A stretch of 60,485 bases of DNA from Candidatus Pacearchaeota archaeon. Its GTDB lineage: Archaea; Nanobdellota; Nanobdellia; Pacearchaeales; GW2011-AR1. The stretch covers positions 1 through 60,485 of the forward strand of contig SICV01000005.1 in NCBI GenBank assembly GCA_009694725.1, written 5' to 3'. Both the position numbers and the translations under genes were made by a program. This document shows, one piece after another, positions 1-60,485 of the stretch (position 1 is its first letter; each line of letters begins with the position of its first letter). The notes under the pieces are model-generated. The model ran no database searches. It worked only from the letters and a program-made list of their open reading frames with translations, and was not told where the DNA came from.

Positions 1-53
1 AGATAGCAAAACAAGACGGACAAATTATCGGCGAAATAGAATTCACAGAATAA
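1..53 (+). CDS. 3' end of a gene cut by the window edge
   Basis: Reading from base 3 gives an open frame of 16 codons ending in TAA at 51-53. The tail (IAKQDGQIIGEIEFTE) is too short to identify. A hairpin followed by T residues starts about 50 bases downstream, which supports this being a true gene end. The other two frames contain stops or run on without a clear gene character. Confidence 0.45.
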   Translation, partial: IAKQDGQIIGEIEFTE

Positions 54-105
54 ATTTTAATCATACTTTTTCTCAAAGTAACCATTTGGGGAAATTACCA
101 TAAGG

Positions 106-137
106 GCAGAGGTTCGTCTTCCTCTGCTTTTTATTTT
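106..137 (+). terminator. Hairpin plus T-tract terminator
   Basis: GCAGAGG (106-112) and CCTCTGC (121-127) form a perfect 7-bp stem with an 8-base loop, directly followed by TTTTTATTTT. This looks like an intrinsic terminator for the gene ending at 53. Archaea usually need only the T-tract, so such a strong stem is somewhat bacterial in style. Confidence 0.6.
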
Positions 138-170
138 ACTAGTAATCTTAGAATATTTTACTAGTAATCT
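133..170. repeat. Tandem 16-bp repeats carrying TTACTAGTAA palindromes
   Basis: ATTTTACTAGTAATCT occurs at 133-148 and again at 155-170. Each copy contains the perfect 10-bp palindrome TTACTAGTAA (136-145 and 158-167). The centres are 22 bp apart, two helical turns. The pair lies just upstream of a TATA-like TTTATATA (183-190) and the small ORF at 212. This spacing is what a paired dimeric regulator site would look like; the regulator is unknown. Confidence 0.5.
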
Positions 171-211
171 CTAACAAAACCCTTTATATAACCTTGATAA
201 GAATAATTTTT

Positions 212-364
212 ATGGATAAATTAAATAAAATTGAACAAAAACTTCAAGAAATGTCTGAAATACTTTCTTTACCTAAAGAAACCATAAGAAAAATGGCCGT
301 AATTAGGAGTAAAGAATTAAATAACTTGTTGAATGAGAGAATGAAATTATATGGATTTAAATAA
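212..364 (+). CDS. Small helical protein, 50 aa, unknown
   Basis: This ORF is below the track cutoff. ATG at 212 sits about 25 bases after the TATA-like TTTATATA, as expected for a leaderless archaeal gene. The protein (MDKLNKIEQKLQEMSEIL...) is rich in Lys and Glu with heptad-like Leu/Ile spacing, so it is probably a short helix or helical hairpin. It lies behind the tandem palindromes and may be their regulated target. No family was recognised; it could be a small regulator or antitoxin-like protein. Confidence 0.4.
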   Translation: MDKLNKIEQKLQEMSEILSLPKETIRKMAVIRSKELNNLLNERMKLYGFK

Positions 365-466
365 AGCTGAGATGATTTGTATACATTAAGATTATTAAGT
401 TCTTTATAAATAGGCTAAGAAAGTTATTAACAAAGGGTTTAAAAGTTAATAATTGGATTCCCCCGT

Positions 467-1792
467 ATGAATACGAGTAACTTATACAACGACCTTAAGA
501 AGCGTCTAGAATCGATAGAAAAAAGGCTCGTTAATCAACCAATAACTCCATCTTCTTATAAAGAAAAAGAGTTCTTAGCGACTATTACCGAATTGGAAGA
601 TTTAGTACGAGATAAGAAATTCTCTAGTATTGCTGAAGAAGTAGCTCGTTCAACATTCTTCAAAGAAAAGTGCAAGAGAATTAGAAAAATCTATGAGATA
701 TTTGAAGTATTTCTAGAAACAGAACAATATCTCGCTAATCTTGATAAGAAACTATCCATAGACAATAACCAACTCAAAAGAACATTTGAGTTTGCAAAGC
801 GAGAAGGCGAAGCCTCTGGAATGAATGATAAATCTCATGTGTTGTTTGTAGGGAGTGGAGCATTTCCTGAAACTGCTCTTGCCTACGCATTAACATTTAA
901 TTGCCAAGTTACCTGTCTTGATTATAATGTACAAGCCGTATCTTTATCTTCCAAGCTAATAGAAAAACAAGGATTACAAAATAAAGTAAAAGTTCTCTAT
1001 GGAGATGCGACAGAATTTAATTACGAAGGATATACCCATATTGTAGTTGCCGCTCTAGCCCATCCGAAGAATGAAATATTAACAAGAATTTGCAATACGT
1101 GCAAAAGTGCCGTAAACATTGTTTGCAGAACCGTAGAAGGAATAAGAAGTTTAATCTACGAACCTGCTGACGACCTGTTGCTAGAACATTACGACCTTAT
1201 TGAGAAAGTAAATGGAAGTTCAGAAACAATAGTTCATTCTCTCATTTTACGACACTTTCCCCACTCGACTAAAAAAGAACTAGAGTATCTTCCCTTCCAA
1301 TCAAAAGATGCACAAGAAGTGAGAGAGTTCTGTCTAAGAATCATAAAAGAAGAATACAATATAGACTACACTCCAGAATATCATACAGATTTGGACTTAT
1401 TGGGTAAAAAAGATGATATGTATTCTACTGATAAGAAAGGAGTATTTTTAGTTGTTAAGTATAAGAATCGAGTTGTAGGAGTTGGCGGTTTGAGGAATTT
1501 ATCAACTAAACCCCTAATAGCTAAGCAATTTAGCAATCGTTATGAGAACAAAGACATAGGTTCTTTGTGGCGAGTATACATAGATAAAGCATGGAGAGAT
1601 TACGGCATTGGCACAGAAATTGTTAATCGCTTAGAGGATGTAGCAAAGAAGTATAGTTATAAACAAATTTATCTTCATACGTCTCTTAAGAATCCTGATG
1701 CTGTGGAGTTTTGGAAAAGAAAGGGCTATATTGTATTCTTAGAAGAAGACAATGAAGACCAGACCGTACACATGGATAAACTGCTTAATTAG
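467..1792 (+). CDS. Nicotianamine-synthase-like methyltransferase fused to GNAT acetyltransferase
   Basis: The 441 residues fall into three parts. The first ~120 are helical. Residues ~125-265 are a Rossmann SAM-binding domain (VLFVGSGAFPETALA, then acidic LDYN, then GDATEF) whose order resembles the nicotianamine synthase/CntL family, which transfers aminobutyryl or methyl groups from SAM. Residues ~285-441 are a GNAT acetyltransferase, with WRVYIDKAWRDYGIGTEIV as the acetyl-CoA loop and a VEFWKRKGY end. TATA-like TTTAAAA lies near 437 and no Shine-Dalgarno is seen, so it is probably leaderless. The gene is AT-rich compared with the core genes and stands alone in accessory DNA, suggesting transfer. 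Known NAS-type enzymes make metallophore precursors; a tailoring acetylation is my inference. The substrate is unknown. Confidence 0.65.
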   Translation: MNTSNLYNDLKKRLESIEKRLVNQPITPSSYKEKEFLATITELEDLVRDKKFSSIAEEVARSTFFKEKCKRIRKIYEIFEVFLETEQYLANLDKKLSIDNNQLKRTFEFAKREGEASGMNDKSHVLFVGSGAFPETALAYALTFNCQVTCLDYNVQAVSLSSKLIEKQGLQNKVKVLYGDATEFNYEGYTHIVVAALAHPKNEILTRICNTCKSAVNIVCRTVEGIRSLIYEPADDLLLEHYDLIEKVNGSSETIVHSLILRHFPHSTKKELEYLPFQSKDAQEVREFCLRIIKEEYNIDYTPEYHTDLDLLGKKDDMYSTDKKGVFLVVKYKNRVVGVGGLRNLSTKPLIAKQFSNRYENKDIGSLWRVYIDKAWRDYGIGTEIVNRLEDVAKKYSYKQIYLHTSLKNPDAVEFWKRKGYIVFLEEDNEDQTVHMDKLLN

Positions 1793-1823
1793 TAACAAAT
1801 TGGGACACTTTGTTCTCGCGCGT

Positions 1824-1876
1824 GGTCCGGGCGTTTAACTAAACGCACGAGCCAGGGTCTGCACGATGCAATCTGG
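1824..1876 (+). other. Two adjacent stem-loops in the csp leader or a small RNA
   Basis: GCGTTTAACTAAACGC (1831-1846) is a strong hairpin, extended with one mismatch by GGTCCG and CGAGCC. A second hairpin follows at once: CCAG (1852) pairs with CTGG (1873), enclosing TGCA-CGA-TGCA. The stretch is visibly more GC-rich than its flanks and is followed by a T/C-rich run. It could be a 5' regulatory leader of the cold-shock gene, a free small RNA, or the terminator of the gene upstream. Confidence 0.4.
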
Positions 1877-1956
1877 CCAGCGTTTTCTTTCTCTTATCAA
1901 AAAGCATACCTTTACATACCCTCTCGATGGTTTAAAATAAGAGGAGGTAAACACAC

Positions 1957-2148
1957 ATGAACGGTACAGTAAAATTTTTCAATGATATGAAAGGATTTGG
2001 ATTCGTCTCTGGTGAAGACGGCAAAGACTACTTTGTCCATTCCACTAGTTTGACGTCTGGCGTCACGTTAAAAGAAGGAGACGTAGTCTCATTCGACGTA
2101 GAACAAGGCGAAAAGGGTCCAAAAGCAGTCAAAGTTGTAAAGAAATAA
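1957..2148 (+). CDS. cspA: Cold-shock domain protein (Csp)
   Basis: The 63-residue protein is a single cold-shock OB-fold with both nucleic-acid-binding motifs visible: KGFGFV (RNP1-like) and DYFVHST (RNP2-like). Such proteins bind single-stranded RNA or DNA and melt structure in mRNAs in the cytoplasm. A strong AGGAGGT lies ~9 bases before ATG, unlike most genes in this window, so it has a real 5' leader. Two stem-loops lie upstream, which fits leader-based thermoregulation as in bacterial cspA; that part is inference. Csp is patchy in archaea, so acquisition from bacteria is likely. A long T-run follows the stop. Confidence 0.93.
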   Translation: MNGTVKFFNDMKGFGFVSGEDGKDYFVHSTSLTSGVTLKEGDVVSFDVEQGEKGPKAVKVVKK

Positions 2149-2176
2149 TTTTCTACTACAACTGAGTATGCACATT

Positions 2177-2193
2177 TCTTTTTTATTTTTTTT
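2177..2193 (+). terminator. T-rich terminator after csp
   Basis: CTTTTTTATTTTTTTT follows the csp stop by about 30 bases, typical of archaeal T-tract termination. It ends just before the convergent nuclease gene's stop codon. Confidence 0.5.
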
Positions 2194-2197
2194 AAAT

Positions 2198-3019
2198 TTA
2201 CAACTGCGCATCAATAAGGTAATCTGAACTTGCAAGCATGTTTCTTCTGGCAACTTCTCGAAGGCACGCCTTTTTTTTACTATTGAACAGATCATTGATA
2301 TCCCCAATAGGGTAGTTATCAATCGACATCCCACACGAGAGTAATTCATCAGCAATTGCCTGAAGTTCTTCATGAAATGCCTGAATATCTCCTTCAGTAA
2401 ATCGATATTCTTTTGCAACGCCCAATTTCAAATAATGAAACTGCGTTTTATGGGGAATCTGTTGTTTCTGAGCATGTAAGAGAAAATTATAAAATAATGC
2501 CTGGCGTTCAAACTGTTTCCCTTGTTGTACGCTATTGCTTGTCTTGTAATCAATCACGACACGTTCCCCTACTCCTTTGTCAAGCGCTTGCAAATCAATA
2601 ATGCCTTTCACTCCAATACGCATCACTTCATTTTCCTTTAAAGGAAAGGCAATTGTTTCTTCACACACATGTTCTTCATGCTTATCAATAATCTGAATGC
2701 CTTTAACGACTGCCATTAGATAATCTGTTGGACGTAACGGCTCTCCCTTCAAATCAGTATGCACATGTAAATTACGTTGTTCCCAGAGTTCAGCAAAGAG
2801 GCGATAGGCACCATCCGCATCTACTTCTTTACGAGCATATTTTTCTAAACACGTATGCACCACATTTCCTGAAAGCCCATAACACACAGGCACTTTTGTA
2901 TCATCCGGCACTTTCGCGATATACGTTAAATAAAACAACAACGGACTCTGATAATACACATTCAAACTCGAAGGGGACAAATTAAATGCAATTTTGCCAT
3001 CACCTGTTCCTATCACCAT
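2198..3019 (-). CDS. PD-(D/E)XK nuclease, RecB/Cas4-like
   Basis: I start at the internal ATG at 3019 (MVIGTGDGKIAF), not at the track's 3133, because the extra N-terminus overlaps the divergent YdeI gene and is unlike the family. The catalytic core is visible: GVKGIIDLQ supplies the first Asp, VVIDYKTSN supplies the D-X-K motif, and QALFYNFLL is the trailing Gln motif of RecB-type nucleases. A His residue in GNVVHTCLEKY matches the upstream helix seen in this superfamily. It lacks the four cysteines of Cas4/AddB iron-sulfur nucleases. It probably acts on DNA ends in repair or defence. No partner helicase or CRISPR array is adjacent. Confidence 0.75.
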   Translation of the reverse strand: MVIGTGDGKIAFNLSPSSLNVYYQSPLLFYLTYIAKVPDDTKVPVCYGLSGNVVHTCLEKYARKEVDADGAYRLFAELWEQRNLHVHTDLKGEPLRPTDYLMAVVKGIQIIDKHEEHVCEETIAFPLKENEVMRIGVKGIIDLQALDKGVGERVVIDYKTSNSVQQGKQFERQALFYNFLLHAQKQQIPHKTQFHYLKLGVAKEYRFTEGDIQAFHEELQAIADELLSCGMSIDNYPIGDINDLFNSKKKACLREVARRNMLASSDYLIDAQL

Positions 3020-3093
3020 CCTTTTATCATAAAATGCAAGCTTAAAACAGTTCCGCTGGTAATGTATAAATGGAATCAAAAGTAAAAAAATAA

Positions 3094-3512
3094 ATGGAAG
3101 GGGAAATAATTCATCAAATAACGATTTACACACTCCAGGAATGGCGAGCGTGGCTACATAAAAATCACCTCACTGAAAAGAAAATTGCTCTTATCAGCTA
3201 CAAGAAACATACGGGCAAACCATCCATCAGCCATCAAGAGGCGATGCATGAAGCAATATGTTTCGACTGGATAGATACGACATTAAACGATTAGATGATG
3301 AACGTTTTCTCCGATATTTGTCAGACGAGGGACAAAGCAAACTGGAGTACGAACACATTGCATTCATACTAGGGCTCCATCTGATCGGAATCACATTTTC
3401 AATCGGCTTCAAGCCTGTGGGTGTCCGTGATTTTGGACTTGCGGCCCATATTATGGATGCCTACACGTTAGACAATAAACTGGCTACAACTGCACATTCT
3501 GTCAATAACTAA
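3094..3512 (+). pseudogene. YdeI/OmpD-associated family gene, frameshifted
   Basis: Frame 1 (3094-3294) encodes a clear YdeI-like N-terminus: EWRAWLHKNH, SYKKHTGKPSIS, then EAICFDWIDTTLND and a stop. The expected continuation, IKRLDDERFLRYLS, is present but in another frame (ORF track 3258-3512). Losing one base near 3282 explains the break. After that motif the second frame no longer resembles the family, so the 3' half may be replaced or degraded. The bacterial family is linked to bacteriocin and peptide protection; the biochemical role is not established. It is transcribed away from the nuclease gene. Confidence 0.65.
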
Positions 3513-3606
3513 TAACAAGAAAATAATGCTTCACAAAGGTACAAAGCGTAAAATAAAATAAAAGAGGAGCATCGGATATTAACATATTGTTGCTTCAAAT
3601 AAAAAA

Positions 3607-3873
3607 TTAACCTAATGCAGACCAATTAAAGATGGCATAAATATTGATACTTAAGAAAATAAGATTCATCACCACCAAACCCCAATGTTTAAACTTCCAC
3701 CCAAAGTATAACCACAACACATTTGCAAGACTCCAGACATAAAACCCACTAATCAATTGTTTTGCATTTAACACTGCACCAAAAACACTTAACGCCGTAG
3801 CAGACCACTCAACAAGATGGTGCTTCAATTGTTTCTCAATTGTATAGACCCTCGTGAATTGCCCCTTCTTCAT
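3607..3873 (-). CDS. Small integral membrane protein, PnuC/PQ-loop-like
   Basis: The 88 residues contain an N-terminal charged segment and about three membrane helices: ATALSVFGAVLNAKQ, FYVWSLANVLWLYFGWK and GLVVMNLIFLSINIYAIF. The Asn in GAVLNAK and the NVLWLYFGW motif resemble short PnuC-type nicotinamide-riboside carriers and semiSWEET/PQ-loop proteins, but the protein is far shorter than full PnuC. It would have to act as a multimer if it is a transporter. Its start codon is ~20 bases from a TATA box shared with tRNA-Met, so it is leaderless. Function is uncertain. Confidence 0.6.
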   Translation of the reverse strand: MKKGQFTRVYTIEKQLKHHLVEWSATALSVFGAVLNAKQLISGFYVWSLANVLWLYFGWKFKHWGLVVMNLIFLSINIYAIFNWSALG

Positions 3874-3892
3874 ATCAGCACAAATAAAGCAA

Positions 3893-3902
3893 CCTTTATA
3901 AG
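3893..3902. promoter_or_regulatory. Bidirectional TATA box (membrane protein / tRNA-Met)
   Basis: CCTTTATAAG reads as TTTATAAG toward the tRNA (starts at 3926) and as CTTATAAAGG toward the minus-strand gene (ATG at 3873). Both distances fit one TATA-binding-protein site driving both directions. Confidence 0.6.
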
Positions 3903-3925
3903 TCCTCTCCAGTCCCTATCACCAT

Positions 3926-4001
3926 AGCGGGGTAGAGCAGCCTGGAGTGCTCGCGAGGCCCATAACCTCGAGGTCGTGTGGTTCAAATCCCACCCCCGCT
4001 A
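3926..4001 (+). tRNA. tRNA-Met (CAU), initiator type
   Basis: The acceptor stem AGCGGGG/CCCCGCT is perfect, and its A1-U72 pair is the archaeal initiator mark. The D stem is GAGC/GCTC. The anticodon stem CGAGG/CCTCG encloses CCCAUAA, so the anticodon is CAU with C rather than U at position 33. The initiator's third stacked G-C pair is an A-U here. The T arm reads GTGTGG-TTCAAAT-CCCAC and contains one extra base compared with a normal 5-bp stem. No CCA is encoded. Initiator identity is favoured but not certain. Confidence 0.88.
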
Positions 4002-4090
4002 TTAATTTCTTTAAGGGGGATTTGAACGGTTCAAATACTACCCTCATTCTTCAGAGAGTATTGTAGGGACCGGTGAACTTTGCTCAACGA

Positions 4091-4108
4091 GTACCTACTC
4101 CCGCTATT
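4091..4108 (+). repeat. Degenerate copy of the tRNA-Met 3' end
   Basis: TACCTACTCCCGCTATT resembles the tRNA 3' end CCCACCCCCGCTATT, about 100 bases away. A T-arm-like GGTTCAAAT also occurs at 4039-4047. This may be the remnant of a partial tRNA duplication left by an integrating element. The match is short, so it could be chance. Confidence 0.3.
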
Positions 4109-4251
4109 TTTTCTGTAAGAAGTAGACACAGCTGTTTTTCATCACTATCTTCTTTTTAAGAGGACGTTCAGAATATACGGTATGCACTTCAAACCCGGGT
4201 GTGAAGGAAAAGTAGTAAAATTGCCTGAAATACAAGTCTTTTCTCACCAAA

Positions 4252-4461
4252 ATGTGCATCTTAGACAATGCAGCTTGGATTGCATTTGCCTATGCGATGG
4301 TCTTAACACCTATTGGTATTGTCGTTGCTCTCTCTGAAAGCTATATTCTCATCGGAGTGCTCCTAGGTATATGTGTAAATAAAGAACATCTCCAGCTTCA
4401 TCAAAAGTTCGGCCTTATTCTTGCACTCGGGGCGGCTATCTGGTTAGCCACAAGTGTGTGA
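4252..4461 (+). pseudogene. C-terminal fragment of an EamA/DMT-family transporter
   Basis: The 69 residues match only the last helices of an EamA-type drug/metabolite transporter: WIAFAYAMVLTPIGIVVALSESY, an acidic NKEHLQLHQK loop and a final GLILALGAAIWLA helix. A complete family member has ten helices and about 280-300 residues. Upstream the frame closes within a few codons (TAA before the NCLKYKS stretch) and I found no matching remainder in the other frames. The fragment probably survived a deletion between tRNA-Met and the toxin-antitoxin genes. Confidence 0.6.
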
Positions 4462-4471
4462 CCGTAATATT

Positions 4472-4491
4472 TATATATCAATTGATATATA
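4472..4491. promoter_or_regulatory. 20-bp perfect palindrome, likely toxin-antitoxin operator
   Basis: TATATATCAATTGATATATA is perfectly self-complementary, contains the TATA box itself, and ends 8 bases before the antitoxin ATG at 4499. A DNA-binding antitoxin sitting here would block the TATA-binding protein, giving the autorepression usual for such operons. Confidence 0.65.
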
Positions 4492-4498
4492 GTAAGTC

Positions 4499-4774
4499 AT
4501 GCAACAACTCAAACAAAATCCTTTTGCACGCTCACCCACGTTAGAAACAGTACAAATGGTAGAACGAGCAATAGAGGAGAATTCAGGTACCTATACCAGA
4601 ACAGAACTTTGGAAGAAATTGCCGAAGCAAGTAATGTGGCAGACCTATTTGTATATATTAGATTATTTACAAAGCATCAATAAAATAGCTCTTGATCGAG
4701 AAGATCATGTTGCCTATATCTGGAATCCAGAGCTAGCGCAAAAAATGGCTCACCGAAAAAGGATACAACTATAA
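4499..4774 (+). CDS. Winged-helix-like antitoxin of a RelE-type pair
   Basis: The 91-residue protein precedes the toxin with no gap: its TAA is directly followed by the toxin ATG. Residues ~20-60 (MVERAIEENSGTYTRTELW, then a KVMWQTYLYILDYL-like helix) fit a compact winged-helix domain, and the basic tail may bind toxin or DNA. It would act as antitoxin and autorepressor at the palindrome just upstream. The family was not firmly recognised; the assignment rests on gene order, size, the operator and the toxin downstream. Confidence 0.6.
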   Translation: MQQLKQNPFARSPTLETVQMVERAIEENSGTYTRTELWKKLPKQVMWQTYLYILDYLQSINKIALDREDHVAYIWNPELAQKMAHRKRIQL

Positions 4775-5107
4775 ATGAAAATCATACGCCCTTCTGAAGT
4801 TATCTTTGCAGATGATGCTGGTGAAAAAGCATTTGATGCATTAGAAAAAGGCAACGAATTAAGAAAATATCTGGAGCGTGCAATAAAGGATATACAACAG
4901 AATGCATTTTGCGGTATTCAGCTCCCAAAGCGTCTCTTTCCTCAAGAATACGTAAAGGAACACAAAATAACGAATCTCTGGAAGTATGATTTGCCCGATG
5001 GATGGAGAGTAGTGTATACCATTACTACTCCAAGCAAAGTTGAAGTGATAGCAATCATTCTCGAATGGTTATCCCATAAAGAATATGAACGGAGGTTCAA
5101 GTACTAA
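4775..5107 (+). CDS. RelE/ParE-superfamily toxin, putative mRNA interferase
   Basis: This 110-residue protein has the RelE fold pattern: an N-terminal helical hairpin (AFDALEKGNELRKYLERAI), then strands with NLWKYDLPDGWRVVYTIT and the closing IAIILEWLSHKEYERRF. The DLP-x-GWRVVYT segment and the C-terminal H/Y/R residues are typical of ribosome-dependent mRNA interferases. It follows the antitoxin immediately and ends 3 bases before rnhB, so rnhB may share its transcript. Whether it cleaves mRNA or poisons gyrase (ParE) cannot be decided from sequence alone. Confidence 0.75.
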   Translation: MKIIRPSEVIFADDAGEKAFDALEKGNELRKYLERAIKDIQQNAFCGIQLPKRLFPQEYVKEHKITNLWKYDLPDGWRVVYTITTPSKVEVIAIILEWLSHKEYERRFKY

Positions 5108-5110
5108 TCC

Positions 5111-5779
5111 ATGTTATACCTCGGTATTGATGATGCAGGGAGAGGCCCCCTTATTGGCCCTATGTATCTGGCAGGAGTATTGGTTGACGCAAAGACCCAA
5201 CAAGCCTGGAAGTCAGAAGGAGTAGCCGATTCAAAGACGCTCTCAGACAAAGAACGATTCCGTTTAGCAGCAATCATTAAAGATGAATGCATAAAATATA
5301 AAGTTATTGAATCAACACCGGCAGAAATAGATCATGCAGTAGACAAAGGAGGCATCAACCTCAATACCTTGGAGGCTCTGAAGGCAGCAGCAATTATTAA
5401 CGAATTGATGATCGGTGTCAAAGAACCAGTTACCATTATTCTTGATTGTCCCTCAATCAACACGCTCTCCTGGAAAGGGACACTCATACAGTTTGTGAAA
5501 AATCAAACGTTAGACATCAAGTGTGAACATAAAGCAGACGCAAATCATCCAAGCGTCAGTGCGGGTTCAATTCTTGCTAAGTGTGCACGTGAAGAAGCAA
5601 TGCATGCGATTCAAAAAGAATATGGGGCAACTGGTTCAGGCTACCCTGCTGATCCGATAACCAAAGAATTTCTTGTCAAAAGCGGAGCAAAATATGCACA
5701 TTCCGGCATCTTCCGAAAGTCCTGGGCAACCTGGAAAGCATTGTTTCCAGTCTCAAACGATCAAAAGACATTATTCTAA
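5111..5779 (+). CDS. rnhB: Ribonuclease HII
   Basis: The enzyme cuts RNA in RNA-DNA hybrids and removes single ribonucleotides and Okazaki primers. The 222 residues give the normal archaeal RNase HII length. The first motif is GIDDAGRGPLIGP, with Asp where most family members have Glu. Other family landmarks are VADSKTLSD, IILDCPS with a catalytic Asp, and KADANHPSVSAGSILAKC with the last Asp and the GSILAK signature. ATG at 5111 lies 3 bases after the toxin stop. The Asp/Asp variant should still bind metal and I believe it occurs in other archaea. It ends convergent with the ACT-like gene, overlapping by 9 bases. Confidence 0.95.
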   Translation: MLYLGIDDAGRGPLIGPMYLAGVLVDAKTQQAWKSEGVADSKTLSDKERFRLAAIIKDECIKYKVIESTPAEIDHAVDKGGINLNTLEALKAAAIINELMIGVKEPVTIILDCPSINTLSWKGTLIQFVKNQTLDIKCEHKADANHPSVSAGSILAKCAREEAMHAIQKEYGATGSGYPADPITKEFLVKSGAKYAHSGIFRKSWATWKALFPVSNDQKTLF

Positions 5780-5989
5780 ATAGGTCTTCAGTCGTGTCTG
5801 AGCTTCAGAAAAAGAAAGAGGGGCATGTCTGTCATAAGGCCGGATGTTAAAGAAAAAATGATTTTCAACATGTGTAGGAGTAACGACTGCTTGCATCCCA
5901 TGAATCTGAGCATGCGCTTGTTCATGGAGCAGACGGCTCAAGGCATACACAATACCGGGGCGATCTTTTTCTGTCTGAAATGAAAGCAC
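5771..5989 (-). CDS. Short ACT-domain-like protein
   Basis: The 72 residues read LSFQTEKDRPGIVYALSRLL and then a beta-rich NHFFFNIRPYD segment. This is the start of an ACT fold, whose DRPGIV-type loop binds amino acids or mediates dimers. The annotated start is GTG at 5989. The open frame continues upstream for about a dozen codons (ARLCIC) to a stop without an ATG or GTG, so the first strand may be missing or begin at a non-standard codon. It could be a truncated regulator or a small stand-alone ACT protein. It sits between rnhB and smc. Confidence 0.45.
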   Translation of the reverse strand: MLSFQTEKDRPGIVYALSRLLHEQAHAQIHGMQAVVTPTHVENHFFFNIRPYDRHAPLSFSEAQTRLKTYLE

Positions 5990-6094
5990 ACAGATACACA
6001 GGCGGGCGTGAGTTTCTTGATACAGTCATGGGCCTCATTTTAATCGATTCAAAGATTCGTCAAGAAGCAATAAAAAGAGAGTATCAAACAAGAC

Positions 6095-9076
6095 CTACTC
6101 ACTAAGAACAGTTGATTCTTCAGTAATTGCTTGCTCACCAGCTTGTTCTACTCTTTGTTGCTGTTCTACTTGTTCCTCAATTTTCTGTGCTTCTGCTGCC
6201 GCTTCTTGTATATTCAAGCTCAAGACTTTTGACACATTATCATGCATACTCACCCCATACAAGACCTGCGCTTGCATAATAATCGCATCATTGTGTGTAA
6301 TCACAATATACTGTCCCTGTTTCATGTACTTCACCAACAACGCCGCAAGACGCTCAGAGTTACGTTTATCCAATGCCGCGTCAATTTCATCAAACACATA
6401 GAAATGATAGGGTTTGTATTCTTGAATCGCAAACAAGAGCGACAAAGCGACCAAGGTCTGTTCCCCACCAGATAAGGAAGTCGCATCAAAGTATTTACCT
6501 TTCGCAAGCCGCACAATAATATGTACCCCTCCGGCAAAAATATCTTCAGGATTTTCTAATTCAAGATAGGCGGTCCCCTTTGTGTACAATTGCGCAAAGT
6601 TCTGGGTAAATAATTCATTCATAGCCCGGAACGTACGCATAAAGGAAAAGCGTTTCTTCTTATCAATTTCAGCAATAATCCCTATAATATCTATTTTTTC
6701 TTTTTCAACAATCTGTACTTTTCCATATACTTCATCATAGGAGTGTTTGACTTCATCATAGACTTCGAGGGCTCGTTGATTCACGCTCCCAATCGAACCA
6801 AGGTGTTCATGTGCTTTGCCAAGACGCTCTTCAAGATACGCCACACTTCCTTGTATCACTTCAAGCCCGGCAAAATCAATTAATTCCATTTCAACCGCTT
6901 CTCGTTCGGCATCAATCTTTGCTTTGCCAATCTTCAAATAATTGACTTGTTCTTCAATTGCGCGTATTCCACTCTGGGCCTGGCTCAATTCACCAGTCTT
7001 TGCTTGAATCAGTCGTTGTTTTTCTTCTCGTTCCGCAAATAATTGTTTAAATCTGGCCTGCAGATCTTTTTCCTGTCCTTCTTTTTCCTGTAACTGCCCT
7101 TGTTTTGTTTCAATGATCGTACTAAATGTCCCAATTTCTTTCTCTGCTTCCTCACGATCTCGGAGAGCTTGTTTAATGACTACGTGCATCTGTTCAAGTT
7201 CTCGCTTCTTGAAGAATAACGTTTTATCCATATCTTGTGAAGTACGAGCCGATAATTCCTCAATTTCCAGCATTTTAGAGCTATATTTTTCTTCGAGGGC
7301 TGAAATATCAGTTCCTTTCTCTTCAAGCTGTACACGTCGATGTTCTAACGTTTGCAATTCCTGACGAATCAATTTTTCTTCCTCAAGGTTCTTCTTGAGC
7401 TGTTGATGTTTCTCTTTCAAGGTGTGATGACGAATCTGCTCAACTTCAGCGCTATGAAGCCGTTGTTCAAGGTGAGCGAGGTCATGGGCCAAGGAACTTC
7501 GTTGAGCCAATAACTGTTGTAGCACTTCAGTACTCAACATACGTTGCTTCTCGGCGTGCCCCGCTAACAGATTAGCTTCATCACGCACATGTTGTTTATG
7601 GTCAGGCGTAATGGTCGTGCGACAAAGAGGACAGATATCGAGATTAGCAACCTGGTCGGTCAATTTCAATGAACGTTCCATTTCAATCTCCGAAACAGAA
7701 ATTAATTTTTCATGCTGGAGCGTTTGTTTGGCAATTGCTTCCAGTTCAGCGCGCAAATGAGTCGTTTGTGCTTTACCTTCATGAACAAAGTGACTACACG
7801 CCTCTTCAGTCTTGAACACTAAATGCGCTGCTCCTTCTTCCAACTGTCGAACCAGCGCTTCATTAAATGCAATTGTACGAGATAAGGTCTTTTCTCGTTC
7901 AAGCCAACGTTCACGAATATGGATCAGTTCAGATTTGGTTGCACGGACTTTTGTACGTGCTTCTTCAAGCTGGGCAAGTTCTTGTTTCTTTTTAGTTAAC
8001 TCTTCTGCTTTCTGAGCAGATCCCGGGGCGTCCGTAGCAAGCTGGGTAATTTCTACTTCAAGAGCAGGCACTGAACGCTGTAATTCCTGTATTCTTCGTT
8101 CAAAGTTCAACCGACGTTGCTCATATCCTTCTTTACGTACCTTCATTCCTTCCAATTCAGCCCGAAGATTAGCAATATGTGTATGGAGTTGTTCTTGCTC
8201 AAGCCCGGTTGCTTGCTGCACTTGCCGAGAAATCTGATTGCTTTGTTCTCCCAACGCATCAATCACGGCTTGCAATTCAAGGCCCTTAGATTTGGCAGCA
8301 TCTTTATGGGCCGTTTTTTCACCAATCGAATGGTTAATCGTATCCCCTTCCTTTTGCTTGTCAATCTTTCGTTTCGTCAATAACGAAGCTTTACACCGGC
8401 GAACGGTCAATTCTAACTCTTTGAACTTTAATGCTTGCTGGCGTTCATGTTCCAAATTCTTCAAATAGGCAGTACGTTCTCGCAGAATCGCCATAATCTC
8501 TTTCAATCGTTCATCTGTTTTCTCTAATTCTTTCAAACTTTTTTCTTTCCGTGATTCATAAATGGCAATCCCCGCAACTTCTTCAATGATTTTACGTCGT
8601 TCTTCAGGATGCATCTTAACAATGGACTGTATTTGGCCCTGAAGCACCATATTAAATCCATACGGGTCAATCCCTGCCTGGGCTAAGATCTCAATGACTT
8701 CTAATCGCGTCTTCGTCTCCCCATTAATCTTATAAATTCCCTGCCCATTTGCTCGGACAATTCTGGTCAAACTCACCTCATCCGTTTCCAATCCAAACAA
8801 GCGATCTCGATTATCAAACACTAATTCAACACTTGCCTCTCGAGCCGGTTTGACATATTTGCTCCCCATAAACAAGAGGTTCTTTGCCTTTGCCGCACGC
8901 AGACTCTTAATGCTTAATCGACCCAAAGCAAAGCATAAGGCATCAGAAATATTACTCTTACCTGAACCATTGGGGCCCAAGACTACGTTAATCCCCTTAT
9001 CAAAGTGGACTTCTGTTCGTCGTGCAAAGCTTTTGAAGCCATGCATTACCATTCGTGTAATATGCACCATCTTCAT
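6095..9076 (-). CDS. smc: SMC ATPase with a Rad50-like zinc hook in place of the hinge
   Basis: The head domains are SMC-type. GFKSF and GPNGSGKSN (Walker A) lie near residue 35. VLQGQIQSIVKMHPEERRKI follows in the N-terminal half. Near the C-terminus are LSGGEQ (~865) and FYVFDEIDAALD (Walker B, ~897). Two long coiled coils join them. In the middle I see no hinge domain; instead CPLC (Cys482, Cys485) sits exactly where the coil turns, like the CxxC hook of Rad50. At 993 residues it is shorter than the usual ~1150-1200. It should organise chromosomes or bridge DNA by Zn-mediated dimerisation. Two ATGs (9076, 9070) are possible starts; a TTAAATA box lies ~25 bases upstream. No ScpA or ScpB gene is adjacent. 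Confidence 0.9.
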   Translation of the reverse strand: MKMVHITRMVMHGFKSFARRTEVHFDKGINVVLGPNGSGKSNISDALCFALGRLSIKSLRAAKAKNLLFMGSKYVKPAREASVELVFDNRDRLFGLETDEVSLTRIVRANGQGIYKINGETKTRLEVIEILAQAGIDPYGFNMVLQGQIQSIVKMHPEERRKIIEEVAGIAIYESRKEKSLKELEKTDERLKEIMAILRERTAYLKNLEHERQQALKFKELELTVRRCKASLLTKRKIDKQKEGDTINHSIGEKTAHKDAAKSKGLELQAVIDALGEQSNQISRQVQQATGLEQEQLHTHIANLRAELEGMKVRKEGYEQRRLNFERRIQELQRSVPALEVEITQLATDAPGSAQKAEELTKKKQELAQLEEARTKVRATKSELIHIRERWLEREKTLSRTIAFNEALVRQLEEGAAHLVFKTEEACSHFVHEGKAQTTHLRAELEAIAKQTLQHEKLISVSEIEMERSLKLTDQVANLDICPLCRTTITPDHKQHVRDEANLLAGHAEKQRMLSTEVLQQLLAQRSSLAHDLAHLEQRLHSAEVEQIRHHTLKEKHQQLKKNLEEEKLIRQELQTLEHRRVQLEEKGTDISALEEKYSSKMLEIEELSARTSQDMDKTLFFKKRELEQMHVVIKQALRDREEAEKEIGTFSTIIETKQGQLQEKEGQEKDLQARFKQLFAEREEKQRLIQAKTGELSQAQSGIRAIEEQVNYLKIGKAKIDAEREAVEMELIDFAGLEVIQGSVAYLEERLGKAHEHLGSIGSVNQRALEVYDEVKHSYDEVYGKVQIVEKEKIDIIGIIAEIDKKKRFSFMRTFRAMNELFTQNFAQLYTKGTAYLELENPEDIFAGGVHIIVRLAKGKYFDATSLSGGEQTLVALSLLFAIQEYKPYHFYVFDEIDAALDKRNSERLAALLVKYMKQGQYIVITHNDAIIMQAQVLYGVSMHDNVSKVLSLNIQEAAAEAQKIEEQVEQQQRVEQAGEQAITEESTVLSE

Positions 9077-9226
9077 CCCACAAGGGAAAAACCGCTATTT
9101 AAGGATACCGCGTTCCGTGGTATAAATGTAGAGTGCGTTTAAAAAATTCTAAAAAAAGAAAAAAGCACACAACGCCTAAAAAAAAAGAAAAGGGGGCGCC
9201 GTATGCGGGGTTGCAATCAAGCTCAG

Positions 9227-10429
9227 TTAGTAATAACTTTCGCCGAATTCGTCAGCCTTTTGTGGCTTACGAGTTAAGAGAACAATCAATACAACGAGAA
9301 GAACTACAAAGATAATCGCAAGGATAACTGTTAAAACAACAGTACCATTTGCAGTCTTTGCAGAGCCTTCAACCATTGTAACGAATGTCTTCTGTGCGAC
9401 AAGGTTACCGTCTGCTTTTACATTAACAACAAAAGTATACTTACCTGCTTTTTCAGCAGAGGCAAGGACTTTTACAGTCTTTGTAGAACCAGAAGGAAGG
9501 GCAACGATTTGATCAACAGAAGAAACCTGCAATCCAGCAGGGCCCTCAAAGACCAATTCATAGACCTGTACCTTATTTCCTGAGTTCACGAGAGTCATAC
9601 TGTATTCAGCAGGTTCGTTTGCAGCAACAGTTGTGCTGGACGTAGTGCTTACCACAGTGGTGTCTTCGGAACCACCAACTACTGCCACTTTACCGGCATA
9701 GCTGGAGGAGGAGTCTGCATTGTATACTTCTACGTGAATCGCATAGATTCCAGCAGGAGTACGAGCGGGAATGTTCAAGAACATTCTTCGTTCGGCAGCA
9801 TCTTCCTTATCAGGGTTAGCTTGGTCTACTGGTGCAAGATCACCGAAGTATACTCGGCGCTCAACGCCAAGTGCAGGGATACTTGCTTTGACAAAGGTGT
9901 CATCAGCAAATTGTCTACCGGTATTCTTCAAGACAATGTCAAGAGAAAGGGCAGAACCTGCAACTACTTTCGGATCATAAGCGACATCCAAAACGGTAAC
10001 CTGATAAGATTCACGTTGAGTTGCCAACTTAATGATCTGAACAGGAAGAATTCCATTGTTACGGCTCTCTACTGAGATACGTAATTCAAGGTTTTCATCT
10101 CGTTCGTCAAGATCGGAAGGGACATCAAGAGTCAATAACTTGCTGTAAACGCTATTAGCGAGAACATCAAATCGTTCACTCGAGACGGCATAATCCGAAT
10201 CACCAGAGATCCAAGCTTTGATACGCACATCGGATGCATTTTCAGTCGCGCTAAAAATCACACGTATTGGTAAGGTCTGACCAGCAAAAACTCCAACGGA
10301 GGGATTGCCAGGCAAAGCTTCAATACCTGCAACTTCAACACTTGAAATGCTTCCGCTTAACGCGCTTACGGTACTCAGGACAAGAAGTCCTGCAACCATA
10401 GCAACGAGGGCAATCAAATACTTGTTCAT
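9227..10429 (-). CDS. Secreted, membrane-anchored surface (S-layer-like) protein
   Basis: I start at the second Met (10429, MNKYLIALVAMVAGLLVLS) because GGAG lies at Shine-Dalgarno distance before it and it opens directly into a signal peptide. The ~370-residue exterior is beta-rich with repeated CARDB/NEW3-like modules (DIVLKNTGRQFADDT, YSMTLVNSGNKVQVYELV), typical of archaeal cell-surface proteins. A Thr/Ser-rich linker (TTVVSTTSSTTV) could be glycosylated. A single C-terminal membrane helix (VILAIIFVVLLVVLIVLL) and a short cytoplasmic tail follow. The role is probably structural, in the surface coat or adhesion. Its own TATA box (TTTATATA) is near 10475. Confidence 0.75.
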   Translation of the reverse strand: MNKYLIALVAMVAGLLVLSTVSALSGSISSVEVAGIEALPGNPSVGVFAGQTLPIRVIFSATENASDVRIKAWISGDSDYAVSSERFDVLANSVYSKLLTLDVPSDLDERDENLELRISVESRNNGILPVQIIKLATQRESYQVTVLDVAYDPKVVAGSALSLDIVLKNTGRQFADDTFVKASIPALGVERRVYFGDLAPVDQANPDKEDAAERRMFLNIPARTPAGIYAIHVEVYNADSSSSYAGKVAVVGGSEDTTVVSTTSSTTVAANEPAEYSMTLVNSGNKVQVYELVFEGPAGLQVSSVDQIVALPSGSTKTVKVLASAEKAGKYTFVVNVKADGNLVAQKTFVTMVEGSAKTANGTVVLTVILAIIFVVLLVVLIVLLTRKPQKADEFGESYY

Positions 10430-10560
10430 AGATAGGTGTAGCTCCATATTTAGTTAAAAGAGCATCCTGAAAGGGATATATAAACTTGCCGGTGACAACA
10501 CTATTATCTTAATTTAAAAGGGACAACAAGACTTATATAGGTATACCGAGGTATTCCAGA

Positions 10561-10809
10561 ATGGAAGACAAGGAACAGGGAGCTAAGGCAGTACCTTCAC
10601 GTACTCCCCACAAAATAACGACGATAAAACTCTCAGAAGAAACAAAAAGCCGTATTGACCACCTCAAGCGCTATCCCCGCGAAACCTATGAAGAAATCCT
10701 CGTGCGCATGCTTGAACTCCTCAGTCTCACCCGTCACAGTCCAGAACGTGCGCGTATTTCCCTTATCAAACTTGATAAAGAACGTCGCAAGAACTTACCT
10801 GGAAAATAA
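10561..10809 (+). CDS. Ribbon-helix-helix-like DNA-binding protein
   Basis: Residues ~18-58 (ITTIKLSEETKSRIDHLKRY, then ETYEEILVRMLELL) match the archaeal RHH pattern: one strand plus two helices, dimerising to bind DNA. Such 80-residue proteins are often antitoxins or local repressors. The C-terminal basic part may extend the DNA contact. TATA-like CTTATATAGG lies near 10531, giving a short or absent leader. Two further small genes follow on the same strand, with no recognisable toxin. Confidence 0.65.
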   Translation: MEDKEQGAKAVPSRTPHKITTIKLSEETKSRIDHLKRYPRETYEEILVRMLELLSLTRHSPERARISLIKLDKERRKNLPGK

Positions 10810-10811
10810 AA

Positions 10812-10895
10812 ATGAATAATACAAAAGAACATGTCATCAGTAAATTAAGAACACTAGAATATGCATTACAGGCCATACAAAGGGAGAATTCATGA
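10812..10895 (+). CDS. 27-aa ORF coupled to the next gene
   Basis: The ORF is too short for the track. It starts 2 bases after the RHH gene and its TGA overlaps the next gene's ATG (ATGA). The peptide (MNNTKEHVISKLRTLEYALQ) is a plausible amphipathic helix. An AAAGGGAG sequence inside it could be the ribosome site for the downstream ORF, so it may exist only to couple translation. Confidence 0.3.
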   Translation: MNNTKEHVISKLRTLEYALQAIQRENS

Positions 10896-11299
10896 CAAAC
10901 ATAAAAAAAACTCCGGCTGTTTTCAAAAGTCGTGAAAATATCAATAGGGTGAACATAGTTCTCGATCCCATTATCGAACGAAGAAAATTGGGGCTTCTCA
11001 AAGGAATCGGCTATGATTTAAGCAATCTCTGGGGAAGGGCATCTTCTACTGGAAAAATGACCCAGATGGGTGCAGAAGGGTATATTCGAGAAAAACTAGA
11101 AGATGCCCTGGAATGGCTAAGCCTCAATCCAACACAGTGCGTTCAAGGGGAAGGGACGCGTCTCATTGCAGACCTACGATGTGAACGCATGCGAGAGTAT
11201 CTTACGCAACTACACTATCCTGTGCATGAACAAGAACGAATTTTTAGAGAATTAAGTGAAATTAATCCCGCTATTTCGTATTCTGCTGCAGAGCACTAA
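10892..11299 (+). CDS. Hypothetical protein, 135 aa
   Basis: No family was recognised. The protein is soluble and mostly helical, with a basic N-terminus (MTNIKKTPAVFKSRENINRV) and a central RKLGLLKGIGYDLSNLWGRA segment. AAAGGGAG precedes the ATG, and the start overlaps the preceding mini-ORF. It is probably co-transcribed with the RHH regulator gene and may be its partner, but nothing in the residues suggests a known toxin. It converges on the DUF5069 gene with a 7-base gap. Confidence 0.55.
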   Translation: MTNIKKTPAVFKSRENINRVNIVLDPIIERRKLGLLKGIGYDLSNLWGRASSTGKMTQMGAEGYIREKLEDALEWLSLNPTQCVQGEGTRLIADLRCERMREYLTQLHYPVHEQERIFRELSEINPAISYSAAEH

Positions 11300-11306
11300 A
11301 AAGAGT

Positions 11307-11747
11307 TTACCGAATAAAACTCATTTTATCATCCACGTCTAACCAATGGAAGAGCGTTGTTGTCACCGGATCAAGAGATACTTTCGTACATTCCCCGGTA
11401 AACCAGGCCCCAAAGTCACTCGGCGTTGCACCGGGGTGCTGAGTACACATGCGATCACTCCAGGCCTTAATTTCTTCAGGGGTGCGATGTTGTCCGAACT
11501 TCCCTAACCAGGCAATAACCTCTGCATCACTTTTCCCCGGGTGGACAAATGCTTTGAACGCATCGCCCGTAATCTCTTTGAACGTAAATAATTCTTTATC
11601 AACAGGGCAATCAAAATGATACTCTCCTTGCTTCCCATGAATGGTCGCACGGCACTTATCAAGCGTACGGGCAAGAATCGCATATCCCCCTAAGCGTATA
11701 GCAGCGCTCCGTGGAGGATTATGGGTAAGGTCAATAAGCATGTGCAT
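11307..11747 (-). CDS. DUF5069-family protein
   Basis: The order RLGGYAILARTLDKCRATI, GEYHFDCPVDKELF and then a C-terminal helical part matches DUF5069, a widespread bacterial family of unknown function that is rare in archaea. Length (146) is normal for the family. The conserved KxRA and YxxxCP residues suggest a small-molecule or metal site, but no activity is known to me. A TATA box (CCTTATATAC, minus strand) lies about 25 bases before ATG 11747. It is monocistronic, and bacterial origin is likely. Confidence 0.8.
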   Translation of the reverse strand: MHMLIDLTHNPPRSAAIRLGGYAILARTLDKCRATIHGKQGEYHFDCPVDKELFTFKEITGDAFKAFVHPGKSDAEVIAWLGKFGQHRTPEEIKAWSDRMCTQHPGATPSDFGAWFTGECTKVSLDPVTTTLFHWLDVDDKMSFIR

Positions 11748-11804
11748 ACACAGGAAAATGGGCTCGAAGTATATAAGGACGATGAACGTTTTGAAATAAT
11801 AGGG

Positions 11805-11930
11805 TTATTTTTCGTTCCATTCCCAATCAAAATCTTCTTCAATCGCTTCAAATTCTTTAGTTATCTTCAAACTTTCCTCAGCCATTTCTTTGCAACCTTC
11901 TATCATCAGCGCCTTCTCTTTTCTGTTCAT
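11805..11930 (-). CDS. 41-aa acidic-tailed protein coupled to nfo
   Basis: This gene is absent from the ORF track. ATG at 11930 overlaps the nfo stop by 4 bases (ATGA), a strong sign of translational coupling. The protein starts basic (MNRKEKALMIEGCKEMAEES) and ends acidic and aromatic (EAIEEDFDWEWNEK). This two-part design, with a short helix then an acidic tail with aromatics, resembles small antitoxins or peptide partners that fold onto another protein. No toxin is adjacent, so it may instead bind endonuclease IV or be an orphan antitoxin. Confidence 0.6.
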   Translation of the reverse strand: MNRKEKALMIEGCKEMAEESLKITKEFEAIEEDFDWEWNEK

Positions 11931-12709
11931 AGCTTCCCCCACAACTTCATCCCCACCACCGCATCTGCCACCATATCAGGGCTTTCATTTATGATTCGAA
12001 TTTTTTTATCCCGAGGCAAATGAGCAAGTAACGCTTTCCATTCCTTCACCCCTGTCTTGATATGGTGCTTTTCTCCTTTCTCCCCATACACAATCCCAGA
12101 GAAATGCACGTGCCATTCTTCTTGGGGAAATGCTTTCAGAATAAGGGCATAATCGACTTTCTTATCCCTGGCCAAGATATGCGCAAAATCGATACACACC
12201 GCACACCCGGTTTCCTGCGCAAGTCGTGAAATTTCATCAATACTCCCAAACACATTGATCTTCCCCATCGTCTCAGGGGCAATTTGAATTACCCATTTAT
12301 TCTTTTTGAGTTCCTTCATAATATCGATAATACCCTCTTTCACCACAGTATACGCTTGTATACGATCGACACCTTCACGATAGTACCCCGGGTGAAAAAC
12401 AACTACTTTCGCCCCCAACCATTCTCCCACTTTACAACATTCAAGAATACGTTGCTTCGTCGCCGCACGTTTTACCGGATCATCGCTATTCAAATTCACA
12501 TAATAGGGCGCATGAATGCTCAACTCTATGCCTAATTCTGCAGCTCGCTTCTGAATAGTGCGCGCATCCGTCTCAGATTTAATATAGGCCCCGTGGGTGA
12601 ACGCCAATTCACATGCTCGTAAGCCCTGAGCATGGAATGCTTCCAAGGTAGCAATTGCAGATTTCGTAGGTCCCAATCCTGCTGGCCCAAAGAGTACTTC
12701 TTTGTTCAT
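11927..12709 (-). CDS. nfo: Endonuclease IV (AP endonuclease)
   Basis: The 260-residue TIM-barrel enzyme cuts DNA 5' of abasic sites in base-excision repair. Zinc ligands are visible in order: SIHAPYYVN (His), VVFHPGYY (His), IAPETMGK (Glu), CIDFAHILA (Asp and His), HVHFSG (His) and INESPD (Glu). The length is slightly short of the ~280 of E. coli Nfo, with a compact C-terminus. The product of the MutY-like glycosylase gene elsewhere in the window could supply abasic sites. A 41-aa gene overlaps its 3' end. Confidence 0.92.
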   Translation of the reverse strand: MNKEVLFGPAGLGPTKSAIATLEAFHAQGLRACELAFTHGAYIKSETDARTIQKRAAELGIELSIHAPYYVNLNSDDPVKRAATKQRILECCKVGEWLGAKVVVFHPGYYREGVDRIQAYTVVKEGIIDIMKELKKNKWVIQIAPETMGKINVFGSIDEISRLAQETGCAVCIDFAHILARDKKVDYALILKAFPQEEWHVHFSGIVYGEKGEKHHIKTGVKEWKALLAHLPRDKKIRIINESPDMVADAVVGMKLWGKL

Positions 12710-12779
12710 ATCCTCTTCAGAAAACCACCCTTAATAAAAACTACCGCAATCTATAAATAGAAACGAAGCACTTATTCCT

Positions 12780-13061
12780 ATGCACGAACAGGACATTACG
12801 CGGCTGCTCGGATCAGATCGTGCCAAGTTCTTTCTTGATGCCACGGATGCATTCTATGGCCCCAAAGACCAAGCAAAAGAAATGCTCTATCACTACCTTA
12901 CACAATTATCGGTCATTGATCCGAACAAACCCTCTCTACGGCAACTTCAAAACTGGTATGAAGTCCAACGAACACTCCACCAACGACGAGTCGCCATGAA
13001 AACAACAGAAGCGCACTTCATTTTGAGCTTAGCACTCGATGATCTCTTTCACCGTAATTAA
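12780..13061 (+). CDS. Hypothetical helical protein, 93 aa
   Basis: No family was recognised. It is soluble and helical, with no cysteines. TATA-like CTATAAATAG (~12751) lies about 25 bases before ATG 12780, so it is leaderless. It is the first of four orphan plus-strand genes (12780-15109), each with its own TATA box. Confidence 0.55.
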   Translation: MHEQDITRLLGSDRAKFFLDATDAFYGPKDQAKEMLYHYLTQLSVIDPNKPSLRQLQNWYEVQRTLHQRRVAMKTTEAHFILSLALDDLFHRN

Positions 13062-13088
13062 TTTATAGTCTTCATTCGCCCCGATACT

Positions 13089-14141
13089 ATGAAAAAGTCC
13101 TTTTTTGCCGAAAGAACAGAGAAAGAAATTGAAGCTCTCAAAGTAACAAGAATCTATAGAGCACGAGGACTTGTTGATACCCTTTTGACGCTCGATCCTA
13201 CCACCGAAGCACTCATTGTACAGCAACCTCTCTTACCCCCCGCTATCATGCGAAGAGACATCCCCCAATCGGAATCTGCAAAGATGTGGTTCAAACACGG
13301 GACGGTTATCAAAGCGTCTCAACCTCGCACACAGCAGGACGCCTACGACTGTAAAGAGATTCCGGTAGCTATGAGAAAGCGAGACCTCGATAGCTTGCAA
13401 CTCAGAAAAGAAGAAACTATTTTTGACGTAGGATATTCTTGGTTCCCCGTGCAAGGTCCTGATCGAAGAACACGCACAGACTTTTTCTGCTTTGTACCTG
13501 ATTCGCTCAGATTATTTGCCTACGCAGAAACAAAGACGGGGGGAATTGTCGTTACACCATATGATGATGCACGAAAGGTAGGCAAAGAGGGTGCACGCAT
13601 TATCTGTACGGTTCCTTCCCGTACTAAGAAGCAACCACGGTATACTGTCGAATTAGTAAACGTACCCACTGAAGGGATTACCGAACGTCGCGCAATCCCG
13701 TGGGGCATTCGCGCCGAGTATGGTAAAGCAGGAGAACCGCTGCATAAAACATTTAGTTTCGGATACAAATATGAACATGATAATCGCTCATCTGATGTCT
13801 ATCTTTTTGCTCCGCATGAAAGAGCAGCCTATATCGGCGTCATTCGCGAATTCTGGAAAGGACAGAATAACCTCACCCCGTTAGAAATGAATCCCTTTAT
13901 GTTGCTCTCAAAGGAAGGGGCAGAATTTTCTCGCCGAGCACATAATAACCTTCTTATCTATGATCCAACAACACATAATTTCAAAGGTGGATTGAGAAAG
14001 CCCTATCTTGCCGAACATGCCATCCTTATGGCCCGTCTCTGTGCAATCAAAGGCCATGATGCAACCTTCTATTGGGATCCTGAACGCGATGGAAAACTTA
14101 AAGACTATAACTGGTCTATTCCCCAGAAAGAAAATAAGTAA
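13089..14141 (+). CDS. Hypothetical protein, 350 aa
   Basis: No family was recognised. It is a soluble alpha/beta protein with no signal peptide. The middle contains FDVGYSWFPVQGPDRRTRTDFF and later FSFGYKYEHDNRS, and the end is aromatic-rich (DATFYWDPERDG). The TATA box (AATTTATAGTC) overlaps the stop of the preceding gene and lies ~25 bases before this ATG, so it has its own promoter. It is probably lineage-specific. Confidence 0.6.
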   Translation: MKKSFFAERTEKEIEALKVTRIYRARGLVDTLLTLDPTTEALIVQQPLLPPAIMRRDIPQSESAKMWFKHGTVIKASQPRTQQDAYDCKEIPVAMRKRDLDSLQLRKEETIFDVGYSWFPVQGPDRRTRTDFFCFVPDSLRLFAYAETKTGGIVVTPYDDARKVGKEGARIICTVPSRTKKQPRYTVELVNVPTEGITERRAIPWGIRAEYGKAGEPLHKTFSFGYKYEHDNRSSDVYLFAPHERAAYIGVIREFWKGQNNLTPLEMNPFMLLSKEGAEFSRRAHNNLLIYDPTTHNFKGGLRKPYLAEHAILMARLCAIKGHDATFYWDPERDGKLKDYNWSIPQKENK

Positions 14142-14197
14142 CTATAAAGTAGTAACGTAATCGAAAGGTTTATAGAGGGTCATTTCTGAGTGAGGGG

Positions 14198-14587
14198 ATG
14201 CATACACCAGATGAAGACTATATGGGCTGTCCCCAACTGAGAGCGGCACATAATGCCCACACTACATCAGCACGAGCTAGCCGAAAATATGATCCCCATT
14301 GTCATCTAACAAAAGGATATGAACAGGTACATTCCTTACGAGAATTACAAGTATTGGTTTCTACTCATTTGGGCATGCCCTGCCCCTTAAGCGGATTAGC
14401 ACTATTGAGTGAAGCAACCGGACATGAAAGGGTAAAAGAACTGGCCTCATATTTACATGTTCCCTATCAGAAAATAACCCTAGAAAGAAAAGTTAGATTA
14501 CATCGAGACATTATTCCAGGGCTTAGACTTGTACGAATGCATATTTTAGAAAGCGAGTTACCTCTTGAACATCACGCACGGGATTAA
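14198..14587 (+). CDS. Hypothetical protein, 129 aa
   Basis: No family was recognised. The sequence is His- and Arg-rich with a helical C-terminal half (HERVKELASYLHVPY). The Cys and His residues in the first 45 positions (MGCPQLRAAHNAH, KYDPHCHLTKGY) could bind metal but do not match a known motif. TATA-like GTTTATAGAGG is near 14167, about 25 bases before ATG. Confidence 0.5.
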   Translation: MHTPDEDYMGCPQLRAAHNAHTTSARASRKYDPHCHLTKGYEQVHSLRELQVLVSTHLGMPCPLSGLALLSEATGHERVKELASYLHVPYQKITLERKVRLHRDIIPGLRLVRMHILESELPLEHHARD

Positions 14588-14674
14588 TGAGTACAAAAAT
14601 ATAAAAAATTTTTATATTCCAATTAAGACAGGAGTCATCGGAGAGTATATAATGCTTAATTCGATAAGTAAGAA

Positions 14675-15109
14675 ATGAACACAAAGTTGATTCTAGGAAT
14701 AACTGGCACAATTCTTATTTCAATTGTTACCTATGGGCTATATCACTCGTACATTACTCCTGAGTGTTACGATGGATATGGAGGCGCACAGTATGTTGAA
14801 AAAGAGTTATTTTTGAAAACACTGCCTTCTGCACAGACGTTAGACTTTGTAAGAAATATCGCTCTTGCTCAAGAAGTGTATCGATGTGGTGATACGACCT
14901 ATTTACTAAAAAAGAACCAAGGATTCATAGAAGTATCAAGCAAGGAATTCAATCGATTTATAGAAGAGAAAAATGTATCAACAACCCTCTTTAAAATATA
15001 TCAAAGTGGAAATAGCCCGTACTTCGCGGAGGATATACGGACAGGCATCGAGTACATTATTGATCAAAATGATACGGGCTATAATGTAGAGAAAGCACTG
15101 AGACTATAG
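14675..15109 (+). CDS. Membrane-anchored hypothetical protein, 144 aa
   Basis: One N-terminal helix (LILGITGTILISIVTYGLYHSY) acts as an uncleaved anchor or signal, followed by a ~115-residue exterior domain. Three Cys lie outside the membrane (PECYDGYGG and EVYRCGDTTYLL), so a disulfide is possible. TATA-like GTATATAATG lies ~25 bases before ATG. It converges on dnaG with a 3-base gap. Confidence 0.55.
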   Translation: MNTKLILGITGTILISIVTYGLYHSYITPECYDGYGGAQYVEKELFLKTLPSAQTLDFVRNIALAQEVYRCGDTTYLLKKNQGFIEVSSKEFNRFIEEKNVSTTLFKIYQSGNSPYFAEDIRTGIEYIIDQNDTGYNVEKALRL

Positions 15110-15112
15110 TAA

Positions 15113-16297
15113 TTACAAACTAACCAATTTAACAGCGTTACCTTCAATACTACCGAAGGTTGTAGCACCGCAGAATTGTACACCGAATTCATCACACGTC
15201 TTAATCATTGCACTGGTAGCTTGACCATCAACCACAATCGCAAAGACAGGTTGCTTGCTATAGGCAATGGCCTTCGCAACTTCACGAGCGCCCACTTGCT
15301 TGATAACGGAACCAGTGCCATCTAATAAGACAGCAGACTTGGAATCGCGGATCTTTTCAAAGGCAGCACGAACAGCTTGTTTTCCTTCAACCGTTGGTTC
15401 TGGTCGTGCAACAGGTGCAGGAGCAGAAACAGATTCAGCAGCAGATTCTTGATGACCGTTAAATCGACCAAACTTGCGATCAAGCGCAAGATATTCCCCA
15501 ACAGTCATTCTCCGGCGCAATGCAAGCAAGATTTCCTTACCTTGTAATTCTTCCACTTCTTTACCATCAGGAGCAACGGAAACGAATGCAATTTTTGCAT
15601 TATTAATAACGTTCTGAGCAATCAATTTCCCGCCCCGATCTCCATCAACGAACAGGGTAATTTCCTTAGTCATACCTAAGCGTGCAATTTCGGCAGGTAA
15701 TTTGGTACCGTTCATACCAATCACATTATTGATACGATTTTTCAATAAATTAACCACATCAGCACGACCTTCACACACAATAATTTCATTCCCACTCAAA
15801 TCACCAGCAGGTAATTTTTCTTCACCATATTCTTGAATCTTAGCAACGCGATTTTCTTCTTTCAACGTCTTACTCATTTCTCCAATTTCTTCACCCGAAC
15901 CATCAAGTCCTTCTAGTAATTTCTTTGCACGTGCAATAATAAAATCACGCTTAGCTCCTCGAACATCTTCAATCTTATTAACCACAATCTGAGCTTCAGT
16001 AGGACCAATACGGTCAATCGTTTCCAACGCAGCAGCAATAATAGTCGTTTCAGATTTATCAAGTGCACTTGGTACTTGTAAACTACCCACACTTTTTCCA
16101 TCTACAATCTCTAAATCAACTTCAATACGTCCAATTTTACCTTCTTTCTGTAAATCGCGCATTTCAAGAGCTTCACCCAATAATCCTTCCGTTTGACCAA
16201 AAATAGCTCCAATGACATCAGGCTTTTCAAGAGGCCCTGCTGCGGTGAACGCTGCATGGATCATGTATTTAATGGATACCGGACTGACTTTTGCCAT
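15113..16297 (-). CDS. dnaG: Archaeal DnaG primase-like protein
   Basis: I start at Met17 of the track ORF (MAKVSPVSIKYMIHAAF), which matches where archaeal DnaG proteins begin. The TOPRIM domain is clear in the middle: EIIVCEGRADVVNLLK with the catalytic Glu, then LFVDGDRGGKL with the metal-binding DxD. Archaeal DnaG associates with the exosome and can prime in vitro; which role dominates here is unknown. A variable, Ala/Glu/Pro-rich linker (SAAESVSAPAPVARPEP) precedes a C-terminal region. The promoter (TTTAAATA near 16477) lies at the end of the upstream gene and implies a ~150-base structured leader, unusual for this genome. Confidence 0.9.
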   Translation of the reverse strand: MAKVSPVSIKYMIHAAFTAAGPLEKPDVIGAIFGQTEGLLGEALEMRDLQKEGKIGRIEVDLEIVDGKSVGSLQVPSALDKSETTIIAAALETIDRIGPTEAQIVVNKIEDVRGAKRDFIIARAKKLLEGLDGSGEEIGEMSKTLKEENRVAKIQEYGEEKLPAGDLSGNEIIVCEGRADVVNLLKNRINNVIGMNGTKLPAEIARLGMTKEITLFVDGDRGGKLIAQNVINNAKIAFVSVAPDGKEVEELQGKEILLALRRRMTVGEYLALDRKFGRFNGHQESAAESVSAPAPVARPEPTVEGKQAVRAAFEKIRDSKSAVLLDGTGSVIKQVGAREVAKAIAYSKQPVFAIVVDGQATSAMIKTCDEFGVQFCGATTFGSIEGNAVKLVSL

Positions 16298-16367
16298 AGT
16301 GTGTAATAACGACCTATCCAAGGTCCCGTCGTAGAGGGAGAACAAACAATAAACTGTCTACCGAATG

Positions 16368-16436
16368 CCTAAAAAGGCCCTGAGTCACGAAAGCACAGAG
16401 TGCTTAGGATGACCGAAGAACCGTAAGGTTCTCAGG
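16368..16436 (-). other. Structured 5' leader of dnaG (three-way-junction-like)
   Basis: CCTGAG (16379-16384) pairs with CTCAGG (16431-16436), enclosing two perfect hairpins: AAGCAC-AGA-GTGCTT (16391-16405) and AGAACC-GTAA-GGTTCT (16417-16432, sharing two bases with the outer stem). GCC-TAAAAA-GGC (16368-16379) flanks it. The only good TATA box points on the minus strand into dnaG. The GTAA loop is a GNRA tetraloop only if the plus strand is transcribed, so orientation is open. It could be a regulatory leader or a separate small RNA. Confidence 0.45.
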
Positions 16437-16473
16437 TGTGAATGTGAGTTCTTACTACACTATCCCCAAATGC

Positions 16474-17385
16474 TTATTTAAACCTTTTCTTTTGCTCATA
16501 ATAGGAAGAAGGGACTGAAAGGTCTTGTAAGAGCGGTTCTTGTGCAATCGCTTCATGCACCCCTTGTAAAAGACGTAATTCGAGCGGACGTGCAATCCGA
16601 CTTGCTTTCGTCAAATTAAGACTATTGTCCATAAACTTTCGTTTAGAATCATTGATATGGTACTCACTTCCTTTAAATTCTCCTCGTAACAAACGAGGCA
16701 GGTCATGGACATACGCGTCCTGTTCTGCAACAAAGTAGAAAAAAGTAGGGTGGATTGACCGTTCATTGAGACCAGCAAGGATTTCCTGCGGAGAAAGGGT
16801 AAAGGTGCCACGGGCATGTTGGGTGCAATGATGCCCTTCATGCGCAATAAGCACATGGCGTAAATCTTCAGCAGTCATATACGCGAAAGAAGGATCTTCA
16901 AAAGGCTTTCTGCCTACTAAGATGGGGACAGATTCTCCGTTGCCCATCCTATTGAGAACATTCGGTGTTTTCATATCATAATCTCCCCCCTTGGAAGCAT
17001 CTACTTTCTGAACAAAATCCGTCGCTCCAACGCGGACATAATAGTCTTGCATAACATTTCCATCATGATCATACACTACACCTGAACAATGGGGAATCTG
17101 ATTCGTGCCAAGGATTTGGTTGATAAACTGCTGACGCAATGTAGGATGACGACGAGCGTCGTCATAGGTAATAGTTCCCTGACGAAGGCCGGCAACATGG
17201 TGCTCTGCATACAAACGAGCAACTTCATGAATCCCTCGCTTTGCTACAGGAAGGAGCAACAATCCAGCAGCAATGCCTGCCACTCCATACGCAACCATTC
17301 GGCGCACTTTCTTCCGAGAAGCATCTGCAACTACTTGTGCACATTGCTCACGTTGTACCCTTCCGGGAGATTTAAATCGACCCAT
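16474..17385 (-). CDS. Membrane-anchored putative zinc metallopeptidase-like protein
   Basis: After a basic N-terminus comes one membrane helix (MVAYGVAGIAAGLLLLPVA, ~30-48) and a ~250-residue domain. HEGHH near residue 182 (LIAHEGHHCTQHA) resembles the gluzincin HExxH motif but has Gly where the second variable residue lies. A further Glu follows in VAEQDAYVHD. This suggests a metal-binding site, perhaps a protease. TATA (CTTTAAAAGG, minus) lies ~25 bases before ATG 17385. The dnaG promoter sits at its 3' end. No named family was recognised. Confidence 0.55.
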   Translation of the reverse strand: MGRFKSPGRVQREQCAQVVADASRKKVRRMVAYGVAGIAAGLLLLPVAKRGIHEVARLYAEHHVAGLRQGTITYDDARRHPTLRQQFINQILGTNQIPHCSGVVYDHDGNVMQDYYVRVGATDFVQKVDASKGGDYDMKTPNVLNRMGNGESVPILVGRKPFEDPSFAYMTAEDLRHVLIAHEGHHCTQHARGTFTLSPQEILAGLNERSIHPTFFYFVAEQDAYVHDLPRLLRGEFKGSEYHINDSKRKFMDNSLNLTKASRIARPLELRLLQGVHEAIAQEPLLQDLSVPSSYYEQKKRFK

Positions 17386-17538
17386 ACAAAAACCGAAGAA
17401 AGTACCCTTTTAAAGCTTTAGAAAAAGAAATGAGGAAACAAATCACCAGGCGGAAGGCGCTATATAAAGATTGCGCGTCCTAAAAAGAAGCATTTTCTCG
17501 TCTGTAAGGTTTATATATCTGGGGAATAAGCAAAGAAG

Positions 17539-17652
17539 ATGGTGAAAAAAGAGGGCGCTGAAGTGGTCGTGTCTCCCAACATGATTACCGAAGAACCTGA
17601 AGATTTCGAAGAGGAGATTTTTGATGATCTCGATTCGTTATCTGACGAATAA
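17539..17652 (+). CDS. Very acidic 37-aa protein
   Basis: This gene is missing from the ORF track. GGTTTATATATC (~17507-17518) lies ~25 bases before ATG 17539, a good leaderless promoter, and a T-run (TATTTTTGTTTTTTT) follows the stop. The protein is basic for four residues and then strongly acidic (EEPEDFEEEIFDDLDSLSDE). Such tails mimic DNA or bind basic proteins, or they may contact ribosomes or RNA polymerase. Having both a promoter and a terminator argues for a real transcript. Confidence 0.55.
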   Translation: MVKKEGAEVVVSPNMITEEPEDFEEEIFDDLDSLSDE

Positions 17653-17741
17653 TATTTTTGTTTTTTTAATATGCGCGGTGTAGGGCAGCATTCTTTTTTC
17701 TACAACAATCCTTAAATACTGACCAATAACCTTCTCTTTCT

Positions 17742-18308
17742 ATGGAACAAAGAGGGGTAGGTGAAGTAACAAAAGCAGATATTCAAGCAAAGCTTGCAAC
17801 GGTCGGAGATTATGTTAAAATGGATTTCTTACAACAATGCCTCAAAAAAATGCTGGACTTCGATACCCGCAAATACGTTCTTCTCACGCTTGCAACTATC
17901 TATGAACAACGTCATATGTATCTTGAAGCAGGAAAATTAATACGCAATGCAGCCGAAATTAACACGACATTTGAAGGAAAGATGCAAGACTTCCTGAAAT
18001 CAGCAGAATTGTTAGTTCGAGGGGGCGCATTTGATGAAGCGCGTGTTTCATTCATAAAAGCAATGGGGTCAGCAAATGAACGTCAAAAACCGGCACTCCG
18101 TGACACCTTCAAAAAAGCACACTTCACCACCGCAGAAGAATTCCTCAAAAAAGACAAACGCAAACATGCGTTAGAATCATATGAATCAGTACTTGCACTT
18201 GAATTCATCACACCAGAAGAAAAACGTAAAGCTCAAATTGCAATTCTCCCGCTCTACGAAAAACTCGGTAAAATTAAAGAGTTTATGAATTTAAAGAAGC
18301 AGTTGTAA
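17742..18308 (+). CDS. Helical-repeat (TPR-like) protein
   Basis: The 188 residues are almost entirely helical, with TPR-like pairs: YVLLTLATIYEQRHMYLEAG, FLKSAELLVRGGAFDEARVS and EFLKKDKRKHALESYESVL. The A/G/Y spacing fits about four repeats. It is probably a cytoplasmic scaffold. TATA-like CTTAAATACTG lies ~25 bases before ATG. It converges on pheA. Confidence 0.65.
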   Translation: MEQRGVGEVTKADIQAKLATVGDYVKMDFLQQCLKKMLDFDTRKYVLLTLATIYEQRHMYLEAGKLIRNAAEINTTFEGKMQDFLKSAELLVRGGAFDEARVSFIKAMGSANERQKPALRDTFKKAHFTTAEEFLKKDKRKHALESYESVLALEFITPEEKRKAQIAILPLYEKLGKIKEFMNLKKQL

Positions 18309-18319
18309 CGTAGCTCTAC

Positions 18320-19192
18320 TCAAGATAATCCTTCTTTCCATTTACTATCAAGATAGGTCCCCAAAATTTTAAATCCACGAGTAAATTGTTTTTGATGTTG
18401 GGGGCCAAAGAGAACCTGCATATCCTTGTAAGCGGCAGTAAAGCAAGGGTTTTTAGCATGCGTCTCAAGTTCAATAAGAAAACGATATGCCGTATTTCCT
18501 TGAGGGCGAGATTGAATATACACTTTATTGATTCCTCTTTTTCTTAAAGGCATTAAAACAAAGTCATCAAGCGCACCAGGAAAGTCAGGAAGCCCACTAA
18601 TGGAGAGGAGCGTTTTGTAACGCAGAGATTCAGTACTAAATACTTCACAGGGGGTTATGCTTAAGACACCAAATCGTGTCCGATTACCAGGCACAAGGTT
18701 ATCGACTAATACTGCAAGGCCTTCTTTGTGTAATGCAGGCACATTTGCAATTGCTGCAGCATTACGCAAGCGTTGATTCTGAATAGTTCCTGCAGCACCG
18801 GCGGTGCTCCCTGTTTCAACAATATCATAGTTCTCAGATAATAACGTATCGAGTGCCTCAGCACATTGCGCAAGTGCTTGAGGATGAGAATAGAGTGTGC
18901 GAACCTGAGCGAGAGTTGTTTCTTGTAGTGCACCTAATGCGTGTACAATGGGCATCCAAGCTTCACCGATCAGATGGGTATGATCCATCCGTGCCAGAGG
19001 ATCAAGCATTTGAAAGACAGGGCCTTCTTTGATATTTTCAAAGGGCACGACTGCGCGGTCAACTATCCCTTTCTCTACAGCACGTACAACACGCCCTACA
19101 GGAGAAAATGATACTAATTCTTCATGAGGGAAAAGCCGCTGAGCCATCTGCCAGGTATACGTTCCTTCTGGACCTAAATAGCCAACACGCAT
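18320..19192 (-). CDS. pheA: Prephenate dehydratase
   Basis: It converts prephenate to phenylpyruvate in phenylalanine synthesis. The N-terminal catalytic domain begins RVGYLGPEGTYTWQMA and ends with NRTRFGVLS, the conserved TRF motif. Residues ~200-285 are an ACT domain (LLSISGLPDFPGALDDF, YIQSRPQGNTAYRFLIELE) that in relatives binds phenylalanine for feedback control; the usual ESRP is QSRP here. It is a stand-alone enzyme with no chorismate mutase fusion and no other aromatic gene nearby, which is notable for a small-genome archaeon. Confidence 0.93.
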   Translation of the reverse strand: MRVGYLGPEGTYTWQMAQRLFPHEELVSFSPVGRVVRAVEKGIVDRAVVPFENIKEGPVFQMLDPLARMDHTHLIGEAWMPIVHALGALQETTLAQVRTLYSHPQALAQCAEALDTLLSENYDIVETGSTAGAAGTIQNQRLRNAAAIANVPALHKEGLAVLVDNLVPGNRTRFGVLSITPCEVFSTESLRYKTLLSISGLPDFPGALDDFVLMPLRKRGINKVYIQSRPQGNTAYRFLIELETHAKNPCFTAAYKDMQVLFGPQHQKQFTRGFKILGTYLDSKWKEGLS

Positions 19193-19234
19193 ATAAAATG
19201 CGTCAAAAACGAATTAATAAAGATACCGTTCATT

Positions 19235-19612
19235 TCATATATGTGTATGCCGGTAATGTACAAGTGCTCGAGATCCTGTACCCACAACCCCGCGTCCAGC
19301 TATGAGTAATGCTCCAGAAAAGAAAGCATCTTCATAACGCCCTTCTAAGGCAAGCTGAGTAGTGACATTACAAAGACCAAGAGAAAGTAATCCGGTTAAT
19401 CCACTAGCTCCAAGGCCGCTCACACAGGTCATCATTTGGTGCAGGGGATGTTCAATACTTGCTTTTCCTTGTTTTCTATCTATCAAAGAGACGAATGAAT
19501 ACACTAAAAGATCTAATGCCGCACGTTTAGCATGAAACGCATAAACTTCAGTACAACCGGGGAGCGCAGGAATGAATAATTCTTTGACAAAAGAACGTAT
19601 AGTTGAATCCAT
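19235..19612 (-). CDS. Small hydrophobic hypothetical protein
   Basis: I prefer Met6 (19612, MDSTIRSFVKELF) because it lies nearer the expected distance from a minus-strand TATA-like TTTTTATAGCG (~19635). The middle and end carry two weakly hydrophobic, Gly-rich segments (GLGASGLTGLLSLGLCNV and FFSGALLIAGRGVVG) that may be membrane helices. No family was recognised. Confidence 0.45.
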   Translation of the reverse strand: MDSTIRSFVKELFIPALPGCTEVYAFHAKRAALDLLVYSFVSLIDRKQGKASIEHPLHQMMTCVSGLGASGLTGLLSLGLCNVTTQLALEGRYEDAFFSGALLIAGRGVVGTGSRALVHYRHTHI

Positions 19613-19662
19613 ACAAAAAGAAGTCAATAAACGCTATAAAAAGATATCGAACTAATAAAAAA

Positions 19663-20946
19663 TTAAACTAATTTCTTAGCAGTTACTTCAATACACACGC
19701 CAGCTGCAACGGTTGATCCAGCATCACGAATTGCAAACCGAGCCATATGGGGATTGACTGATTGTGCTTCCAATACTAAGTTACCAATTGGTTTCAAACG
19801 TACTTTAGCAACATCACCGTTCTTCAAAAAGTCTGGACTCTTTGTAACAACGCCGTCAGGGCCAGTCTTTTCAATCAATTCAATGAATTGGCAGGGCACT
19901 TGTGCAGTGTGAACGTGGAAGACAGGAGTATAACCCTTTGCAATGACTGTAGGGTGTGAAATAACAGCAACTTGAGCAACGAATTCTTCAGCAATGGTCG
20001 CAGGTTTTGCAGCATCACACACAACGTCACCACGAGCAACATCTTTCTTACCCACACCACGAATATTAATACCTACATTGTCACCAGCTTCCCCTTGTGG
20101 CATTTGTTCATGGTGCATTTCAATAGTTCGAACTTCACCTTCAATACCTTTGCCAGATCGACCAGGTAAGATAATAACTTTTTGACCAATCTTCATAATC
20201 CCTGTTTCAATTTTACCAACAGGAACAGTACCAATACCAGTGATTTCATACACGTCTTGAAGAGGCATACGAAGAGGTAATTCAGTTGGTTTATCAGGCT
20301 GCGTAAATAAGTCAAGTTGTTCTTTTACGGTTGGGCCTTTGTACCAGGGCATATTAGCCGATTTATTAACAACGTTATCGCCCTTAAATCCAGAGATAGC
20401 TAAGAAAGTAATACCTTCAGGCTTATATCCTGCTTGCTTCAAGATAGGGGACACTTCAGCAATAACTTTCTTGTAGGCATCTTCCTTGAATTCAACGCGG
20501 TCCATCTTGTTATCATTAACGGCAATCTGAGAAACACCCATTGTTCTCAAAAGCCAGACATGTTCTTTCGTCTGTGGTTGTACGCCATCTATAGCGGATA
20601 ACGTAAGGAATGCAACGTCTGCTTGAGAAGCACCAGTAATCATGTTTTTAACGAAGTCTTTGTGACCAGGAGCGTCAATAATAGTAACTTCAAATTTATT
20701 AGTAATTAATTTCTGATAGGATAAGTCAATAGTAACTCCACGTTCACGTTCTTCTTTGAATTTGTCCATAACGAAGGCGAATTCGAATCCAGCTTTACCG
20801 TGTTTTTGAGCTTCAGCTTTTAACTTCTCCATTTCTTCAGGAGTTACTGCGCCAGAGTCGAACATCAAACGACCGATTGTGGTAGATTTACCATGGTCAA
20901 CGTGACCGACGAATACGACGTTTAATGTTGGTTTTGTTCGTGCCAT
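19663..20946 (-). CDS. tef1a: Translation elongation factor 1-alpha
   Basis: This GTPase brings aminoacyl-tRNA to the ribosome. GHVDHGKST (G1), the DAPGHKD G3 motif and NKMD (G4) are all present, followed by two beta-barrel domains (ITGIGTVPVGKIETG). The 427 residues are normal for the family. It is transcribed alone from CTATTTAAAT (20971-20980), ~25 bases before ATG, and is separated from EF-2 by a NUDIX gene and an orphan gene, whereas many archaea keep the two together. Confidence 0.97.
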   Translation of the reverse strand: MARTKPTLNVVFVGHVDHGKSTTIGRLMFDSGAVTPEEMEKLKAEAQKHGKAGFEFAFVMDKFKEERERGVTIDLSYQKLITNKFEVTIIDAPGHKDFVKNMITGASQADVAFLTLSAIDGVQPQTKEHVWLLRTMGVSQIAVNDNKMDRVEFKEDAYKKVIAEVSPILKQAGYKPEGITFLAISGFKGDNVVNKSANMPWYKGPTVKEQLDLFTQPDKPTELPLRMPLQDVYEITGIGTVPVGKIETGIMKIGQKVIILPGRSGKGIEGEVRTIEMHHEQMPQGEAGDNVGINIRGVGKKDVARGDVVCDAAKPATIAEEFVAQVAVISHPTVIAKGYTPVFHVHTAQVPCQFIELIEKTGPDGVVTKSPDFLKNGDVAKVRLKPIGNLVLEAQSVNPHMARFAIRDAGSTVAAGVCIEVTAKKLV

Positions 20947-20970
20947 TGTAAAAGTGAGCTGTGAAAGTGG

Positions 20971-20981
20971 CTATTTAAATC
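20971..20981 (-). promoter_or_regulatory. TATA box of EF-1A
   Basis: AGATTTAAATAG on the minus strand lies about 25 bases before the EF-1A ATG at 20946 and is preceded by an A-rich BRE-like stretch, giving a leaderless or nearly leaderless mRNA. Confidence 0.6.
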
Positions 20982-21052
20982 TTTTTGTGAGAGAAAAATA
21001 GAACGGTTAGAAATGATATATGTTTATATACTTCCGACGATAAATTAAGTTC

Positions 21053-21805
21053 ATGGGAGTTGTCGACCCAACCTATTTTGATATTCCTTCTCAGAAAGTT
21101 ATTTCACTCAATACGTTTGCTCATGGATTAATAAGTGTAGCTAAACGACGTTTACATATGCGTTGTAATCAAGGATACAATCCTGGTGCAGAAAGTATTG
21201 GTGAAGCTTCACAAGCTATTCGACAGTCTGATCACGATCGAAGAAACATCGGTGAAGTAAAAGACACAGATGAACAACAACACGATCTGCTTCAAATGCG
21301 GAATGCCCAGGACAATGAAGCAAAGTTTGAAGACGATGTGTTAATATATTTAGTATTACAAACACGAGATCAATTTACCGCAAGAGTTTCTCCACATTTC
21401 CCCCTTCCTGAACAAGGAACCTATGCTCGAGCACACTGGTTTAGTCACGCAGCAGATACAGAAATATTTGGTATGGCATTCGGTGCTCGTCCTATCACTG
21501 ATGAATGTCAAGAGCGAGCACGCGATTGGTATGGGGATGCTGCATTATTAGAAGATGAAATCTATGGGCGGGGAAATGCACAGGGACAAGTGCATCACAA
21601 AATGCACGATCGTTTTGAACGATATTTCGGAGTAACCTGTGAAGCAGCAGAAGTCGCTATGCAGGGAACTTCAAGAACGCCCCCCCATAAAGAGTTGTTC
21701 ATTATTCGGAATATTCGAATGGATCGGCTTTTAGAAGCATTATCTCTCGCAAAAACCCGTACAGAAAAAGAAGCAATTATTGCACAACTGAAAGAGTTAC
21801 ACTAA
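21053..21805 (+). CDS. Hypothetical protein, 250 aa
   Basis: No family was recognised. It is soluble and helical, rich in Gln, Arg, Asp and His. The stretch AHWFSHAADTEIFGMAFGAR and the His-containing VHHKMHDRFERYFG could form a site but match no known motif. TATA (GTTTATATACTT, ~21024) lies ~25 bases before ATG. It converges on the NUDIX gene with a 3-base gap. Confidence 0.6.
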   Translation: MGVVDPTYFDIPSQKVISLNTFAHGLISVAKRRLHMRCNQGYNPGAESIGEASQAIRQSDHDRRNIGEVKDTDEQQHDLLQMRNAQDNEAKFEDDVLIYLVLQTRDQFTARVSPHFPLPEQGTYARAHWFSHAADTEIFGMAFGARPITDECQERARDWYGDAALLEDEIYGRGNAQGQVHHKMHDRFERYFGVTCEAAEVAMQGTSRTPPHKELFIIRNIRMDRLLEALSLAKTRTEKEAIIAQLKELH

Positions 21806-21808
21806 AAA

Positions 21809-22240
21809 TCATGCTCGTGAAGGAACAATACGATCAAACAATGAAAAAAGAAAAGGTCTATGACGAAGGGCAAGCGATAATCGTTTCAATTGTGTACGAG
21901 TTACCCAGGCATACTCCGAAGATTCATCATTAATAATGACCTCACTTCCTCGATAGGTTTGTACCTGATAATAGAATGCAATGACATGACGTGGCTGGGA
22001 GGGAGTAGGGAGATATTCATGCATAGCAAGATGAGTAATCTCACGAGGGCGCAATCCTGTTTCTTCCCACGTTTCCCGTCGAATAGCACGCTCTAACGAT
22101 TCGCCAAAATCAACTTTTCCTCCAGGAAATGTCCAGGCGTTCGGATACTGTTTATGGAGTGCTCGTTTCAGAAATAATAACTGATCGTCTTTAACAAGCA
22201 CTCCTCGCACCACGACAAGCGGACCTTGCTTTTGTTTCAT
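21809..22240 (-). CDS. NUDIX hydrolase
   Basis: The Nudix box GGKVDFGESLERAIRRETWE-ETG (residues ~41-63) is complete, with all catalytic Glu residues. It should hydrolyse a nucleoside diphosphate linked to some group; an 8-oxo-dGTP/ADP-ribose-type housekeeping role is usual. The 143-residue length is standard. The minus-strand promoter (ACATATATC) lies ~25-30 bases upstream. The exact substrate cannot be read from the sequence. Confidence 0.92.
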   Translation of the reverse strand: MKQKQGPLVVVRGVLVKDDQLLFLKRALHKQYPNAWTFPGGKVDFGESLERAIRRETWEETGLRPREITHLAMHEYLPTPSQPRHVIAFYYQVQTYRGSEVIINDESSEYAWVTRTQLKRLSLALRHRPFLFSLFDRIVPSRA

Positions 22241-22305
22241 ATACTCTACTTCTTAAGAAAGAGGTAATAAAGATATATGTAAAATAAAGAACAGAATCAG
22301 TACTC

Positions 22306-24495
22306 TTACTGATTTTCAGCAAGACCCTTTCGCGTACGGATACCGCGAATAACGCCTTGTTGTAATTCACCAGGCATTTTCTGGAATTCTTGATCAAGTA
22401 ACGAAGAGATACCCCTGCCTTCTGTTGCAGAACGAAGATCTGAACTCCATCCAATCATTGAAGCTACGGGGATTTTTGCTTTAATCTGCGTATCAATGCC
22501 CTCTTGTGTGACATCCAATAAGACGCCACGTTTTCCACCAATGAGTGTAGTAACGACACCCATAAAGTCAACCGGTACTTCAACAACATGTGTCTGAATA
22601 GGTTCAAGCAATACTGCTCCGCCCTTTTTCATACATTCAAACATGCCCTGACGTACCGCTGGATAAATTTGGGCAGGTCCCCGATGCATATGGTCCACGT
22701 GTAACTTTGCATCATGGAGAATAATCTTTGATTTCATCATTGGTTCTTTTGCAAGCGGACCACCATCAATCACTAACTTCCACCCATCAATAATCGATTC
22801 AATAACTTCCGGCAACAAGACCAGACCGCGAGTGCGTTCCTCAAAGACATTCCCTTTGTAAATTTCTTGGTACTGACGAGCTTCATCATTACTCACACCA
22901 AGGGCAGATAATCGCTTCCATAAATCTTCAGCTTTCTTCTTAACACGACCTTCTTGCAATTCACCACGTTCAATTGCACTATAAATGGTATCTTCCAAAG
23001 GTTCCATACTGAAGAAAAAGACGTTATGTCCGTTCGGAGTACGAGATTCAATTTCAGGAGAGGCCTTTCCAATACTTTCTCGATACACTACAATAGGTGA
23101 ACCCATCTTCACATCCAGTCCTTTTTCAGTCTTAATTCTTCCCTCAATAATTTCTAAGTGGAGTTCGCCCATACCAGACATTAAGTTTTCACCCGTTTCT
23201 TCATTAATCTCAATTTTCAAGCTTGGATCCTCTTTACCCACTTTACGCAAGACATCAATAAGTTTAGGTAAATCTTGAGATTTCAACACTTCAATAGACT
23301 TGGTAATAACGGGTTGGAAGATATGTTTAATTTCCTCAAAGGGGGTCTGAGGGTTGACAGTAATCGTATCACCAACATCACAATTCAAACCAACTAAGGC
23401 AAGAACATTACCGGCAGGTACTTGATCGAGTTGTTCTGGCTTGATACCATTATAGACTAATACCTGTTGTAAACGATATTTTTTCTTGGCATTATTCGCC
23501 CAGACTTCCATGCCATTCTTAATCGTTCCCGAATACAATCGTCCTGCCGCAACTTCTTTACCTGAACGTCGATCAATCGCAATATTGGTAATCACGAAGG
23601 CAACTTCCGCATTCCGATCACAGGTCAATAATCCCTTTGCAAAGGTAGACTCCATGTCTCCTCGCCAGATACGAGAAATACGATATTTTTGTGCTTCTAC
23701 CGGGTTTGGTAAGTGTTTGATAGCCATATCCAAGACAACTTCATGTAACGCGGCATTAGCCCAGACCCAGTCTTTTCGAGCAACTTCATCCAGTTCATAG
23801 ATGCGATAAATATCTTTGAACGTAATATTTTTCTTCTTCATAAAAGGTAAACTCATTGCCCAATTTTCTCGAGCAGATCCAAATGCAACACTCCCATCCA
23901 TAACGTTCACTTGCCACTTTTCCTTATATTCAGGTTCAGCAATCTGCATAATCAAATGGTTGAAGGACGTAATTAATTTCATAAACCGTTCTTGCATTTG
24001 TTCAGGAGTTAATTGTAATTCTTTGATTAAACGGTCAACTTTGTTAATAAACAAAACGGGCTTGACACGTTCACGGAGCGCTTGTTTCAAAACCGTTTCA
24101 GTTTGGGGCATGATCCCTTCAACGGCGCAAATCAACACAAACGTACCGTCAATCGCACGCATTGCACGCGTCACGTTTCCACCAAAATCAACGTGTCCAG
24201 GGGTATCAATTAAATTAATCAAATAATCTTTCCCATCATAGGTGTGACCCATACTCACGTTTGCGGCATCAACCGTCATTAAACGTTCTTGTTCATCTGC
24301 ATGTTGCCAGGTCGTCATACCATCTTCCAAATCTCCCGCATTCTTACTTGCCATCATACCAGCAGCAGCAAGGAGATTATCAGTAAAGGCGGTCTTTCCA
24401 TGGTGAATGTGAGCAGACGTTGCAACATTACGAATATCTACTTGACTATTCGTGAGTCGATCAATTTTTGCTAAACTTGTTTCTTTTTCTACCAT
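22306..24495 (-). CDS. fusA: Translation elongation factor 2
   Basis: This ribosomal translocase has 729 residues with five domains. The G1 motif is AHIHHGKTA (His where most archaea have Asp), then DTPGHVDF and NKVD. The C-terminal domain keeps the His of HMHRGPAQ, the position converted to diphthamide in archaea and eukaryotes. It lies 9 bases after rps7 and is the third gene of the rps12-rps7-fusA operon. The HHGKTA variant keeps the essential GKT and I take it as lineage-specific. Confidence 0.97.
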   Translation of the reverse strand: MVEKETSLAKIDRLTNSQVDIRNVATSAHIHHGKTAFTDNLLAAAGMMASKNAGDLEDGMTTWQHADEQERLMTVDAANVSMGHTYDGKDYLINLIDTPGHVDFGGNVTRAMRAIDGTFVLICAVEGIMPQTETVLKQALRERVKPVLFINKVDRLIKELQLTPEQMQERFMKLITSFNHLIMQIAEPEYKEKWQVNVMDGSVAFGSARENWAMSLPFMKKKNITFKDIYRIYELDEVARKDWVWANAALHEVVLDMAIKHLPNPVEAQKYRISRIWRGDMESTFAKGLLTCDRNAEVAFVITNIAIDRRSGKEVAAGRLYSGTIKNGMEVWANNAKKKYRLQQVLVYNGIKPEQLDQVPAGNVLALVGLNCDVGDTITVNPQTPFEEIKHIFQPVITKSIEVLKSQDLPKLIDVLRKVGKEDPSLKIEINEETGENLMSGMGELHLEIIEGRIKTEKGLDVKMGSPIVVYRESIGKASPEIESRTPNGHNVFFFSMEPLEDTIYSAIERGELQEGRVKKKAEDLWKRLSALGVSNDEARQYQEIYKGNVFEERTRGLVLLPEVIESIIDGWKLVIDGGPLAKEPMMKSKIILHDAKLHVDHMHRGPAQIYPAVRQGMFECMKKGGAVLLEPIQTHVVEVPVDFMGVVTTLIGGKRGVLLDVTQEGIDTQIKAKIPVASMIGWSSDLRSATEGRGISSLLDQEFQKMPGELQQGVIRGIRTRKGLAENQ

Positions 24496-24504
24496 GGTAA
24501 ATTA

Positions 24505-25119
24505 TTATCGCGCTGAATCCGCTTGTTTTTCAACTTCATTCTTTTTGCTCATAGCAAAACTTTCCATATTGCTTTCAGATGCTTTGATAAGTTCATCAGC
24601 GAGTGCTTCAGCCATTTTCTTCTTTTTACCGAATGCTTTTGCATAACTTCCTTGGACAATCCAACGAATAGCTAAGTTAATACGACGAATCGGAGCACAA
24701 TCAACTGCTTGCGGATAACGTGCACCCGCTTGTTCAATAACGGTGATTTCATCTCGAGGAGACCCATTTTCAATAGCGCTTGCAAGTACTTGAATCGGAT
24801 TTTTCTTCGTGCGGTGTTCAATCAGTGCAAGGGCAGTCATTAACGTGCGCATATTTTTATTATATTTGCCAGAACTCCAAGAAGTAATAACTTTGTGCTT
24901 CTTACCTTGATGTCCCGGTACAGCTAAACGATTTGCAAGACGTTCAATTAAATTAACCTTTGTATTTCCTAAATATTCAGTATTACGACGACCATAGGAT
25001 TTAACCAAAATGCGAGGCACAAAGTTCATGTATACTTTCATAGCGGGATCTTTAATCGTAATTACAGACACGTCGTATAAATCAAATACTTTCAAGGTAG
25101 AAATTGCTTGCTCAGCCAT
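24505..25119 (-). CDS. rps7: 30S ribosomal protein S7
   Basis: It binds the 3' major domain of 16S rRNA and nucleates head assembly. The archaeal S7 signature is clear: KSYGRRNTEYLGNTKVNLIE, then NPIQVLASAIENGSPRDE and VDCAPIRRINLAIRWI. At 204 residues it has the usual archaeal N-terminal extension. It starts 2 bases after the S12 stop and is followed by EF-2. A C-terminal polar tail (KKNEVEKQADSAR) is slightly long. Confidence 0.96.
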   Translation of the reverse strand: MAEQAISTLKVFDLYDVSVITIKDPAMKVYMNFVPRILVKSYGRRNTEYLGNTKVNLIERLANRLAVPGHQGKKHKVITSWSSGKYNKNMRTLMTALALIEHRTKKNPIQVLASAIENGSPRDEITVIEQAGARYPQAVDCAPIRRINLAIRWIVQGSYAKAFGKKKKMAEALADELIKASESNMESFAMSKKNEVEKQADSAR

Positions 25120-25121
25120 GC

Positions 25122-25544
25122 TTAACGTCTACCCTTCTCAATCTTACCTTTCCACAACAAGTGCAAGGGTTGATCATTGACTTTAATCACTTTGAAACGA
25201 ATGCCCGGAATATCTCCCTTCTGACGACCAGAACGACCACCAATGCGTTCAATAATAACTTCATCGTGTTCATCAACGAACTTCTGCGCAAGATTGCCGG
25301 GAATAAAGGAACCAACCGAGACACCATTTTTGATTAATTGCACTTTACAACACTTTCTCATGGCCGAGTTAGGCTGTCGGGCTTCTTTTTGAAATTTATT
25401 AATAACAATACCCTTTGCTTGGCTAGATCCTTCTAACGGATCAACTTTTACCTTCAGTCCAAGAACGCGTGACTTGTAGGCTTTCTGTGACCATCGATAC
25501 TTTCGTGCATCTTTTCTAAATTTTCGTCCACTCAACAATCCCAT
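25122..25544 (-). CDS. rps12: 30S ribosomal protein S12
   Basis: It is the decoding-centre protein. The central [19 protein letters not shown] and the [20 protein letters not shown] loop carry the conserved residues, and the 140-residue length is normal for archaea. It is the first gene of rps12-rps7-fusA, with its own TATA (GGTTTAAAAAGC, 25566-25577). In many archaea nusA and the RNA polymerase genes lie immediately upstream; here they are about 2 kb away, behind inserted genes. Confidence 0.97.
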
Positions 25545-25622
25545 GTATGAAGTCCTTGCAAAGATGCTTTTTAAACCTTATCCGCCCCAAGTGTTTATAT
25601 ATCATCAAGGGTAGGGCACCCT

Positions 25623-26252
25623 ATGAGTACAAAGCAAGTAAAGGTCTGGCTCTCTCAATGGGGTCAGGAACTCAAATATAACCATAAAACAATCATATTC
25701 TCACTCTTCCTACTCGCAGTATCTGCAGCAATTACCTATAACGCAGGAGTGTATGTAACCGAAAAAGGGGAGGCAATCGCAAGTGACTTTATTCTTGATA
25801 ACTTCGGTCCCTACGACTGGAACTTTCTTTTTACCTATGTCTGGCTTGGACTTGTAGGGATTATGGTCCTCTATCCGGTGTTCTTTCAGGTCGGTGCAGT
25901 ACACCGTATGCTCGGACAATTTAGTTTTTTGATGATTGTACGAAGTGCATTTATCTCCTTGACGCATCTGAAAACACCGTTTGATGCAATGTCTCACGGT
26001 TTTCCTGGAGCATTGAGTTTCTTTGAATTCCAAAATGATTTATTTTTCTCAGGCCACACAGCGGTTCCCTTTCTTGCATTCCTTGTATTCAAAGGACATA
26101 AGATTCGCTGGTTCTTTTTAGCAGGGTCATTGCTCATGGCAACAACCGTGCTCGCTATGCATGAACATTATTCTATTGACGTATTTGCAGCCTATTTCAT
26201 TACCTACGGCTGTTACAAACTCGCCCAACACTTTAGTCCGTTTAAGAAATAA
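25623..26252 (+). CDS. PAP2-family membrane phosphatase, sphingomyelin-synthase-like
   Basis: About five or six membrane helices surround a PAP2 active site. FFSGHTAVPFLAF carries the conserved SGHT, and MHEHYSIDVFAAYFI carries the final His/Asp pair in the H-YSIDV form typical of the PAP2_C/sphingomyelin-synthase branch. It should remove or transfer a phosphate group on a lipid. TATA TGTTTATATATC lies ~25 bases before ATG. Its 3' end overlaps the convergent glycosyltransferase by 11 bases. The pair together suggests a lipid or glycan role, which is inference. Confidence 0.8.
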   Translation: MSTKQVKVWLSQWGQELKYNHKTIIFSLFLLAVSAAITYNAGVYVTEKGEAIASDFILDNFGPYDWNFLFTYVWLGLVGIMVLYPVFFQVGAVHRMLGQFSFLMIVRSAFISLTHLKTPFDAMSHGFPGALSFFEFQNDLFFSGHTAVPFLAFLVFKGHKIRWFFLAGSLLMATTVLAMHEHYSIDVFAAYFITYGCYKLAQHFSPFKK

Positions 26253-27270
26253 GTTCTTTGAGCGTTCTCTTCAAAATGGGTTTCCAAGAAGGCAATGTTT
26301 CTTTCTGTTGAGAATGGCGATAGTTTTTCACAAATGTCTGAAATTGATTAATAACTGAGGGGGTCAATACTTCGCCCATCATCCCTTGCTTCGATTGGAC
26401 GAGAAAATGTCCATTTGCAATCTGCTCATACTGGCCCTGCAACGGAACACACAGTATTGGTTTCTGCAAGGAGAGCGCTTCACTCAATGAAGTCATACCT
26501 CCGTTGGTAATAAATCCACGACAGGAAGCAAGGTCTTGTACAAAAGCCCGGGCGTCGAATGCTTTTAATGCAACATTTCCAAGCTGTTCGTTGCGATTAA
26601 GCCCATACACAATAAAGGACTGGCGAGTAAATGCACGTAACTGCGCCACCAATAACTCATTACTCCCACTGAGATAGAGTAAGAAATGATTGTCACGTGT
26701 TTTCTTAACGTGTTGAATAGATGCCTTGACCATAGGCGCAACAATCGTTGCCCGCGGGGTTATGGTAGCTAAAGGAAGAAAGGAAAAGATAAGCGTCTTA
26801 CGAGGAAACGGAACCATGAGACGAGTAAACAACTGATAACTCATTTTTCCCACACCAGAAGGAATACTCGAGCTATCCGCATCTGTGATACTATGCTGGT
26901 TATCAATGCTCACGAGAGGAATACGAAGCAGGAAAGCAGTCCAGGCAGTCAAGGGCTCATAATCAGTAATAATCATATCGGGGCGACGTACCAGCCCCTC
27001 ATACATGCGCTTTCCAAATGAACAGATCAGGAACGGAAAGTGCACGAGATTTGAAATACACGTCCTAACTCCCTGCACCTTTCCTTTCTCAATGATAAAA
27101 TGCAAATGAGGTATCTTCGTCACCTGAGCAACTGAGCGAACATACTCGCTTCCCTTCCCCCCCGCATATCCCTGTACAGTATGCCCTTGAGAGCGTAGCC
27201 AGCGTATAATCTCCGCGCTTCGCATAGCATGTCCCATTCCTTCACCATTCACTCCATACCAGATACGCAT
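26242..27270 (-). CDS. MJ1255-type UDP-glycosyltransferase-like protein
   Basis: I use Met8 (27270, MRIWYGVNGEGMGHAMRS) as the start, because the GEGxGH motif of this GT-B/MurG-like family normally begins within a few residues of the N-terminus. The C-terminal half has GFITNGGMTSLSEAL and PLQGQYEQIANG, which match the nucleotide-sugar binding region. It probably transfers a sugar to a lipid or surface polymer. TATA (ACTTTATATATCG) is near 27292. The acceptor is unknown. Confidence 0.8.
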   Translation of the reverse strand: MRIWYGVNGEGMGHAMRSAEIIRWLRSQGHTVQGYAGGKGSEYVRSVAQVTKIPHLHFIIEKGKVQGVRTCISNLVHFPFLICSFGKRMYEGLVRRPDMIITDYEPLTAWTAFLLRIPLVSIDNQHSITDADSSSIPSGVGKMSYQLFTRLMVPFPRKTLIFSFLPLATITPRATIVAPMVKASIQHVKKTRDNHFLLYLSGSNELLVAQLRAFTRQSFIVYGLNRNEQLGNVALKAFDARAFVQDLASCRGFITNGGMTSLSEALSLQKPILCVPLQGQYEQIANGHFLVQSKQGMMGEVLTPSVINQFQTFVKNYRHSQQKETLPSWKPILKRTLKELIS

Positions 27271-27352
27271 ACCGGATAAAAGAAAGAACACTTTATATAT
27301 CGTATCCCTGGATGAATGAATTAGATCAGAGAGTTATTGAAACAAAAAAGAA

Positions 27353-27601
27353 ATGGGTACAGAAGAATTTAAGACAAAGGCTCAAAGAAGAAGAGAGAAG
27401 ATGTGCGGAGAGTGCGAGAATTGTATTAAATTTGGGTAATCGAATGCTTTTAAGAAAGATGTTAAAGCCCCTTTTTATGAGTGGGCAGCTTCACCTAAGC
27501 TTGACGAAATACACGTTGAAGAAGGAATTGGAAGATATTTAATGACCTATCATTGGTGTAGGCTAGAAGAAATGCAAAAGGCTTATGCATTAACTAAATA
27601 A
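27353..27601 (+). pseudogene. Small Cys-motif protein split by an in-frame TAA
   Basis: In the frame starting ATG 27353, codons 1-28 read MGTEEFKTKAQRRREKMCGE then CENCIKFG and a TAA (27437-27439). The same frame then stays open for 53 codons (NAFKKDVKAPFYEWAASPKL, later RYLMTYHWCRLEEMQKAYAL) to a final TAA at 27599. The protein-like composition on both sides, with CGECENC before and HWC after, argues for one gene with a nonsense mutation. The ORF track's 76-aa ORF (27312-27542) lies in another frame and looks like a shadow. It could also be two peptides, or readthrough. Confidence 0.5.
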
Positions 27602-28010
27602 TCTTCAACTCAAAACCAAACGTATCTTTCACAATCAATTCCAATTCAGCAAAACGCATCTTATTACGCCCCAGCAATGATGCTTTATTCTGCATATTTC
27701 CCGCAGTAATGGTAAGCAATTTCTGTTGGATACTCATGCCTTTGAAACCCGTCGGAGAAACAACATCACTCACAAATCGATTAGCATCTTCTTGCCCCTC
27801 AGCTTGCGCAATAATGCGGACACGCTTTCCAATCTGTTCTTGCATACGTTTGATAGTATATCCTTGTTCTCCCACTGCTTGAGCAACAAAGTTTTTTTGA
27901 ACTGCAAAAATGATTGTGTTGTTATACGTATAACATTTACTCGTCTTGACATGCGATAGTTTATCTAACAAGTTCAAATAACGAATTGTTTGCATATCGA
28001 GTGTTGCCAT
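27594..28010 (-). CDS. nusA: NusA-like KH-domain transcription factor
   Basis: Archaeal NusA has only the two KH domains of the bacterial factor. Here KH1 contains IIFAVQKNFVAQAVGEQGYT and KH2 follows with KRVRIIAQAEGQEDAN. The 138 residues are the usual archaeal length. It binds RNA and affects pausing and termination. It follows rpoA by 11 bases and ends the rpoH-rpoB-rpoA-nusA operon; the L30e gene often found here is absent. Its last 8 bases overlap the convergent broken Cys-motif gene. Confidence 0.92.
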   Translation of the reverse strand: MATLDMQTIRYLNLLDKLSHVKTSKCYTYNNTIIFAVQKNFVAQAVGEQGYTIKRMQEQIGKRVRIIAQAEGQEDANRFVSDVVSPTGFKGMSIQQKLLTITAGNMQNKASLLGRNKMRFAELELIVKDTFGFELKII

Positions 28011-28021
28011 TGCAGTAAAAA

Positions 28022-31000
28022 TTACTTTCCCTTTTCTTTAGTTTGTTGAGCCAAAGGGCCAGTTACTTTGACCATCAATCCTGGAAGGCCGGTACCAACA
28101 GGAACAGGTTGATTCAACAAGATATTTTCAATAACTGACTTAAGTTCATCTTTACCACCTTGGATAGTAGCCTTCACGAATTGCTTATCAGGTGTTTCGA
28201 ATGTCGCGCGAGCAAGAATACTTGCCTTCTCAGAGATAATACCCATACGAGTTACTCCCTTTACAACACCAGAAGAGGTCATAGCATCAGCAATTAACTT
28301 TAAGTGACGGATATTAATATCAAGACCCTGTGATTCTAAGACTTTAGAAATTTCAGCAACAATAGTTGCACGAGCGGCTTCAATACCCAACACATTAGAG
28401 ACGTCATAAATATCATTACTGGTAACCCGATTTTTATCAACGCCCTTTATTTCACGAACATCTTCTAAGTTACTTCCAGCAGTAAGGACAACATACTCTT
28501 TACCTCGAGTAGCAACAACAACTTGAGTAATTCCTTTCACACCAGAGATAATGGTATCTTTCAGCTTTTCTTTCAATTTATACATTGCTTTGAAATCAAG
28601 ATCACTGGTATTAATGCTTATTTTCAAATCAGTTGCCTTTACTTTCATTCCTTTATCTATAAGCTTATCTGCAAGTTTTTGTGCTCCTTGATGAACAGTT
28701 TTCAATGCTTTACTATCAAATTCAATTTCAATTTTCTTATTACCAAAGTCAATTGTAATTTGAGAAGCAATTTCTTTCAAGCGAACTTCTTTAATTTTTT
28801 CAGCAACAACTTTAGCTTCCTTCTCATTATTGTATTCTTTATCCAAAAAGACTTCCATCAAAGGCGTACTTGGTTGCTTACGAGCATCAAATATTTCTAC
28901 AAGACGAGGCAATCCTAAGGTAACCTGCATTTGCGCAACTCCTGCATTGTGGAATGTTCTCAAAACCATCTGCGTCGATGCTTCCCCAAAGCTTTGTGCA
29001 GTGATAACTCCGATTGCTTCACCAGAGACAATAGAACTGTCTTCCAAATGTAGTTTAGAAACATCTTTGTTATCGTCCCCATATTTGAATTGTACAATAT
29101 GTTCAGATGCATCACGTACAGTACCGTCATATTCAATCTTCAAGTCTTGTAATGCGCTTACCAGTCGACGGTATAAGTAACCAGATTTAGGCGTACGTAA
29201 AGCAGTATCCATTAATGAGTCACGACCTGTAATTGCTCCAAAGAAGAATTCACTTGGTTTCAATCCATCAAAGAATGAAGACTTAATGAAACCATGTGCT
29301 GCAGGGCTTAAATCTTGACGCTTAAAGAAGGAAAGGGTTCTATCAAAGTATCCAAAGCTAATACGTTTATTCCAGAGCGACTGCTGCCCTACACAGCAGC
29401 CGATCTGAGTAATATTCAACATACTTCCAGCTGCTCCAGGGGTAATCATCTTATTTACATTGCCTTCTGCAGGGAAGTTTGCTTTAACGATTGTACCTGC
29501 TTCAGTACGAACTTCATTCAATACTTGCAAGATTGCAGTTTCACGAGACTCTTCCGCAGTTCTACCTGGAAGAAGAGTAAGTGTACCATTAAGATAGTGA
29601 GTAATAATTTCCGTTGTCTTTACTTCAGCTCGTGCAATAACATCATCTGTTTCCTGCTTTACCTTAGCATCGACATTTAAGTCTTGAAGGGATAAAGTAT
29701 AGCCTGAACGTGCAAGATACAAAGCACCTAAGAGAAATGCTCGATTGATTGTTTCAACTGCAACCTGGCGACCAAATTTCTGATCAATCTCTTTCACTAA
29801 TGCTCCATCTTCAGAACCAAACGTATTCGAACCAGTCAAAATGCTTGGTAAAATAATGCCCGATTTAGCAGGGAGGATATAGCTGAAGACGTCTGTACCC
29901 GAAAGAGATTTATTTTTTACTCCAGAGTCAACACCTGAAGCATACAATAACTGTTCAGCATCTGCCTTCGTTAAAGTGGCTTTACTCAATACATAGGCGC
30001 CAGTTACTGAATCAGCAATCGTACCCACTAAGTTCATATTATTCTTAGAAGAAATAATATTTGCATTCACATTTAATAAGGTTTCAGCTTCACTTCGTGC
30101 TTCTTCAGTCTGAGGACTATGAATGTTCATTTCATCTCCGTCATAGTCCGCGTTATACGGCATAGCTACAGCAGGGTGTAATCTAAAGGTGCGGTGAGGC
30201 AAGACACGCACATAATGTGCCATTAAGCTTTGTTTATGCAAACTAGGGTGACGGTTAAACAAGACAATATCTCCATCACGAATATGACGGTCTACCTTAT
30301 ACCCTGGTTGAATTTCAGCACATAATTCTTCTTTTAATTCATCAGTAATACGTTTCTTCTTACCGTCAGGACGAACAACATAACTTGCACCCGGATAATG
30401 TTCCCCTTTCTTAATTAATTCTTTCAAGAATTCAAGATTAATGCTTGTGACTGCTTCAGATACTGTTAATATACGTGCAACTTCAAAAGGCACACCCACT
30501 TCATTGATTTTAATAAATGGATCAGGTGAAACCACGGTACGTGCAGAATAATTAACACGCTTACCTGCTAAGTTCATACGGATTCTGCCTTCTTTACCCT
30601 TAATACGTTCAGTAATTGTTTTCAAGGGTTGACCAGAACGATGACGTGCAGGAGGAATACGGGTAACATTATTATCAAAGAACGTAGTAACGTGATATTG
30701 TAACAAGTCCCACAAATCTTCAATAATAACTTCAGGAGCTCCCGCGTTTAAGTTTTCCCACAATCGTTGGTTTGCACGAATAATATCTGAAAGCTTATGT
30801 GTCAAATCATCTTCACTACGTTCACCAGTATCGAGAGTAATACTTGGACGAGTTGTTACTGAAGGAACGAGTAAGAGCGAAAGAATCGCCCATTCAGGTC
30901 GACAGGTACGAGCATTAATCCCTATTTTCTTAAGTTCTTCATCTTTGATAAGAACTAAACGTTCACGTACTTCAATAGGAGACATACGGCGTTTACCAAT

Positions 31001-31456
31001 CATAAACGTGCTCGGCTTTTCAAGCTTAACGCGTTCAAGCATTTCCTGACAGTGTGGACATTTCTTTGCATCACGTGCTTTTTTACCACGGGCAGCAGGG
31101 TTTAATCCTGCCGCTTTTTCATCGCTCAAGGCTAACTTACCACATTTAGAACAGAAGCTACGTAAACAAAGTTCCATTAAAGGAATATATTTGATATGGA
31201 GTAAAGGACGAGCAAGTTCAATACAACCGGGGTGTCCAAGACATTCTTTGAATCGTTGACCGCATGTTCGACAACGTACACCGGGATCAATCGCGCCCAA
31301 ACGAAGGTCCATTAATCCACCATCAACAGGGAAGCCGTCAATATCATACAATTCAGGAGTAACAATCTTTGCAGAGCTCATTTTCTTAATCTGCTCCGGA
31401 CTAAGTAAACTGAAGCGTAAGCTTTTCACTTGTTTTCTAAAGGCGAGGTCTTTCAT
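28022..31456 (-). CDS. rpoA: RNA polymerase subunit A, A' and A'' in one chain
   Basis: The 1144 residues contain everything normally split into A' and A''. The N-terminal zinc sites are CRTCGQRFKECLGHPG and CSKCG...CPHC. The catalytic loop is NADYDGDEMN (Tyr where NADFDGD is usual). Without a break the A'' trigger/bridge region VSGEAIGVITAQSFGEAST follows (~805-825), then the A'' C-terminus. Most archaea encode these as two genes; fused forms are known in Thaumarchaeota and Korarchaeota. The start overlaps the rpoB stop by 4 bases (ATGA). It is intact throughout. Confidence 0.96.
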   Translation of the reverse strand: MKDLAFRKQVKSLRFSLLSPEQIKKMSSAKIVTPELYDIDGFPVDGGLMDLRLGAIDPGVRCRTCGQRFKECLGHPGCIELARPLLHIKYIPLMELCLRSFCSKCGKLALSDEKAAGLNPAARGKKARDAKKCPHCQEMLERVKLEKPSTFMIGKRRMSPIEVRERLVLIKDEELKKIGINARTCRPEWAILSLLLVPSVTTRPSITLDTGERSEDDLTHKLSDIIRANQRLWENLNAGAPEVIIEDLWDLLQYHVTTFFDNNVTRIPPARHRSGQPLKTITERIKGKEGRIRMNLAGKRVNYSARTVVSPDPFIKINEVGVPFEVARILTVSEAVTSINLEFLKELIKKGEHYPGASYVVRPDGKKKRITDELKEELCAEIQPGYKVDRHIRDGDIVLFNRHPSLHKQSLMAHYVRVLPHRTFRLHPAVAMPYNADYDGDEMNIHSPQTEEARSEAETLLNVNANIISSKNNMNLVGTIADSVTGAYVLSKATLTKADAEQLLYASGVDSGVKNKSLSGTDVFSYILPAKSGIILPSILTGSNTFGSEDGALVKEIDQKFGRQVAVETINRAFLLGALYLARSGYTLSLQDLNVDAKVKQETDDVIARAEVKTTEIITHYLNGTLTLLPGRTAEESRETAILQVLNEVRTEAGTIVKANFPAEGNVNKMITPGAAGSMLNITQIGCCVGQQSLWNKRISFGYFDRTLSFFKRQDLSPAAHGFIKSSFFDGLKPSEFFFGAITGRDSLMDTALRTPKSGYLYRRLVSALQDLKIEYDGTVRDASEHIVQFKYGDDNKDVSKLHLEDSSIVSGEAIGVITAQSFGEASTQMVLRTFHNAGVAQMQVTLGLPRLVEIFDARKQPSTPLMEVFLDKEYNNEKEAKVVAEKIKEVRLKEIASQITIDFGNKKIEIEFDSKALKTVHQGAQKLADKLIDKGMKVKATDLKISINTSDLDFKAMYKLKEKLKDTIISGVKGITQVVVATRGKEYVVLTAGSNLEDVREIKGVDKNRVTSNDIYDVSNVLGIEAARATIVAEISKVLESQGLDINIRHLKLIADAMTSSGVVKGVTRMGIISEKASILARATFETPDKQFVKATIQGGKDELKSVIENILLNQPVPVGTGLPGLMVKVTGPLAQQTKEKGK

Positions 31457-34400
31457 TGTTCAAATTTGTTTTTTAATTCAAATGCAGTATGAACGCCTAA
31501 TCCGAGGAGTTCATCATACAAGAGTTTGAATGCGTAGGAAATTTCAATTGGTTCAGCATCACTGCCACCACAGATCGAGCAGGCAATCTTATTACGAATC
31601 ATGTCTTCATAAGCCATACTACCACAGGATTTACAGATATAAATAATAGTTTTATCCGAATCGTATCGTTCTTTCAATAATAATGAGGCGCCATGTCCTA
31701 CAAGTGCTTGCTGTTCCATTTCTCCAAGACGTAATGCACCACCCCGTGCACGTCCTTCAATAGGCTGACGAGTCAAGAGTGCAACTTTACCTGATGCGCG
31801 TGCGTGTATTTTATTCTTTACCATATACTTCAACTTGAGATAGTACATATTACCGATATAAATCTTACAGTCCATTTTCTTACCGGTAATGCCATTATAC
31901 ATTGTTTCTTTTCCATCAAAACTAAAGCCCATTTCACGTAATTGCCCTTCAAGTTGTCCAACTGTTTGACCCGAGAAAGAAGTGCCATCCATAATTTTTC
32001 CAGAAACTGCTCCAGCTTTACCTGCAAGGAGTTCAATCAAATACCCAACAGTCATACGACTAGGAATACCATGGGGATTGAACAGTAAATCAGGACGAAC
32101 CCCGTGTGCAGTAAAGGGAATATCTTCTCCATCTGCAATAAGACCAACAACCCCTTTCTGACCGTGAGGAGTAGAAAACTTATCCCCTGGTTCTGGTAAA
32201 CGAAGATCTCGCGTTCGTACTTGTGCAATTCTATTTCCTTCTTGGTCTGCAGTAATGAATACGGCATCAACGGTGCCTTGTTCTTCTTGACGAATAGCCG
32301 TACTTGCTTCTTTTTTACTTTGGATACTCAAATCTTTTGCTTCACTTAAGAATTTTGGAGGGGTAGTTCGACCAATCAAAACTTCTCCTTCACGCATGCT
32401 CGCTTCAGGGGAGACAATACCATCATCTTCTAAGAATCGATAGGATCTTTCAAGACGATAACCTGCAACATCTTTATCAGGAATACAAATTTCATCCTTT
32501 AATCCACCCGCATAATGTAATTCAGTTGCAGAATACGGTCTAAAATACGTACTCCGTCCCATACCTCGGTCTACACTCGATTTATTGAGGATAACTGCGT
32601 CTTCCATATTATATCCTTCAAACGGCATAATTGCAACAACAATATTTTGTCCAGCAGGATAGACTTCAAGCGTATCATAAATGAAGCTACGTACTAATGG
32701 CTTCTGAGGGTAGTGTAAAATCGAAACGTCTGTATCCAAACGAACTAAATAGTTAGCGGCATAAATACCTAAACTCTGTTTCAACGTTTTACTTCCTCTA
32801 TTCAAACGAGAAGACTGGTCATGGTTACCAAAAGGTACCAAACTAGTAATTAATCCAAATACGTCAATTGGGTGAATTTCTAAATGTGTATGTTCAGAAG
32901 TAATGTCCGAATCTTTAGTCGCAACAAGCGCATTCTCTTCTTCAGCAGCATCAATATATTCAAGGATTCCTTCACGAACTAAATCAGACCACAAAATTTT
33001 ACCTGAGCCAAGCATAGTGAGATGATCTTCTTGTAATTTTGAAGCACCATTTTCAACTACAATTAAAGGTCTCAAAACTCTTCCAACTTCAGTAGAAATA
33101 AACACTTGATCAAGAATAGGGTTAAACTGAACACTCATATCTTTCGGGAAATCACCTGAACGACGAGTATGGCGTATTTTCTTGACAAATTGATCTGCAT
33201 TATCAGCAAATCCTACAAATCGCCCATTGAAGAAAACATCTTTTCCTGCTCCTTGTTTCAATAAACCAAGTGAGACTAACTGCTTCAAGACCTGAGTTTC
33301 ATCAAAATGAATTGCTGTTGAAATACGAGAGAGTAATGCTAAGTTCTTACGCAAACCAATTTCAGTACCTTCAGGAGATTCAGTCGGGCAGAAACGACCA
33401 TAATGGGTAGGGTGTAATGTTCGTGCCATAAAGTTTTCTTGTTCTCCAGGCAACATACTCGAAACTCTTTGTAACGCAGATAACATAGCCAAATAATTAG
33501 TTTTATCCATATTTTGAGTAACACCTGAACGTTCACCAATCCAACTTCCTGTTGCAATCGCACTTTCAATACGATGTGTAAAGAGGGTAGATTTTGCAAT
33601 CGTCTTCAAAGAATAGAATTTCTTTCGTTTTGCAACTTTTTGTAAGGAATATTGAATATCACGAACTAAAATACTTAAATTGACACGGAATAAATCAGAC
33701 AGTAAGTCTCCAGACAGTTTGACACGTTTGTTACCATAGTGATCTTTATCGGTGCGCATAGCCGGATTTTCTTTCGCACGAAGGTACAGATTAACTAAGC
33801 GACAAATAGTCAATGCCTTTTCAGTTCTACTTTGTTTTTCGGTACCAATATGAGGAAGTAAATAAGAGTCGATTCTATCTTTCATTCTATCCAAGATTTC
33901 TTTCTTTGTTCCTTGTACGCCCGCTTTTTCAGCAAGGTGCAACAAAGCATCTTCAGACTCTTGAATCGTGGCATATTCGTAGAGGTTCACAATCAAACAG
34001 TCATTTTCGTACCCAATTGCTTGTGCAATATCTGATTCTTTAGTCATTCCTAAAGCTTTCAAGACTACCACTAAAGGAACATTCTTCAATCGACTGAACG
34101 TAAGTTCAAGGATACCTTCATTTGTTTCAGAGATAGTAGAAGGAATACGATAGGCGCCTCGTTGAGAAAACAAACGAACAGTTAATCCGAGCCTTCCTTC
34201 TTCAATAAATGGTTGATTTGCAGCCAAGTCTTCAGACATAACCATAACTCGTTCATTACCATTAATGATGAAGTAACCCCCAGGATCAAGGCGATCCATA
34301 TAATTCTGTTCCATCTGAACACTGTCCATTTTTGAAGTAGTACAAAATGAGCTACGAACCATAATAGGGATACGTCCAATTTCCACTTCCGCAGTATCTA

Positions 34401-34704
34401 ATTGCCCATCAAATTTAACAGTTAATTCAACATACAAAGGAGCAGAGTAGGTTAAACTACGCAAACGAGCAATTGCAGGAGTAATAACGCTACTACTTCC
34501 ATCTGCTTCAATGATATTTGGTTTTTCAAGACGAATTTTACCTAATTTAATTTCCATTTCTTCATTATCTAAACTTGCATTAACTTCTTGGATAATGGTC
34601 TGCATTCGATTTTGAATAAAATCATTAAAAGAGAGAATATTCGATTCTACCAACGAGTGCTGTGCAAGATACTTTTTAATGAGGATATCTCGCGGAAGGG
34701 CCAT
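31453..34704 (-). CDS. rpoB: RNA polymerase subunit B (unsplit)
   Basis: This is the second-largest subunit, 1083 residues in one chain, whereas many euryarchaea split it into B' and B''. Landmarks are GYFIINGNERVMVMSEDL near the N-terminus, FCPTESPEGTEIGLRKNLAL, EGYNMEDAVILNKSSVDRG, the DKFSTPHGQKGVV catalytic-site loop, and a C-terminal zinc site CKSCGSMAYEDM...CSICGG. It begins one base into the rpoH stop and overlaps rpoA, so translation is tightly coupled across the operon. Confidence 0.97.
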   Translation of the reverse strand: MALPRDILIKKYLAQHSLVESNILSFNDFIQNRMQTIIQEVNASLDNEEMEIKLGKIRLEKPNIIEADGSSSVITPAIARLRSLTYSAPLYVELTVKFDGQLDTAEVEIGRIPIMVRSSFCTTSKMDSVQMEQNYMDRLDPGGYFIINGNERVMVMSEDLAANQPFIEEGRLGLTVRLFSQRGAYRIPSTISETNEGILELTFSRLKNVPLVVVLKALGMTKESDIAQAIGYENDCLIVNLYEYATIQESEDALLHLAEKAGVQGTKKEILDRMKDRIDSYLLPHIGTEKQSRTEKALTICRLVNLYLRAKENPAMRTDKDHYGNKRVKLSGDLLSDLFRVNLSILVRDIQYSLQKVAKRKKFYSLKTIAKSTLFTHRIESAIATGSWIGERSGVTQNMDKTNYLAMLSALQRVSSMLPGEQENFMARTLHPTHYGRFCPTESPEGTEIGLRKNLALLSRISTAIHFDETQVLKQLVSLGLLKQGAGKDVFFNGRFVGFADNADQFVKKIRHTRRSGDFPKDMSVQFNPILDQVFISTEVGRVLRPLIVVENGASKLQEDHLTMLGSGKILWSDLVREGILEYIDAAEEENALVATKDSDITSEHTHLEIHPIDVFGLITSLVPFGNHDQSSRLNRGSKTLKQSLGIYAANYLVRLDTDVSILHYPQKPLVRSFIYDTLEVYPAGQNIVVAIMPFEGYNMEDAVILNKSSVDRGMGRSTYFRPYSATELHYAGGLKDEICIPDKDVAGYRLERSYRFLEDDGIVSPEASMREGEVLIGRTTPPKFLSEAKDLSIQSKKEASTAIRQEEQGTVDAVFITADQEGNRIAQVRTRDLRLPEPGDKFSTPHGQKGVVGLIADGEDIPFTAHGVRPDLLFNPHGIPSRMTVGYLIELLAGKAGAVSGKIMDGTSFSGQTVGQLEGQLREMGFSFDGKETMYNGITGKKMDCKIYIGNMYYLKLKYMVKNKIHARASGKVALLTRQPIEGRARGGALRLGEMEQQALVGHGASLLLKERYDSDKTIIYICKSCGSMAYEDMIRNKIACSICGGSDAEPIEISYAFKLLYDELLGLGVHTAFELKNKFEQ

Positions 34705-34913
34705 TAAGCAACCACCCTGAAATAAATATTAGTCTTTCCTTCTTCATCATGACGTTCAATTTTAACAACTTCACCATGTTGACAACCTTCAGGCAATCCA
34801 GGGTCAGCTTGCTTAATTTTAGGCAATTGTGAAATAGAAACATTATATTTATCGGTTAATTCTTTTACATCGGATGGGTTCAATTTGAGGTGTTTGGGTT
34901 GTAGGATATGCAT
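34704..34913 (-). CDS. rpoH: RNA polymerase subunit H (Rpb5-like)
   Basis: This is the small jaw subunit, equivalent to the C-terminal part of eukaryotic Rpb5. The 69 residues show HILQPKHLKLNPSDVKELTD, LPKIKQADPG and the C-terminal IYFRVV. It is the first gene of the rpoH-rpoB-rpoA-nusA operon. The TATA box is ~65 bases upstream, so the operon has a short leader rather than the leaderless style seen elsewhere in the window. Confidence 0.95.
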   Translation of the reverse strand: MHILQPKHLKLNPSDVKELTDKYNVSISQLPKIKQADPGLPEGCQHGEVVKIERHDEEGKTNIYFRVVA

Positions 34914-34973
34914 CTGAAAGGGCGGATAGTAGTCCCCAACTGAAGGTGAGGAGTACAGTGGTGTGCAAAAGTG

Positions 34974-34990
34974 GCTTTTTAAACCTTTTT
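34974..34990 (-). promoter_or_regulatory. Promoter of the RNA polymerase operon
   Basis: AAAAAGGTTTAAAAAGCC on the minus strand forms a BRE plus TATA, placing transcription start near 34955 and leaving a leader of roughly 40 bases before rpoH. Confidence 0.6.
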
Positions 34991-35093
34991 GGTGAAAAAG
35001 ATTTCAGAAATAGTCAGTCGAATATTCTATTCAAAACGAGTAAATCTTCCCATTAACCAACCTTTAAATACCATTTTCTTATTCAATAAGTAC

Positions 35094-35168
35094 GGCCGCG
35101 TAGCTCAGCCTGGATAGAGTACAGGACTTTTAATCCTGGTGTCGTGGGTTCAAACCCCATCGCGGTCA
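35094..35168 (+). tRNA. tRNA-Lys (UUU)
   Basis: The cloverleaf is complete: acceptor GGCCGCG/CGCGGTC (one G-U), D stem GCTC/GAGT, anticodon stem CAGGA/TCCTG enclosing CTTTTAA (anticodon UUU), variable GTGTC, T stem GTGGG/CCCAT with loop TTCAAAC, discriminator A. No CCA is encoded. TATA TTTAAATA lies at 35063-35070. Confidence 0.97.
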
Positions 35169-35221
35169 TTACAGTAATTCTTGATTATGTTCGATGGGGT
35201 GTTTCAAAGTATTAACAATAC

Positions 35222-35527
35222 CTATGCTTCATCTAAAATAATTCTTCGCGTAAATGTTCCCCGTTCTTTACTTTTTTCTTCTTGAGCATTTTTAACGGTA
35301 CGTTTTCCAATTTTCTTTGCAACCATGAGTGCATCAAGCACTTCAAAAATATCCACGAGGTGATCGATACTTCCAGAAGTGGCGAATTCTTTAACTTCTT
35401 CATGCAATTTTTCAACAAGTTTTGTTTGATATTCGGCATGTGACGCAATATGCGTAATCGGTACTTTACCTTCTTTTTTTAAGATAATTTCCGGGATTTT
35501 ATTTCGAACTAACGTATTATATTTCAT
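35222..35527 (-). CDS. MazG/HisE-like NTP pyrophosphohydrolase
   Basis: I start at Met6 (35527, MKYNTLVRNKIPEIILKKEG), the family's usual beginning. The all-alpha NTP-PPase core shows KLVEKLHEEVKEF, with the E-x2-E metal motif, and HLVDIFEVLDAL with the downstream E/D motif. These enzymes clear aberrant nucleotides; the LVRNKIPE opening marks a phosphoribosyl-ATP-pyrophosphohydrolase-like subgroup that is not part of histidine synthesis. The C-terminus is longer and basic. It is monocistronic. Confidence 0.85.
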   Translation of the reverse strand: MKYNTLVRNKIPEIILKKEGKVPITHIASHAEYQTKLVEKLHEEVKEFATSGSIDHLVDIFEVLDALMVAKKIGKRTVKNAQEEKSKERGTFTRRIILDEA

Positions 35528-35575
35528 GGGTCTCTCAACCACAATCTCCTTAAAAGGATGTCGTTATAAAGCGCT

Positions 35576-36001
35576 ATGAGACTCTGGTCACTCCATCCTC
35601 ACCATCTCGATGCCAAAGGGCTTGTTGCACTTTGGCGAGAAGGATTGCTCGCAAAGGCAGTCCTCGAAGAAAAAACAAAGGGGTACACCAATCACCCACA
35701 GCTCATCAGGTTCAAACGTCATAGGTACCCACTAAAAGCGCTCAACTATTACCTTCTGATCGTGCAGGAAGAAGCAACAGCGAGGGGATATTCCTTTGAT
35801 AAAACGAAAATACGACATGTAAAGCATCCAGGCACATACCCTCTTACCCAAGGGCAATTCAACTATGAACAACTCCATCTTCAAAAGAAGCTCATAACAC
35901 GAGATAAGCATAAACATACAGAAAACAAACAGACAAAATGGGGCTCCCACCCTTTATTTTGTATTGTGGACGGAGAAATTGAAGACTGGGAAAAGACTTA
36001 G
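35576..36001 (+). CDS. Pyrimidine-dimer DNA glycosylase (Pyr_excise-type)
   Basis: MRLWSLHPHHLDAKGLVALW, then REGLLAKAVLEEKTKGYTNH and PQLIRFK is the hallmark of the T4 DenV-like family, which removes UV dimers by glycosylase/AP-lyase action. In T4 the catalytic amine is the N-terminal Thr after Met removal and Glu23 is essential; here the second residue is Arg, and REG supplies the Glu, so whether it has lyase activity is uncertain. Length (141) matches. ATG 35576 follows a TTATAAAGCGC TATA. It overlaps thioredoxin by 4 bases, convergent. Confidence 0.8.
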   Translation: MRLWSLHPHHLDAKGLVALWREGLLAKAVLEEKTKGYTNHPQLIRFKRHRYPLKALNYYLLIVQEEATARGYSFDKTKIRHVKHPGTYPLTQGQFNYEQLHLQKKLITRDKHKHTENKQTKWGSHPLFCIVDGEIEDWEKT

Positions 36002-36315
36002 AATACTTCGTTCGCTTTCGCAACAATCTCATCTGCTTCCAAAACGCCAACCGTTCTGTCAACTACTTCCCCATCTTTGATAAATAATAACGTCGGAATA
36101 CTCATGACCTCATACTGTTGTGCAAGGTCTTGTTCCTTATCTATATTTACTTTCGCCACTTTTACCTTTCCTCCAAGCTTTCCTGCAGCCGCTTCAACTT
36201 CCGGCCCAATAATTGTGCACGGGCCACACCATTCAGCCCAGAAATCGATGATCCAGTTACCTTTTCGTGTATGCGCTTCAAATGCAGCGTGTGAGAAATG
36301 TAGAACGTCACCCAT
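35998..36315 (-). CDS. trxA: Thioredoxin
   Basis: WAEWCGPCTIIGPEVEA carries the redox-active CGPC, and MSIPTLLFIKDGEVVDR has the cis-Pro that completes the active site. The 105 residues are standard. It reduces protein disulfides and could also serve the class II ribonucleotide reductase encoded nearby, whose C-terminal CxxC needs a thiol donor. No thioredoxin reductase gene is in the window. Confidence 0.95.
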   Translation of the reverse strand: MGDVLHFSHAAFEAHTRKGNWIIDFWAEWCGPCTIIGPEVEAAAGKLGGKVKVAKVNIDKEQDLAQQYEVMSIPTLLFIKDGEVVDRTVGVLEADEIVAKANEVF

Positions 36316-36403
36316 CTCTCTTATTTTTCTTAGTCATATTTAAACATTATGGGGGTGAAAATAGCGACGATAACTAGTTATAGCTGGAGGGTATCTTCAA
36401 ACA

Positions 36404-37003
36404 ATGAATAAACAAGACATTCTGACAAAGTTAGTGACCTTAGGTATTCCTTCCCCACTTATTCAAGCAATTTCGTTAGTAGATAGAGAACAATTCGTTC
36501 CCCATAACGTACGATTGTACGCGTATGAAGATACCGCATTACCTATTGAACACGGTATGACGCTCCCTCCGGTTTCTATCGTGGCTAAGATGCTCACACT
36601 TACTGAACTCGCAGATAATCAAAAAATACTAGAAATTGGCTCGGGTTCCGGCTATGTTCTCGCCCTTATTGCCAAAGCGTATCCGGGAACTGAGTGTTTC
36701 GGACTTGAAATCAACGCGCGAGTCGCATTTAGTACCGTGAAACGTCTTGAAAATTATAAAAATATTCATCTTTTTGCAAAATCGGGTTTTAATGGTTTCT
36801 CTGAACAAGCCCCCTTTGATCGTATTATAGTCAGCGCAGCAGCAGAAAATACTGAAACCCTCCTCTTACTCCTTCCCCAACTTATCGAAGGAGGAATCAT
36901 TATCGCGCCCGTTGGAGATAAACTTATTCACATTCGTCGTACTGAACATTCACATCGCATTACCGAACATCCCGGCACAACGTTCGTCCCCTTAGTTAAA
37001 TAG
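36404..37003 (+). CDS. pcm: Protein-L-isoaspartate O-methyltransferase
   Basis: It repairs isomerised Asp/Asn residues using SAM. REQFVPHNVRLYAYEDTALP and the SAM loop KILEIGSGSGYVLALIA are diagnostic, followed by the acidic GLEIN and FDRIIVSAAAENT. The motif usually written GQTISQP is GMTLPPVS here. The 199 residues are slightly short at the C-terminus. TATA-like GTTATAGCTGG is at ~36371-36380, ~25 bases before ATG. Confidence 0.92.
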   Translation: MNKQDILTKLVTLGIPSPLIQAISLVDREQFVPHNVRLYAYEDTALPIEHGMTLPPVSIVAKMLTLTELADNQKILEIGSGSGYVLALIAKAYPGTECFGLEINARVAFSTVKRLENYKNIHLFAKSGFNGFSEQAPFDRIIVSAAAENTETLLLLLPQLIEGGIIIAPVGDKLIHIRRTEHSHRITEHPGTTFVPLVK

Positions 37004-37017
37004 AAAAATAATTCTTT

Positions 37018-37212
37018 TTATTCAAGCAGATATCGTTCGTGTTGAGCAGGAACTAGTTCTTCAAAATACATTCGTTGTGCTTCGAGTTCATGAGTGATAG
37101 TTTCTCGTTCAGGTTCTTTTCGCATATGGCGATACTGTCGACGGTTTTGATACAACCATTTTGAAATCAAGCCCTCTTCAAAAAAATCAGGACGAGGAAA
37201 AGTACGAGCCAT
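37018..37212 (-). CDS. Small charged protein downstream of doxX
   Basis: The 64-residue protein starts 8 bases after the doxX stop, so it is in the same transcript. It is rich in Arg, Glu and Tyr (WLYQNRRQYRHMRKEPERET), soluble and helical. No family was recognised. It might be a cytoplasmic partner of DoxX. Confidence 0.5.
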   Translation of the reverse strand: MARTFPRPDFFEEGLISKWLYQNRRQYRHMRKEPERETITHELEAQRMYFEELVPAQHERYLLE

Positions 37213-37220
37213 GCGAAAAG

Positions 37221-37598
37221 TTATCTGCGCTTAGCATAGTAATTATCTAACGACCAGTCACCTGATCCTTTAAACAACAATAAGAGGAATGCAACAGCAT
37301 ATAACAAGGCAAGTTCTCCCTTGTTCGCAAGTGGACTTAATGCATTTCCGGCATGCACCATAAAGTAAGCAACCAACATCTGACCTGCACACAAGAATGA
37401 AACAACACGAGTAAACAATCCCACGGTAACTAAAATACCGCCCACAAATTCAACTAATCCTGCAACACCCATCAATGAAGTAGCATCAAAATATCCACCA
37501 AATAATTTCTGTGCTCCATTAGCCATAAACAAAAGACCAACAGCAATACGAAATGCACCAAGCATTTTGTCTTTATGATTATCTAAGAACACCTTCAT
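37221..37598 (-). CDS. DoxX-family membrane protein
   Basis: Four membrane helices follow the DoxX layout: FRIAVGLLFMANGAQKLFGG, LMGVAGLVEFVGGILVTVGL, FLCAGQMLVAYFMVHAG and ALLYAVAFLLLLFKGSG. The conserved G-x-Q-K and the E in VEFVGG are present. The founding DoxX is a thiosulfate-quinone oxidoreductase subunit, but this broad family has other roles, including redox stress. The 64-aa gene follows it closely. Confidence 0.88.
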   Translation of the reverse strand: MKVFLDNHKDKMLGAFRIAVGLLFMANGAQKLFGGYFDATSLMGVAGLVEFVGGILVTVGLFTRVVSFLCAGQMLVAYFMVHAGNALSPLANKGELALLYAVAFLLLLFKGSGDWSLDNYYAKRR

Positions 37599-37641
37599 AG
37601 TTTATTTTATGCAAGGGATTATTTAAACATTACGGGAAAAA

Positions 37642-40545
37642 TTATTCCCCGCAGCCAGATCTCGTCGTTTGTTTACAGGACGTACACACCATTGCACAGT
37701 TACCCAGGCGCTTTGCAGGTCCACCGCACTGAGGGCAGACAAGCCCTTCATTCCCAAAAGTTTTGAGCGAAGCTTGCTCTTCTACTTTCGCAGGTTGTCC
37801 ATCGCTTAATGAAGTCTCATCCTGCATGACTTCAGTCAATGAAAGGGAAGCTTGTGTAACTGCACCAGGCTGGACAGGAGTTAGACTTACATTCAGTCCA
37901 CCCGCACCCGGACCAAATCTGCTCAACATAAACTGAGAGATATAATCCACAATAGAAGAAGCGGTACGAATCGGGACATACCCTGCATCCAAGTCTCCCG
38001 GTAATGCTCCTTTCACAAACCCTGCAGGCTCAAACTTCTGATGCCGGAACTTATTGAACAAGACATCAACTGGAATACCAAATTGCAAGTTCATGGAGAT
38101 CGACGTTGCCCAGGCATCAACTAATCCATTAACCGTGCTTCCTACCTTGTGCATCGTGAGGAACAATTCCCCAGGCTTCCCATCATCATAGAGACCAATT
38201 GTCAAATACCCTTCATGGCCTGCAATTTCAAACTTATGGGTAATGGCCTGACGTGTTTGAGGTAATTTCTTCCGTTCAAGTTTAACCAACTGGACTTGTG
38301 GAGCAACAGCATCTTTCTTCACCATTTCTCCTTCCGTCTTCTTGGTATTCAACGGCTGAGAACGTTTCGAGTTTTCACGATAAATAGCGACAGCCTTCAG
38401 ACCAAGCTGCCAGGAAAGCGCATAGGCTTCAGCAATGTCAGTAACAGTCGAAGTTTCAGGTAAATTGACTGTTTTACTAATAGCTCCTGAAATAAACGGT
38501 TGTCCGGCAGCCATCATTTTCACGTGACCCGACCATTGGATACTACGTGTTCCTTTTGCAGGTTTAAAGGCACAATCAAAGACAGCAAAATGCTCAGGAC
38601 GCACATCAGGAGCACCTTCAATCGTATCCTGCTTATCAATAAAGTCAATAATACGACTCACTGCATCTTCAGAATACCCCAGTGTGCGTAACGCAAGAGG
38701 AACTGAACGATTCACGATCTTCAACATCCCCCCTCCGCTCAGTACTTTATACTTAACTAACGCTATGTCTGGTTCAACGCCCGTTGTGTCACAATCCATC
38801 ATAAAAGCGATCGTTCCCGTTGGAGCTAACACGGTCATCTGGGAATTACGGAATCCGAAGTAAGTCCCTGTTTCAACCGCATCACTCCAACTATCCCAGG
38901 CATGATTTGTTAACTCACGTAAGAATGAAGGCATTTTGGCGACATCAATTCCCTTGACAGCATCTCGATGCATGTTCATTACTGCGAGCATTGGTTCCTT
39001 ATTCTTTTGAAAACCAGGAAACGGACCAACCAACGAAGCAAGTTCAGAAGAAATCAGATACGCTTCCCCACACATAAGGGCAGTCAATGCAGCAGCAACT
39101 GCTCGCCCTTCGTCAGAATCATACGGCAAGCCCCAACTCATCAACAAAGCACCCAAATTAGCGTAACCCATTCCTAATGGACGATAATCCCGGCTATTAC
39201 GACAAATTTTTGCTGTTGGGTAACTACTCCCATCAACTAATAAGTCCATACAAATCGCCAAGATCTTGACGACATGTTTGTATCGTGCAACATCAAAGCT
39301 CCCATCATCCCTGCGGAATTTCATTAAATTAATGCTGGCAAGATTACAAGCACTATCATCAATAAACATATATTCAGAACACGGATTACTTGCATTAATA
39401 CGCGCAGTATTCTTACACGTGTGCCACTTATTAATCGTGGTATCATATTGCATACCTGGATCCCCACACAACCATGTTCCTTCTGCAATTTTCAACAGTA
39501 AGTCCTTCGCAGCGTATTTCTCACAAGGTTCGCCCGTCTTAACCATCTTTGTCCACCATTCTCCATTCTGTTGCGCCGTCACCATAAATTCATCACTCAC
39601 GCGCACGGACATATTAGAATTCTGGAAAAAGACACTACCATAGGCATCCCCATTCATGCCCCCCGAATATCCATGCTCAATTAATGCCCAGGCCTTTTTT
39701 TCTTCCATTTGTTTTGCGGTAATAAAATCAAGGATATCGGGGTGATCAATATTCAAAATTTCCATTTTTGCAGCTCGACGCGTCTTCCCACCAGACTTAA
39801 CTACGCCCGCATACGCATCATACCCTTTCATAAATGACAACGGTCCTGAGGCTTTCCCACCGCCCGTGACTTTTTCTCGGCTACTCCGTAAGGGGGAACG
39901 ATTGGTACCGGTACCTGAACCTGCTTTGAATAAATTAGCTTCAGCAACTTGTACTTCCATAATCGATTCCATCGTATCCTGAATACTTTGAATGAAACAA
40001 GCAGAACATTGGGGACGATCATCCGTCTTGAATGTAGGCATGATCGTATCGCTCTGTGCATCCCATTTCCAAGAACTCACTCCCCCTGCCCCCGCGTTGT
40101 ATTCCTGAATACCTGCATTAAACCAGACCGGAGAATTAAACACTGCAAGTTGATTCACACAAATAGCAATGATTTCATCATGTAACACCTGCGCTTGTGT
40201 TTCATTAAAGTATCCCTGTTTAATCGCTTGACGACGGATATAGCGCGCTACGCGTCCAATAAGCTGTTCTACGCTGTTTTCACGTTCACCTTTGAGCATA
40301 TCCCCCCAGAAATACTTATTCGCAACAACTTTAATGGCCAACGCACTCCAAAAGTCAGGGCGCTTGACTGCGGGTTGGGTAAACACTGCCTTTCCCATAT
40401 CATCAGTCAACTTCACATCATCACTAATCCACGTAATGGGGTTCCCAAAGATATCAAAATGAAACGGATTCTTCCCTTCAACAGTTAAGACTCGTTCAGG
40501 GCTAAAGGTACCCAGGGTCAATTGGTGCATACGTTCAGGCGTCAT
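37642..40545 (-). CDS. nrdJ: Class II (cobalamin-dependent) ribonucleotide reductase
   Basis: It makes deoxyribonucleotides using adenosylcobalamin. The three catalytic-site cysteines are visible: QCSACFIQS, NPCSEYMF (with its Glu) and ACNLASINL. The long chain (967) includes the C-terminal TSCPD-like region and a final Cys cluster (CPQCGGPAKRLGNC...CTSC, then SGCGE) that passes electrons to the active site. It starts 4 bases inside nrdR. No beta-subunit gene is nearby, as expected for class II, and I saw no cobalamin riboswitch upstream. The cell must obtain B12. Confidence 0.96.
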   Translation of the reverse strand: MTPERMHQLTLGTFSPERVLTVEGKNPFHFDIFGNPITWISDDVKLTDDMGKAVFTQPAVKRPDFWSALAIKVVANKYFWGDMLKGERENSVEQLIGRVARYIRRQAIKQGYFNETQAQVLHDEIIAICVNQLAVFNSPVWFNAGIQEYNAGAGGVSSWKWDAQSDTIMPTFKTDDRPQCSACFIQSIQDTMESIMEVQVAEANLFKAGSGTGTNRSPLRSSREKVTGGGKASGPLSFMKGYDAYAGVVKSGGKTRRAAKMEILNIDHPDILDFITAKQMEEKKAWALIEHGYSGGMNGDAYGSVFFQNSNMSVRVSDEFMVTAQQNGEWWTKMVKTGEPCEKYAAKDLLLKIAEGTWLCGDPGMQYDTTINKWHTCKNTARINASNPCSEYMFIDDSACNLASINLMKFRRDDGSFDVARYKHVVKILAICMDLLVDGSSYPTAKICRNSRDYRPLGMGYANLGALLMSWGLPYDSDEGRAVAAALTALMCGEAYLISSELASLVGPFPGFQKNKEPMLAVMNMHRDAVKGIDVAKMPSFLRELTNHAWDSWSDAVETGTYFGFRNSQMTVLAPTGTIAFMMDCDTTGVEPDIALVKYKVLSGGGMLKIVNRSVPLALRTLGYSEDAVSRIIDFIDKQDTIEGAPDVRPEHFAVFDCAFKPAKGTRSIQWSGHVKMMAAGQPFISGAISKTVNLPETSTVTDIAEAYALSWQLGLKAVAIYRENSKRSQPLNTKKTEGEMVKKDAVAPQVQLVKLERKKLPQTRQAITHKFEIAGHEGYLTIGLYDDGKPGELFLTMHKVGSTVNGLVDAWATSISMNLQFGIPVDVLFNKFRHQKFEPAGFVKGALPGDLDAGYVPIRTASSIVDYISQFMLSRFGPGAGGLNVSLTPVQPGAVTQASLSLTEVMQDETSLSDGQPAKVEEQASLKTFGNEGLVCPQCGGPAKRLGNCAMVCTSCKQTTRSGCGE

Positions 40546-40976
40546 AACTGTTGCAACTCCCGTTTAAAGTCAGCCGCATCACTAAAATCCTTATACACTG
40601 AGGCAAATCGAATATACGCCACATCATCGACCCGTTTCAATTCTTTAGATACTAATGCCCCAACTACCTGACTACCTACCTCTTTGCCTTCTTTTCGTAG
40701 TTTGTCTTGTATTGTTGCTATCATTCGTTCAATTGTGTCTGTGCTCACCGGCCGTTTCTGACAGGCAATCACAATTCCTCTTTTTAATTGATCCTGATCG
40801 AAATCTTCCCGTCGGCCATCTTTTTTCACAACCGTCAGGTCAATCTCCTCCAGGAGTTCTTGCGTGTTAAAGCGTTTTTCACACTTCAAACATTCACGGC
40901 GACGCTTTGCTTTCCCTTCCACATCACGTTTATCAACCACTTTGGTCTCATCGTGTTTGCAATAGGGGCAGCGCAT
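40542..40976 (-). CDS. nrdR: NrdR transcriptional repressor
   Basis: MRCPYCKHDETKVVDKRDVE with C-x2-C and the later CLKCEKRFNTQE makes the zinc ribbon; the rest is an ATP-cone (VVKKDGRREDFDQDQLKRGI). NrdR senses ATP/dATP and represses ribonucleotide reductase genes. Its gene overlaps nrdJ by 4 bases, so regulator and target are co-transcribed and autoregulation is likely. NrdR is chiefly bacterial and this pair is notable in an archaeon. TATA GTTTAAATAG near 41055 leaves a ~55-base leader. Confidence 0.96.
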   Translation of the reverse strand: MRCPYCKHDETKVVDKRDVEGKAKRRRECLKCEKRFNTQELLEEIDLTVVKKDGRREDFDQDQLKRGIVIACQKRPVSTDTIERMIATIQDKLRKEGKEVGSQVVGALVSKELKRVDDVAYIRFASVYKDFSDAADFKRELQQL

Positions 40977-41133
40977 AGGTCACCACAAGCTATTGTGTTT
41001 CCCCAGTAGAAGAACCACAACATCTTGTTTATACTCTCTCCACAATCATTTCTCTATTTAAACCTTGTTCCATTTTATTTTTTCTCGACGATAAAATACT
41101 TATCTTTTTCTGTCTTCTTTTTTAAGTGGCACT

Positions 41134-41400
41134 ATGAAAAAAAGCGATGTTTTTTATAGAATCAAATCATCACAGATTATGCAAACACTCTTCAAACGTC
41201 ATCAAGCAATCATCCTTCTGAGAATTCCTGACCTTGAACGAGTGGAATGGTACGGAGATGAACAACCACTCACCAAAGGAATGTCGGGGACTATCAATAT
41301 CCTTCTTCCCAACGGCCAGTATCACGTAGAAATCAAAGACAAAGCAGGCGCGATACTCTGTTACGCTCCCTGTAACGAAGAAGATTTGCAAGCGGCCTAA
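41134..41400 (+). CDS. Hypothetical beta-rich protein, 88 aa
   Basis: No family was recognised. After a basic helix (KSSQIMQTLFKRHQ) come short strands (AIILLRIPDLERVEWYG, GTINILLPNGQYHVEIKD) that look like a small beta domain. It ends 32 bases before the YciB-like gene on the same strand, so the two may share a transcript. Confidence 0.5.
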   Translation: MKKSDVFYRIKSSQIMQTLFKRHQAIILLRIPDLERVEWYGDEQPLTKGMSGTINILLPNGQYHVEIKDKAGAILCYAPCNEEDLQAA

Positions 41401-41432
41401 AGGCCTTTAAACTATCCCCTTCTCAAGCAGAT

Positions 41433-42005
41433 ATGTCTTTCAAAGGGAAACAATTTCTCGCGCTTACGATCGAATTTGGTCCGATCATTGGCTTTCTTAT
41501 TTCGTCTACATTCGTTTCATTCATCACTGCTGCAAGCATTTTTGTTGTAACAACGATTCTGGCCCTCATCATCGCACAGAGTACTCAAGGACGTCTAGCT
41601 CTTTTCCCCCTCATTGCCGGCTTCAGCGTAATACTGGGGGGAGGAGCAACAGTCCTCTATCAAGACTCCTTCTGGCTTATTCTCAAGGATACACTCTATA
41701 ACGGCGCCTTCTTTCTCGTGATTAGCGGTGGTCTACTCGTCAATAAACTCCCCTTACAATCTCTCTTTGGTTCCTTATTCCATATGTCTGATACAGGCTG
41801 GCGCATTCTTTCTTATCGCTGGGCAACGATGTTTGGCCTCTTAGCACTCTCAAATTACCTCGTGGGAGCCTACACCTCAGAGCAGACCTGGTTGATGTAC
41901 AAATTCGGTGCAACACTCGTGACCACGATGTTTGCCCTCTATCAATTCACCATCTCACGCAAACATCGTCTTCCAGGGTCAAACGTCTGGGGCATGGTTG
42001 TCTAG
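41433..42005 (+). CDS. YciB/septation-protein-A-like membrane protein
   Basis: Five to six membrane helices with the family pattern: an N-terminal EFGPIIGFLIS helix, then FWLILKDTLYNGAFFLVISG and RILSYRWATMFGLLALSNYL. The W-R-I-L-x-x-RWA and the N of LSNY correspond to the W-K-L-N-x-A-W and LAN motifs of bacterial YciB. In bacteria YciB affects septation and envelope integrity. At 190 residues it matches in length. It is unusual in an archaeon and suggests transfer from a bacterial host or partner. Confidence 0.7.
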   Translation: MSFKGKQFLALTIEFGPIIGFLISSTFVSFITAASIFVVTTILALIIAQSTQGRLALFPLIAGFSVILGGGATVLYQDSFWLILKDTLYNGAFFLVISGGLLVNKLPLQSLFGSLFHMSDTGWRILSYRWATMFGLLALSNYLVGAYTSEQTWLMYKFGATLVTTMFALYQFTISRKHRLPGSNVWGMVV

Positions 42006-42042
42006 CGATATCCTTTTATAGAAGAAGCACAGAAACAAGAGG

Positions 42043-42486
42043 ATGGATCGCACCTTCCCTCCACCACTCAGGCTTCCTAAAACCCTCTTTCTTCTCCCCC
42101 TCACCCTCTGTTCCGATAATATCGATCATCTCATTTCAGAGCATATCCAAGCCCTGAGAAGACTCTATCGTCCTCTGCAATTCTGGTATGATACTCCTCA
42201 AGGCGCACAAACAGATGTAGTCTTTTCCAGCACTCGCTATAATGCTCGGACCAGCGGGGTAGCTGTATACGCAATGGAACGAGAACTAGAAAGAAGAAGA
42301 GCGCCCCACACACCTCAAGCGTGTGTTGAGGTGATAACCAGCGCATTCAACCAAAGTTCTCTCATCTATCTTATCACGACAGCAGAGACCATGCAAAAAA
42401 GAATACACGAACTACTTGTTAAGCAAGGGATTACTCCGCAGGCCTATGCACTAGGCCTCATTTCTCAAGTTGATATTACTCGGTAG
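42043..42486 (+). CDS. Hypothetical protein, 147 aa
   Basis: No family was recognised. It is soluble and alpha/beta (PKTLFLLPLTLCSDNIDHLI, RLYRPLQFWYDTPQGAQTDV, SSLIYLITTAETMQKRIHEL), perhaps a small Rossmann-like fold without a clear nucleotide loop. TATA-like CTTTTATAGAAG lies ~25 bases before ATG. It converges on the lipoprotein gene. Confidence 0.5.
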   Translation: MDRTFPPPLRLPKTLFLLPLTLCSDNIDHLISEHIQALRRLYRPLQFWYDTPQGAQTDVVFSSTRYNARTSGVAVYAMERELERRRAPHTPQACVEVITSAFNQSSLIYLITTAETMQKRIHELLVKQGITPQAYALGLISQVDITR

Positions 42487-42512
42487 AACGTGTGTAAAGA
42501 GGGAGAGAAAAA

Positions 42513-42842
42513 TTACTTTTCTTGCCTTTTAAAATCCTTGAATTCAAACTGAAGTAATGTCCATCCCCGAGAAGGAAAGCGATCAGAAGAGAAGGGAGCT
42601 TGTTCTGAAAAAGAATACGGCGCAGGAGTACGGACGTCTGGTCGAGAAGAGACAGGGGAGGCATACACCAGGGAAGTTCCCGACGAAGCAGTAGGAACAG
42701 CATGAGTAGAAGGAGCAGTATAAGAAGAAGGAACTGAAGCAGGAGTCGTTGACGTGCCTAATACATAGGTACGTGCAACCGTACATCCTGTCAAATAACC
42801 AGCAAGACCCAGCATTCCGAGTGCACGAACACACGTTTTCAT
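42513..42842 (-). CDS. Putative lipoprotein
   Basis: MKTCVRALGMLGLAGYLTGC is a lipoprotein-type signal ending in the lipobox LTGC, so Cys20 would be lipidated and the protein tethered outside. The remaining ~90 residues are Ser/Thr/Pro-rich (SSYTAPSTHAVPTASSGTS), likely unfolded and possibly glycosylated. Its function is probably a surface spacer. No family was recognised. Confidence 0.55.
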   Translation of the reverse strand: MKTCVRALGMLGLAGYLTGCTVARTYVLGTSTTPASVPSSYTAPSTHAVPTASSGTSLVYASPVSSRPDVRTPAPYSFSEQAPFSSDRFPSRGWTLLQFEFKDFKRQEK

Positions 42843-42953
42843 AATTTCACCAACACTCGTTCCTTAATAAATCTACAGTACTCGCGTAAAGTACTCACAC
42901 ATGAAAGAGAGTAAGTATCACTTCAAAATGACACGTAGAACCTAGCCTTATAT

Positions 42954-42969
42954 GGGCTGTATAGAGCCC
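42954..42969. promoter_or_regulatory. Inverted repeat between TATA and start of the AbrB-like operon
   Basis: GGGCT-GTATAG-AGCCC is a perfect 5-bp inverted repeat directly after the TATA-like TTATATGG (42948-42955) and 9 bases before ATG 42979. This is where an autorepressor operator would sit. Confidence 0.45.
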
Positions 42970-42978
42970 GTATGCATA

Positions 42979-43125
42979 ATGAACCAGCAGATAGTCATCA
43001 CCAAAAGGATAGCAAAACACGGCAAACAAGCCATTATAGTAGTCCCCCGCATCCTCGAAGATCATCTCAAACCAGGCACGATGGTCAAACTCTCAATCGA
43101 TATAGTCCAGGAGGCAGATGCATGA
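42979..43125 (+). CDS. AbrB/MazE-like small DNA-binding protein
   Basis: This gene is hidden under a different-frame ORF in the track. The 48 residues (MNQQIVITKRIAKHGKQAII, then VVPRILEDHLKPGTMVKLSI) show the swapped-hairpin AbrB pattern: K-h-x-x-x-G-x-x-h-h-h-VPxxL followed by KPGTMVKL. These dimers bind promoter DNA, often as antitoxins or self-repressors. The inverted repeat just upstream is a natural operator. Its TGA overlaps the next ATG (ATGA), so a 33-aa partner is coupled to it. Confidence 0.65.
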   Translation: MNQQIVITKRIAKHGKQAIIVVPRILEDHLKPGTMVKLSIDIVQEADA

Positions 43126-43223
43126 ACGCCCCACACGTAGACGAGCGAGGCAATGTCCCCGCCCCTTCATCACCATTAATTGTGCCCGATGTCAACGCTA
43201 TTGGGGCGTTGCAGAATAATTAA
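43122..43223 (+). CDS. 33-aa protein coupled to the AbrB-like gene
   Basis: The ATG overlaps the AbrB-like stop and GGAGG (43110-43114) lies 7 bases ahead, which makes translation likely. The product (MNAPHVDERGNVPAPSSPLI, then VPDVNAIGALQNN) is Pro-rich and probably unstructured alone. Function is unknown. Confidence 0.4.
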   Translation: MNAPHVDERGNVPAPSSPLIVPDVNAIGALQNN

Positions 43224-43257
43224 CGTTTAGCCAAGGTATGTTGTCCACATCAACGCA

Positions 43258-44370
43258 TCACTTTTTTATGTTTAAGAGTTGTCGTACTATCCGCATTACT
43301 TGTTTCAAGTCAGATTTCGTGGTATCCCTGCCCAGCACAAACCGCACACTCCCTTTTTGCAAAGCGGAAGACATGCCCATCGCTTTCAGCGTGCGATTTT
43401 CAGTATACTGTTTTGTCAAACAAGCCGATCGTGCCGAGCAATAAATCCCTTTCTCAGACAACGCAACCACCAGTTGCTCAGCATCCTGTCCAGGAAATGC
43501 AACGTGCACGTGCCCCGGTAACCGAGGACTTGCTTTACAGGTAATAATCCCATTAAGCTTTTCAAGTTCACGCTCAAACCACATTCGTAACTTCATAACC
43601 TTCCCCCAATTAACCTTCTGAGCACATTCCACCGCCTTCCCGAACCCTACAATCCCCGGCACATTCTCTGTACCTCCCCGTCTACCCAGCTCTTGACTTC
43701 CTGGAAGAAGCGGTTTCAACTGAATACCTGAACGCACATACAAACAGCCCATTCCCTTGGATCCTCCGATCTTATGTGCCGAAGCAGACACTAAGTCAAT
43801 CCCCCACCGCACATCAATCGGCACTTTTCCAAAACTCTGCACGGCATCAGTATGGAAGAATACGTTTGTGCGTGTACACAGAGAAGCAATCGCTTGAATA
43901 TCCTGTACCACGCCAAGCTCATTATGCCCAGGAATAACCGATACAACAAGCGTATCGGTAGTAATCGCCTGTTCCAATGCTTTCATAGCAATCATACCCT
44001 CATAAGTAACCGGCACTTCGACAATTTCATATCCCCGGCCCTTCAACATCTCACACACAGCATATACCGAACTATGCTCAAATGCCGAAATAACAATACG
44101 CTTTTTGCCCGGATACATCCCTGCAAGTCCAAACAACGCCAAGGCATTTGCTTCCGTTGCTCCCGATGTAAAGACAATCTCTGCAGGTTTAGCCTTGATT
44201 ACAGAAGCAACCTTTTTCCGAGCATCAGTAATCAATTCGAGTGCCTGCTCACCCAAAGCATGAGGTGATGAAGGATTCCCATACTGTTTCAGCATAACGT
44301 CTGTCATAGCCGTAACTACTTCTTTCCGTACCGGTGTAGTCGCAGCATTATCCAGATAGATCTGTTTCAT
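43258..44370 (-). CDS. iscS: Cysteine desulfurase (NifS/IscS-type)
   Basis: I start at 44370 (MKQIYLDNAATTPV), with 44376 also possible; the track's longer N-terminus crosses the promoter. This PLP enzyme takes sulfur from cysteine for Fe-S clusters and tRNA thiolation. Landmarks are AFEHSSV (His on PLP), HTDAVQSFGKVPID (Asp), SASAHKIGGSKG (PLP Lys) and the catalytic Cys in YCSARSACL. About 370 residues is standard. The TATA at 44391 is shared with the divergent 273-aa gene. Confidence 0.93.
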   Translation of the reverse strand: MKQIYLDNAATTPVRKEVVTAMTDVMLKQYGNPSSPHALGEQALELITDARKKVASVIKAKPAEIVFTSGATEANALALFGLAGMYPGKKRIVISAFEHSSVYAVCEMLKGRGYEIVEVPVTYEGMIAMKALEQAITTDTLVVSVIPGHNELGVVQDIQAIASLCTRTNVFFHTDAVQSFGKVPIDVRWGIDLVSASAHKIGGSKGMGCLYVRSGIQLKPLLPGSQELGRRGGTENVPGIVGFGKAVECAQKVNWGKVMKLRMWFERELEKLNGIITCKASPRLPGHVHVAFPGQDAEQLVVALSEKGIYCSARSACLTKQYTENRTLKAMGMSSALQKGSVRFVLGRDTTKSDLKQVMRIVRQLLNIKK

Positions 44371-44390
44371 AGTCATTCCACTCGCTGAAT

Positions 44391-44400
44391 CTTTAAATAG
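44391..44400. promoter_or_regulatory. Bidirectional TATA box (iscS / 44421 gene)
   Basis: CTTTAAATAG reads as TTTAAATA toward 44421 (ATG ~25 bases on) and CTATTTAAAG toward iscS (ATG 44370, ~22 bases on). No second TATA-like motif lies between the two starts. Confidence 0.6.
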
Positions 44401-44420
44401 CTGACTCCTGCGAGAAGCAG

Positions 44421-45242
44421 ATGAGTGAAGACCATCATACAAGAAGAATCCAGGACATACATGATGGCTTATCAAAGGGAATATGGCAAGAAAGAGAAAA
44501 AAGTTATATTTTGTTTCTCAGAAGCAATCCATTAAAGGGTGATGCAGAACGTACAAGAAAACAATTAATGACGCGTCTTGCTCTTGCAGGCATATTCAGA
44601 GAACAAGCGCCTCCGGGAGATATACGAACTTATAAAGGAATAATTGCCCACAAGGGCCATACCAGTCATCTGAGAGTAATGCGAAATGATTTTTACATCC
44701 AATTGCAAACAACACTGAGAACTGCAGTCGGCATTACAGCACGATATAATGGAAGAGGAAGAATAGTAGCAATAACCTGTAGCCCTTTTAATTTTGAAAA
44801 ATACCCTGCAGAACGAATAGGAGACTATCCCTTTATGAATGGAGCAGTGCAAGGAGAAGACACGAGATGGAACGAGAAGTCGGTCAGTTTACACACCATG
44901 GAACATCAGGATATTTTTCAGAAGGCGTTTCCTCTGGCACAAGCAGAAAAATTTTATACAGATATTGCACACGATATAGTCGAACGAGGACAACGTGCCT
45001 GGCGTACACTTGCAGATACATTATGGGCAGGAGATGAATTTCCACGATCTATGAAAATCAAACCTCATCCTCTTGAAGAGATTGGAGAAGATTATGCTGC
45101 ATGTAACAGAATAGGAGAAGCAGCACGACTTTGGCCACATGTTGTTGTTGAAGGTTCACTCAAAATAAAGTTGGTGTATGTACCATTCACTCCAAAAGAA
45201 ATCTCTTCTTCAGGTTGGGCACGTCAATTTACACCTGCATAA
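44421..45242 (+). CDS. Hypothetical protein, 273 aa
   Basis: No family was recognised. It is soluble and alpha/beta with a basic helical N-terminal third. SHLRVMRNDFYIQLQTTLRT and VGITARYNGRGRIVAITCSP suggest a beta-sheet core. No catalytic motif stands out. It is leaderless from the TATA shared with iscS, which may mean coordinated expression. Confidence 0.55.
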   Translation: MSEDHHTRRIQDIHDGLSKGIWQEREKSYILFLRSNPLKGDAERTRKQLMTRLALAGIFREQAPPGDIRTYKGIIAHKGHTSHLRVMRNDFYIQLQTTLRTAVGITARYNGRGRIVAITCSPFNFEKYPAERIGDYPFMNGAVQGEDTRWNEKSVSLHTMEHQDIFQKAFPLAQAEKFYTDIAHDIVERGQRAWRTLADTLWAGDEFPRSMKIKPHPLEEIGEDYAACNRIGEAARLWPHVVVEGSLKIKLVYVPFTPKEISSSGWARQFTPA

Positions 45243-45286
45243 AGAGCAATCCAGAATTTTATATATCCCTTCAACAATAACTATAT

Positions 45287-46087
45287 ATGAAACCATCAGA
45301 ACTCACTCCATTCCTCTATGACTTCTACGACCGAGAAGCACGAGTGATGCCCTGGCGAAGTAATCCTTCACCGTATGGCGTATTGGTCTCCGAAATCATG
45401 CTCCAACAGACTCAAGTCCCGCGGGTGATCGAAAAATACAACGAGTTCATGGAAACCTTTCCCACAATTCAATCACTTGCTGAAGCTCCAACAGATCAAC
45501 TCTTGAAAGTCTGGCAAGGCCTCGGATACAATCGCCGAGCATTGAATCTCCGCAAAGCAGCACAAGCTATCATCGCACAGCACAACGGAAAACTCCCTGA
45601 AACGCTTGAAGAACTCGATGCCCTTCCAGGCATTGGACCGGCAACCGCTGCCTCCATCTCTGCATTCGGGTTCAATAAGTCGGTCTTCTTCATTGAAACA
45701 AATGTGCGCTCGGTCTTCATTCATTTTTTCTTCAAAGGAACAGAAGAGGTCTCAGATGCGGAGATTCTTCCCCTTGTTGAGCAAGCCTTAGACAGAACAA
45801 ATAGTCGAAAATGGTACTCAGCTATCATGGATTATGGTACCGTGCTCAAGAAACAAGTCGTTAATCCGAGCAGAAAGAGCACACATTACACCAAGCAATC
45901 AAAGTTTGAAGGGTCTGAACGTCAATTGCGGGGGAAAATTCTCAAATTGCTTACCACTACACCTATGCTCTCAGTACAGAAACTTAAAGAGGAATTAGGA
46001 GATAATAGAATTCATGAAGTTATTAAGCAATTAACAGATGAGGAGTTTATTGTACAAGAGAAAGGCGTAATCAAACTTAAAAGTTAA
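45287..46087 (+). CDS. mutY: MutY-like adenine DNA glycosylase without an Fe-S cluster
   Basis: The HhH-GPD glycosylase core is clear: SEIMLQQTQVPRVIEKY (catalytic Glu), ALPGIGPATAAS (helix-hairpin-helix) and FFIETNVRSV. The last motif normally carries Asp (D138 in E. coli MutY) but is Glu here. After MDYGTVLKKQVVNPSRKS, where MutY has its four cluster cysteines, there are none. Residues ~215-266 add a winged-helix-like tail (LSVQKLKEELGDNRIHEV). It should excise A opposite 8-oxoG. This cluster-less form also occurs in CPR bacteria, as I recall. Confidence 0.88.
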   Translation: MKPSELTPFLYDFYDREARVMPWRSNPSPYGVLVSEIMLQQTQVPRVIEKYNEFMETFPTIQSLAEAPTDQLLKVWQGLGYNRRALNLRKAAQAIIAQHNGKLPETLEELDALPGIGPATAASISAFGFNKSVFFIETNVRSVFIHFFFKGTEEVSDAEILPLVEQALDRTNSRKWYSAIMDYGTVLKKQVVNPSRKSTHYTKQSKFEGSERQLRGKILKLLTTTPMLSVQKLKEELGDNRIHEVIKQLTDEEFIVQEKGVIKLKS

Positions 46088-46134
46088 AGAGCTTCAGCAG
46101 TTGCAAGAGTAGCAAGGGGAACATGCTTACTTGC

Positions 46135-46284
46135 TTACAAGATTTCAATGCCTATAGCTCGTCCATCTGCATCAAGATCTATGTTGAAAGTATTGCTTAA
46201 AGAAACAGTCTTTGCAACACGTTGAGACTTTTCAGTAACATAAATGTATGCAGCATCTGCTTCCTTATCGAACGTTATCTTCAT
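46135..46284 (-). CDS. DUF2283-family protein
   Basis: This gene is absent from the track. The 49 residues (MKITFDKEADAAYIYVTEKS, then LDADGRAIGIEIL) match DUF2283, with the D-x-EADAxYI-Y opening and the D-x-DGRxIGIEIL end. Such genes usually follow a DUF4258 gene and the pair is thought to behave like a toxin-antitoxin module. Here ATG overlaps the stop of a broken DUF4258 frame (ATGA). The gene itself is intact and typical in length. Confidence 0.75.
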   Translation of the reverse strand: MKITFDKEADAAYIYVTEKSQRVAKTVSLSNTFNIDLDADGRAIGIEIL

Positions 46285-46479
46285 GACTTGTCCATAACGG
46301 TGAGAATCGTTATAAATGTGTCCTTTACTATCTCCACAATTTTAAGAGAACGAAGACCAATCTTTTTATGAAATTCTGTAATGCCTTCGTGAGTAAGTGT
46401 ATAATCGGGCAAATGAATGCTGGCCTCTATCTCTTAGTCTCATCCGCTGAGAAGCATGTACGGTAAAGATAAGTCTCAC
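46281..46479 (-). pseudogene. DUF4258-family gene with a single frameshift
   Basis: GTG at 46477-46479 begins MRLIFTVHASQRMRLRDRG, the family's HAxxRMxxRG opening, and that frame then closes early. The expected rest (EIEASIHLPDYTLTHEG, then KIGLRSLKIVEIVKD) lies one base out of phase and runs to a TGA that overlaps the DUF2283 start. The 199-base span is one more than a multiple of three. It is therefore a DUF4258 gene with one indel around 46425-46440. Confidence 0.65.
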
Positions 46480-46510
46480 TCAAGTAATCATTCATTCGTA
46501 TTTATAGAAG

Positions 46511-47404
46511 TTACGTTAAAATTCTTTCTTTTCCCATATTCCGTGTCTGCATCTCTACAAAACAGGCTTTCGAGCAACACCCCCCATGGGTCTGCTCACA
46601 ATCAATGCACACTACACAATACGCATCACAGGTAAGATGGCTACAATTACGATATAAATCGCAGGGCCGTGTACATAGTTCACATACGGTTAAAGGTTTG
46701 TTTTCAGTATTCACATTCGAAACCATTCTCCGATCAAAGACAAAACACGTTCCTTCCCAAACAGTGTCTGGGTGCGCTTTACCAAAGGTGAGAATCCCTC
46801 CCTCAATTTGGGAAACGTCTGCAAAACCATTTTCTTTCAAATACGCACTTGCTTTTTCACATCGAATACCTCCCGTACAATACATCACTACTTTTTTGTT
46901 TTTATAAGGTGCAAGTTCTTTGAGGGCAATCTTGGGAAAATCACGGAACGTTTTCATCGGCAACGTCACCGCATTCTTGAATTTTCCCACGCGCCATTCA
47001 TAGTCATTCCGGGCATCAACCACCACCACATCTTGCCCCGTTTCATATAAATGTAGAAATTCCTCTGGCTTCAGGTGGGTTCCTGCATTCGTCATATCGA
47101 CATCTGCACCCATGTTCAAAATAACGGGCTTCACTTTCACCACCATTTTCTTGAACGGATGACTCACCCCGATATCTTCCTTAAACGGCATACCTGCAAA
47201 CCGCGGATCAGCATGTACGGCCTGTTTATATGCTTCAATTTGTTCTTTCATTCCACTCACCGAACCATTCATCCCTTCTGAAGCGATCAGAATACGCCCC
47301 CGTAATCCTATCTGGTTACAAAGTGCAAGATGTTCTTTGGTAAATCGGGCAGGGTTATCCAACTGCACATACCGGTAATACAATAAGATGTGGATAGGTT
47401 CCAT
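46511..47404 (-). CDS. trhO: tRNA U34 hydroxylase TrhO (rhodanese family)
   Basis: This is the YceA/TrhO layout: an N-terminal ferredoxin-like domain (GRILIASEGMNGSVSG), a rhodanese domain with VVVDARNDYEW and the active Cys in MYCTGGIRCEKASAYL, then a Cys-rich end (CELCTRPCDLYRNCSHLTCD, then CCSKACF) that binds zinc. TrhO makes 5-hydroxyuridine at the wobble position of tRNA. At 297 residues it matches the family. Rare in archaea and bacterial in origin, I infer. Its tRNA modification partner genes are not in the window. Confidence 0.93.
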   Translation of the reverse strand: MEPIHILLYYRYVQLDNPARFTKEHLALCNQIGLRGRILIASEGMNGSVSGMKEQIEAYKQAVHADPRFAGMPFKEDIGVSHPFKKMVVKVKPVILNMGADVDMTNAGTHLKPEEFLHLYETGQDVVVVDARNDYEWRVGKFKNAVTLPMKTFRDFPKIALKELAPYKNKKVVMYCTGGIRCEKASAYLKENGFADVSQIEGGILTFGKAHPDTVWEGTCFVFDRRMVSNVNTENKPLTVCELCTRPCDLYRNCSHLTCDAYCVVCIDCEQTHGGCCSKACFVEMQTRNMGKERILT

Positions 47405-47450
47405 AGAAAGAAGGGTTCAAAATCCCTTATAAAACTAATGACTGAGGAGG

Positions 47451-47993
47451 TTATTTCTTCTTCCCATACGTCTTCTGATAGAGTGCCTGAGCAAGTTCAA
47501 CATCCTTCCACGCAGCACCCCGAGGCAAGAATTCCATGATCTGGCACTGTTTTCCTTCCAATTGCTTATAGTTCTCAAAAAAATGCTTTAATTCTTCCAA
47601 GAAGTGCTTCGGAATATCAGTCAGATCTTGATATTCAGTGTAGCGCGGATCAGCATCATATACTGCAATAATTTTATCATCTTTCTCCCCATTGTCAATC
47701 ATACGAGCAACACCTATCACTCGGGCTTCAACAAGCGTTAAAGGATAGGCGACCGAGCGAGTTGTAATAATAATGATATCTAAAGGGTCCCCGTCTTCCC
47801 ATAATGTTTGAGGTACGAACCCATAATCACCGGGATAATGCACTGCAGAAAACAAAAAACGATCAAGTTTTATGAGCCCACTCTCTTTATCTAACTCATA
47901 TTTCAATTTAGAGTCCTTCGGAATTTCAATAATTGCGTTCACAACGTGAGGGGCCTTTATTCCAACGGGAACTTCATGCCATACATTTACCAT
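47451..47993 (-). CDS. ppa: Inorganic pyrophosphatase (family I)
   Basis: It hydrolyses pyrophosphate and pulls nucleic-acid synthesis forward. Family I residues are all visible: EIPKDSKLKYELDKESG, HYPGDYGFVPQT, and the metal-binding DGDPLDIIII signature, then DNGEKDDKIIAV. The 180 residues are normal. Start and TATA are shared with the divergent alkyltransferase-like gene (48018-48026). Confidence 0.97.
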   Translation of the reverse strand: MVNVWHEVPVGIKAPHVVNAIIEIPKDSKLKYELDKESGLIKLDRFLFSAVHYPGDYGFVPQTLWEDGDPLDIIIITTRSVAYPLTLVEARVIGVARMIDNGEKDDKIIAVYDADPRYTEYQDLTDIPKHFLEELKHFFENYKQLEGKQCQIMEFLPRGAAWKDVELAQALYQKTYGKKK

Positions 47994-48017
47994 GGGACTT
48001 CCAGCAACACGAGATCC

Positions 48018-48026
48018 CTTTTAAAG
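48018..48026. promoter_or_regulatory. Bidirectional TATA box (ppa / ogt-like gene)
   Basis: CTTTTAAAG is self-complementary. It lies ~25 bases before the ppa ATG (47993) on one strand and ~21-25 bases before the GTG at 48047 on the other. No other TATA-like motif lies between the two starts. Confidence 0.6.
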
Positions 48027-48046
48027 CTTCAGTACCTCTTGAGAGT

Positions 48047-48349
48047 GTGAAATCATCCCTTTTCCAACACGTCTATTCCCTTATGAGTCAAATACCTGGA
48101 GGGAAAGTCACCACTTACAAAACGCTCGCTCAGGCATGTAACCCTAAAGCATACCGCGCTATTGGCCACATCTGCAAGCGTAACCCTCATGCCCCTCACA
48201 TCCCCTGTTATCGCGTTATCAAAAGCAATGGTGAACTCGGAGGATATGCCTTCGGTATCCAAAAGAAAACGCAACTATTACAAAAAGAAGGTATTAAAAT
48301 GGTAAAAGGAAAAATTAAGCTCATAAAGTATCATTATACGTTTTTATAA
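48047..48349 (+). CDS. ogt: O6-alkylguanine-DNA alkyltransferase-like protein
   Basis: I choose GTG 48047 because the shared TATA box sits at leaderless distance; the track start overlaps ppa antisense. Only the DNA-binding/active-site domain is present (~100 residues): IPGGKVTTYKTLAQACN, RAIGHICKRN, then IPCYRVIKSNGELGGYAFG. The acceptor Cys in PCYRV is kept (PCHRV is usual), so it may repair O6-alkylguanine, unlike Atl proteins where Cys is Trp. Without the N-terminal domain it is shorter than full MGMT, as in many archaea. Confidence 0.85.
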   Translation: MKSSLFQHVYSLMSQIPGGKVTTYKTLAQACNPKAYRAIGHICKRNPHAPHIPCYRVIKSNGELGGYAFGIQKKTQLLQKEGIKMVKGKIKLIKYHYTFL

Positions 48350-48376
48350 AAAAAGTAGGACATATAGTTTGGAGTA

Positions 48377-48592
48377 TTATTCGCGCCCCACTAATCCCAG
48401 ACTCGCCCCTTCCGTTAGGACAACAATCTCGGAATTGTAGTAGTTACAAAGACGATATCTCCCCGTACTACACGTAAACTGGACTGTAGATTCAGGCACT
48501 TCTTTACCTGACTTTACTGCACAACAAAACGGGCGAGACTTGTCAAAAACAAAATGATATTCCAGGAAAGGGCAGGCAGACGGACCCATCAT
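48377..48592 (-). CDS. Cys-rich small protein, 71 aa
   Basis: No family was recognised by name. Cys residues occur in ACPFLEYHFVF, RPFCCAVKSGK, FTCSTGRY and RLCNYY. Four to five spaced Cys are like small metal-binding proteins of the C...C...YC..Y type. The start overlaps the stop of the upstream gene by 4 bases (ATGA). The role may be zinc or redox binding. Confidence 0.55.
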   Translation of the reverse strand: MMGPSACPFLEYHFVFDKSRPFCCAVKSGKEVPESTVQFTCSTGRYRLCNYYNSEIVVLTEGASLGLVGRE

Positions 48593-48867
48593 GAAAGGGA
48601 TAGCCTCCGTTCAGCAAAAAGAGGGCGCACACGATAACCTGTAGGAGTAAGGCAGTGAGTTCTAACATCGCGCACATCTGGCATGTACCTCTCCCTAATA
48701 TCAGCCCGACAAATCAGTTCTCCAACAGCAATTGTTTCCAAAAGCTGGCAATTAGTACATATTTGGGTACGATCTAAACGCTTCTGTTGTACATACTGTG
48801 CAACATGAGGCGGAAGTCCAAAAAGTGCATCCAAAAATTCAGGGGGAATCGAAAAAATAAAGCTCAT
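48589..48867 (-). CDS. Hypothetical protein, ~92 aa
   Basis: I prefer Met5 (48867, MSFIFSIPPEFLDALFGLPP) as start. It carries CTNCQLLETIAVGELICR, three Cys that might bind metal, and is followed by the Cys-rich gene with a 4-base overlap. Together they look like a two-gene operon. No family was recognised. Confidence 0.5.
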   Translation of the reverse strand: MSFIFSIPPEFLDALFGLPPHVAQYVQQKRLDRTQICTNCQLLETIAVGELICRADIRERYMPDVRDVRTHCLTPTGYRVRPLFAERRLSLS

Positions 48868-48903
48868 ACCGAAAACCACAAAAAAGGGTATAAAAAGCTA
48901 TTC

Positions 48904-49317
48904 TTAGGCTAGCGCAAGTAATACTTTTGCCGCAGCGCTCAAAGCCACAAGATCATAAGCGGTTAAGAGAATAAACAACTTCACAGGCTTTCCTTCCCCT
49001 AATACTTTCCCTAATTGCAAGGGCATCATAAAACCGAGCCAGAGCCAAAAAACAACCGTTACTCCTTCCATAAAGGTAGTAGCATCAGCATAGGCAAGAA
49101 AATGAGAAAGAATAGTGGCAGTCAGTACATTTACGATGACTGACGTAAGAATAATGACGCTCATCCTCGCCCCACCCACATTCGCTTTTTTCACTCCCGC
49201 AAGTTTCATCCACATTTTCCCAAACAACGGGCCATACCACACCCATCCAATCATTTGCATAGCGACCATTGCCACCAACGTATGCCAGAAAACTACGGTC
49301 ACCTCGGGAAATGCCAT
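48904..49317 (-). CDS. DUF1761-family membrane protein
   Basis: Four membrane helices with the family's WYGPLFGKMWMKL motif after helix 1 (LVAMVAMQMIGWV). I use ATG 49317, since GGAG sits 5-8 bases ahead; the GTG at 49335 is the track start. Function of the family is unknown; it is mostly bacterial. TATA (49338-49345) is shared with the 49378 gene. Confidence 0.82.
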   Translation of the reverse strand: MAFPEVTVVFWHTLVAMVAMQMIGWVWYGPLFGKMWMKLAGVKKANVGGARMSVIILTSVIVNVLTATILSHFLAYADATTFMEGVTVVFWLWLGFMMPLQLGKVLGEGKPVKLFILLTAYDLVALSAAAKVLLALA

Positions 49318-49337
49318 ATCTCCTTTAGCGCTCACGA

Positions 49338-49345
49338 TTATATAA
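49338..49345. promoter_or_regulatory. Bidirectional TATA box (DUF1761 / 49378 gene)
   Basis: TTATATAA is a perfect 8-bp palindrome between the divergent genes at 49317 (minus) and 49378 (plus). A second TATA-like TTTTTATAGG (49349) may serve the plus gene. Confidence 0.5.
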
Positions 49346-49377
49346 AGGTTTTTATAGGGAAGAAAGAAGAAAAAAAT

Positions 49378-49725
49378 ATGAAACGAATGCCTTCAACACA
49401 AGCACTTGCACGAGAATTAAACACCACGCCACCCGGGGAAATCTATCATCTAATGGGAAGGGTCTCGGTTAACTCCCTCATGCAAACCACTGCACCCAGC
49501 ATCTATTGGGCAGACGGGGCATTAATGCTTACTGCAGATACAAGTCATCGCTGGACAGTAACCTATCAAAATCACCTTCCAGAAACGGGGCTCTATTTTG
49601 AAACTAATGGACATTTTGAATGTGCTACTCAAAAAGGGAAAGGCGAGCATATACGTGTTGAACTCGGCGGATCATTGGAAGGACAGGTACTCACATTCAC
49701 CCCAAAGGGCGATTGTTTTGTGTAA
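49378..49725 (+). CDS. Hypothetical beta-rich protein, 115 aa
   Basis: I start at ATG 49378 (MKRMPSTQALARELNTTPPG), ~25 bases after a TATA-like element; the track's extra 41 residues lie antisense to the DUF1761 gene. The body is strand-rich (GEIYHLMGRVSVNSLMQTTA, HIRVELGGSLEGQVLTFTP), perhaps an OB-fold-like barrel. No family was named. Confidence 0.5.
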   Translation: MKRMPSTQALARELNTTPPGEIYHLMGRVSVNSLMQTTAPSIYWADGALMLTADTSHRWTVTYQNHLPETGLYFETNGHFECATQKGKGEHIRVELGGSLEGQVLTFTPKGDCFV

Positions 49726-49830
49726 TTCTGACGAGTAAATAATGTAATAACAAACGAGGGCGCATTACAAAAAATAAGTATCTCGTACCTTATCTAATAT
49801 TAACTAACCTATTTTGAAATCATAAAAAAA

Positions 49831-50046
49831 TTACTTCTTTTTTGTACATTCACTAGCTTGCAAAACCTGTGAGTTATAGGCTAAAAGAACCATACACACA
49901 ACCACAACCCAGCTTGCCCAGAAAGGAACTGCAAACCCGGCAATTATTGCAGGGGAACCCATAAACGCACGAATAAGATGGGCAAGCCCAATAAAGACAA
50001 ACAAAAACCAGGTTACCGAAAGATAAGTCTTGAGACTAAAGCACAA
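49831..50046 (-). CDS. Two-helix membrane protein
   Basis: Two hydrophobic helices (TWFLFVFIGLAHLIRAFM and FWASWVVVVCMVLLAY) and a short Lys-rich end. The track's ATG (50124) lies beyond the TATA that would drive the gene, so I favour TTG 50046, ~22 bases after GTATATAAAT (50066-50075) in reverse. The start is uncertain and the family is unknown. Confidence 0.45.
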   Translation of the reverse strand: MCFSLKTYLSVTWFLFVFIGLAHLIRAFMGSPAIIAGFAVPFWASWVVVVCMVLLAYNSQVLQASECTKKK

Positions 50047-50065
50047 AGGTATCTGAGGGGCGGAA

Positions 50066-50075
50066 GTATATAAAT
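50066..50075. promoter_or_regulatory. Possible bidirectional TATA box (49831 gene / 50096 gene)
   Basis: GTATATAAAT lies ~22 bases before ATG 50096 and, read in reverse (ATTTATATAC), ~20 bases before the likely TTG at 50046. Confidence 0.45.
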
Positions 50076-50095
50076 CTGGCCTTCTCAAGAAAACT

Positions 50096-50722
50096 ATGTA
50101 TCTCTCACTCTTAGTCATCAACATTCAGCGAATCAACTACAACACTGTTTCTCTGAAAACAACCAGGCCTACAGGATTCTCATTTGTCCCGGGACATTCA
50201 TGTCTTTTACACCTACCCGGAACAGAACAACATACTGCCAGGGCATTCACCTTTATCTCAACAAATCAAGACCCCCATCTTGAATTTCTCATTAAAAAAT
50301 CAGCAGATCCTAAAAGTATTACTCATCTCTTCATGACCGCGAAACCAAACGACGTACTTACGCTAACGGGCCTCTTTGGCACCCATCGTTCCACCGGTCC
50401 CGGCACGTTCATCGCTGCAGGCATCGGCATCGCCCCTTTTCTGGCGATTGCTCGCTCACATCCAGACCTAGCGAAAGAAAGCACAGTAGTGTGGTCACTC
50501 AAACAAGCCACGGATATCATCTACGAACTCGAACTCAGACAACGATTCAAGGACGTTATCATCACCCTCACGCAAGAAACACATCCAACCTATCAGCACG
50601 GAAGAATAACCAAAGAACTCCTTACTGCTGTCCCCTTACATACTATACAAACCTGCGGAAGTTATGAGTTTAATAAGGAAATGAATCTTCTTATTGCTAA
50701 ACTAAATCAAAAATTGCAGTAA
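50096..50722 (+). CDS. Ferredoxin-NADP reductase-like oxidoreductase
   Basis: It has a FNR-type order: an FAD-binding barrel (FSFVPGHSCLLHLPGT, ARAFTFIST as the RxYSxxS-like motif), then an NAD(P) domain with FIAAGIGIAPFLAIAR and a CGSYEFNKEM tail (C-G-x-x-x near the end). No [2Fe-2S] or haem domain is fused. It transfers electrons between NAD(P)H and an unknown partner. TATA precedes ATG by ~22 bases, so it is leaderless. Its last 26 bases overlap the convergent surface-protein gene. Confidence 0.82.
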   Translation: MYLSLLVINIQRINYNTVSLKTTRPTGFSFVPGHSCLLHLPGTEQHTARAFTFISTNQDPHLEFLIKKSADPKSITHLFMTAKPNDVLTLTGLFGTHRSTGPGTFIAAGIGIAPFLAIARSHPDLAKESTVVWSLKQATDIIYELELRQRFKDVIITLTQETHPTYQHGRITKELLTAVPLHTIQTCGSYEFNKEMNLLIAKLNQKLQ

Positions 50723-51782
50723 CATTTTTATCAACGCCCAGGATCATATAACAAGTGCCGTTACCCGAACATGGTGCGCCCCAACTAGTCTGTTGAGACC
50801 AGCCTATAAACGTTGACCCCGGAGCAGGAGCAGCACTAAGATCTGCAGCAGTATATTCTACGAATGAAGCTGAACAAATAGAACCACAATCGATAACTCT
50901 ATTAGCAATTAAGTTAGTTACTGTACCTGTTCCCGTGCCTTGTTTAAAGACTTGCAAAGTGACTGTTCTCGTTTGATTTTGTTGAGTTTGTGAAGAAGAA
51001 CAAGGGAAAGATTCAGAAGGCTTAATTTGTTGAGTGCCACAAGAATTACTTTCAGTACATATACGAGCTTGAAAATTGTTTTGACATACACTCCAGTCAG
51101 TACAAACCCAATTTTCCAAGCAGGTTTGTTGAAATGAGGTAGAATTTTCAGAAGAAAAAGAATCGCTAGTGGGGGGAGCTAATGAATCAGAAGGGGGTAA
51201 TTCAGAAGTGGCTTCAAGGGAAGTAATCTGAGAAGAGAGAGTTATTTCTTGCCAACCTTGGTGCTCGCACACGATATCGGATTCCACATCGGTACCAATG
51301 CTGAAGTTTCCAGCTTGTAATGAGAGAAACATCTGTGCAAGTGCTTCTAGAGAATAATAACAGGTATTATTGAGTCCACGCATAAGTGCATCTACTTCAA
51401 GATTGCGAGCAATTATTTCTGGAGGAATTTCGGAATAAAAAGCCCGTGAAGAATTGAGAAGTTCAGTATACATAATACATGTTGTACCGTTCATCCCTTT
51501 CAATTCATAGAGTGAAGTAGAAGTCTGATTAAAATTAAAAATAGTCATGTCGATAGTAGTCGTATACACTAAACGAGCAGGTGCACACGTCTCTACTGCT
51601 TTCATAAAGCCTTCCAAATCAGAACCATACTCTTTGAGAGATACATTTTCTCGAGACATCAAAGAAAAAGCAATGATAAGACTAACAACCAAAAGTATTC
51701 CGACTCCTCCTAAAATGTACACCCATAATTTAAATGAAGAACTTGTTTCCTCTGAAGGAACTATGGGGGAAGATTCATCCAT
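50697..51782 (-). CDS. Membrane-anchored surface protein with thrombospondin-like and B-repeat-like domains
   Basis: One helix (LWVYILGGVGILLVVSLIIAF) near residue 30 anchors a long exterior. It includes many N-glycosylation-type NxS/T sites and a Ser/Pro linker. Then ENWVCTDWSVCQNNFQARIC, a Cys/Trp pattern like thrombospondin type 1, is seen. The end (GSTFIGWSQQTSWGAPC, VDKNVTAIFD) resembles an InlB-type B-repeat. It likely sits on the surface for adhesion or host contact. The BI-1-like gene lies 1 base upstream of its start. Confidence 0.7.
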   Translation of the reverse strand: MDESSPIVPSEETSSSFKLWVYILGGVGILLVVSLIIAFSLMSRENVSLKEYGSDLEGFMKAVETCAPARLVYTTTIDMTIFNFNQTSTSLYELKGMNGTTCIMYTELLNSSRAFYSEIPPEIIARNLEVDALMRGLNNTCYYSLEALAQMFLSLQAGNFSIGTDVESDIVCEHQGWQEITLSSQITSLEATSELPPSDSLAPPTSDSFSSENSTSFQQTCLENWVCTDWSVCQNNFQARICTESNSCGTQQIKPSESFPCSSSQTQQNQTRTVTLQVFKQGTGTGTVTNLIANRVIDCGSICSASFVEYTAADLSAAPAPGSTFIGWSQQTSWGAPCSGNGTCYMILGVDKNVTAIFDLV

Positions 51783-51783
51783 A

Positions 51784-52476
51784 TTAATTATGTTTCTTAC
51801 CCATCAATCGTAACAAGCTCAAGAACAAGTTGATGAAGTCAAGGTACAAAGTAAGCGCACCCATAATTGCTTCTTTATGATCTTCATCAGTTCCTTCATT
51901 CCCCAGAATATTCATTTGTTTAATCTTTTGAATATCATATGCAGTCAATCCCGTGAAGATAAGCACGCCTAAGACTGAAATAATCAAATCAAGCGTACTA
52001 TTCCCTAAAAAGAGATTCACAATCGAAGCAATAATAATCCCTATCAACCCAAAGAACAAAATAATCCCAATGCGGGACAAATCGGCCTTGGTAACCCACC
52101 CATAAAATGCCATTCCTCCAAAGATACCTGCGGAGACCACGAACGTGAGGAAAATCGAACTAATAGAATACACAAGCAAAATAACGGATAACGTTAACCC
52201 GGTTAAAAGGGCATAGCCCAGGAATAAGAACGTTGCGGTCAAGGCAGACACTCGTTTCACCGCTAACACAAGCACAAATACTAACAGCAATTCAATAATG
52301 ATCAATGCATAAAATAACCAGGTACCTAAAATAGCATTTGCAAGCGTTTTATTAGTCGCAACGACGAACGCAGCAACCGCACTAACCAGCATCCCCAAGA
52401 ACATCCACATGAATACTTTCTGCATATACCGTTGGGTTTCACTTCCTTCGTGCGAACGAATAACTTTTTGCTTCAT
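51784..52476 (-). CDS. Bax inhibitor-1/YccA-family membrane protein
   Basis: Seven membrane helices with family marks: an N-terminal QRYMQKVFMWMFLGML, GLTLSVILLVYS in the middle, GITGxxAYDxQ-like LIFTGLTAYDIQKIKQM and a final ALTLYLDFINLFLSLLRL. In bacteria the YccA/BI-1 group binds FtsH or leaks Ca2+; its archaeal function is unknown. It is co-transcribed with the surface-protein gene downstream. Confidence 0.93.
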   Translation of the reverse strand: MKQKVIRSHEGSETQRYMQKVFMWMFLGMLVSAVAAFVVATNKTLANAILGTWLFYALIIIELLLVFVLVLAVKRVSALTATFLFLGYALLTGLTLSVILLVYSISSIFLTFVVSAGIFGGMAFYGWVTKADLSRIGIILFFGLIGIIIASIVNLFLGNSTLDLIISVLGVLIFTGLTAYDIQKIKQMNILGNEGTDEDHKEAIMGALTLYLDFINLFLSLLRLMGKKHN

Positions 52477-52565
52477 ATTCTTGTTGATTCTTTCTTTCTT
52501 TAAAAGTTTTATGTATGTTGCTTGCGAAGCACAACATATATAAACAAGTTCATCATCCCCATACT

Positions 52566-52661
52566 ATGGAAAGAGGACAGACACAGCATTCTATCTGGAT
52601 GAATAATACTAGTTACGCTGCAGTCAAAACAGTCCTCTTTACCCCCCGTTCCTGCAACTAA
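52566..52661 (+). CDS. 31-aa leaderless ORF
   Basis: The ATG lies ~22-25 bases after CATATATAAACAAG (a good TATA), which suggests transcription. The peptide (MERGQTQHSIWMNNTSYAAV) has no recognised family. It may be a real microprotein or only the front of a transcript for the 52703 gene. Confidence 0.3.
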   Translation: MERGQTQHSIWMNNTSYAAVKTVLFTPRSCN

Positions 52662-52702
52662 TCGGATACATTCCGGTTGTTCTGCAGGTTCAAAGACTTC
52701 TT

Positions 52703-53050
52703 ATGAAACTTCACACTTCTCCCCCACGTCCTGGAACACAGCCGGCCACTGCCTTACATGCGAAGCTTATTGCTCAGCAGTTACAAGCGCAACGAAAGGG
52801 TTTGCTCATTCCTGACACGCTCGTACAAGAAGTACTCACCTATGCACGCAGAAATGCGCATGCATTTGCTCCTCGAGCCCTACACACGTGTTGCCCTGCC
52901 TGTTTGAAAGCACACGCATATGTCCAAGCGATGAAACATAATCTCTCAGATGAAACACAAAACATTGTGCTCAAAGTATTTCCCGGAGTAATCGGACATG
53001 AGGGATATTATACTGACGAAGAAACATTAATACCAGTACCTGAGTTCTAG
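52703..53050 (+). CDS. Hypothetical protein, 115 aa
   Basis: No family was recognised. The middle carries CCPACLKAHAYVQ, a short Cys cluster that might bind metal. The N-terminus is Pro/Gln-rich and the C-terminus acidic (YYTDEETLIPVPEF). It might share the promoter of the 31-aa ORF upstream, because no TATA lies at leaderless distance. Confidence 0.5.
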   Translation: MKLHTSPPRPGTQPATALHAKLIAQQLQAQRKGLLIPDTLVQEVLTYARRNAHAFAPRALHTCCPACLKAHAYVQAMKHNLSDETQNIVLKVFPGVIGHEGYYTDEETLIPVPEF

Positions 53051-53075
53051 AAAGTGAAGTATCAGAGGTTTTCAC

Positions 53076-55013
53076 CTAATCGCGAAAACCCTGACGCTTC
53101 ATAAATCCTTTAATAAAATTATTATGTCTATCTCGGCGAGAAATAGATTTCAATTTCCAGGCATTACGGTCATGTATTTTCTCACAACGAGTCGTTGAAG
53201 CAATAAATTTATGGGCTTCATCAGAAAGCAAGACTATTTTTGGAGCATAATCTGCAAGTTTCTTTGTAAGGAGCAAGGTATTGCCGAGTGCTGTATATTT
53301 GAATGGTTTTTCTTCAATAATCAATTCTCCAAAATGAATACCTACCCCATAATCAATTTGAGGGTTACCTTTGATATTATATTCATCTAATGCTCCCTGA
53401 ATATGTTCTGCTGCTTGTACTGCACGCATCATGACTGCATCTTCACCTTCAGCATGAGTAAAGAATGCTACCCAGGTTCCCGGACTTTGTTCTTGTACAA
53501 TCGCACCACTTGCGTGTGCTTCTTGAACAGCATGTTGCACAACAGAACGAACCTGTCCTTGCACAGAAGCATGATTCTTTATTCGTACCACTAATACCGG
53601 CAAATGTCTTCGTTCTCCTTTATCAATCAGTTGTGTTTTCTTTTCAGGGAAGGTAAATGATCCTCCTGCAGGACGAGTCGTATAGGATTGAGAAGAAGGG
53701 GAACTCGTTGCATAATCGGGTTTACCAATTTTCCTGTAATAATAAAATGCAGTAATTCCCAAAAGTAAAATTAATAAAATCCACGCAGTTGAAACATGAG
53801 AAATTAATCGCTGATCGGTAGGATCTTCAACCGAAATAGATTTTCCTGTTAAAAATGAACGCCCGGTAAATGAACTCGCCCCATCGGTTACTCCAACAAC
53901 ATAATCCCCATTCGGTGCATTTAACGTAAATGTTTTTTCTTCTTCTATTCCCAAACTAATTACTTTTGGTTCACGTACATCACCAATAATAATGTCCATT
54001 GTTTTATTATAAGGGACATTGCCCGTATTCATAATAGTTAATGTACCATTGGCAAGAGTAACAGAAACATTCAACACCACACCAACAGAAAATTGTCGAG
54101 TTACTTCAGTGCCATTTGCTTGAGCACGTATGGTCCAAACACCCGGAGGGGCAGAGGAAGACAAAGAATAGAAAGAAGTAGTCCCAGAGGTAAGTGTTTC
54201 TTGATGTATGACTGCACCTGTTGGGTCTCGTATCGAAAGATCTAAGGCAATATAATATGCTTCATGGGCCTGATCATACGCAAAAGAGGTGTAGGTTACT
54301 TTATTTCTGGGATAGAGCAAAGGAGCATTTAAAGCAATCTCTAATTCCTGTAATCTCTGTCCAATATGAATCGAAGTACTGGTTGCCCCAGTATTCAAGC
54401 CTTCACCTTCTGAAGCAGCTACTGAAAGGAGATACGCTTGTGAGCGAGCATCGGTAGGTAATACAAAGGAAAGGGTAAATACGCCATTTGTAATAGGCAC
54501 AGTTCCTGAAAGCGCTAATTCTTCACTTGAGTATTGTAACGTTCCTGTCGCGGTTTGACCGGTACGTTTAGCAACCGTACCATTGAATATAATCGTTGCA
54601 CCCGGTGCATGCACACCAAATGCCCCAGGAAGAGTAATCAGTAATTCAGTACTAATAGTAAACATGTTTGAATACACTTCTTCAGCTCCATACGAGGCAC
54701 GGAGAGCACACGAGCTTTTCAAACCCCCTATAAATGCAGTCGTCAACGGAACTTCGACAACAATCGATTTTTGTTCATTTGCGCCCAAAGTTAAAGGAGT
54801 TTTATACAATACTGCCTCATCATTCCCACAAACCAAAATAACTGAAAGATACTCCGTACCCGCAGTTGAACGACTAACACTCAGAGTGTTACTCAGAAGG
54901 TCTCCTAAATTATAAACGGCGTTTAAGGGACTAATACTCACCACAGCAAAAACGCCCGGTAGTAAGAATAAACTTAAAACAAAACACAGGACGAAAACCT
55001 CTTTTCTGAACAT
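53076..55013 (-). CDS. Surface receptor with a cytoplasmic cyclase-homology domain
   Basis: Residues 1-23 are a signal peptide (VLCFVLSLFLLPGVFA). Then comes ~385 residues of beta-sandwich modules, typical of archaeal surface proteins. One membrane helix follows (WILLILLLGITAFYYYR, ~410). Residues ~460-645 lie inside and resemble class III nucleotidyl cyclases: VLVVRIKNHASV, YGVGIHFGELIIEE, YTALGNTLLLTKKLADYA, VLLSDEAHKFI. The metal-binding Asp of the first motif is replaced (VVRI in place of FaDI), so catalysis is doubtful and a nucleotide-sensing or scaffold role is as likely. TATA (GATTTATATACG, 55033-55042) is ~25 bases upstream. Confidence 0.7.
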   Translation of the reverse strand: MFRKEVFVLCFVLSLFLLPGVFAVVSISPLNAVYNLGDLLSNTLSVSRSTAGTEYLSVILVCGNDEAVLYKTPLTLGANEQKSIVVEVPLTTAFIGGLKSSCALRASYGAEEVYSNMFTISTELLITLPGAFGVHAPGATIIFNGTVAKRTGQTATGTLQYSSEELALSGTVPITNGVFTLSFVLPTDARSQAYLLSVAASEGEGLNTGATSTSIHIGQRLQELEIALNAPLLYPRNKVTYTSFAYDQAHEAYYIALDLSIRDPTGAVIHQETLTSGTTSFYSLSSSAPPGVWTIRAQANGTEVTRQFSVGVVLNVSVTLANGTLTIMNTGNVPYNKTMDIIIGDVREPKVISLGIEEEKTFTLNAPNGDYVVGVTDGASSFTGRSFLTGKSISVEDPTDQRLISHVSTAWILLILLLGITAFYYYRKIGKPDYATSSPSSQSYTTRPAGGSFTFPEKKTQLIDKGERRHLPVLVVRIKNHASVQGQVRSVVQHAVQEAHASGAIVQEQSPGTWVAFFTHAEGEDAVMMRAVQAAEHIQGALDEYNIKGNPQIDYGVGIHFGELIIEEKPFKYTALGNTLLLTKKLADYAPKIVLLSDEAHKFIASTTRCEKIHDRNAWKLKSISRRDRHNNFIKGFMKRQGFRD

Positions 55014-55100
55014 AATCTAAGTTCGCTTTACTCGTATATAAATCTTGCTTGAAAGTTGTCCACAAGACATATTTATATAGATGCAGAAACAAAGAAGGAA

Positions 55101-56207
55101 ATGGTGGAAGAAAAGAGTGTGGTAACTCCCTGGGAAGTCTCGGGAACAGTCGATTATGAGAAACTTATCAAAGAATTCGGAACACAAGCCTTAGATCAAA
55201 AGCAACTCAGCTCTCAAAAAGATGCTCCCCCTCTTCTACGCCGAGGATTATATTTTTCTCATCGTGATTTTCCTCAGTGGATTGCGGATGCTGAAAAAAA
55301 GAAAACAGTTTCCGTTGTAACGGGGCGAGGCCCTTCTGAAAAGATGCATCTTGGTCACCTCATTCCGTTCTTGGTCGCACAGTATCTCCAAAAACGTTAC
55401 GGGTGCATGGTTTACATCCCCCTCTCAGATGACGAAAAGTTCTTTTTTAAACGAGCTCTAACGCAAGAGCAAGCAGAGGCATACGGAGAAGACAATATTC
55501 TTGACATCATTGCACTCGGATTCGATCAGCAGAAAACAAAAATCTTCCGCGACTTTGAATACACCACAATCTACAGATATGCCGCCCTCATTGCTAAAAA
55601 GACAACATTTTCTACCGCAAAAGCAGTCTTTGGCTTCCAAGGAGATACCAATATCGGTTTCATCTTTTATCCTGCTGTTCAATCAGCTCACATCTATCTC
55701 CCTCAGTTTTTGCACGGTTCTCATCGCACGCTTGTCCCTATCGCCATTGACCAAGATCCGTATATGCGAATTCTGCGTGATGTTGCCGATGGATTGGGAT
55801 TCATCAAACCAGGAGCAGTGCATGCAAAATTCCTCCCCGGTTTATCGGGCAACCCTAAAATGTCTGCTTCCGATGCGGACAACGAGGTTATTTTCCTGAC
55901 TGATACTCCAGACGTTGTCACAAAGAAAATAAACAAATATGCATTCTCTGGGGGCAAAGACACGCTTGCAGAACATCGCGCACAGGGTGGGAATCCAGAT
56001 ATCGATATTTCTTTCCTCTACCTCAAATATCTCTTTGAGCCTGAGGATAAAGCACTCGCAAAAATTGAAAAGGACTATCGTTCCGGTAAGCTCCTCTCGG
56101 GAGAGCTCAAGAAAATCCTTATCGACAAAATCAATATCTTCCTGAAAGAACACCAAAAAAAGAAAGAACAAGCAAAGAAACTCGTCTCAAAGTTCAAACT
56201 GACGTAA
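55101..56207 (+). CDS. trpS: Tryptophanyl-tRNA synthetase, archaeal/eukaryotic type
   Basis: I choose ATG 55101 (MVEEKSVVTPWEVSGTVDYE) over the TTG of the track, since TATTTATATAG lies ~25 bases before it and archaeal TrpRS starts this way. Class I marks are MHLGHLIPF (HIGH) and KMSASDADN (KMSKS). Residues near PLSDDEKFFFK are typical of the archaeal/eukaryotic branch. The ~368 residues are normal. It charges tRNA-Trp. Confidence 0.95.
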   Translation: MVEEKSVVTPWEVSGTVDYEKLIKEFGTQALDQKQLSSQKDAPPLLRRGLYFSHRDFPQWIADAEKKKTVSVVTGRGPSEKMHLGHLIPFLVAQYLQKRYGCMVYIPLSDDEKFFFKRALTQEQAEAYGEDNILDIIALGFDQQKTKIFRDFEYTTIYRYAALIAKKTTFSTAKAVFGFQGDTNIGFIFYPAVQSAHIYLPQFLHGSHRTLVPIAIDQDPYMRILRDVADGLGFIKPGAVHAKFLPGLSGNPKMSASDADNEVIFLTDTPDVVTKKINKYAFSGGKDTLAEHRAQGGNPDIDISFLYLKYLFEPEDKALAKIEKDYRSGKLLSGELKKILIDKINIFLKEHQKKKEQAKKLVSKFKLT

Positions 56208-56273
56208 TTTGTAACCCCTATATAGGAACAACAAAATAGAAAGATTTAAATAGCCCCTATTCTGAGAGAAACT

Positions 56274-56675
56274 ATGAACTTACAAAAAATACTAGGGATT
56301 ACCGCGCTCAGTACCGCTTTAATCGGAATTTCACTCCAGGTAGAACGGACACAAGAAAAAGCGCAATATCGTGGAGCCTCCGAACAACTTACGGCTATTC
56401 CCGGTTTACTGAAGGCCGATAAACTCTATGATGCGGAACAAGCATTGGGCGCTGCACAATCATACATTAGTCAAGAATATGCCGGAAGAGAAAGAAATGA
56501 GGGTTCGTTCTTTATTTCCGAAGCAGAATTACAGGGGCTTCAGAGAAAAATCAAAGAAGCAGGATACCAGGTAAACGCAAAGCAATTGCAAGAAAAAGCC
56601 TATAAACAACTACTTGAAGCAGATATTGCCAGAGCTCAAGAACTAATGAGAAAGGCATCCCAACGTCCACGTTAA
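56274..56675 (+). CDS. Hypothetical protein with an N-terminal anchor, 133 aa
   Basis: MNLQKILGITALSTALIGIS is a weak signal/anchor helix. The rest is a helical, Ala/Gln/Lys-rich domain (YDAEQALGAAQSYISQEYAG, EAGYQVNAKQLQEKAYKQLL) like a coiled coil or short TPR. TATA GATTTAAATAG lies ~25 bases before ATG. No family was recognised. Confidence 0.5.
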   Translation: MNLQKILGITALSTALIGISLQVERTQEKAQYRGASEQLTAIPGLLKADKLYDAEQALGAAQSYISQEYAGRERNEGSFFISEAELQGLQRKIKEAGYQVNAKQLQEKAYKQLLEADIARAQELMRKASQRPR

Positions 56676-56757
56676 ATAATCATAACCCTACACCCCACTT
56701 ATAAAACTCATTTCTCAAAACCTATTTCTTTTAATAGGCGCAGGTAGCTTCAAACAA

Positions 56758-57674
56758 ATGCTGAAAGCATTTCCAGGATTTGCAATTGATGAAGATCGTC
56801 TGAAACTCATTTTTGAAACTGCTCATCAAGCAACCATTGAACGATATGGTATCTTTAGAGAAGGAACACAAGGGTTTCTCCCTCAATGGAATCTCACTCA
56901 AAAACTTGAACAGATTCATCAACAAACAGAAACGAGCAACCCAGAAGGAGCAGGACAATTTCTCTTTACTCGTTGTTCAGTAGAACGGATTTCACTTTCA
57001 GCAGTCGTTCATCAGCAATGCCTCAAGCTCTGGAACAGTCCAGATAAATGGATGTTCAATGCACGAGAAGTCATAAAACGAGAAGCAAAAGAATTAGACA
57101 CAATTCTCAAAAAAAAGCTCGATTATGCAGTCCCTATAAACAAGGATATTTCAGCAGGCTTTACCTATCTCAATAATGCTGAAGTAATTACATGGAAATT
57201 CGACAACGATCCCCGTAACCTCATTCGCTATAAAACTGTGGAACAAGCGCGCGGACAATTACGAGCATTAATGGGTTTCGGTTCAGGGTTAGCAAATCTC
57301 TATCTCTTAGAATGTCAATCACAAAACATTGCCTCCCACTTGATCCGCATAATCTCTATCCAAAAATTGATCGACATAAAGCGCGCATTCCGATGAACAC
57401 CGAGGTTGTCACCTTATAAAACGGCAATAAAACCTCTGGCAGAATTCACGCGAGCTCACTGGTGGAAGCATTAGAACAGTCCTATCGAGCAACCGCAATA
57501 CGCGCAGGCCTCAATCTCTATGAAATAGACTCTGCACTCTGGATTATAGGCTCAGAAGGGTGTGCCTTAAATGATCTCCATGTATGTCCAGATCGTTGTC
57601 CGCTCTATAAAACGGGGCTCTGCACAGCAAACACTCAACTCAAACATGACGATGGGGTTCTTTTAGGTCTATGA
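56758..57674 (+). pseudogene. Broken HhH-type DNA glycosylase/endonuclease-like gene
   Basis: ORF 56758-57396 ends soon after a helix-hairpin-helix-like LMGFGSGLANLYLLE. The expected continuation LDPHNLYPKIDRHKARIP is present, out of phase, from ~57330. That frame then meets one TAA (57417-57419), stays open through EIDSALWIIGSEGCALNDL and a four-Cys cluster (CPDRCPLYKTGLC), and ends at 57674. Joining the pieces gives a plausible ~300-residue protein with HhH, a D-x-H-x-x-RIP segment and a Cys cluster as in endonuclease III relatives. The track's 57462 ORF is only its tail. One frameshift and one nonsense codon separate the parts. Confidence 0.5.
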
Positions 57675-57739
57675 CTCAACAGGCAAACGACTTGACAGCC
57701 ATAAAAACCAAGGGCAAACGGCATTTAAGCTAGAGTGAA

Positions 57740-57878
57740 CCTCCCCACCCCACGGGCTTGCCTTCGAAAAATCCAGGTCGGTGGAATAGAGCATCATCCT
57801 GCAACACCCTCAATTCAGTGGACATCAGATACGTACTTGTATTCCTGCCTTATCCGTATCCTCACAGCAAACGGGAGG
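57740..57878. other. Possible structured RNA between two genes
   Basis: CCTCCC (57740-57745) is complementary to GGGAGG (57873-57878) and would close a ~139-base domain. A TATA-like CATTTAAG lies just ahead at 57722. No ORF of interest lies inside and the region matches no RNA family I recognise. The 6-bp closing stem could be chance. Confidence 0.25.
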
Positions 57879-57886
57879 GCAGTATA

Positions 57887-58891
57887 TTAAAAAGGAGCTC
57901 CACCCTCAGCCTGTAAATCTCGTAGTCCCATAATTTTACACAATTCCTTACGATGCTTCACAAGCGTTCGCAACCAAGTTTGATTATCCACAATATATTC
58001 TGTAACCGTAAAAGGAGTAACCGGATAATCGACGGTTCCTGTTCCTTCTGCAGTATGAGCACGGCAAACAAGCGTGCTCGGAATAGGGGTCTGCCGTATT
58101 GTCCAAGGTTTATCTAGACATAACATCTCTTCTAAACTCTCTAGATACTGCGCATATTTCACCGAACGAAGAAGGGTAGTGCAGGCATCTGGTTTTCCCT
58201 CATTGAGTACATTCATATGAGAGGCATACGGGATCCAATAATCTCGTTCATTTAAATTACTCTTATTCGAAGTTTGATCATGGGTATGGATATTGCCCGC
58301 TTTCAATAACAAAAGTGTTAAGGGTAAGGGTAGCAATAATACATCCGTTGTATGAGTTGCTAAGGTCTGCATAAGCTCATCATATCCAAGGGAACTCGGT
58401 TGCACCTTAAGTCCCTTACCATACCGAAACAAAGCAAATCGTACAGAGGGATCAGGCTCATGATCATTCAAGTACCGAGTAAGTAAATGGGACACATAAT
58501 TTTCTACTTGTAACACGCTAAACGAAGGGCGACTACTACGTCGACTTGTTGCTTTAATTTCAGTATAGTGCGTGCTCCCCGCACGATGTTGTATAAAATC
58601 AGGATGAAAATTACGACGTTCCCCATTCTGAAGTGTTTCAAATGAAAGTTTATGCGGGGGGCACAATCTTCCTCGATAGAGTGCTCGAAACAAAGCGCCA
58701 TAAAAATGACCAAGATTATGGGTCACTTTTCGAGTCATTAATTCCGCGAGTGTCGTATAGTATTCCGAACGAGTAATTGCTGCATCACATTCCGCTTCAG
58801 GTAGGGGCAAGGGTAATTGTCGAGTCAGAGAAGGAACTGAAGGAACCTCATACACCGGTGTAAAATAGGATACCTCTCCCCTCTTTCCCAT
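57887..58891 (-). CDS. Putative PD-(D/E)XK nuclease-like protein
   Basis: I start at Met23 (58891, MGKRGEVSYFTPVYEVPSVP), ~25 bases after TTTAAATAC. Residues ~100-150 show NFHPDFIQHRAGSTHYTEIK, an Asp then E-x-K spaced as in the PD-(D/E)XK fold, followed by LQVENYVSHLL, a Gln/Tyr helix typical of the superfamily. A His-rich ASHMNVLNE segment and Cys residues come later. Its family could not be named. It may be a repair or restriction-type nuclease. Confidence 0.55.
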   Translation of the reverse strand: MGKRGEVSYFTPVYEVPSVPSLTRQLPLPLPEAECDAAITRSEYYTTLAELMTRKVTHNLGHFYGALFRALYRGRLCPPHKLSFETLQNGERRNFHPDFIQHRAGSTHYTEIKATSRRSSRPSFSVLQVENYVSHLLTRYLNDHEPDPSVRFALFRYGKGLKVQPSSLGYDELMQTLATHTTDVLLLPLPLTLLLLKAGNIHTHDQTSNKSNLNERDYWIPYASHMNVLNEGKPDACTTLLRSVKYAQYLESLEEMLCLDKPWTIRQTPIPSTLVCRAHTAEGTGTVDYPVTPFTVTEYIVDNQTWLRTLVKHRKELCKIMGLRDLQAEGGAPF

Positions 58892-58993
58892 GACTATGCG
58901 ATGAATGTTCGTATTTAAAGGATTATGAGACCAGAACCTAGCAATTGAATCACACACAAGAATCTTTTTATAGCCTTCTGAATACGCCTACAC

Positions 58994-60485
58994 ATGCGAC
59001 TCATCACCCTCCATTGTGATTATATCAAATTCAAACCTCTGAAGAAAGCACTCAAAAGCATTGACGATATCAAAGACCTGGCAGGCAAAGACATTAAGGA
59101 ACCGCTCGTCGTCCTCACGGCCGTCGAACACGGAGATGACGCCACCACACTCCAACAATATGTAAGTGCCATCCAAAAGACCGCGACGGACGTCAAGGCA
59201 ACAAATATTGTCCTCTACCCCTATGCCCATCTCTCTTCCCAACTTGCCGATCCCACGTCAGCCCAGAAGATGCTCATCGATGCCGAAGCCACACTCACAA
59301 AAGCAGGTCTCAAGGTCACACGTGCACCCTTCGGCTACTACAAAGAATTTGAATTGAAATGTAAGGGCCACCCCTTATCAGAATTAAGCAAAGAATTCAG
59401 AAACGCTACTCAACAAGCACAAGCGCCCAAACAGACCGTCAAAAAGCCACAGCAGACATCAGGTAAAATTATTCTTGATCGAAGAAACCTTCCCCCGCAT
59501 GATCACCGTATTCTTGGGGAAGATCTCCAGATTTTTTTCTTAAGTGATGATGTGGGCCCGGGCCTGCCTCTCTGGCTACCGAAAGGAGAAGTTATTCGCA
59601 ACACTCTTATCCAATTCATGCGAACTACAGAAGAATCCTATGGTTATCAGTATGTCGCCACCCCCCATATTACGAAAGGGCTCTTGTATGAAAAAACGGG
59701 ACATCTTCCCCATTATGCCGAAACCATGTTTGCACCAATTAATGTGGATGGCATCGATTATTACCTCAAACCAATGAATTGTCCCCATCATCATCAAATC
59801 TTTGAGAAGCTGGTTAAAAGTTATCGCGATTTACCCTATCGTCTTGCAGAAGCAGGTACCGTGTATAGAAACGAGCTCTCAGGGGTTACGTATGGTCTCA
59901 CTCGTGTACGTGCCCTTACTCAAAATGATGCCCACATTTATTGTACCAAAGCCCAACTCCAGGATGAAATGAAACAAGTGCTGAAGCTCACCAAAGAAGT
60001 ACTTAATGCAACTGGTATGAAAGAATTTTGGTATCGTCTTTCGTTACCTGATTTCACAAAAAACTCTGAAAAATTCACGGGCGATCAGAAGATGTGGGCA
60101 CAAGCAGCACAAGATATTGAAAAAGTTTTGAAAGCATCTAAAGAAAAATTTGTCATTGGAGAAGGAGAAGCAGCATTCTACGGTCCCAAAATTGACATTC
60201 AGATCAAGAATGCACACGGGAAAGAAGAATCGCTTGCCACCATTCAAGTGGATATAGTCGTCCCCCAACGTATTGGACTGACCTATGTCAACGAAAAGGG
60301 CGAGAAGGAATTTCCAGTCATTATCCATCGTGCCCCGCTCGGGAGTTATGAGCGATTTATCTCATTCCTCCTCGAACAAACAAAGGGCAATCTCCCCCTC
60401 TGGCTCGCCCCGGTACAAATAAAAATAATCTCGTTCACTGATAAAAACAACACTTCTGTCGAAAAGCTCAAGAAGCAACTGAAAG
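58994..60485 (+). CDS. thrS: Threonyl-tRNA synthetase (5' part, runs off the window)
   Basis: The track omits it because no stop lies in the window. MRLITLHCDYIKFKPLKKAL begins the archaeal ThrRS editing domain (D-aminoacyl-tRNA-deacylase-like), which removes mischarged Ser. The class II core follows: LPKGEVIRNTLIQFMR, YYLKPMNCPHHHQIF, YRNELSGVTYGLTRVRALTQ (motif 2, with RAL in place of RGF), then EGEAAFYGPKID. TATA TTTTTATAGCC lies ~22 bases before ATG 58994. The open frame runs to 60485, entering the anticodon-binding domain. Confidence 0.95.
   Translation, partial: MRLITLHCDYIKFKPLKKALKSIDDIKDLAGKDIKEPLVVLTAVEHGDDATTLQQYVSAIQKTATDVKATNIVLYPYAHLSSQLADPTSAQKMLIDAEATLTKAGLKVTRAPFGYYKEFELKCKGHPLSELSKEFRNATQQAQAPKQTVKKPQQTSGKIILDRRNLPPHDHRILGEDLQIFFLSDDVGPGLPLWLPKGEVIRNTLIQFMRTTEESYGYQYVATPHITKGLLYEKTGHLPHYAETMFAPINVDGIDYYLKPMNCPHHHQIFEKLVKSYRDLPYRLAEAGTVYRNELSGVTYGLTRVRALTQNDAHIYCTKAQLQDEMKQVLKLTKEVLNATGMKEFWYRLSLPDFTKNSEKFTGDQKMWAQAAQDIEKVLKASKEKFVIGEGEAAFYGPKIDIQIKNAHGKEESLATIQVDIVVPQRIGLTYVNEKGEKEFPVIIHRAPLGSYERFISFLLEQTKGNLPLWLAPVQIKIISFTDKNNTSVEKLKKQLK

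Follow-up and report, generated by a model that had tools for sequence, protein, structure and literature searches.

The open reading frame (ORF) at 467–1792 joins a nicotianamine synthase (NAS) family half to a GNAT acetyltransferase half in one chain, and this fusion gives a known enzyme family a new architecture. The best explanation, which we hold tentatively and for which we infer both the product and the GNAT substrate, is that an aminocarboxypropyl transferase and an N-acetyltransferase are combined in one protein and would make an acetyl-capped nicotianamine-like chelator. More doubtful is the wider proposal that ultra-small archaea would have a metallophore class of their own, nicotianamine-like and acetylated, made by such a single-chain synthase with a Thr-variant active site, the acetyl cap taking the place of the opine dehydrogenase step. 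Known sources of nicotianamine-like metallophores are plants, fungi, bacteria, and one methanogen. If the best explanation is true, a metallophore-type synthase, encoded beside metal regulators in relatives, would give the reduced-genome DPANN archaea a metal-handling chemistry for which we found no published description. The fusion also makes it testable what the unexplained acetyltransferases of bacterial opine-zincophore clusters do.

The fusion gene and its locus

The window, that is, the whole analyzed stretch of 60,485 nt, is an entire contig (C9) of a MAG that comprises 636 kb in 10 contigs, is ~87% complete, and represents a very small, uncultured archaeon allied to the Woesearchaeota. 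The fusion gene begins 467 bp from the contig end, which truncates its upstream neighborhood. It is one ORF of 441 aa with an ATG start and zero internal stops, exactly where an earlier reading made from the sequence alone (below, the sequence-only reading) had placed it; it is a single open frame also in the genome copy, and it is present in the genome in a single copy. The following features can be distinguished.

424..452, no strand: perfect inverted repeat with 8-nt arms, TTATTAAC-N13-GTTAATAA, directly upstream of the start codon; candidate operator
467..1792, + strand: NAS-GNAT fusion gene, 441 aa; single ORF, both domains over Pfam cut-offs
467..820, + strand: N-terminal helical NAS domain, aa 1–118, with E84 and T106; MtNAS profile match, AlphaFold2 helices, alignment columns
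821..1258, + strand: Rossmann SAM-binding NAS domain, aa 119–264, with motifs GSGAFPE, VAALAHPK, and CRTVEGIRSLIYEP; PF03059 at aa 122–261, Foldseek top 12
1259..1306, + strand: linker and start of the GNAT fold, aa 265–280; standalone NAS relatives are 250–281 aa long, and the GNAT family alignment begins at ~aa 272
1307..1789, + strand: GNAT acetyltransferase domain, aa 281–441, with acetyl-CoA motif RDYGIG; PF00583 at 55.2 bits, identity to Rhizobiales GNATs 38–39%

The inverted repeat is a possible, putative operator, and the frequency of one arm sequence in the window is near chance. An operator common to the fusion gene and its relatives was rejected, the repeat being AT-rich and near chance.

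The gene had been described as isolated in AT-rich accessory DNA, and this description holds only in part. It has the highest AT content among the long ORFs (34.9% GC vs. a window value of 41.5%), but in codon usage it stays inside the range of the other window ORFs, which leaves foreign DNA by codon usage unsupported, and core archaeal genes follow downstream (e.g., RNase HII-like, SMC, EF, and RNA polymerase genes). Other genes of the contig encode a cold-shock protein, a PD-(D/E)XK nuclease, an SMC-like ATPase, EF-1A/EF-2 GTPases, RNA polymerase subunits, and a class II ribonucleotide reductase. In the neighborhood, cut upstream by the contig end, the fusion gene has no metal transporter, regulator, or opine dehydrogenase next to it; thus, the nearby transporter or dehydrogenase genes that had been suggested as a check were not found at this locus.

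Two minor observations concern the adjacent DNA. The region 3094–4461 contains short broken-looking ORFs (an NMN-transporter-like ORF of 88 aa and an EamA fragment of 69 aa) around tRNA-Met at 3924–4003, a picture suggestive of gene decay or of an insertion site; the EamA remnant at 4252–4461 was considered as an exporter and rejected as too short. The intergenic region 1793–1956, before the cold-shock gene, has a strong G+C-rich predicted RNA structure (z −1.9), which has no counterpart in Rfam and may be a 5′ leader of the cold-shock gene; Rfam gave zero matches within window positions 1–20000.

Family identity and active site

The sequence-only reading had proposed a SAM-binding fold at residues ~125–265. 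The Pfam NAS model (PF03059) matches residues 122–261 with 36.2 bits against a cut-off of 27.1, in agreement with this proposal, and the NAS similarity also covers the upstream N-terminal helical domain. In a single-sequence search the best match among solved structures is MtNAS (E 1.1e-11, residues 40–236). When the query and its three relatives are combined in a profile, MtNAS is matched at 5e-21 (profile positions 17–249 of 262) and CntL at 5e-16, with nothing further below 0.001 among solved structures. By either search, the similarity to MtNAS is far outside chance levels. The AlphaFold2 model has a pLDDT of about 80–90 across most of the NAS half, and Foldseek with this model returns only MtNAS or CntL at ranks 1–12 (E 4.5e-14 to 2.1e-10, ~260 aligned columns), the other methyltransferase folds having E-values of 1.6e-8 or weaker. 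The two-domain NAS architecture, N-terminal helical plus Rossmann, is present in residues 1–264, which by these comparisons constitute a full-length NAS-family protein. For the NAS half, both the profile searches and the structure prediction that had been suggested gave positive results.

Alternatively, the NAS resemblance of the first domain could be superficial and the domain a generic SAM methyltransferase. Generic models do match, weakly (Methyltransf_31, 24.1 bits), but all of them fall below their cut-offs, NAS is the sole methyltransferase-fold-type model over the Pfam cut-off in the fusion protein, the N-terminal NAS domain is present, and in E-value MtNAS is several orders of magnitude ahead of the other methyltransferase folds. 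We regard this alternative as largely refuted and as having hardly any chance of being correct; a generic methyltransferase without NAS similarity, the outcome named earlier as decisive against the NAS assignment, is not what was found. The earlier label of NAS-like methyltransferase was right about the relationship to NAS and has to be corrected for the activity, which by family should be aminocarboxypropyl transfer and not methylation.

The label NAS/CntL-like also needs refinement. The half is related to both proteins and is closer to archaeal MtNAS than to CntL. MtNAS (PDB 3FPE/3FPF), an archaeal thermonicotianamine synthase assigned to “class IV” NAS, has in common with the query the full-length NAS fold, the catalytic Glu, archaeal origin, and the motifs VAALA.PK and RT..G.R...Y.P; on the other hand, the two are about 20% identical, MtNAS Tyr107 is Thr in the query, and the query adds the C-terminal GNAT. 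CntL (PDB 7C7M), the staphylopine aminobutyrate transferase, has the same fold, SAM-binding domain, and equivalent of the catalytic Glu, but its system differs from the query in the CntM-type dehydrogenase, not detected in the query genome, and in having no fused GNAT. The CntL model NF033601 is the best NCBIfam model for the first half, at 39.5 bits vs. the 350-bit equivalog cut-off. With a score so far under the cut-off and with the dehydrogenase missing, CntL/staphylopine membership was rejected. A tree of eight NAS sequences is too small for a firm placement of the query (support 55).

MtNAS relies on Glu81 and Tyr107 to deprotonate its acceptor amine (PMC10491745), and their equivalents in AtNAS1, where the Tyr is Y106, are essential (PMC10248798). 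In our alignment the equivalent of Glu81 is E84, identical in all four woesearchaeal sequences, and the Tyr107 position is occupied by T106, with Thr in the same 4/4 and no gap between this position and the SAM-binding loop. Three CntL-type sequences of the alignment have Leu in this column; hence, Tyr is not universal in the wider NAS family, and its presence was not counted as a condition of family membership. Because Thr replaces Tyr, the acceptor or the mechanism may differ from those of MtNAS.

The GNAT domain, already described as complete and in the same ORF, matches PF00583 at residues 293–421 with 55.2 bits vs. a cut-off of 20.7, and RDYGIG fits the motif R-x-x-G-x-G; as judged from the sequence, it is indeed complete and in frame with the NAS half. 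Its pLDDT is mostly <60 in the AlphaFold2 model, since no other member of the three-sequence alignment covers this half.

Relatives of the two halves and rarity of the fusion

The three nearest NAS relatives belong to genomes of the same class, two of them in records titled Candidatus Woesearchaeota.

G066: standalone NAS, 281 aa, 46% identity over query residues 1–262, no fused GNAT
G509: standalone NAS, 263 aa, 39% identity, no fused GNAT
G093: standalone NAS, 250 aa, 35% identity, no fused GNAT

These proteins (JAGVZE010000016.1, PCYA01000012.1, and G509) resemble the query over the NAS half, with 35–46% identity and the same E/T pattern, and differ from it in having no GNAT and, in two cases, a NikR or Fur family regulator beside the gene. 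In G509, the NAS gene and a NikR gene are transcribed divergently (L053:8084–8872 and 8947–9345; NikR_C, PF08753, 62.5 bits); for the latter, the best NCBIfam matches are nickel-responsive regulators, under their cut-offs. This DPANN locus is thereby a candidate for a metallophore system linked to nickel. In G093, the NAS gene forms a divergent pair with a Fur-family gene (L021:8611–9363 and 9418–9789; PF01475, 64.7 bits), and a near-perfect palindrome at 9403–9424 lies just before and overlaps the start of the latter. The NAS neighbors in G066, a kinase and a DNA-binding protein, have no metal link; a GNAT gene near this NAS gene (L022:190–630) was rejected as the counterpart of the fused family, being convergent and a generic GNAT outside that family. 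The independent NikR and Fur-family pairings link the NAS family to metal homeostasis, and they are the best evidence for such a role in this analysis.

Among the collections searched, the nearest relatives of the GNAT half are standalone GNATs from Rhizobiales plasmids (38–39% identity, ~170 aa), with no NAS gene adjoining them. In the same phylum this half gives only partial, generic GNAT matches. Some of its bacterial relatives adjoin a metal-sensitive repressor or a cation-efflux gene, a small sample that carries little weight.

The fusion was seen only in the source genome among 181 genomes of the family, 200 of the order, 377 sampled from the class, and 371 sampled from the phylum; thus, the same fusion, which had been expected to be worth seeking elsewhere, did not appear in these samples, where only standalone NAS was found. 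By profile, the source genome is alone in having a full-length NAS among the 181 family and 200 order genomes, the class sample has full-length NAS in 2/377 genomes plus two short partial matches, and PF03059 matches occur in 3/371 genomes of the phylum sample. In the 26-genome family of G066 the profile finds three NAS. A sister genome (G002) lacks the fusion gene beside the syntenic nuclease. Single-protein and profile scans of 84,980 genomes, which need near-exact patterns, gave standalone NAS only, and distant independent fusions could escape them; the sampling by lineage stayed within the phylum of the source genome, without methanogens and Bacillota. In the literature, a survey of 186 NAS proteins lists archaea and bacteria with short, unextended NAS only (PMC10248798), and we came across neither a paper that treats NAS in Woesearchaeota nor an open-access account of a NAS-GNAT fusion.

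No full-length match was found in phages, plasmids, or IMG/VR viral contigs, and a phage or plasmid origin was rejected on these grounds. A separate observation concerns OQ572412.1 (L020), labelled Pseudomonas phage Y11 and UNVERIFIED, in which positions 38113–46586 look like a bacterial pseudopaline cluster with TonB receptor-like, CntL-like, dehydrogenase-like, and EamA-like frames; possibly, this is host DNA contamination.

Proposed mechanism and alternative explanations

MtNAS and CntL transfer a 3-amino-3-carboxypropyl group from SAM with release of methylthioadenosine. The transfer leaves a new primary amine, and it is this amine that CntM alkylates in staphylopine-type pathways. By family analogy, the NAS half of the fusion would bind S-adenosylmethionine, E84 would assist in taking a proton from an acceptor amine (on an amino acid, for instance Glu or His, or on a first product), and the 3-amino-3-carboxypropyl group would be moved to the acceptor with release of methylthioadenosine. 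In the second step, we hypothesize, the tethered GNAT would use acetyl-CoA to acetylate the product at its free primary amine. A tether of ~10 residues places the GNAT well for acetylation of this same amine, so acetylation would be the capping step, ending the chain in place of a staphylopine-type opine dehydrogenase. The protein would likely function in metallophore synthesis, its product being a small chelator with which the cell would handle metals such as Ni, Zn, or Fe. The opine dehydrogenase model PF10100 (staphylopine-type, CntM), which scores 404–484 bits on true opine dehydrogenases, has matches in 0/4 genomes, namely those of the three relatives and the source genome at its ~87% completeness.

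Pairing of similar activities is observed in two known systems. Bacterial opine-zincophore clusters likewise contain a NAS-type enzyme and an acetyltransferase of the PF00583/PF13673 type with no assigned role (Morey and Kehl-Fie, 2020; PMC7438024), but there the genes are separate and accompanied by CntM and transporters, whereas the query is one chain with no CntM and no transporters nearby. In microcin C, MccD and MccE2 likewise pair aminocarboxypropyl or aminopropyl transfer with a GNAT; unlike the query, they are separate proteins acting on a peptide-nucleotide, and the methyltransferase subfamily is a different one. Given the unexplained zincophore-cluster acetyltransferases and the self-protection by GNAT in microcin C, both capping and detoxification would be reasonable readings of the GNAT role.

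An unlikely but substantial alternative is a repurposed NAS half that would move the aminocarboxypropyl group to another acceptor, such as a peptide, nucleotide, or polyamine, with the GNAT modifying or detoxifying the product in the manner of MccD and MccE2. The invariance of Thr in place of the catalytic Tyr across the four woesearchaeal sequences fits this alternative, as does microcin C, where aminopropyl decoration is accompanied by a GNAT that confers self-immunity through acetylation of a primary amine (PMC9239234). Nevertheless, the metal regulators beside two standalone relatives fit metal handling, MccD as a fold match (5fcd, rank 29) is far below MtNAS and CntL, and no peptide or antibiotic cluster was recognized near the fusion gene. 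Somewhat less probable still is that both halves are real and independent, a metallophore-type NAS sharing no more than the chain with a GNAT whose substrate is unrelated. Such independence is consistent with the standalone state of the GNAT family in Rhizobiales, with no adjoining NAS, and of the three NAS relatives; at the same time, only about 10 aa link the halves, metal-themed neighbors occur also at some bacterial GNAT relatives, and domain fusion usually combines functionally linked activities.

It is very unlikely that two genes were joined at a contig end by an error of assembly or sequencing. It is true that the fusion is known from one MAG, close to the contig end, with no second copy in the sampled relatives. 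Yet the frame is continuous without a stop, the domain boundaries meet cleanly, and the equal GC of the NAS and GNAT halves (35.0 and 34.8%), together with codon usage inside the window range, argues against an artefact.

Against the acetyl-capped chelator as the best explanation stand T106, the lack of adjoining metal genes, the standalone GNAT relatives, the occurrence in one MAG, and the failure to detect SAM synthetase PF01941, in a search for the archaeal type only, in the source genome and those of the three relatives, two of which are 99–100% complete. A PF01048 phosphorylase/nucleosidase is present in the source genome and could recycle methylthioadenosine.

Follow-up and report, generated by a model that had tools for sequence, protein, structure and literature searches.

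A hinge-less SMC protein with a candidate zinc hook of the Rad50 type in an order of tiny uncultivated archaea

A hinge domain is regarded as a defining and near-universal part of SMC proteins. The window, that is, the whole 60,485-nucleotide stretch of archaeal DNA analyzed here, encodes a 993-aa protein that an earlier note, made from the sequence alone, had described as an SMC ATPase with a CPLC motif in place of this domain. Is it an SMC protein whose arms are joined by a zinc hook, a Rad50-like protein with SMC-like heads, or a product of faulty assembly? The evidence assembled below indicates that it is very probably the SMC ATPase of the cell, composed of SMC heads, antiparallel coiled-coil arms and a Rad50-type zinc hook that replaces the hinge.

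SMC heads and absence of the hinge

Both ends of the protein are of the SMC type, as the earlier note had claimed from their motifs. The Walker A, LSGGEQ signature and Walker B sequences are all present (Table 1), the Pfam family SMC_N matches with 211 bits spanning both ends, and the nearest PDB structures found by phmmer are the Pyrococcus Smc heads (5xei, E 5.7e-99). Among the NCBIfam models, SMC_prok_A and SMC_prok_B scored 489 and 465 bits, respectively, the best Rad50 model scored 82 bits and the ASRP model 54.6 bits. None of these models reached its curated cut-off, as expected for a protein that lacks the hinge part. A single SMC was found in the window's own genome (636 kb, 10 contigs). 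Elsewhere in the window, positions 37642-40545 of the minus strand encode a 967-aa ribonucleotide reductase with matches to the barrel domain, the TSCPD domain and, at the N-terminus, a class II (B12-dependent) model.

Table 1. Coordinates of the smc gene and its parts in the window, and loci of the hook-less SMC proteins
Feature	Location	Strand	Description or basis
smc gene	6095-9076	minus	ATG start, 993 aa; SMC without hinge, zinc hook at apex
N-terminal half of ATPase head (residues 1-185)	8522-9076	minus	SMC_N and phmmer to 5xei
Walker A GPNGSGKS (residues 34-41)	8954-8977	minus	In N-terminal head half
Ascending coiled-coil arm (residues 186-481)	7634-8521	minus	N-arm lengths of relatives; helix in AF2 apex model
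CPLC zinc-hook motif (residues 482-485)	7622-7633	minus	Invariant C/P/C and Rad50-hook profile match
Apex segment modelled by AF2 (residues 415-554)	7415-7834	minus	Helix, hook loop, helix
Descending coiled-coil arm (residues 486-799)	6680-7621	minus	C-arm lengths of relatives
C-terminal half of ATPase head (residues 800-958)	6203-6679	minus	SMC_N and phmmer to 5xei
Signature LSGGEQ (residues 868-873)	6458-6475	minus	In C-terminal head half
Walker B FYVFDEID (residues 892-899)	6380-6403	minus	In C-terminal head half
Hook-less, hinge-less SMCs	L039, L100, L101, L104, L105, L107, L108, L109		In genomes G273, G282, G284, G286, G287, G289, G290, G292, respectively

The SMC_hinge domain (PF06470) was not found in the 993-aa protein at E<=1, nor anywhere in its genome by six-frame search, in agreement with the earlier view that no hinge is visible; the absence of a match in the genome also rules out a split hinge encoded elsewhere. 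The window belongs to an order of tiny uncultivated archaea. In a six-frame PF06470 search of 279 genomes from the phylum, all 38 genomes from this order lacked a hinge match, whereas 228 of the 241 genomes of other orders possess it. This distribution argues against an assembly artefact, and deletion of the hinge during assembly is ruled out by the occurrence of the same architecture in separate genomes across the order. Among the 13 genomes of other orders without a hinge match, four (G007, G046, G177 and G229) hold only short SMC fragments, and the remaining ones gave no usable SMC match. The distance between the two head halves is 611 residues (median) in the hook-bearing SMCs of the order vs 820 residues in the hinge SMCs of the other orders, a difference of 209 residues that is close to the 150-200 residues estimated in the earlier note.

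An SMC homologue was identified in 130 of the 132 sampled genomes of the order. Three genomes of one genus (G099, G126 and G257; family f55, genus g114), two of them assembled as single contigs and one in 7 contigs, yielded no match to SMC when the phylum was searched; they are 90-95% complete. Inserts of several hundred residues at Walker A were observed in L010, L031, L037 and L099 (SMC open reading frames of G213, G261, G241 and G283). In L099, the insert follows the Walker A lysine, begins with Cys and ends with His-Asn before Ser, and is intein-like; open frames of ~1490 aa point to the same insert in G319 and G371.

The apex and its likeness to Rad50 zinc hooks

The CPLC motif is located at the turn of the coiled coil, at the residues given previously. 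A CPxC motif occupies the same place in each of the 63 long SMCs from the order that were amenable to measurement, in which the N-terminal arm has a median length of 297 residues (range 291-311) and the C-terminal arm is exactly 311 residues long in 48 of the 63 proteins. Since cysteine accounts for 0.19% of the other arm residues in these proteins, the motif occurs more often than expected by chance. In an alignment of 30 diverse apices of the family, which are 14-34% identical to the apex of the window protein, invariance is confined to the C, P and C columns, and a His located eight residues past the second cysteine is nearly invariant.

The Rad50_zn_hook family (PF04423) does not reach E<=1 with the single sequence from the window, but is matched by 26 of the 30 family apices at E<=0.1 (best 4.2e-8), and many SMCs of the order exceed the Pfam cut-off (best 35.7 bits). 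The Rad50-type assignment of the earlier note therefore rests on the family, having been recovered among the relatives and not with the window's own apex. A profile built from the apices retrieved the Pyrococcus Rad50 hook structures as top matches in the PDB (1l8d, E 7.5e-9; 6zff, E 9.6e-9). In the opposite direction, an HMM of the SMC hooks was run on 37 Rad50 hooks (36 from the window's order and one from Pyrococcus), giving a median score of 42.7 bits vs 5.9 bits for shuffled sequences that keep CPxC; the real hook outscored all of its shuffles in each of the 37 cases. Together, the profile and shuffle tests indicate that the likeness between SMC and Rad50 hooks goes beyond the two cysteines.

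The AF2 monomer model of residues 415-554 (mean pLDDT 95.0) consists of two long helices (10-63 and 77-139 in segment numbering) with the CPLC loop in between. A Foldseek search with this model placed Rad50 hooks at ranks 1, 2, 4 and 5, with weak E-values (0.02-0.06) that are usual for coiled coils.

An alternative explanation is that CPxC arose convergently as a zinc-independent or redox (disulphide) motif, so that no metal-bridged dimer would form and the ring would be closed only at the heads and kleisin. The presence in the same order of relatives that have neither hook nor hinge is consistent with this scenario, which we nevertheless consider improbable: the apex profile fits Rad50 hook structures well past the cysteines, the fit including an aliphatic residue at +7 and His at +11, both common in the Rad50 hooks of the same order, and C, P and C are the sole invariant positions of the apices. 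Judged by these sequence comparisons, the apex of the order's SMCs is homologous to Rad50 zinc hooks, and its CPxC motif is under strong constraint. The earlier statement that the protein mixes two ATPase classes is valid for the apex only, since both heads are wholly SMC.

Head phylogeny, a second variant and the origin of the hook

Rooting the head tree with Rad50 proved unreliable and was dropped because of the very long branch; the SMCs of Pyrococcus and Bacillus were used as the root instead. In the rooted tree, all 40 sequences of the window's order form one clade (97/90), which stands beside 15 hinge-bearing sequences from other orders (96/90). In the head tree that includes Rad50, the Rad50 proteins of the same order separate from all SMCs (100). 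The head is therefore placed next to hinge SMCs and not within the Rad50 clade. Within the order, the sequences of family f91 branch first and all others form one clade (100/98).

These results bear on the possibility that the window protein is a divergent Rad50, or an ASRP (Sph, coalescin), that is merely SMC-like in its head. Indeed, the zinc hook is common to all these proteins, and zinc-hook proteins related to SMC are common in archaea according to the ASRP study (PMC9389158). However, the SMC models score about 400 bits higher than those for Rad50 and ASRP, the homology to hinge SMCs continues into both arms, and the head tree keeps the protein outside Rad50. Moreover, a genuine Rad50 is present alongside it in 130 of the 132 genomes of the order, among which no ASRP scored above the cut-off. 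The model scores and the head tree lead us to reject a Rad50 or ASRP identity, the probability of which is practically negligible.

Families f4 and f91, as well as part of f3, possess shorter SMCs of 780-810 aa with canonical heads, a head-to-head distance of about 456 residues and neither hinge nor CxxC (Table 1), showing that the lineage can do without the hook. The AlphaFold model of their apex, built from only 8 sequences (pLDDT 86.8), is a helical hairpin bounded by two short strands, and its best Foldseek match is the arm of Pyrococcus Smc.

The simplest reading, which is partly shown, is that the order's ancestor lost the hinge in a single event. The hook would then, again on the simplest reading, have been in place at least by the second node of the order and lost later in some lineages, although repeated gains of the hook may have occurred. 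The hook probably came from a Rad50 of this phylum. The SMC-hook HMM gave 43.3 bits for Rad50 hooks from the window's order vs 35.7 bits for those from sister orders, the sequences compared being not independent; this modest difference in sequence scores leans towards a local donor without settling it. On a broader proposal, the order lost the hinge and replaced it in two ways, by a Rad50 hook in most lineages and by a short helical apex in the others, and the hook SMC could pair with Rad50. We hold this combined proposal as tentative, with slightly less than an even chance of being correct.

Partner genes, predicted complex and comparison with known systems

The search of the same genome for partner genes recommended in the earlier note recovered ScpA, ScpB, Rad50 and Mre11. 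ScpA, the predicted kleisin partner, scores 48.5 bits in the window's own genome and is present in nearly all sampled genomes of the order, and ScpB homologues were found in 124 of 132. According to one study, the ScpB subunit seems to be missing from the archaeal Smc complex, and archaeal ScpA and ScpB may not bind each other (PMC7055376). No mre11 gene is located at the smc gene; instead, it adjoins the genome's own rad50 on contig C4. It should be noted that this rad50 (L056:3282-5401) is split into two overlapping frames of 575 aa and 151 aa, which may reflect an assembly or sequencing error, since a genome of the same genus (G335) has one frame of 713 aa.

The co-occurrence of two hook proteins in nearly every genome of the order, together with the homology of their hooks, raises the possibility that SMC and Rad50 hooks pair in one cell and that some SMC-Rad50 heterodimers link chromosome folding to break repair. 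Such heterodimers appear very improbable, as the SMC arm of about 300 residues differs in length from that of Rad50 (about 690 aa for the whole protein), and the two hooks diverge in sequence at several sites, for example with L-Q vs K-S after the motif.

The protein is best read as part of a genuine Smc-kleisin complex in which a zinc hook derived from Rad50 joins the arms. Two SMC monomers would join at the apex, where four cysteines would hold one Zn(II); ATP would drive engagement of the heads, and ScpA would bridge the engaged heads to produce a closed SMC-kleisin ring, which would organise the chromosome or handle DNA like other Smc-kleisin complexes. Metal binding, dimerisation and loop extrusion are predicted properties of the hook SMC. 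The earlier note also suggested that the hook could change how loops form. By analogy, loop formation need not change much, because growth on rich medium is normal when B. subtilis has Smc(Zh), which carries the Rad50 hook of P. furiosus (Buermann et al. 2017, PMC5344682). The reverse swap is also functional in fission yeast, where S. pombe Rad50 was given the MukB hinge (Tatebe et al. 2020, PMC6969161).

The synthetic swaps were an argument that B. subtilis Smc is indifferent to the fold of its dimerisation module, and the natural swap in this order, combined with the kept ScpA and a near-constant arm length, is evolutionary evidence for the same claim. The hinge has been proposed as a gate for ssDNA or RNA that is obligate for obstacle bypass and dispensable for extrusion by Wadjet (PMC12647877). 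The swap should cost functions that need the hinge channel, such as this gate, and the order supplies small natural proteins with which loop extrusion could be separated from hinge-gate functions. If the proposal of two replacements is true, hinge-specific functions, including the ssDNA/RNA gate and DNA binding by the hinge, would be dispensable for a working Smc-kleisin complex. Our full-text literature searches, which did not extend to preprints and most subscription papers, turned up no SMC that bears a hook by nature; as far as found, a hinge-to-hook swap has been reported only as a laboratory construct.

The window protein shares with canonical Smc-ScpAB (Pyrococcus 5xei and B. subtilis Smc) the Walker A, signature and Walker B motifs, the heads and the homology of the arms, as well as ScpA and ScpB homologues in a genome with no second SMC found. 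Unlike canonical Smc, it lacks SMC_hinge and has a CPxC hook at the apex, with the shorter head-to-head distance given above. The zinc hook of Rad50/SbcC (PF04423; 1l8d, 6zff and 5gox) has the same CPxC loop between two long helices, with the same +7 aliphatic and +11 His positions and the profile match described, whereas the heads of the window protein are SMC-type and the Mre11-Rad50 pair is encoded separately. The ASRPs (coalescin/ClsN, Sph; NF045487), reported in archaea in 2022 (PMC9389158), are likewise archaeal SMC-superfamily ATPases with a zinc hook, but the window protein falls far below their cut-off of 300 bits and scores as an SMC instead. A 2025 study described SMCs of marine Actinobacteria that have neither hinge nor CXXC (PMC12153180); they are also hinge-less members of the SMC lineage, whereas the window protein has CPLC, and the hook-less SMCs of the order resemble this actinobacterial class more, a likeness by description only. 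Finally, Smc(Zh) and Rad50 with the MukB hinge likewise exchange hinge and hook on an SMC-type ATPase and are functional in vivo; both are laboratory chimeras, whereas the swap seen in the window protein is natural and extends across an archaeal order.
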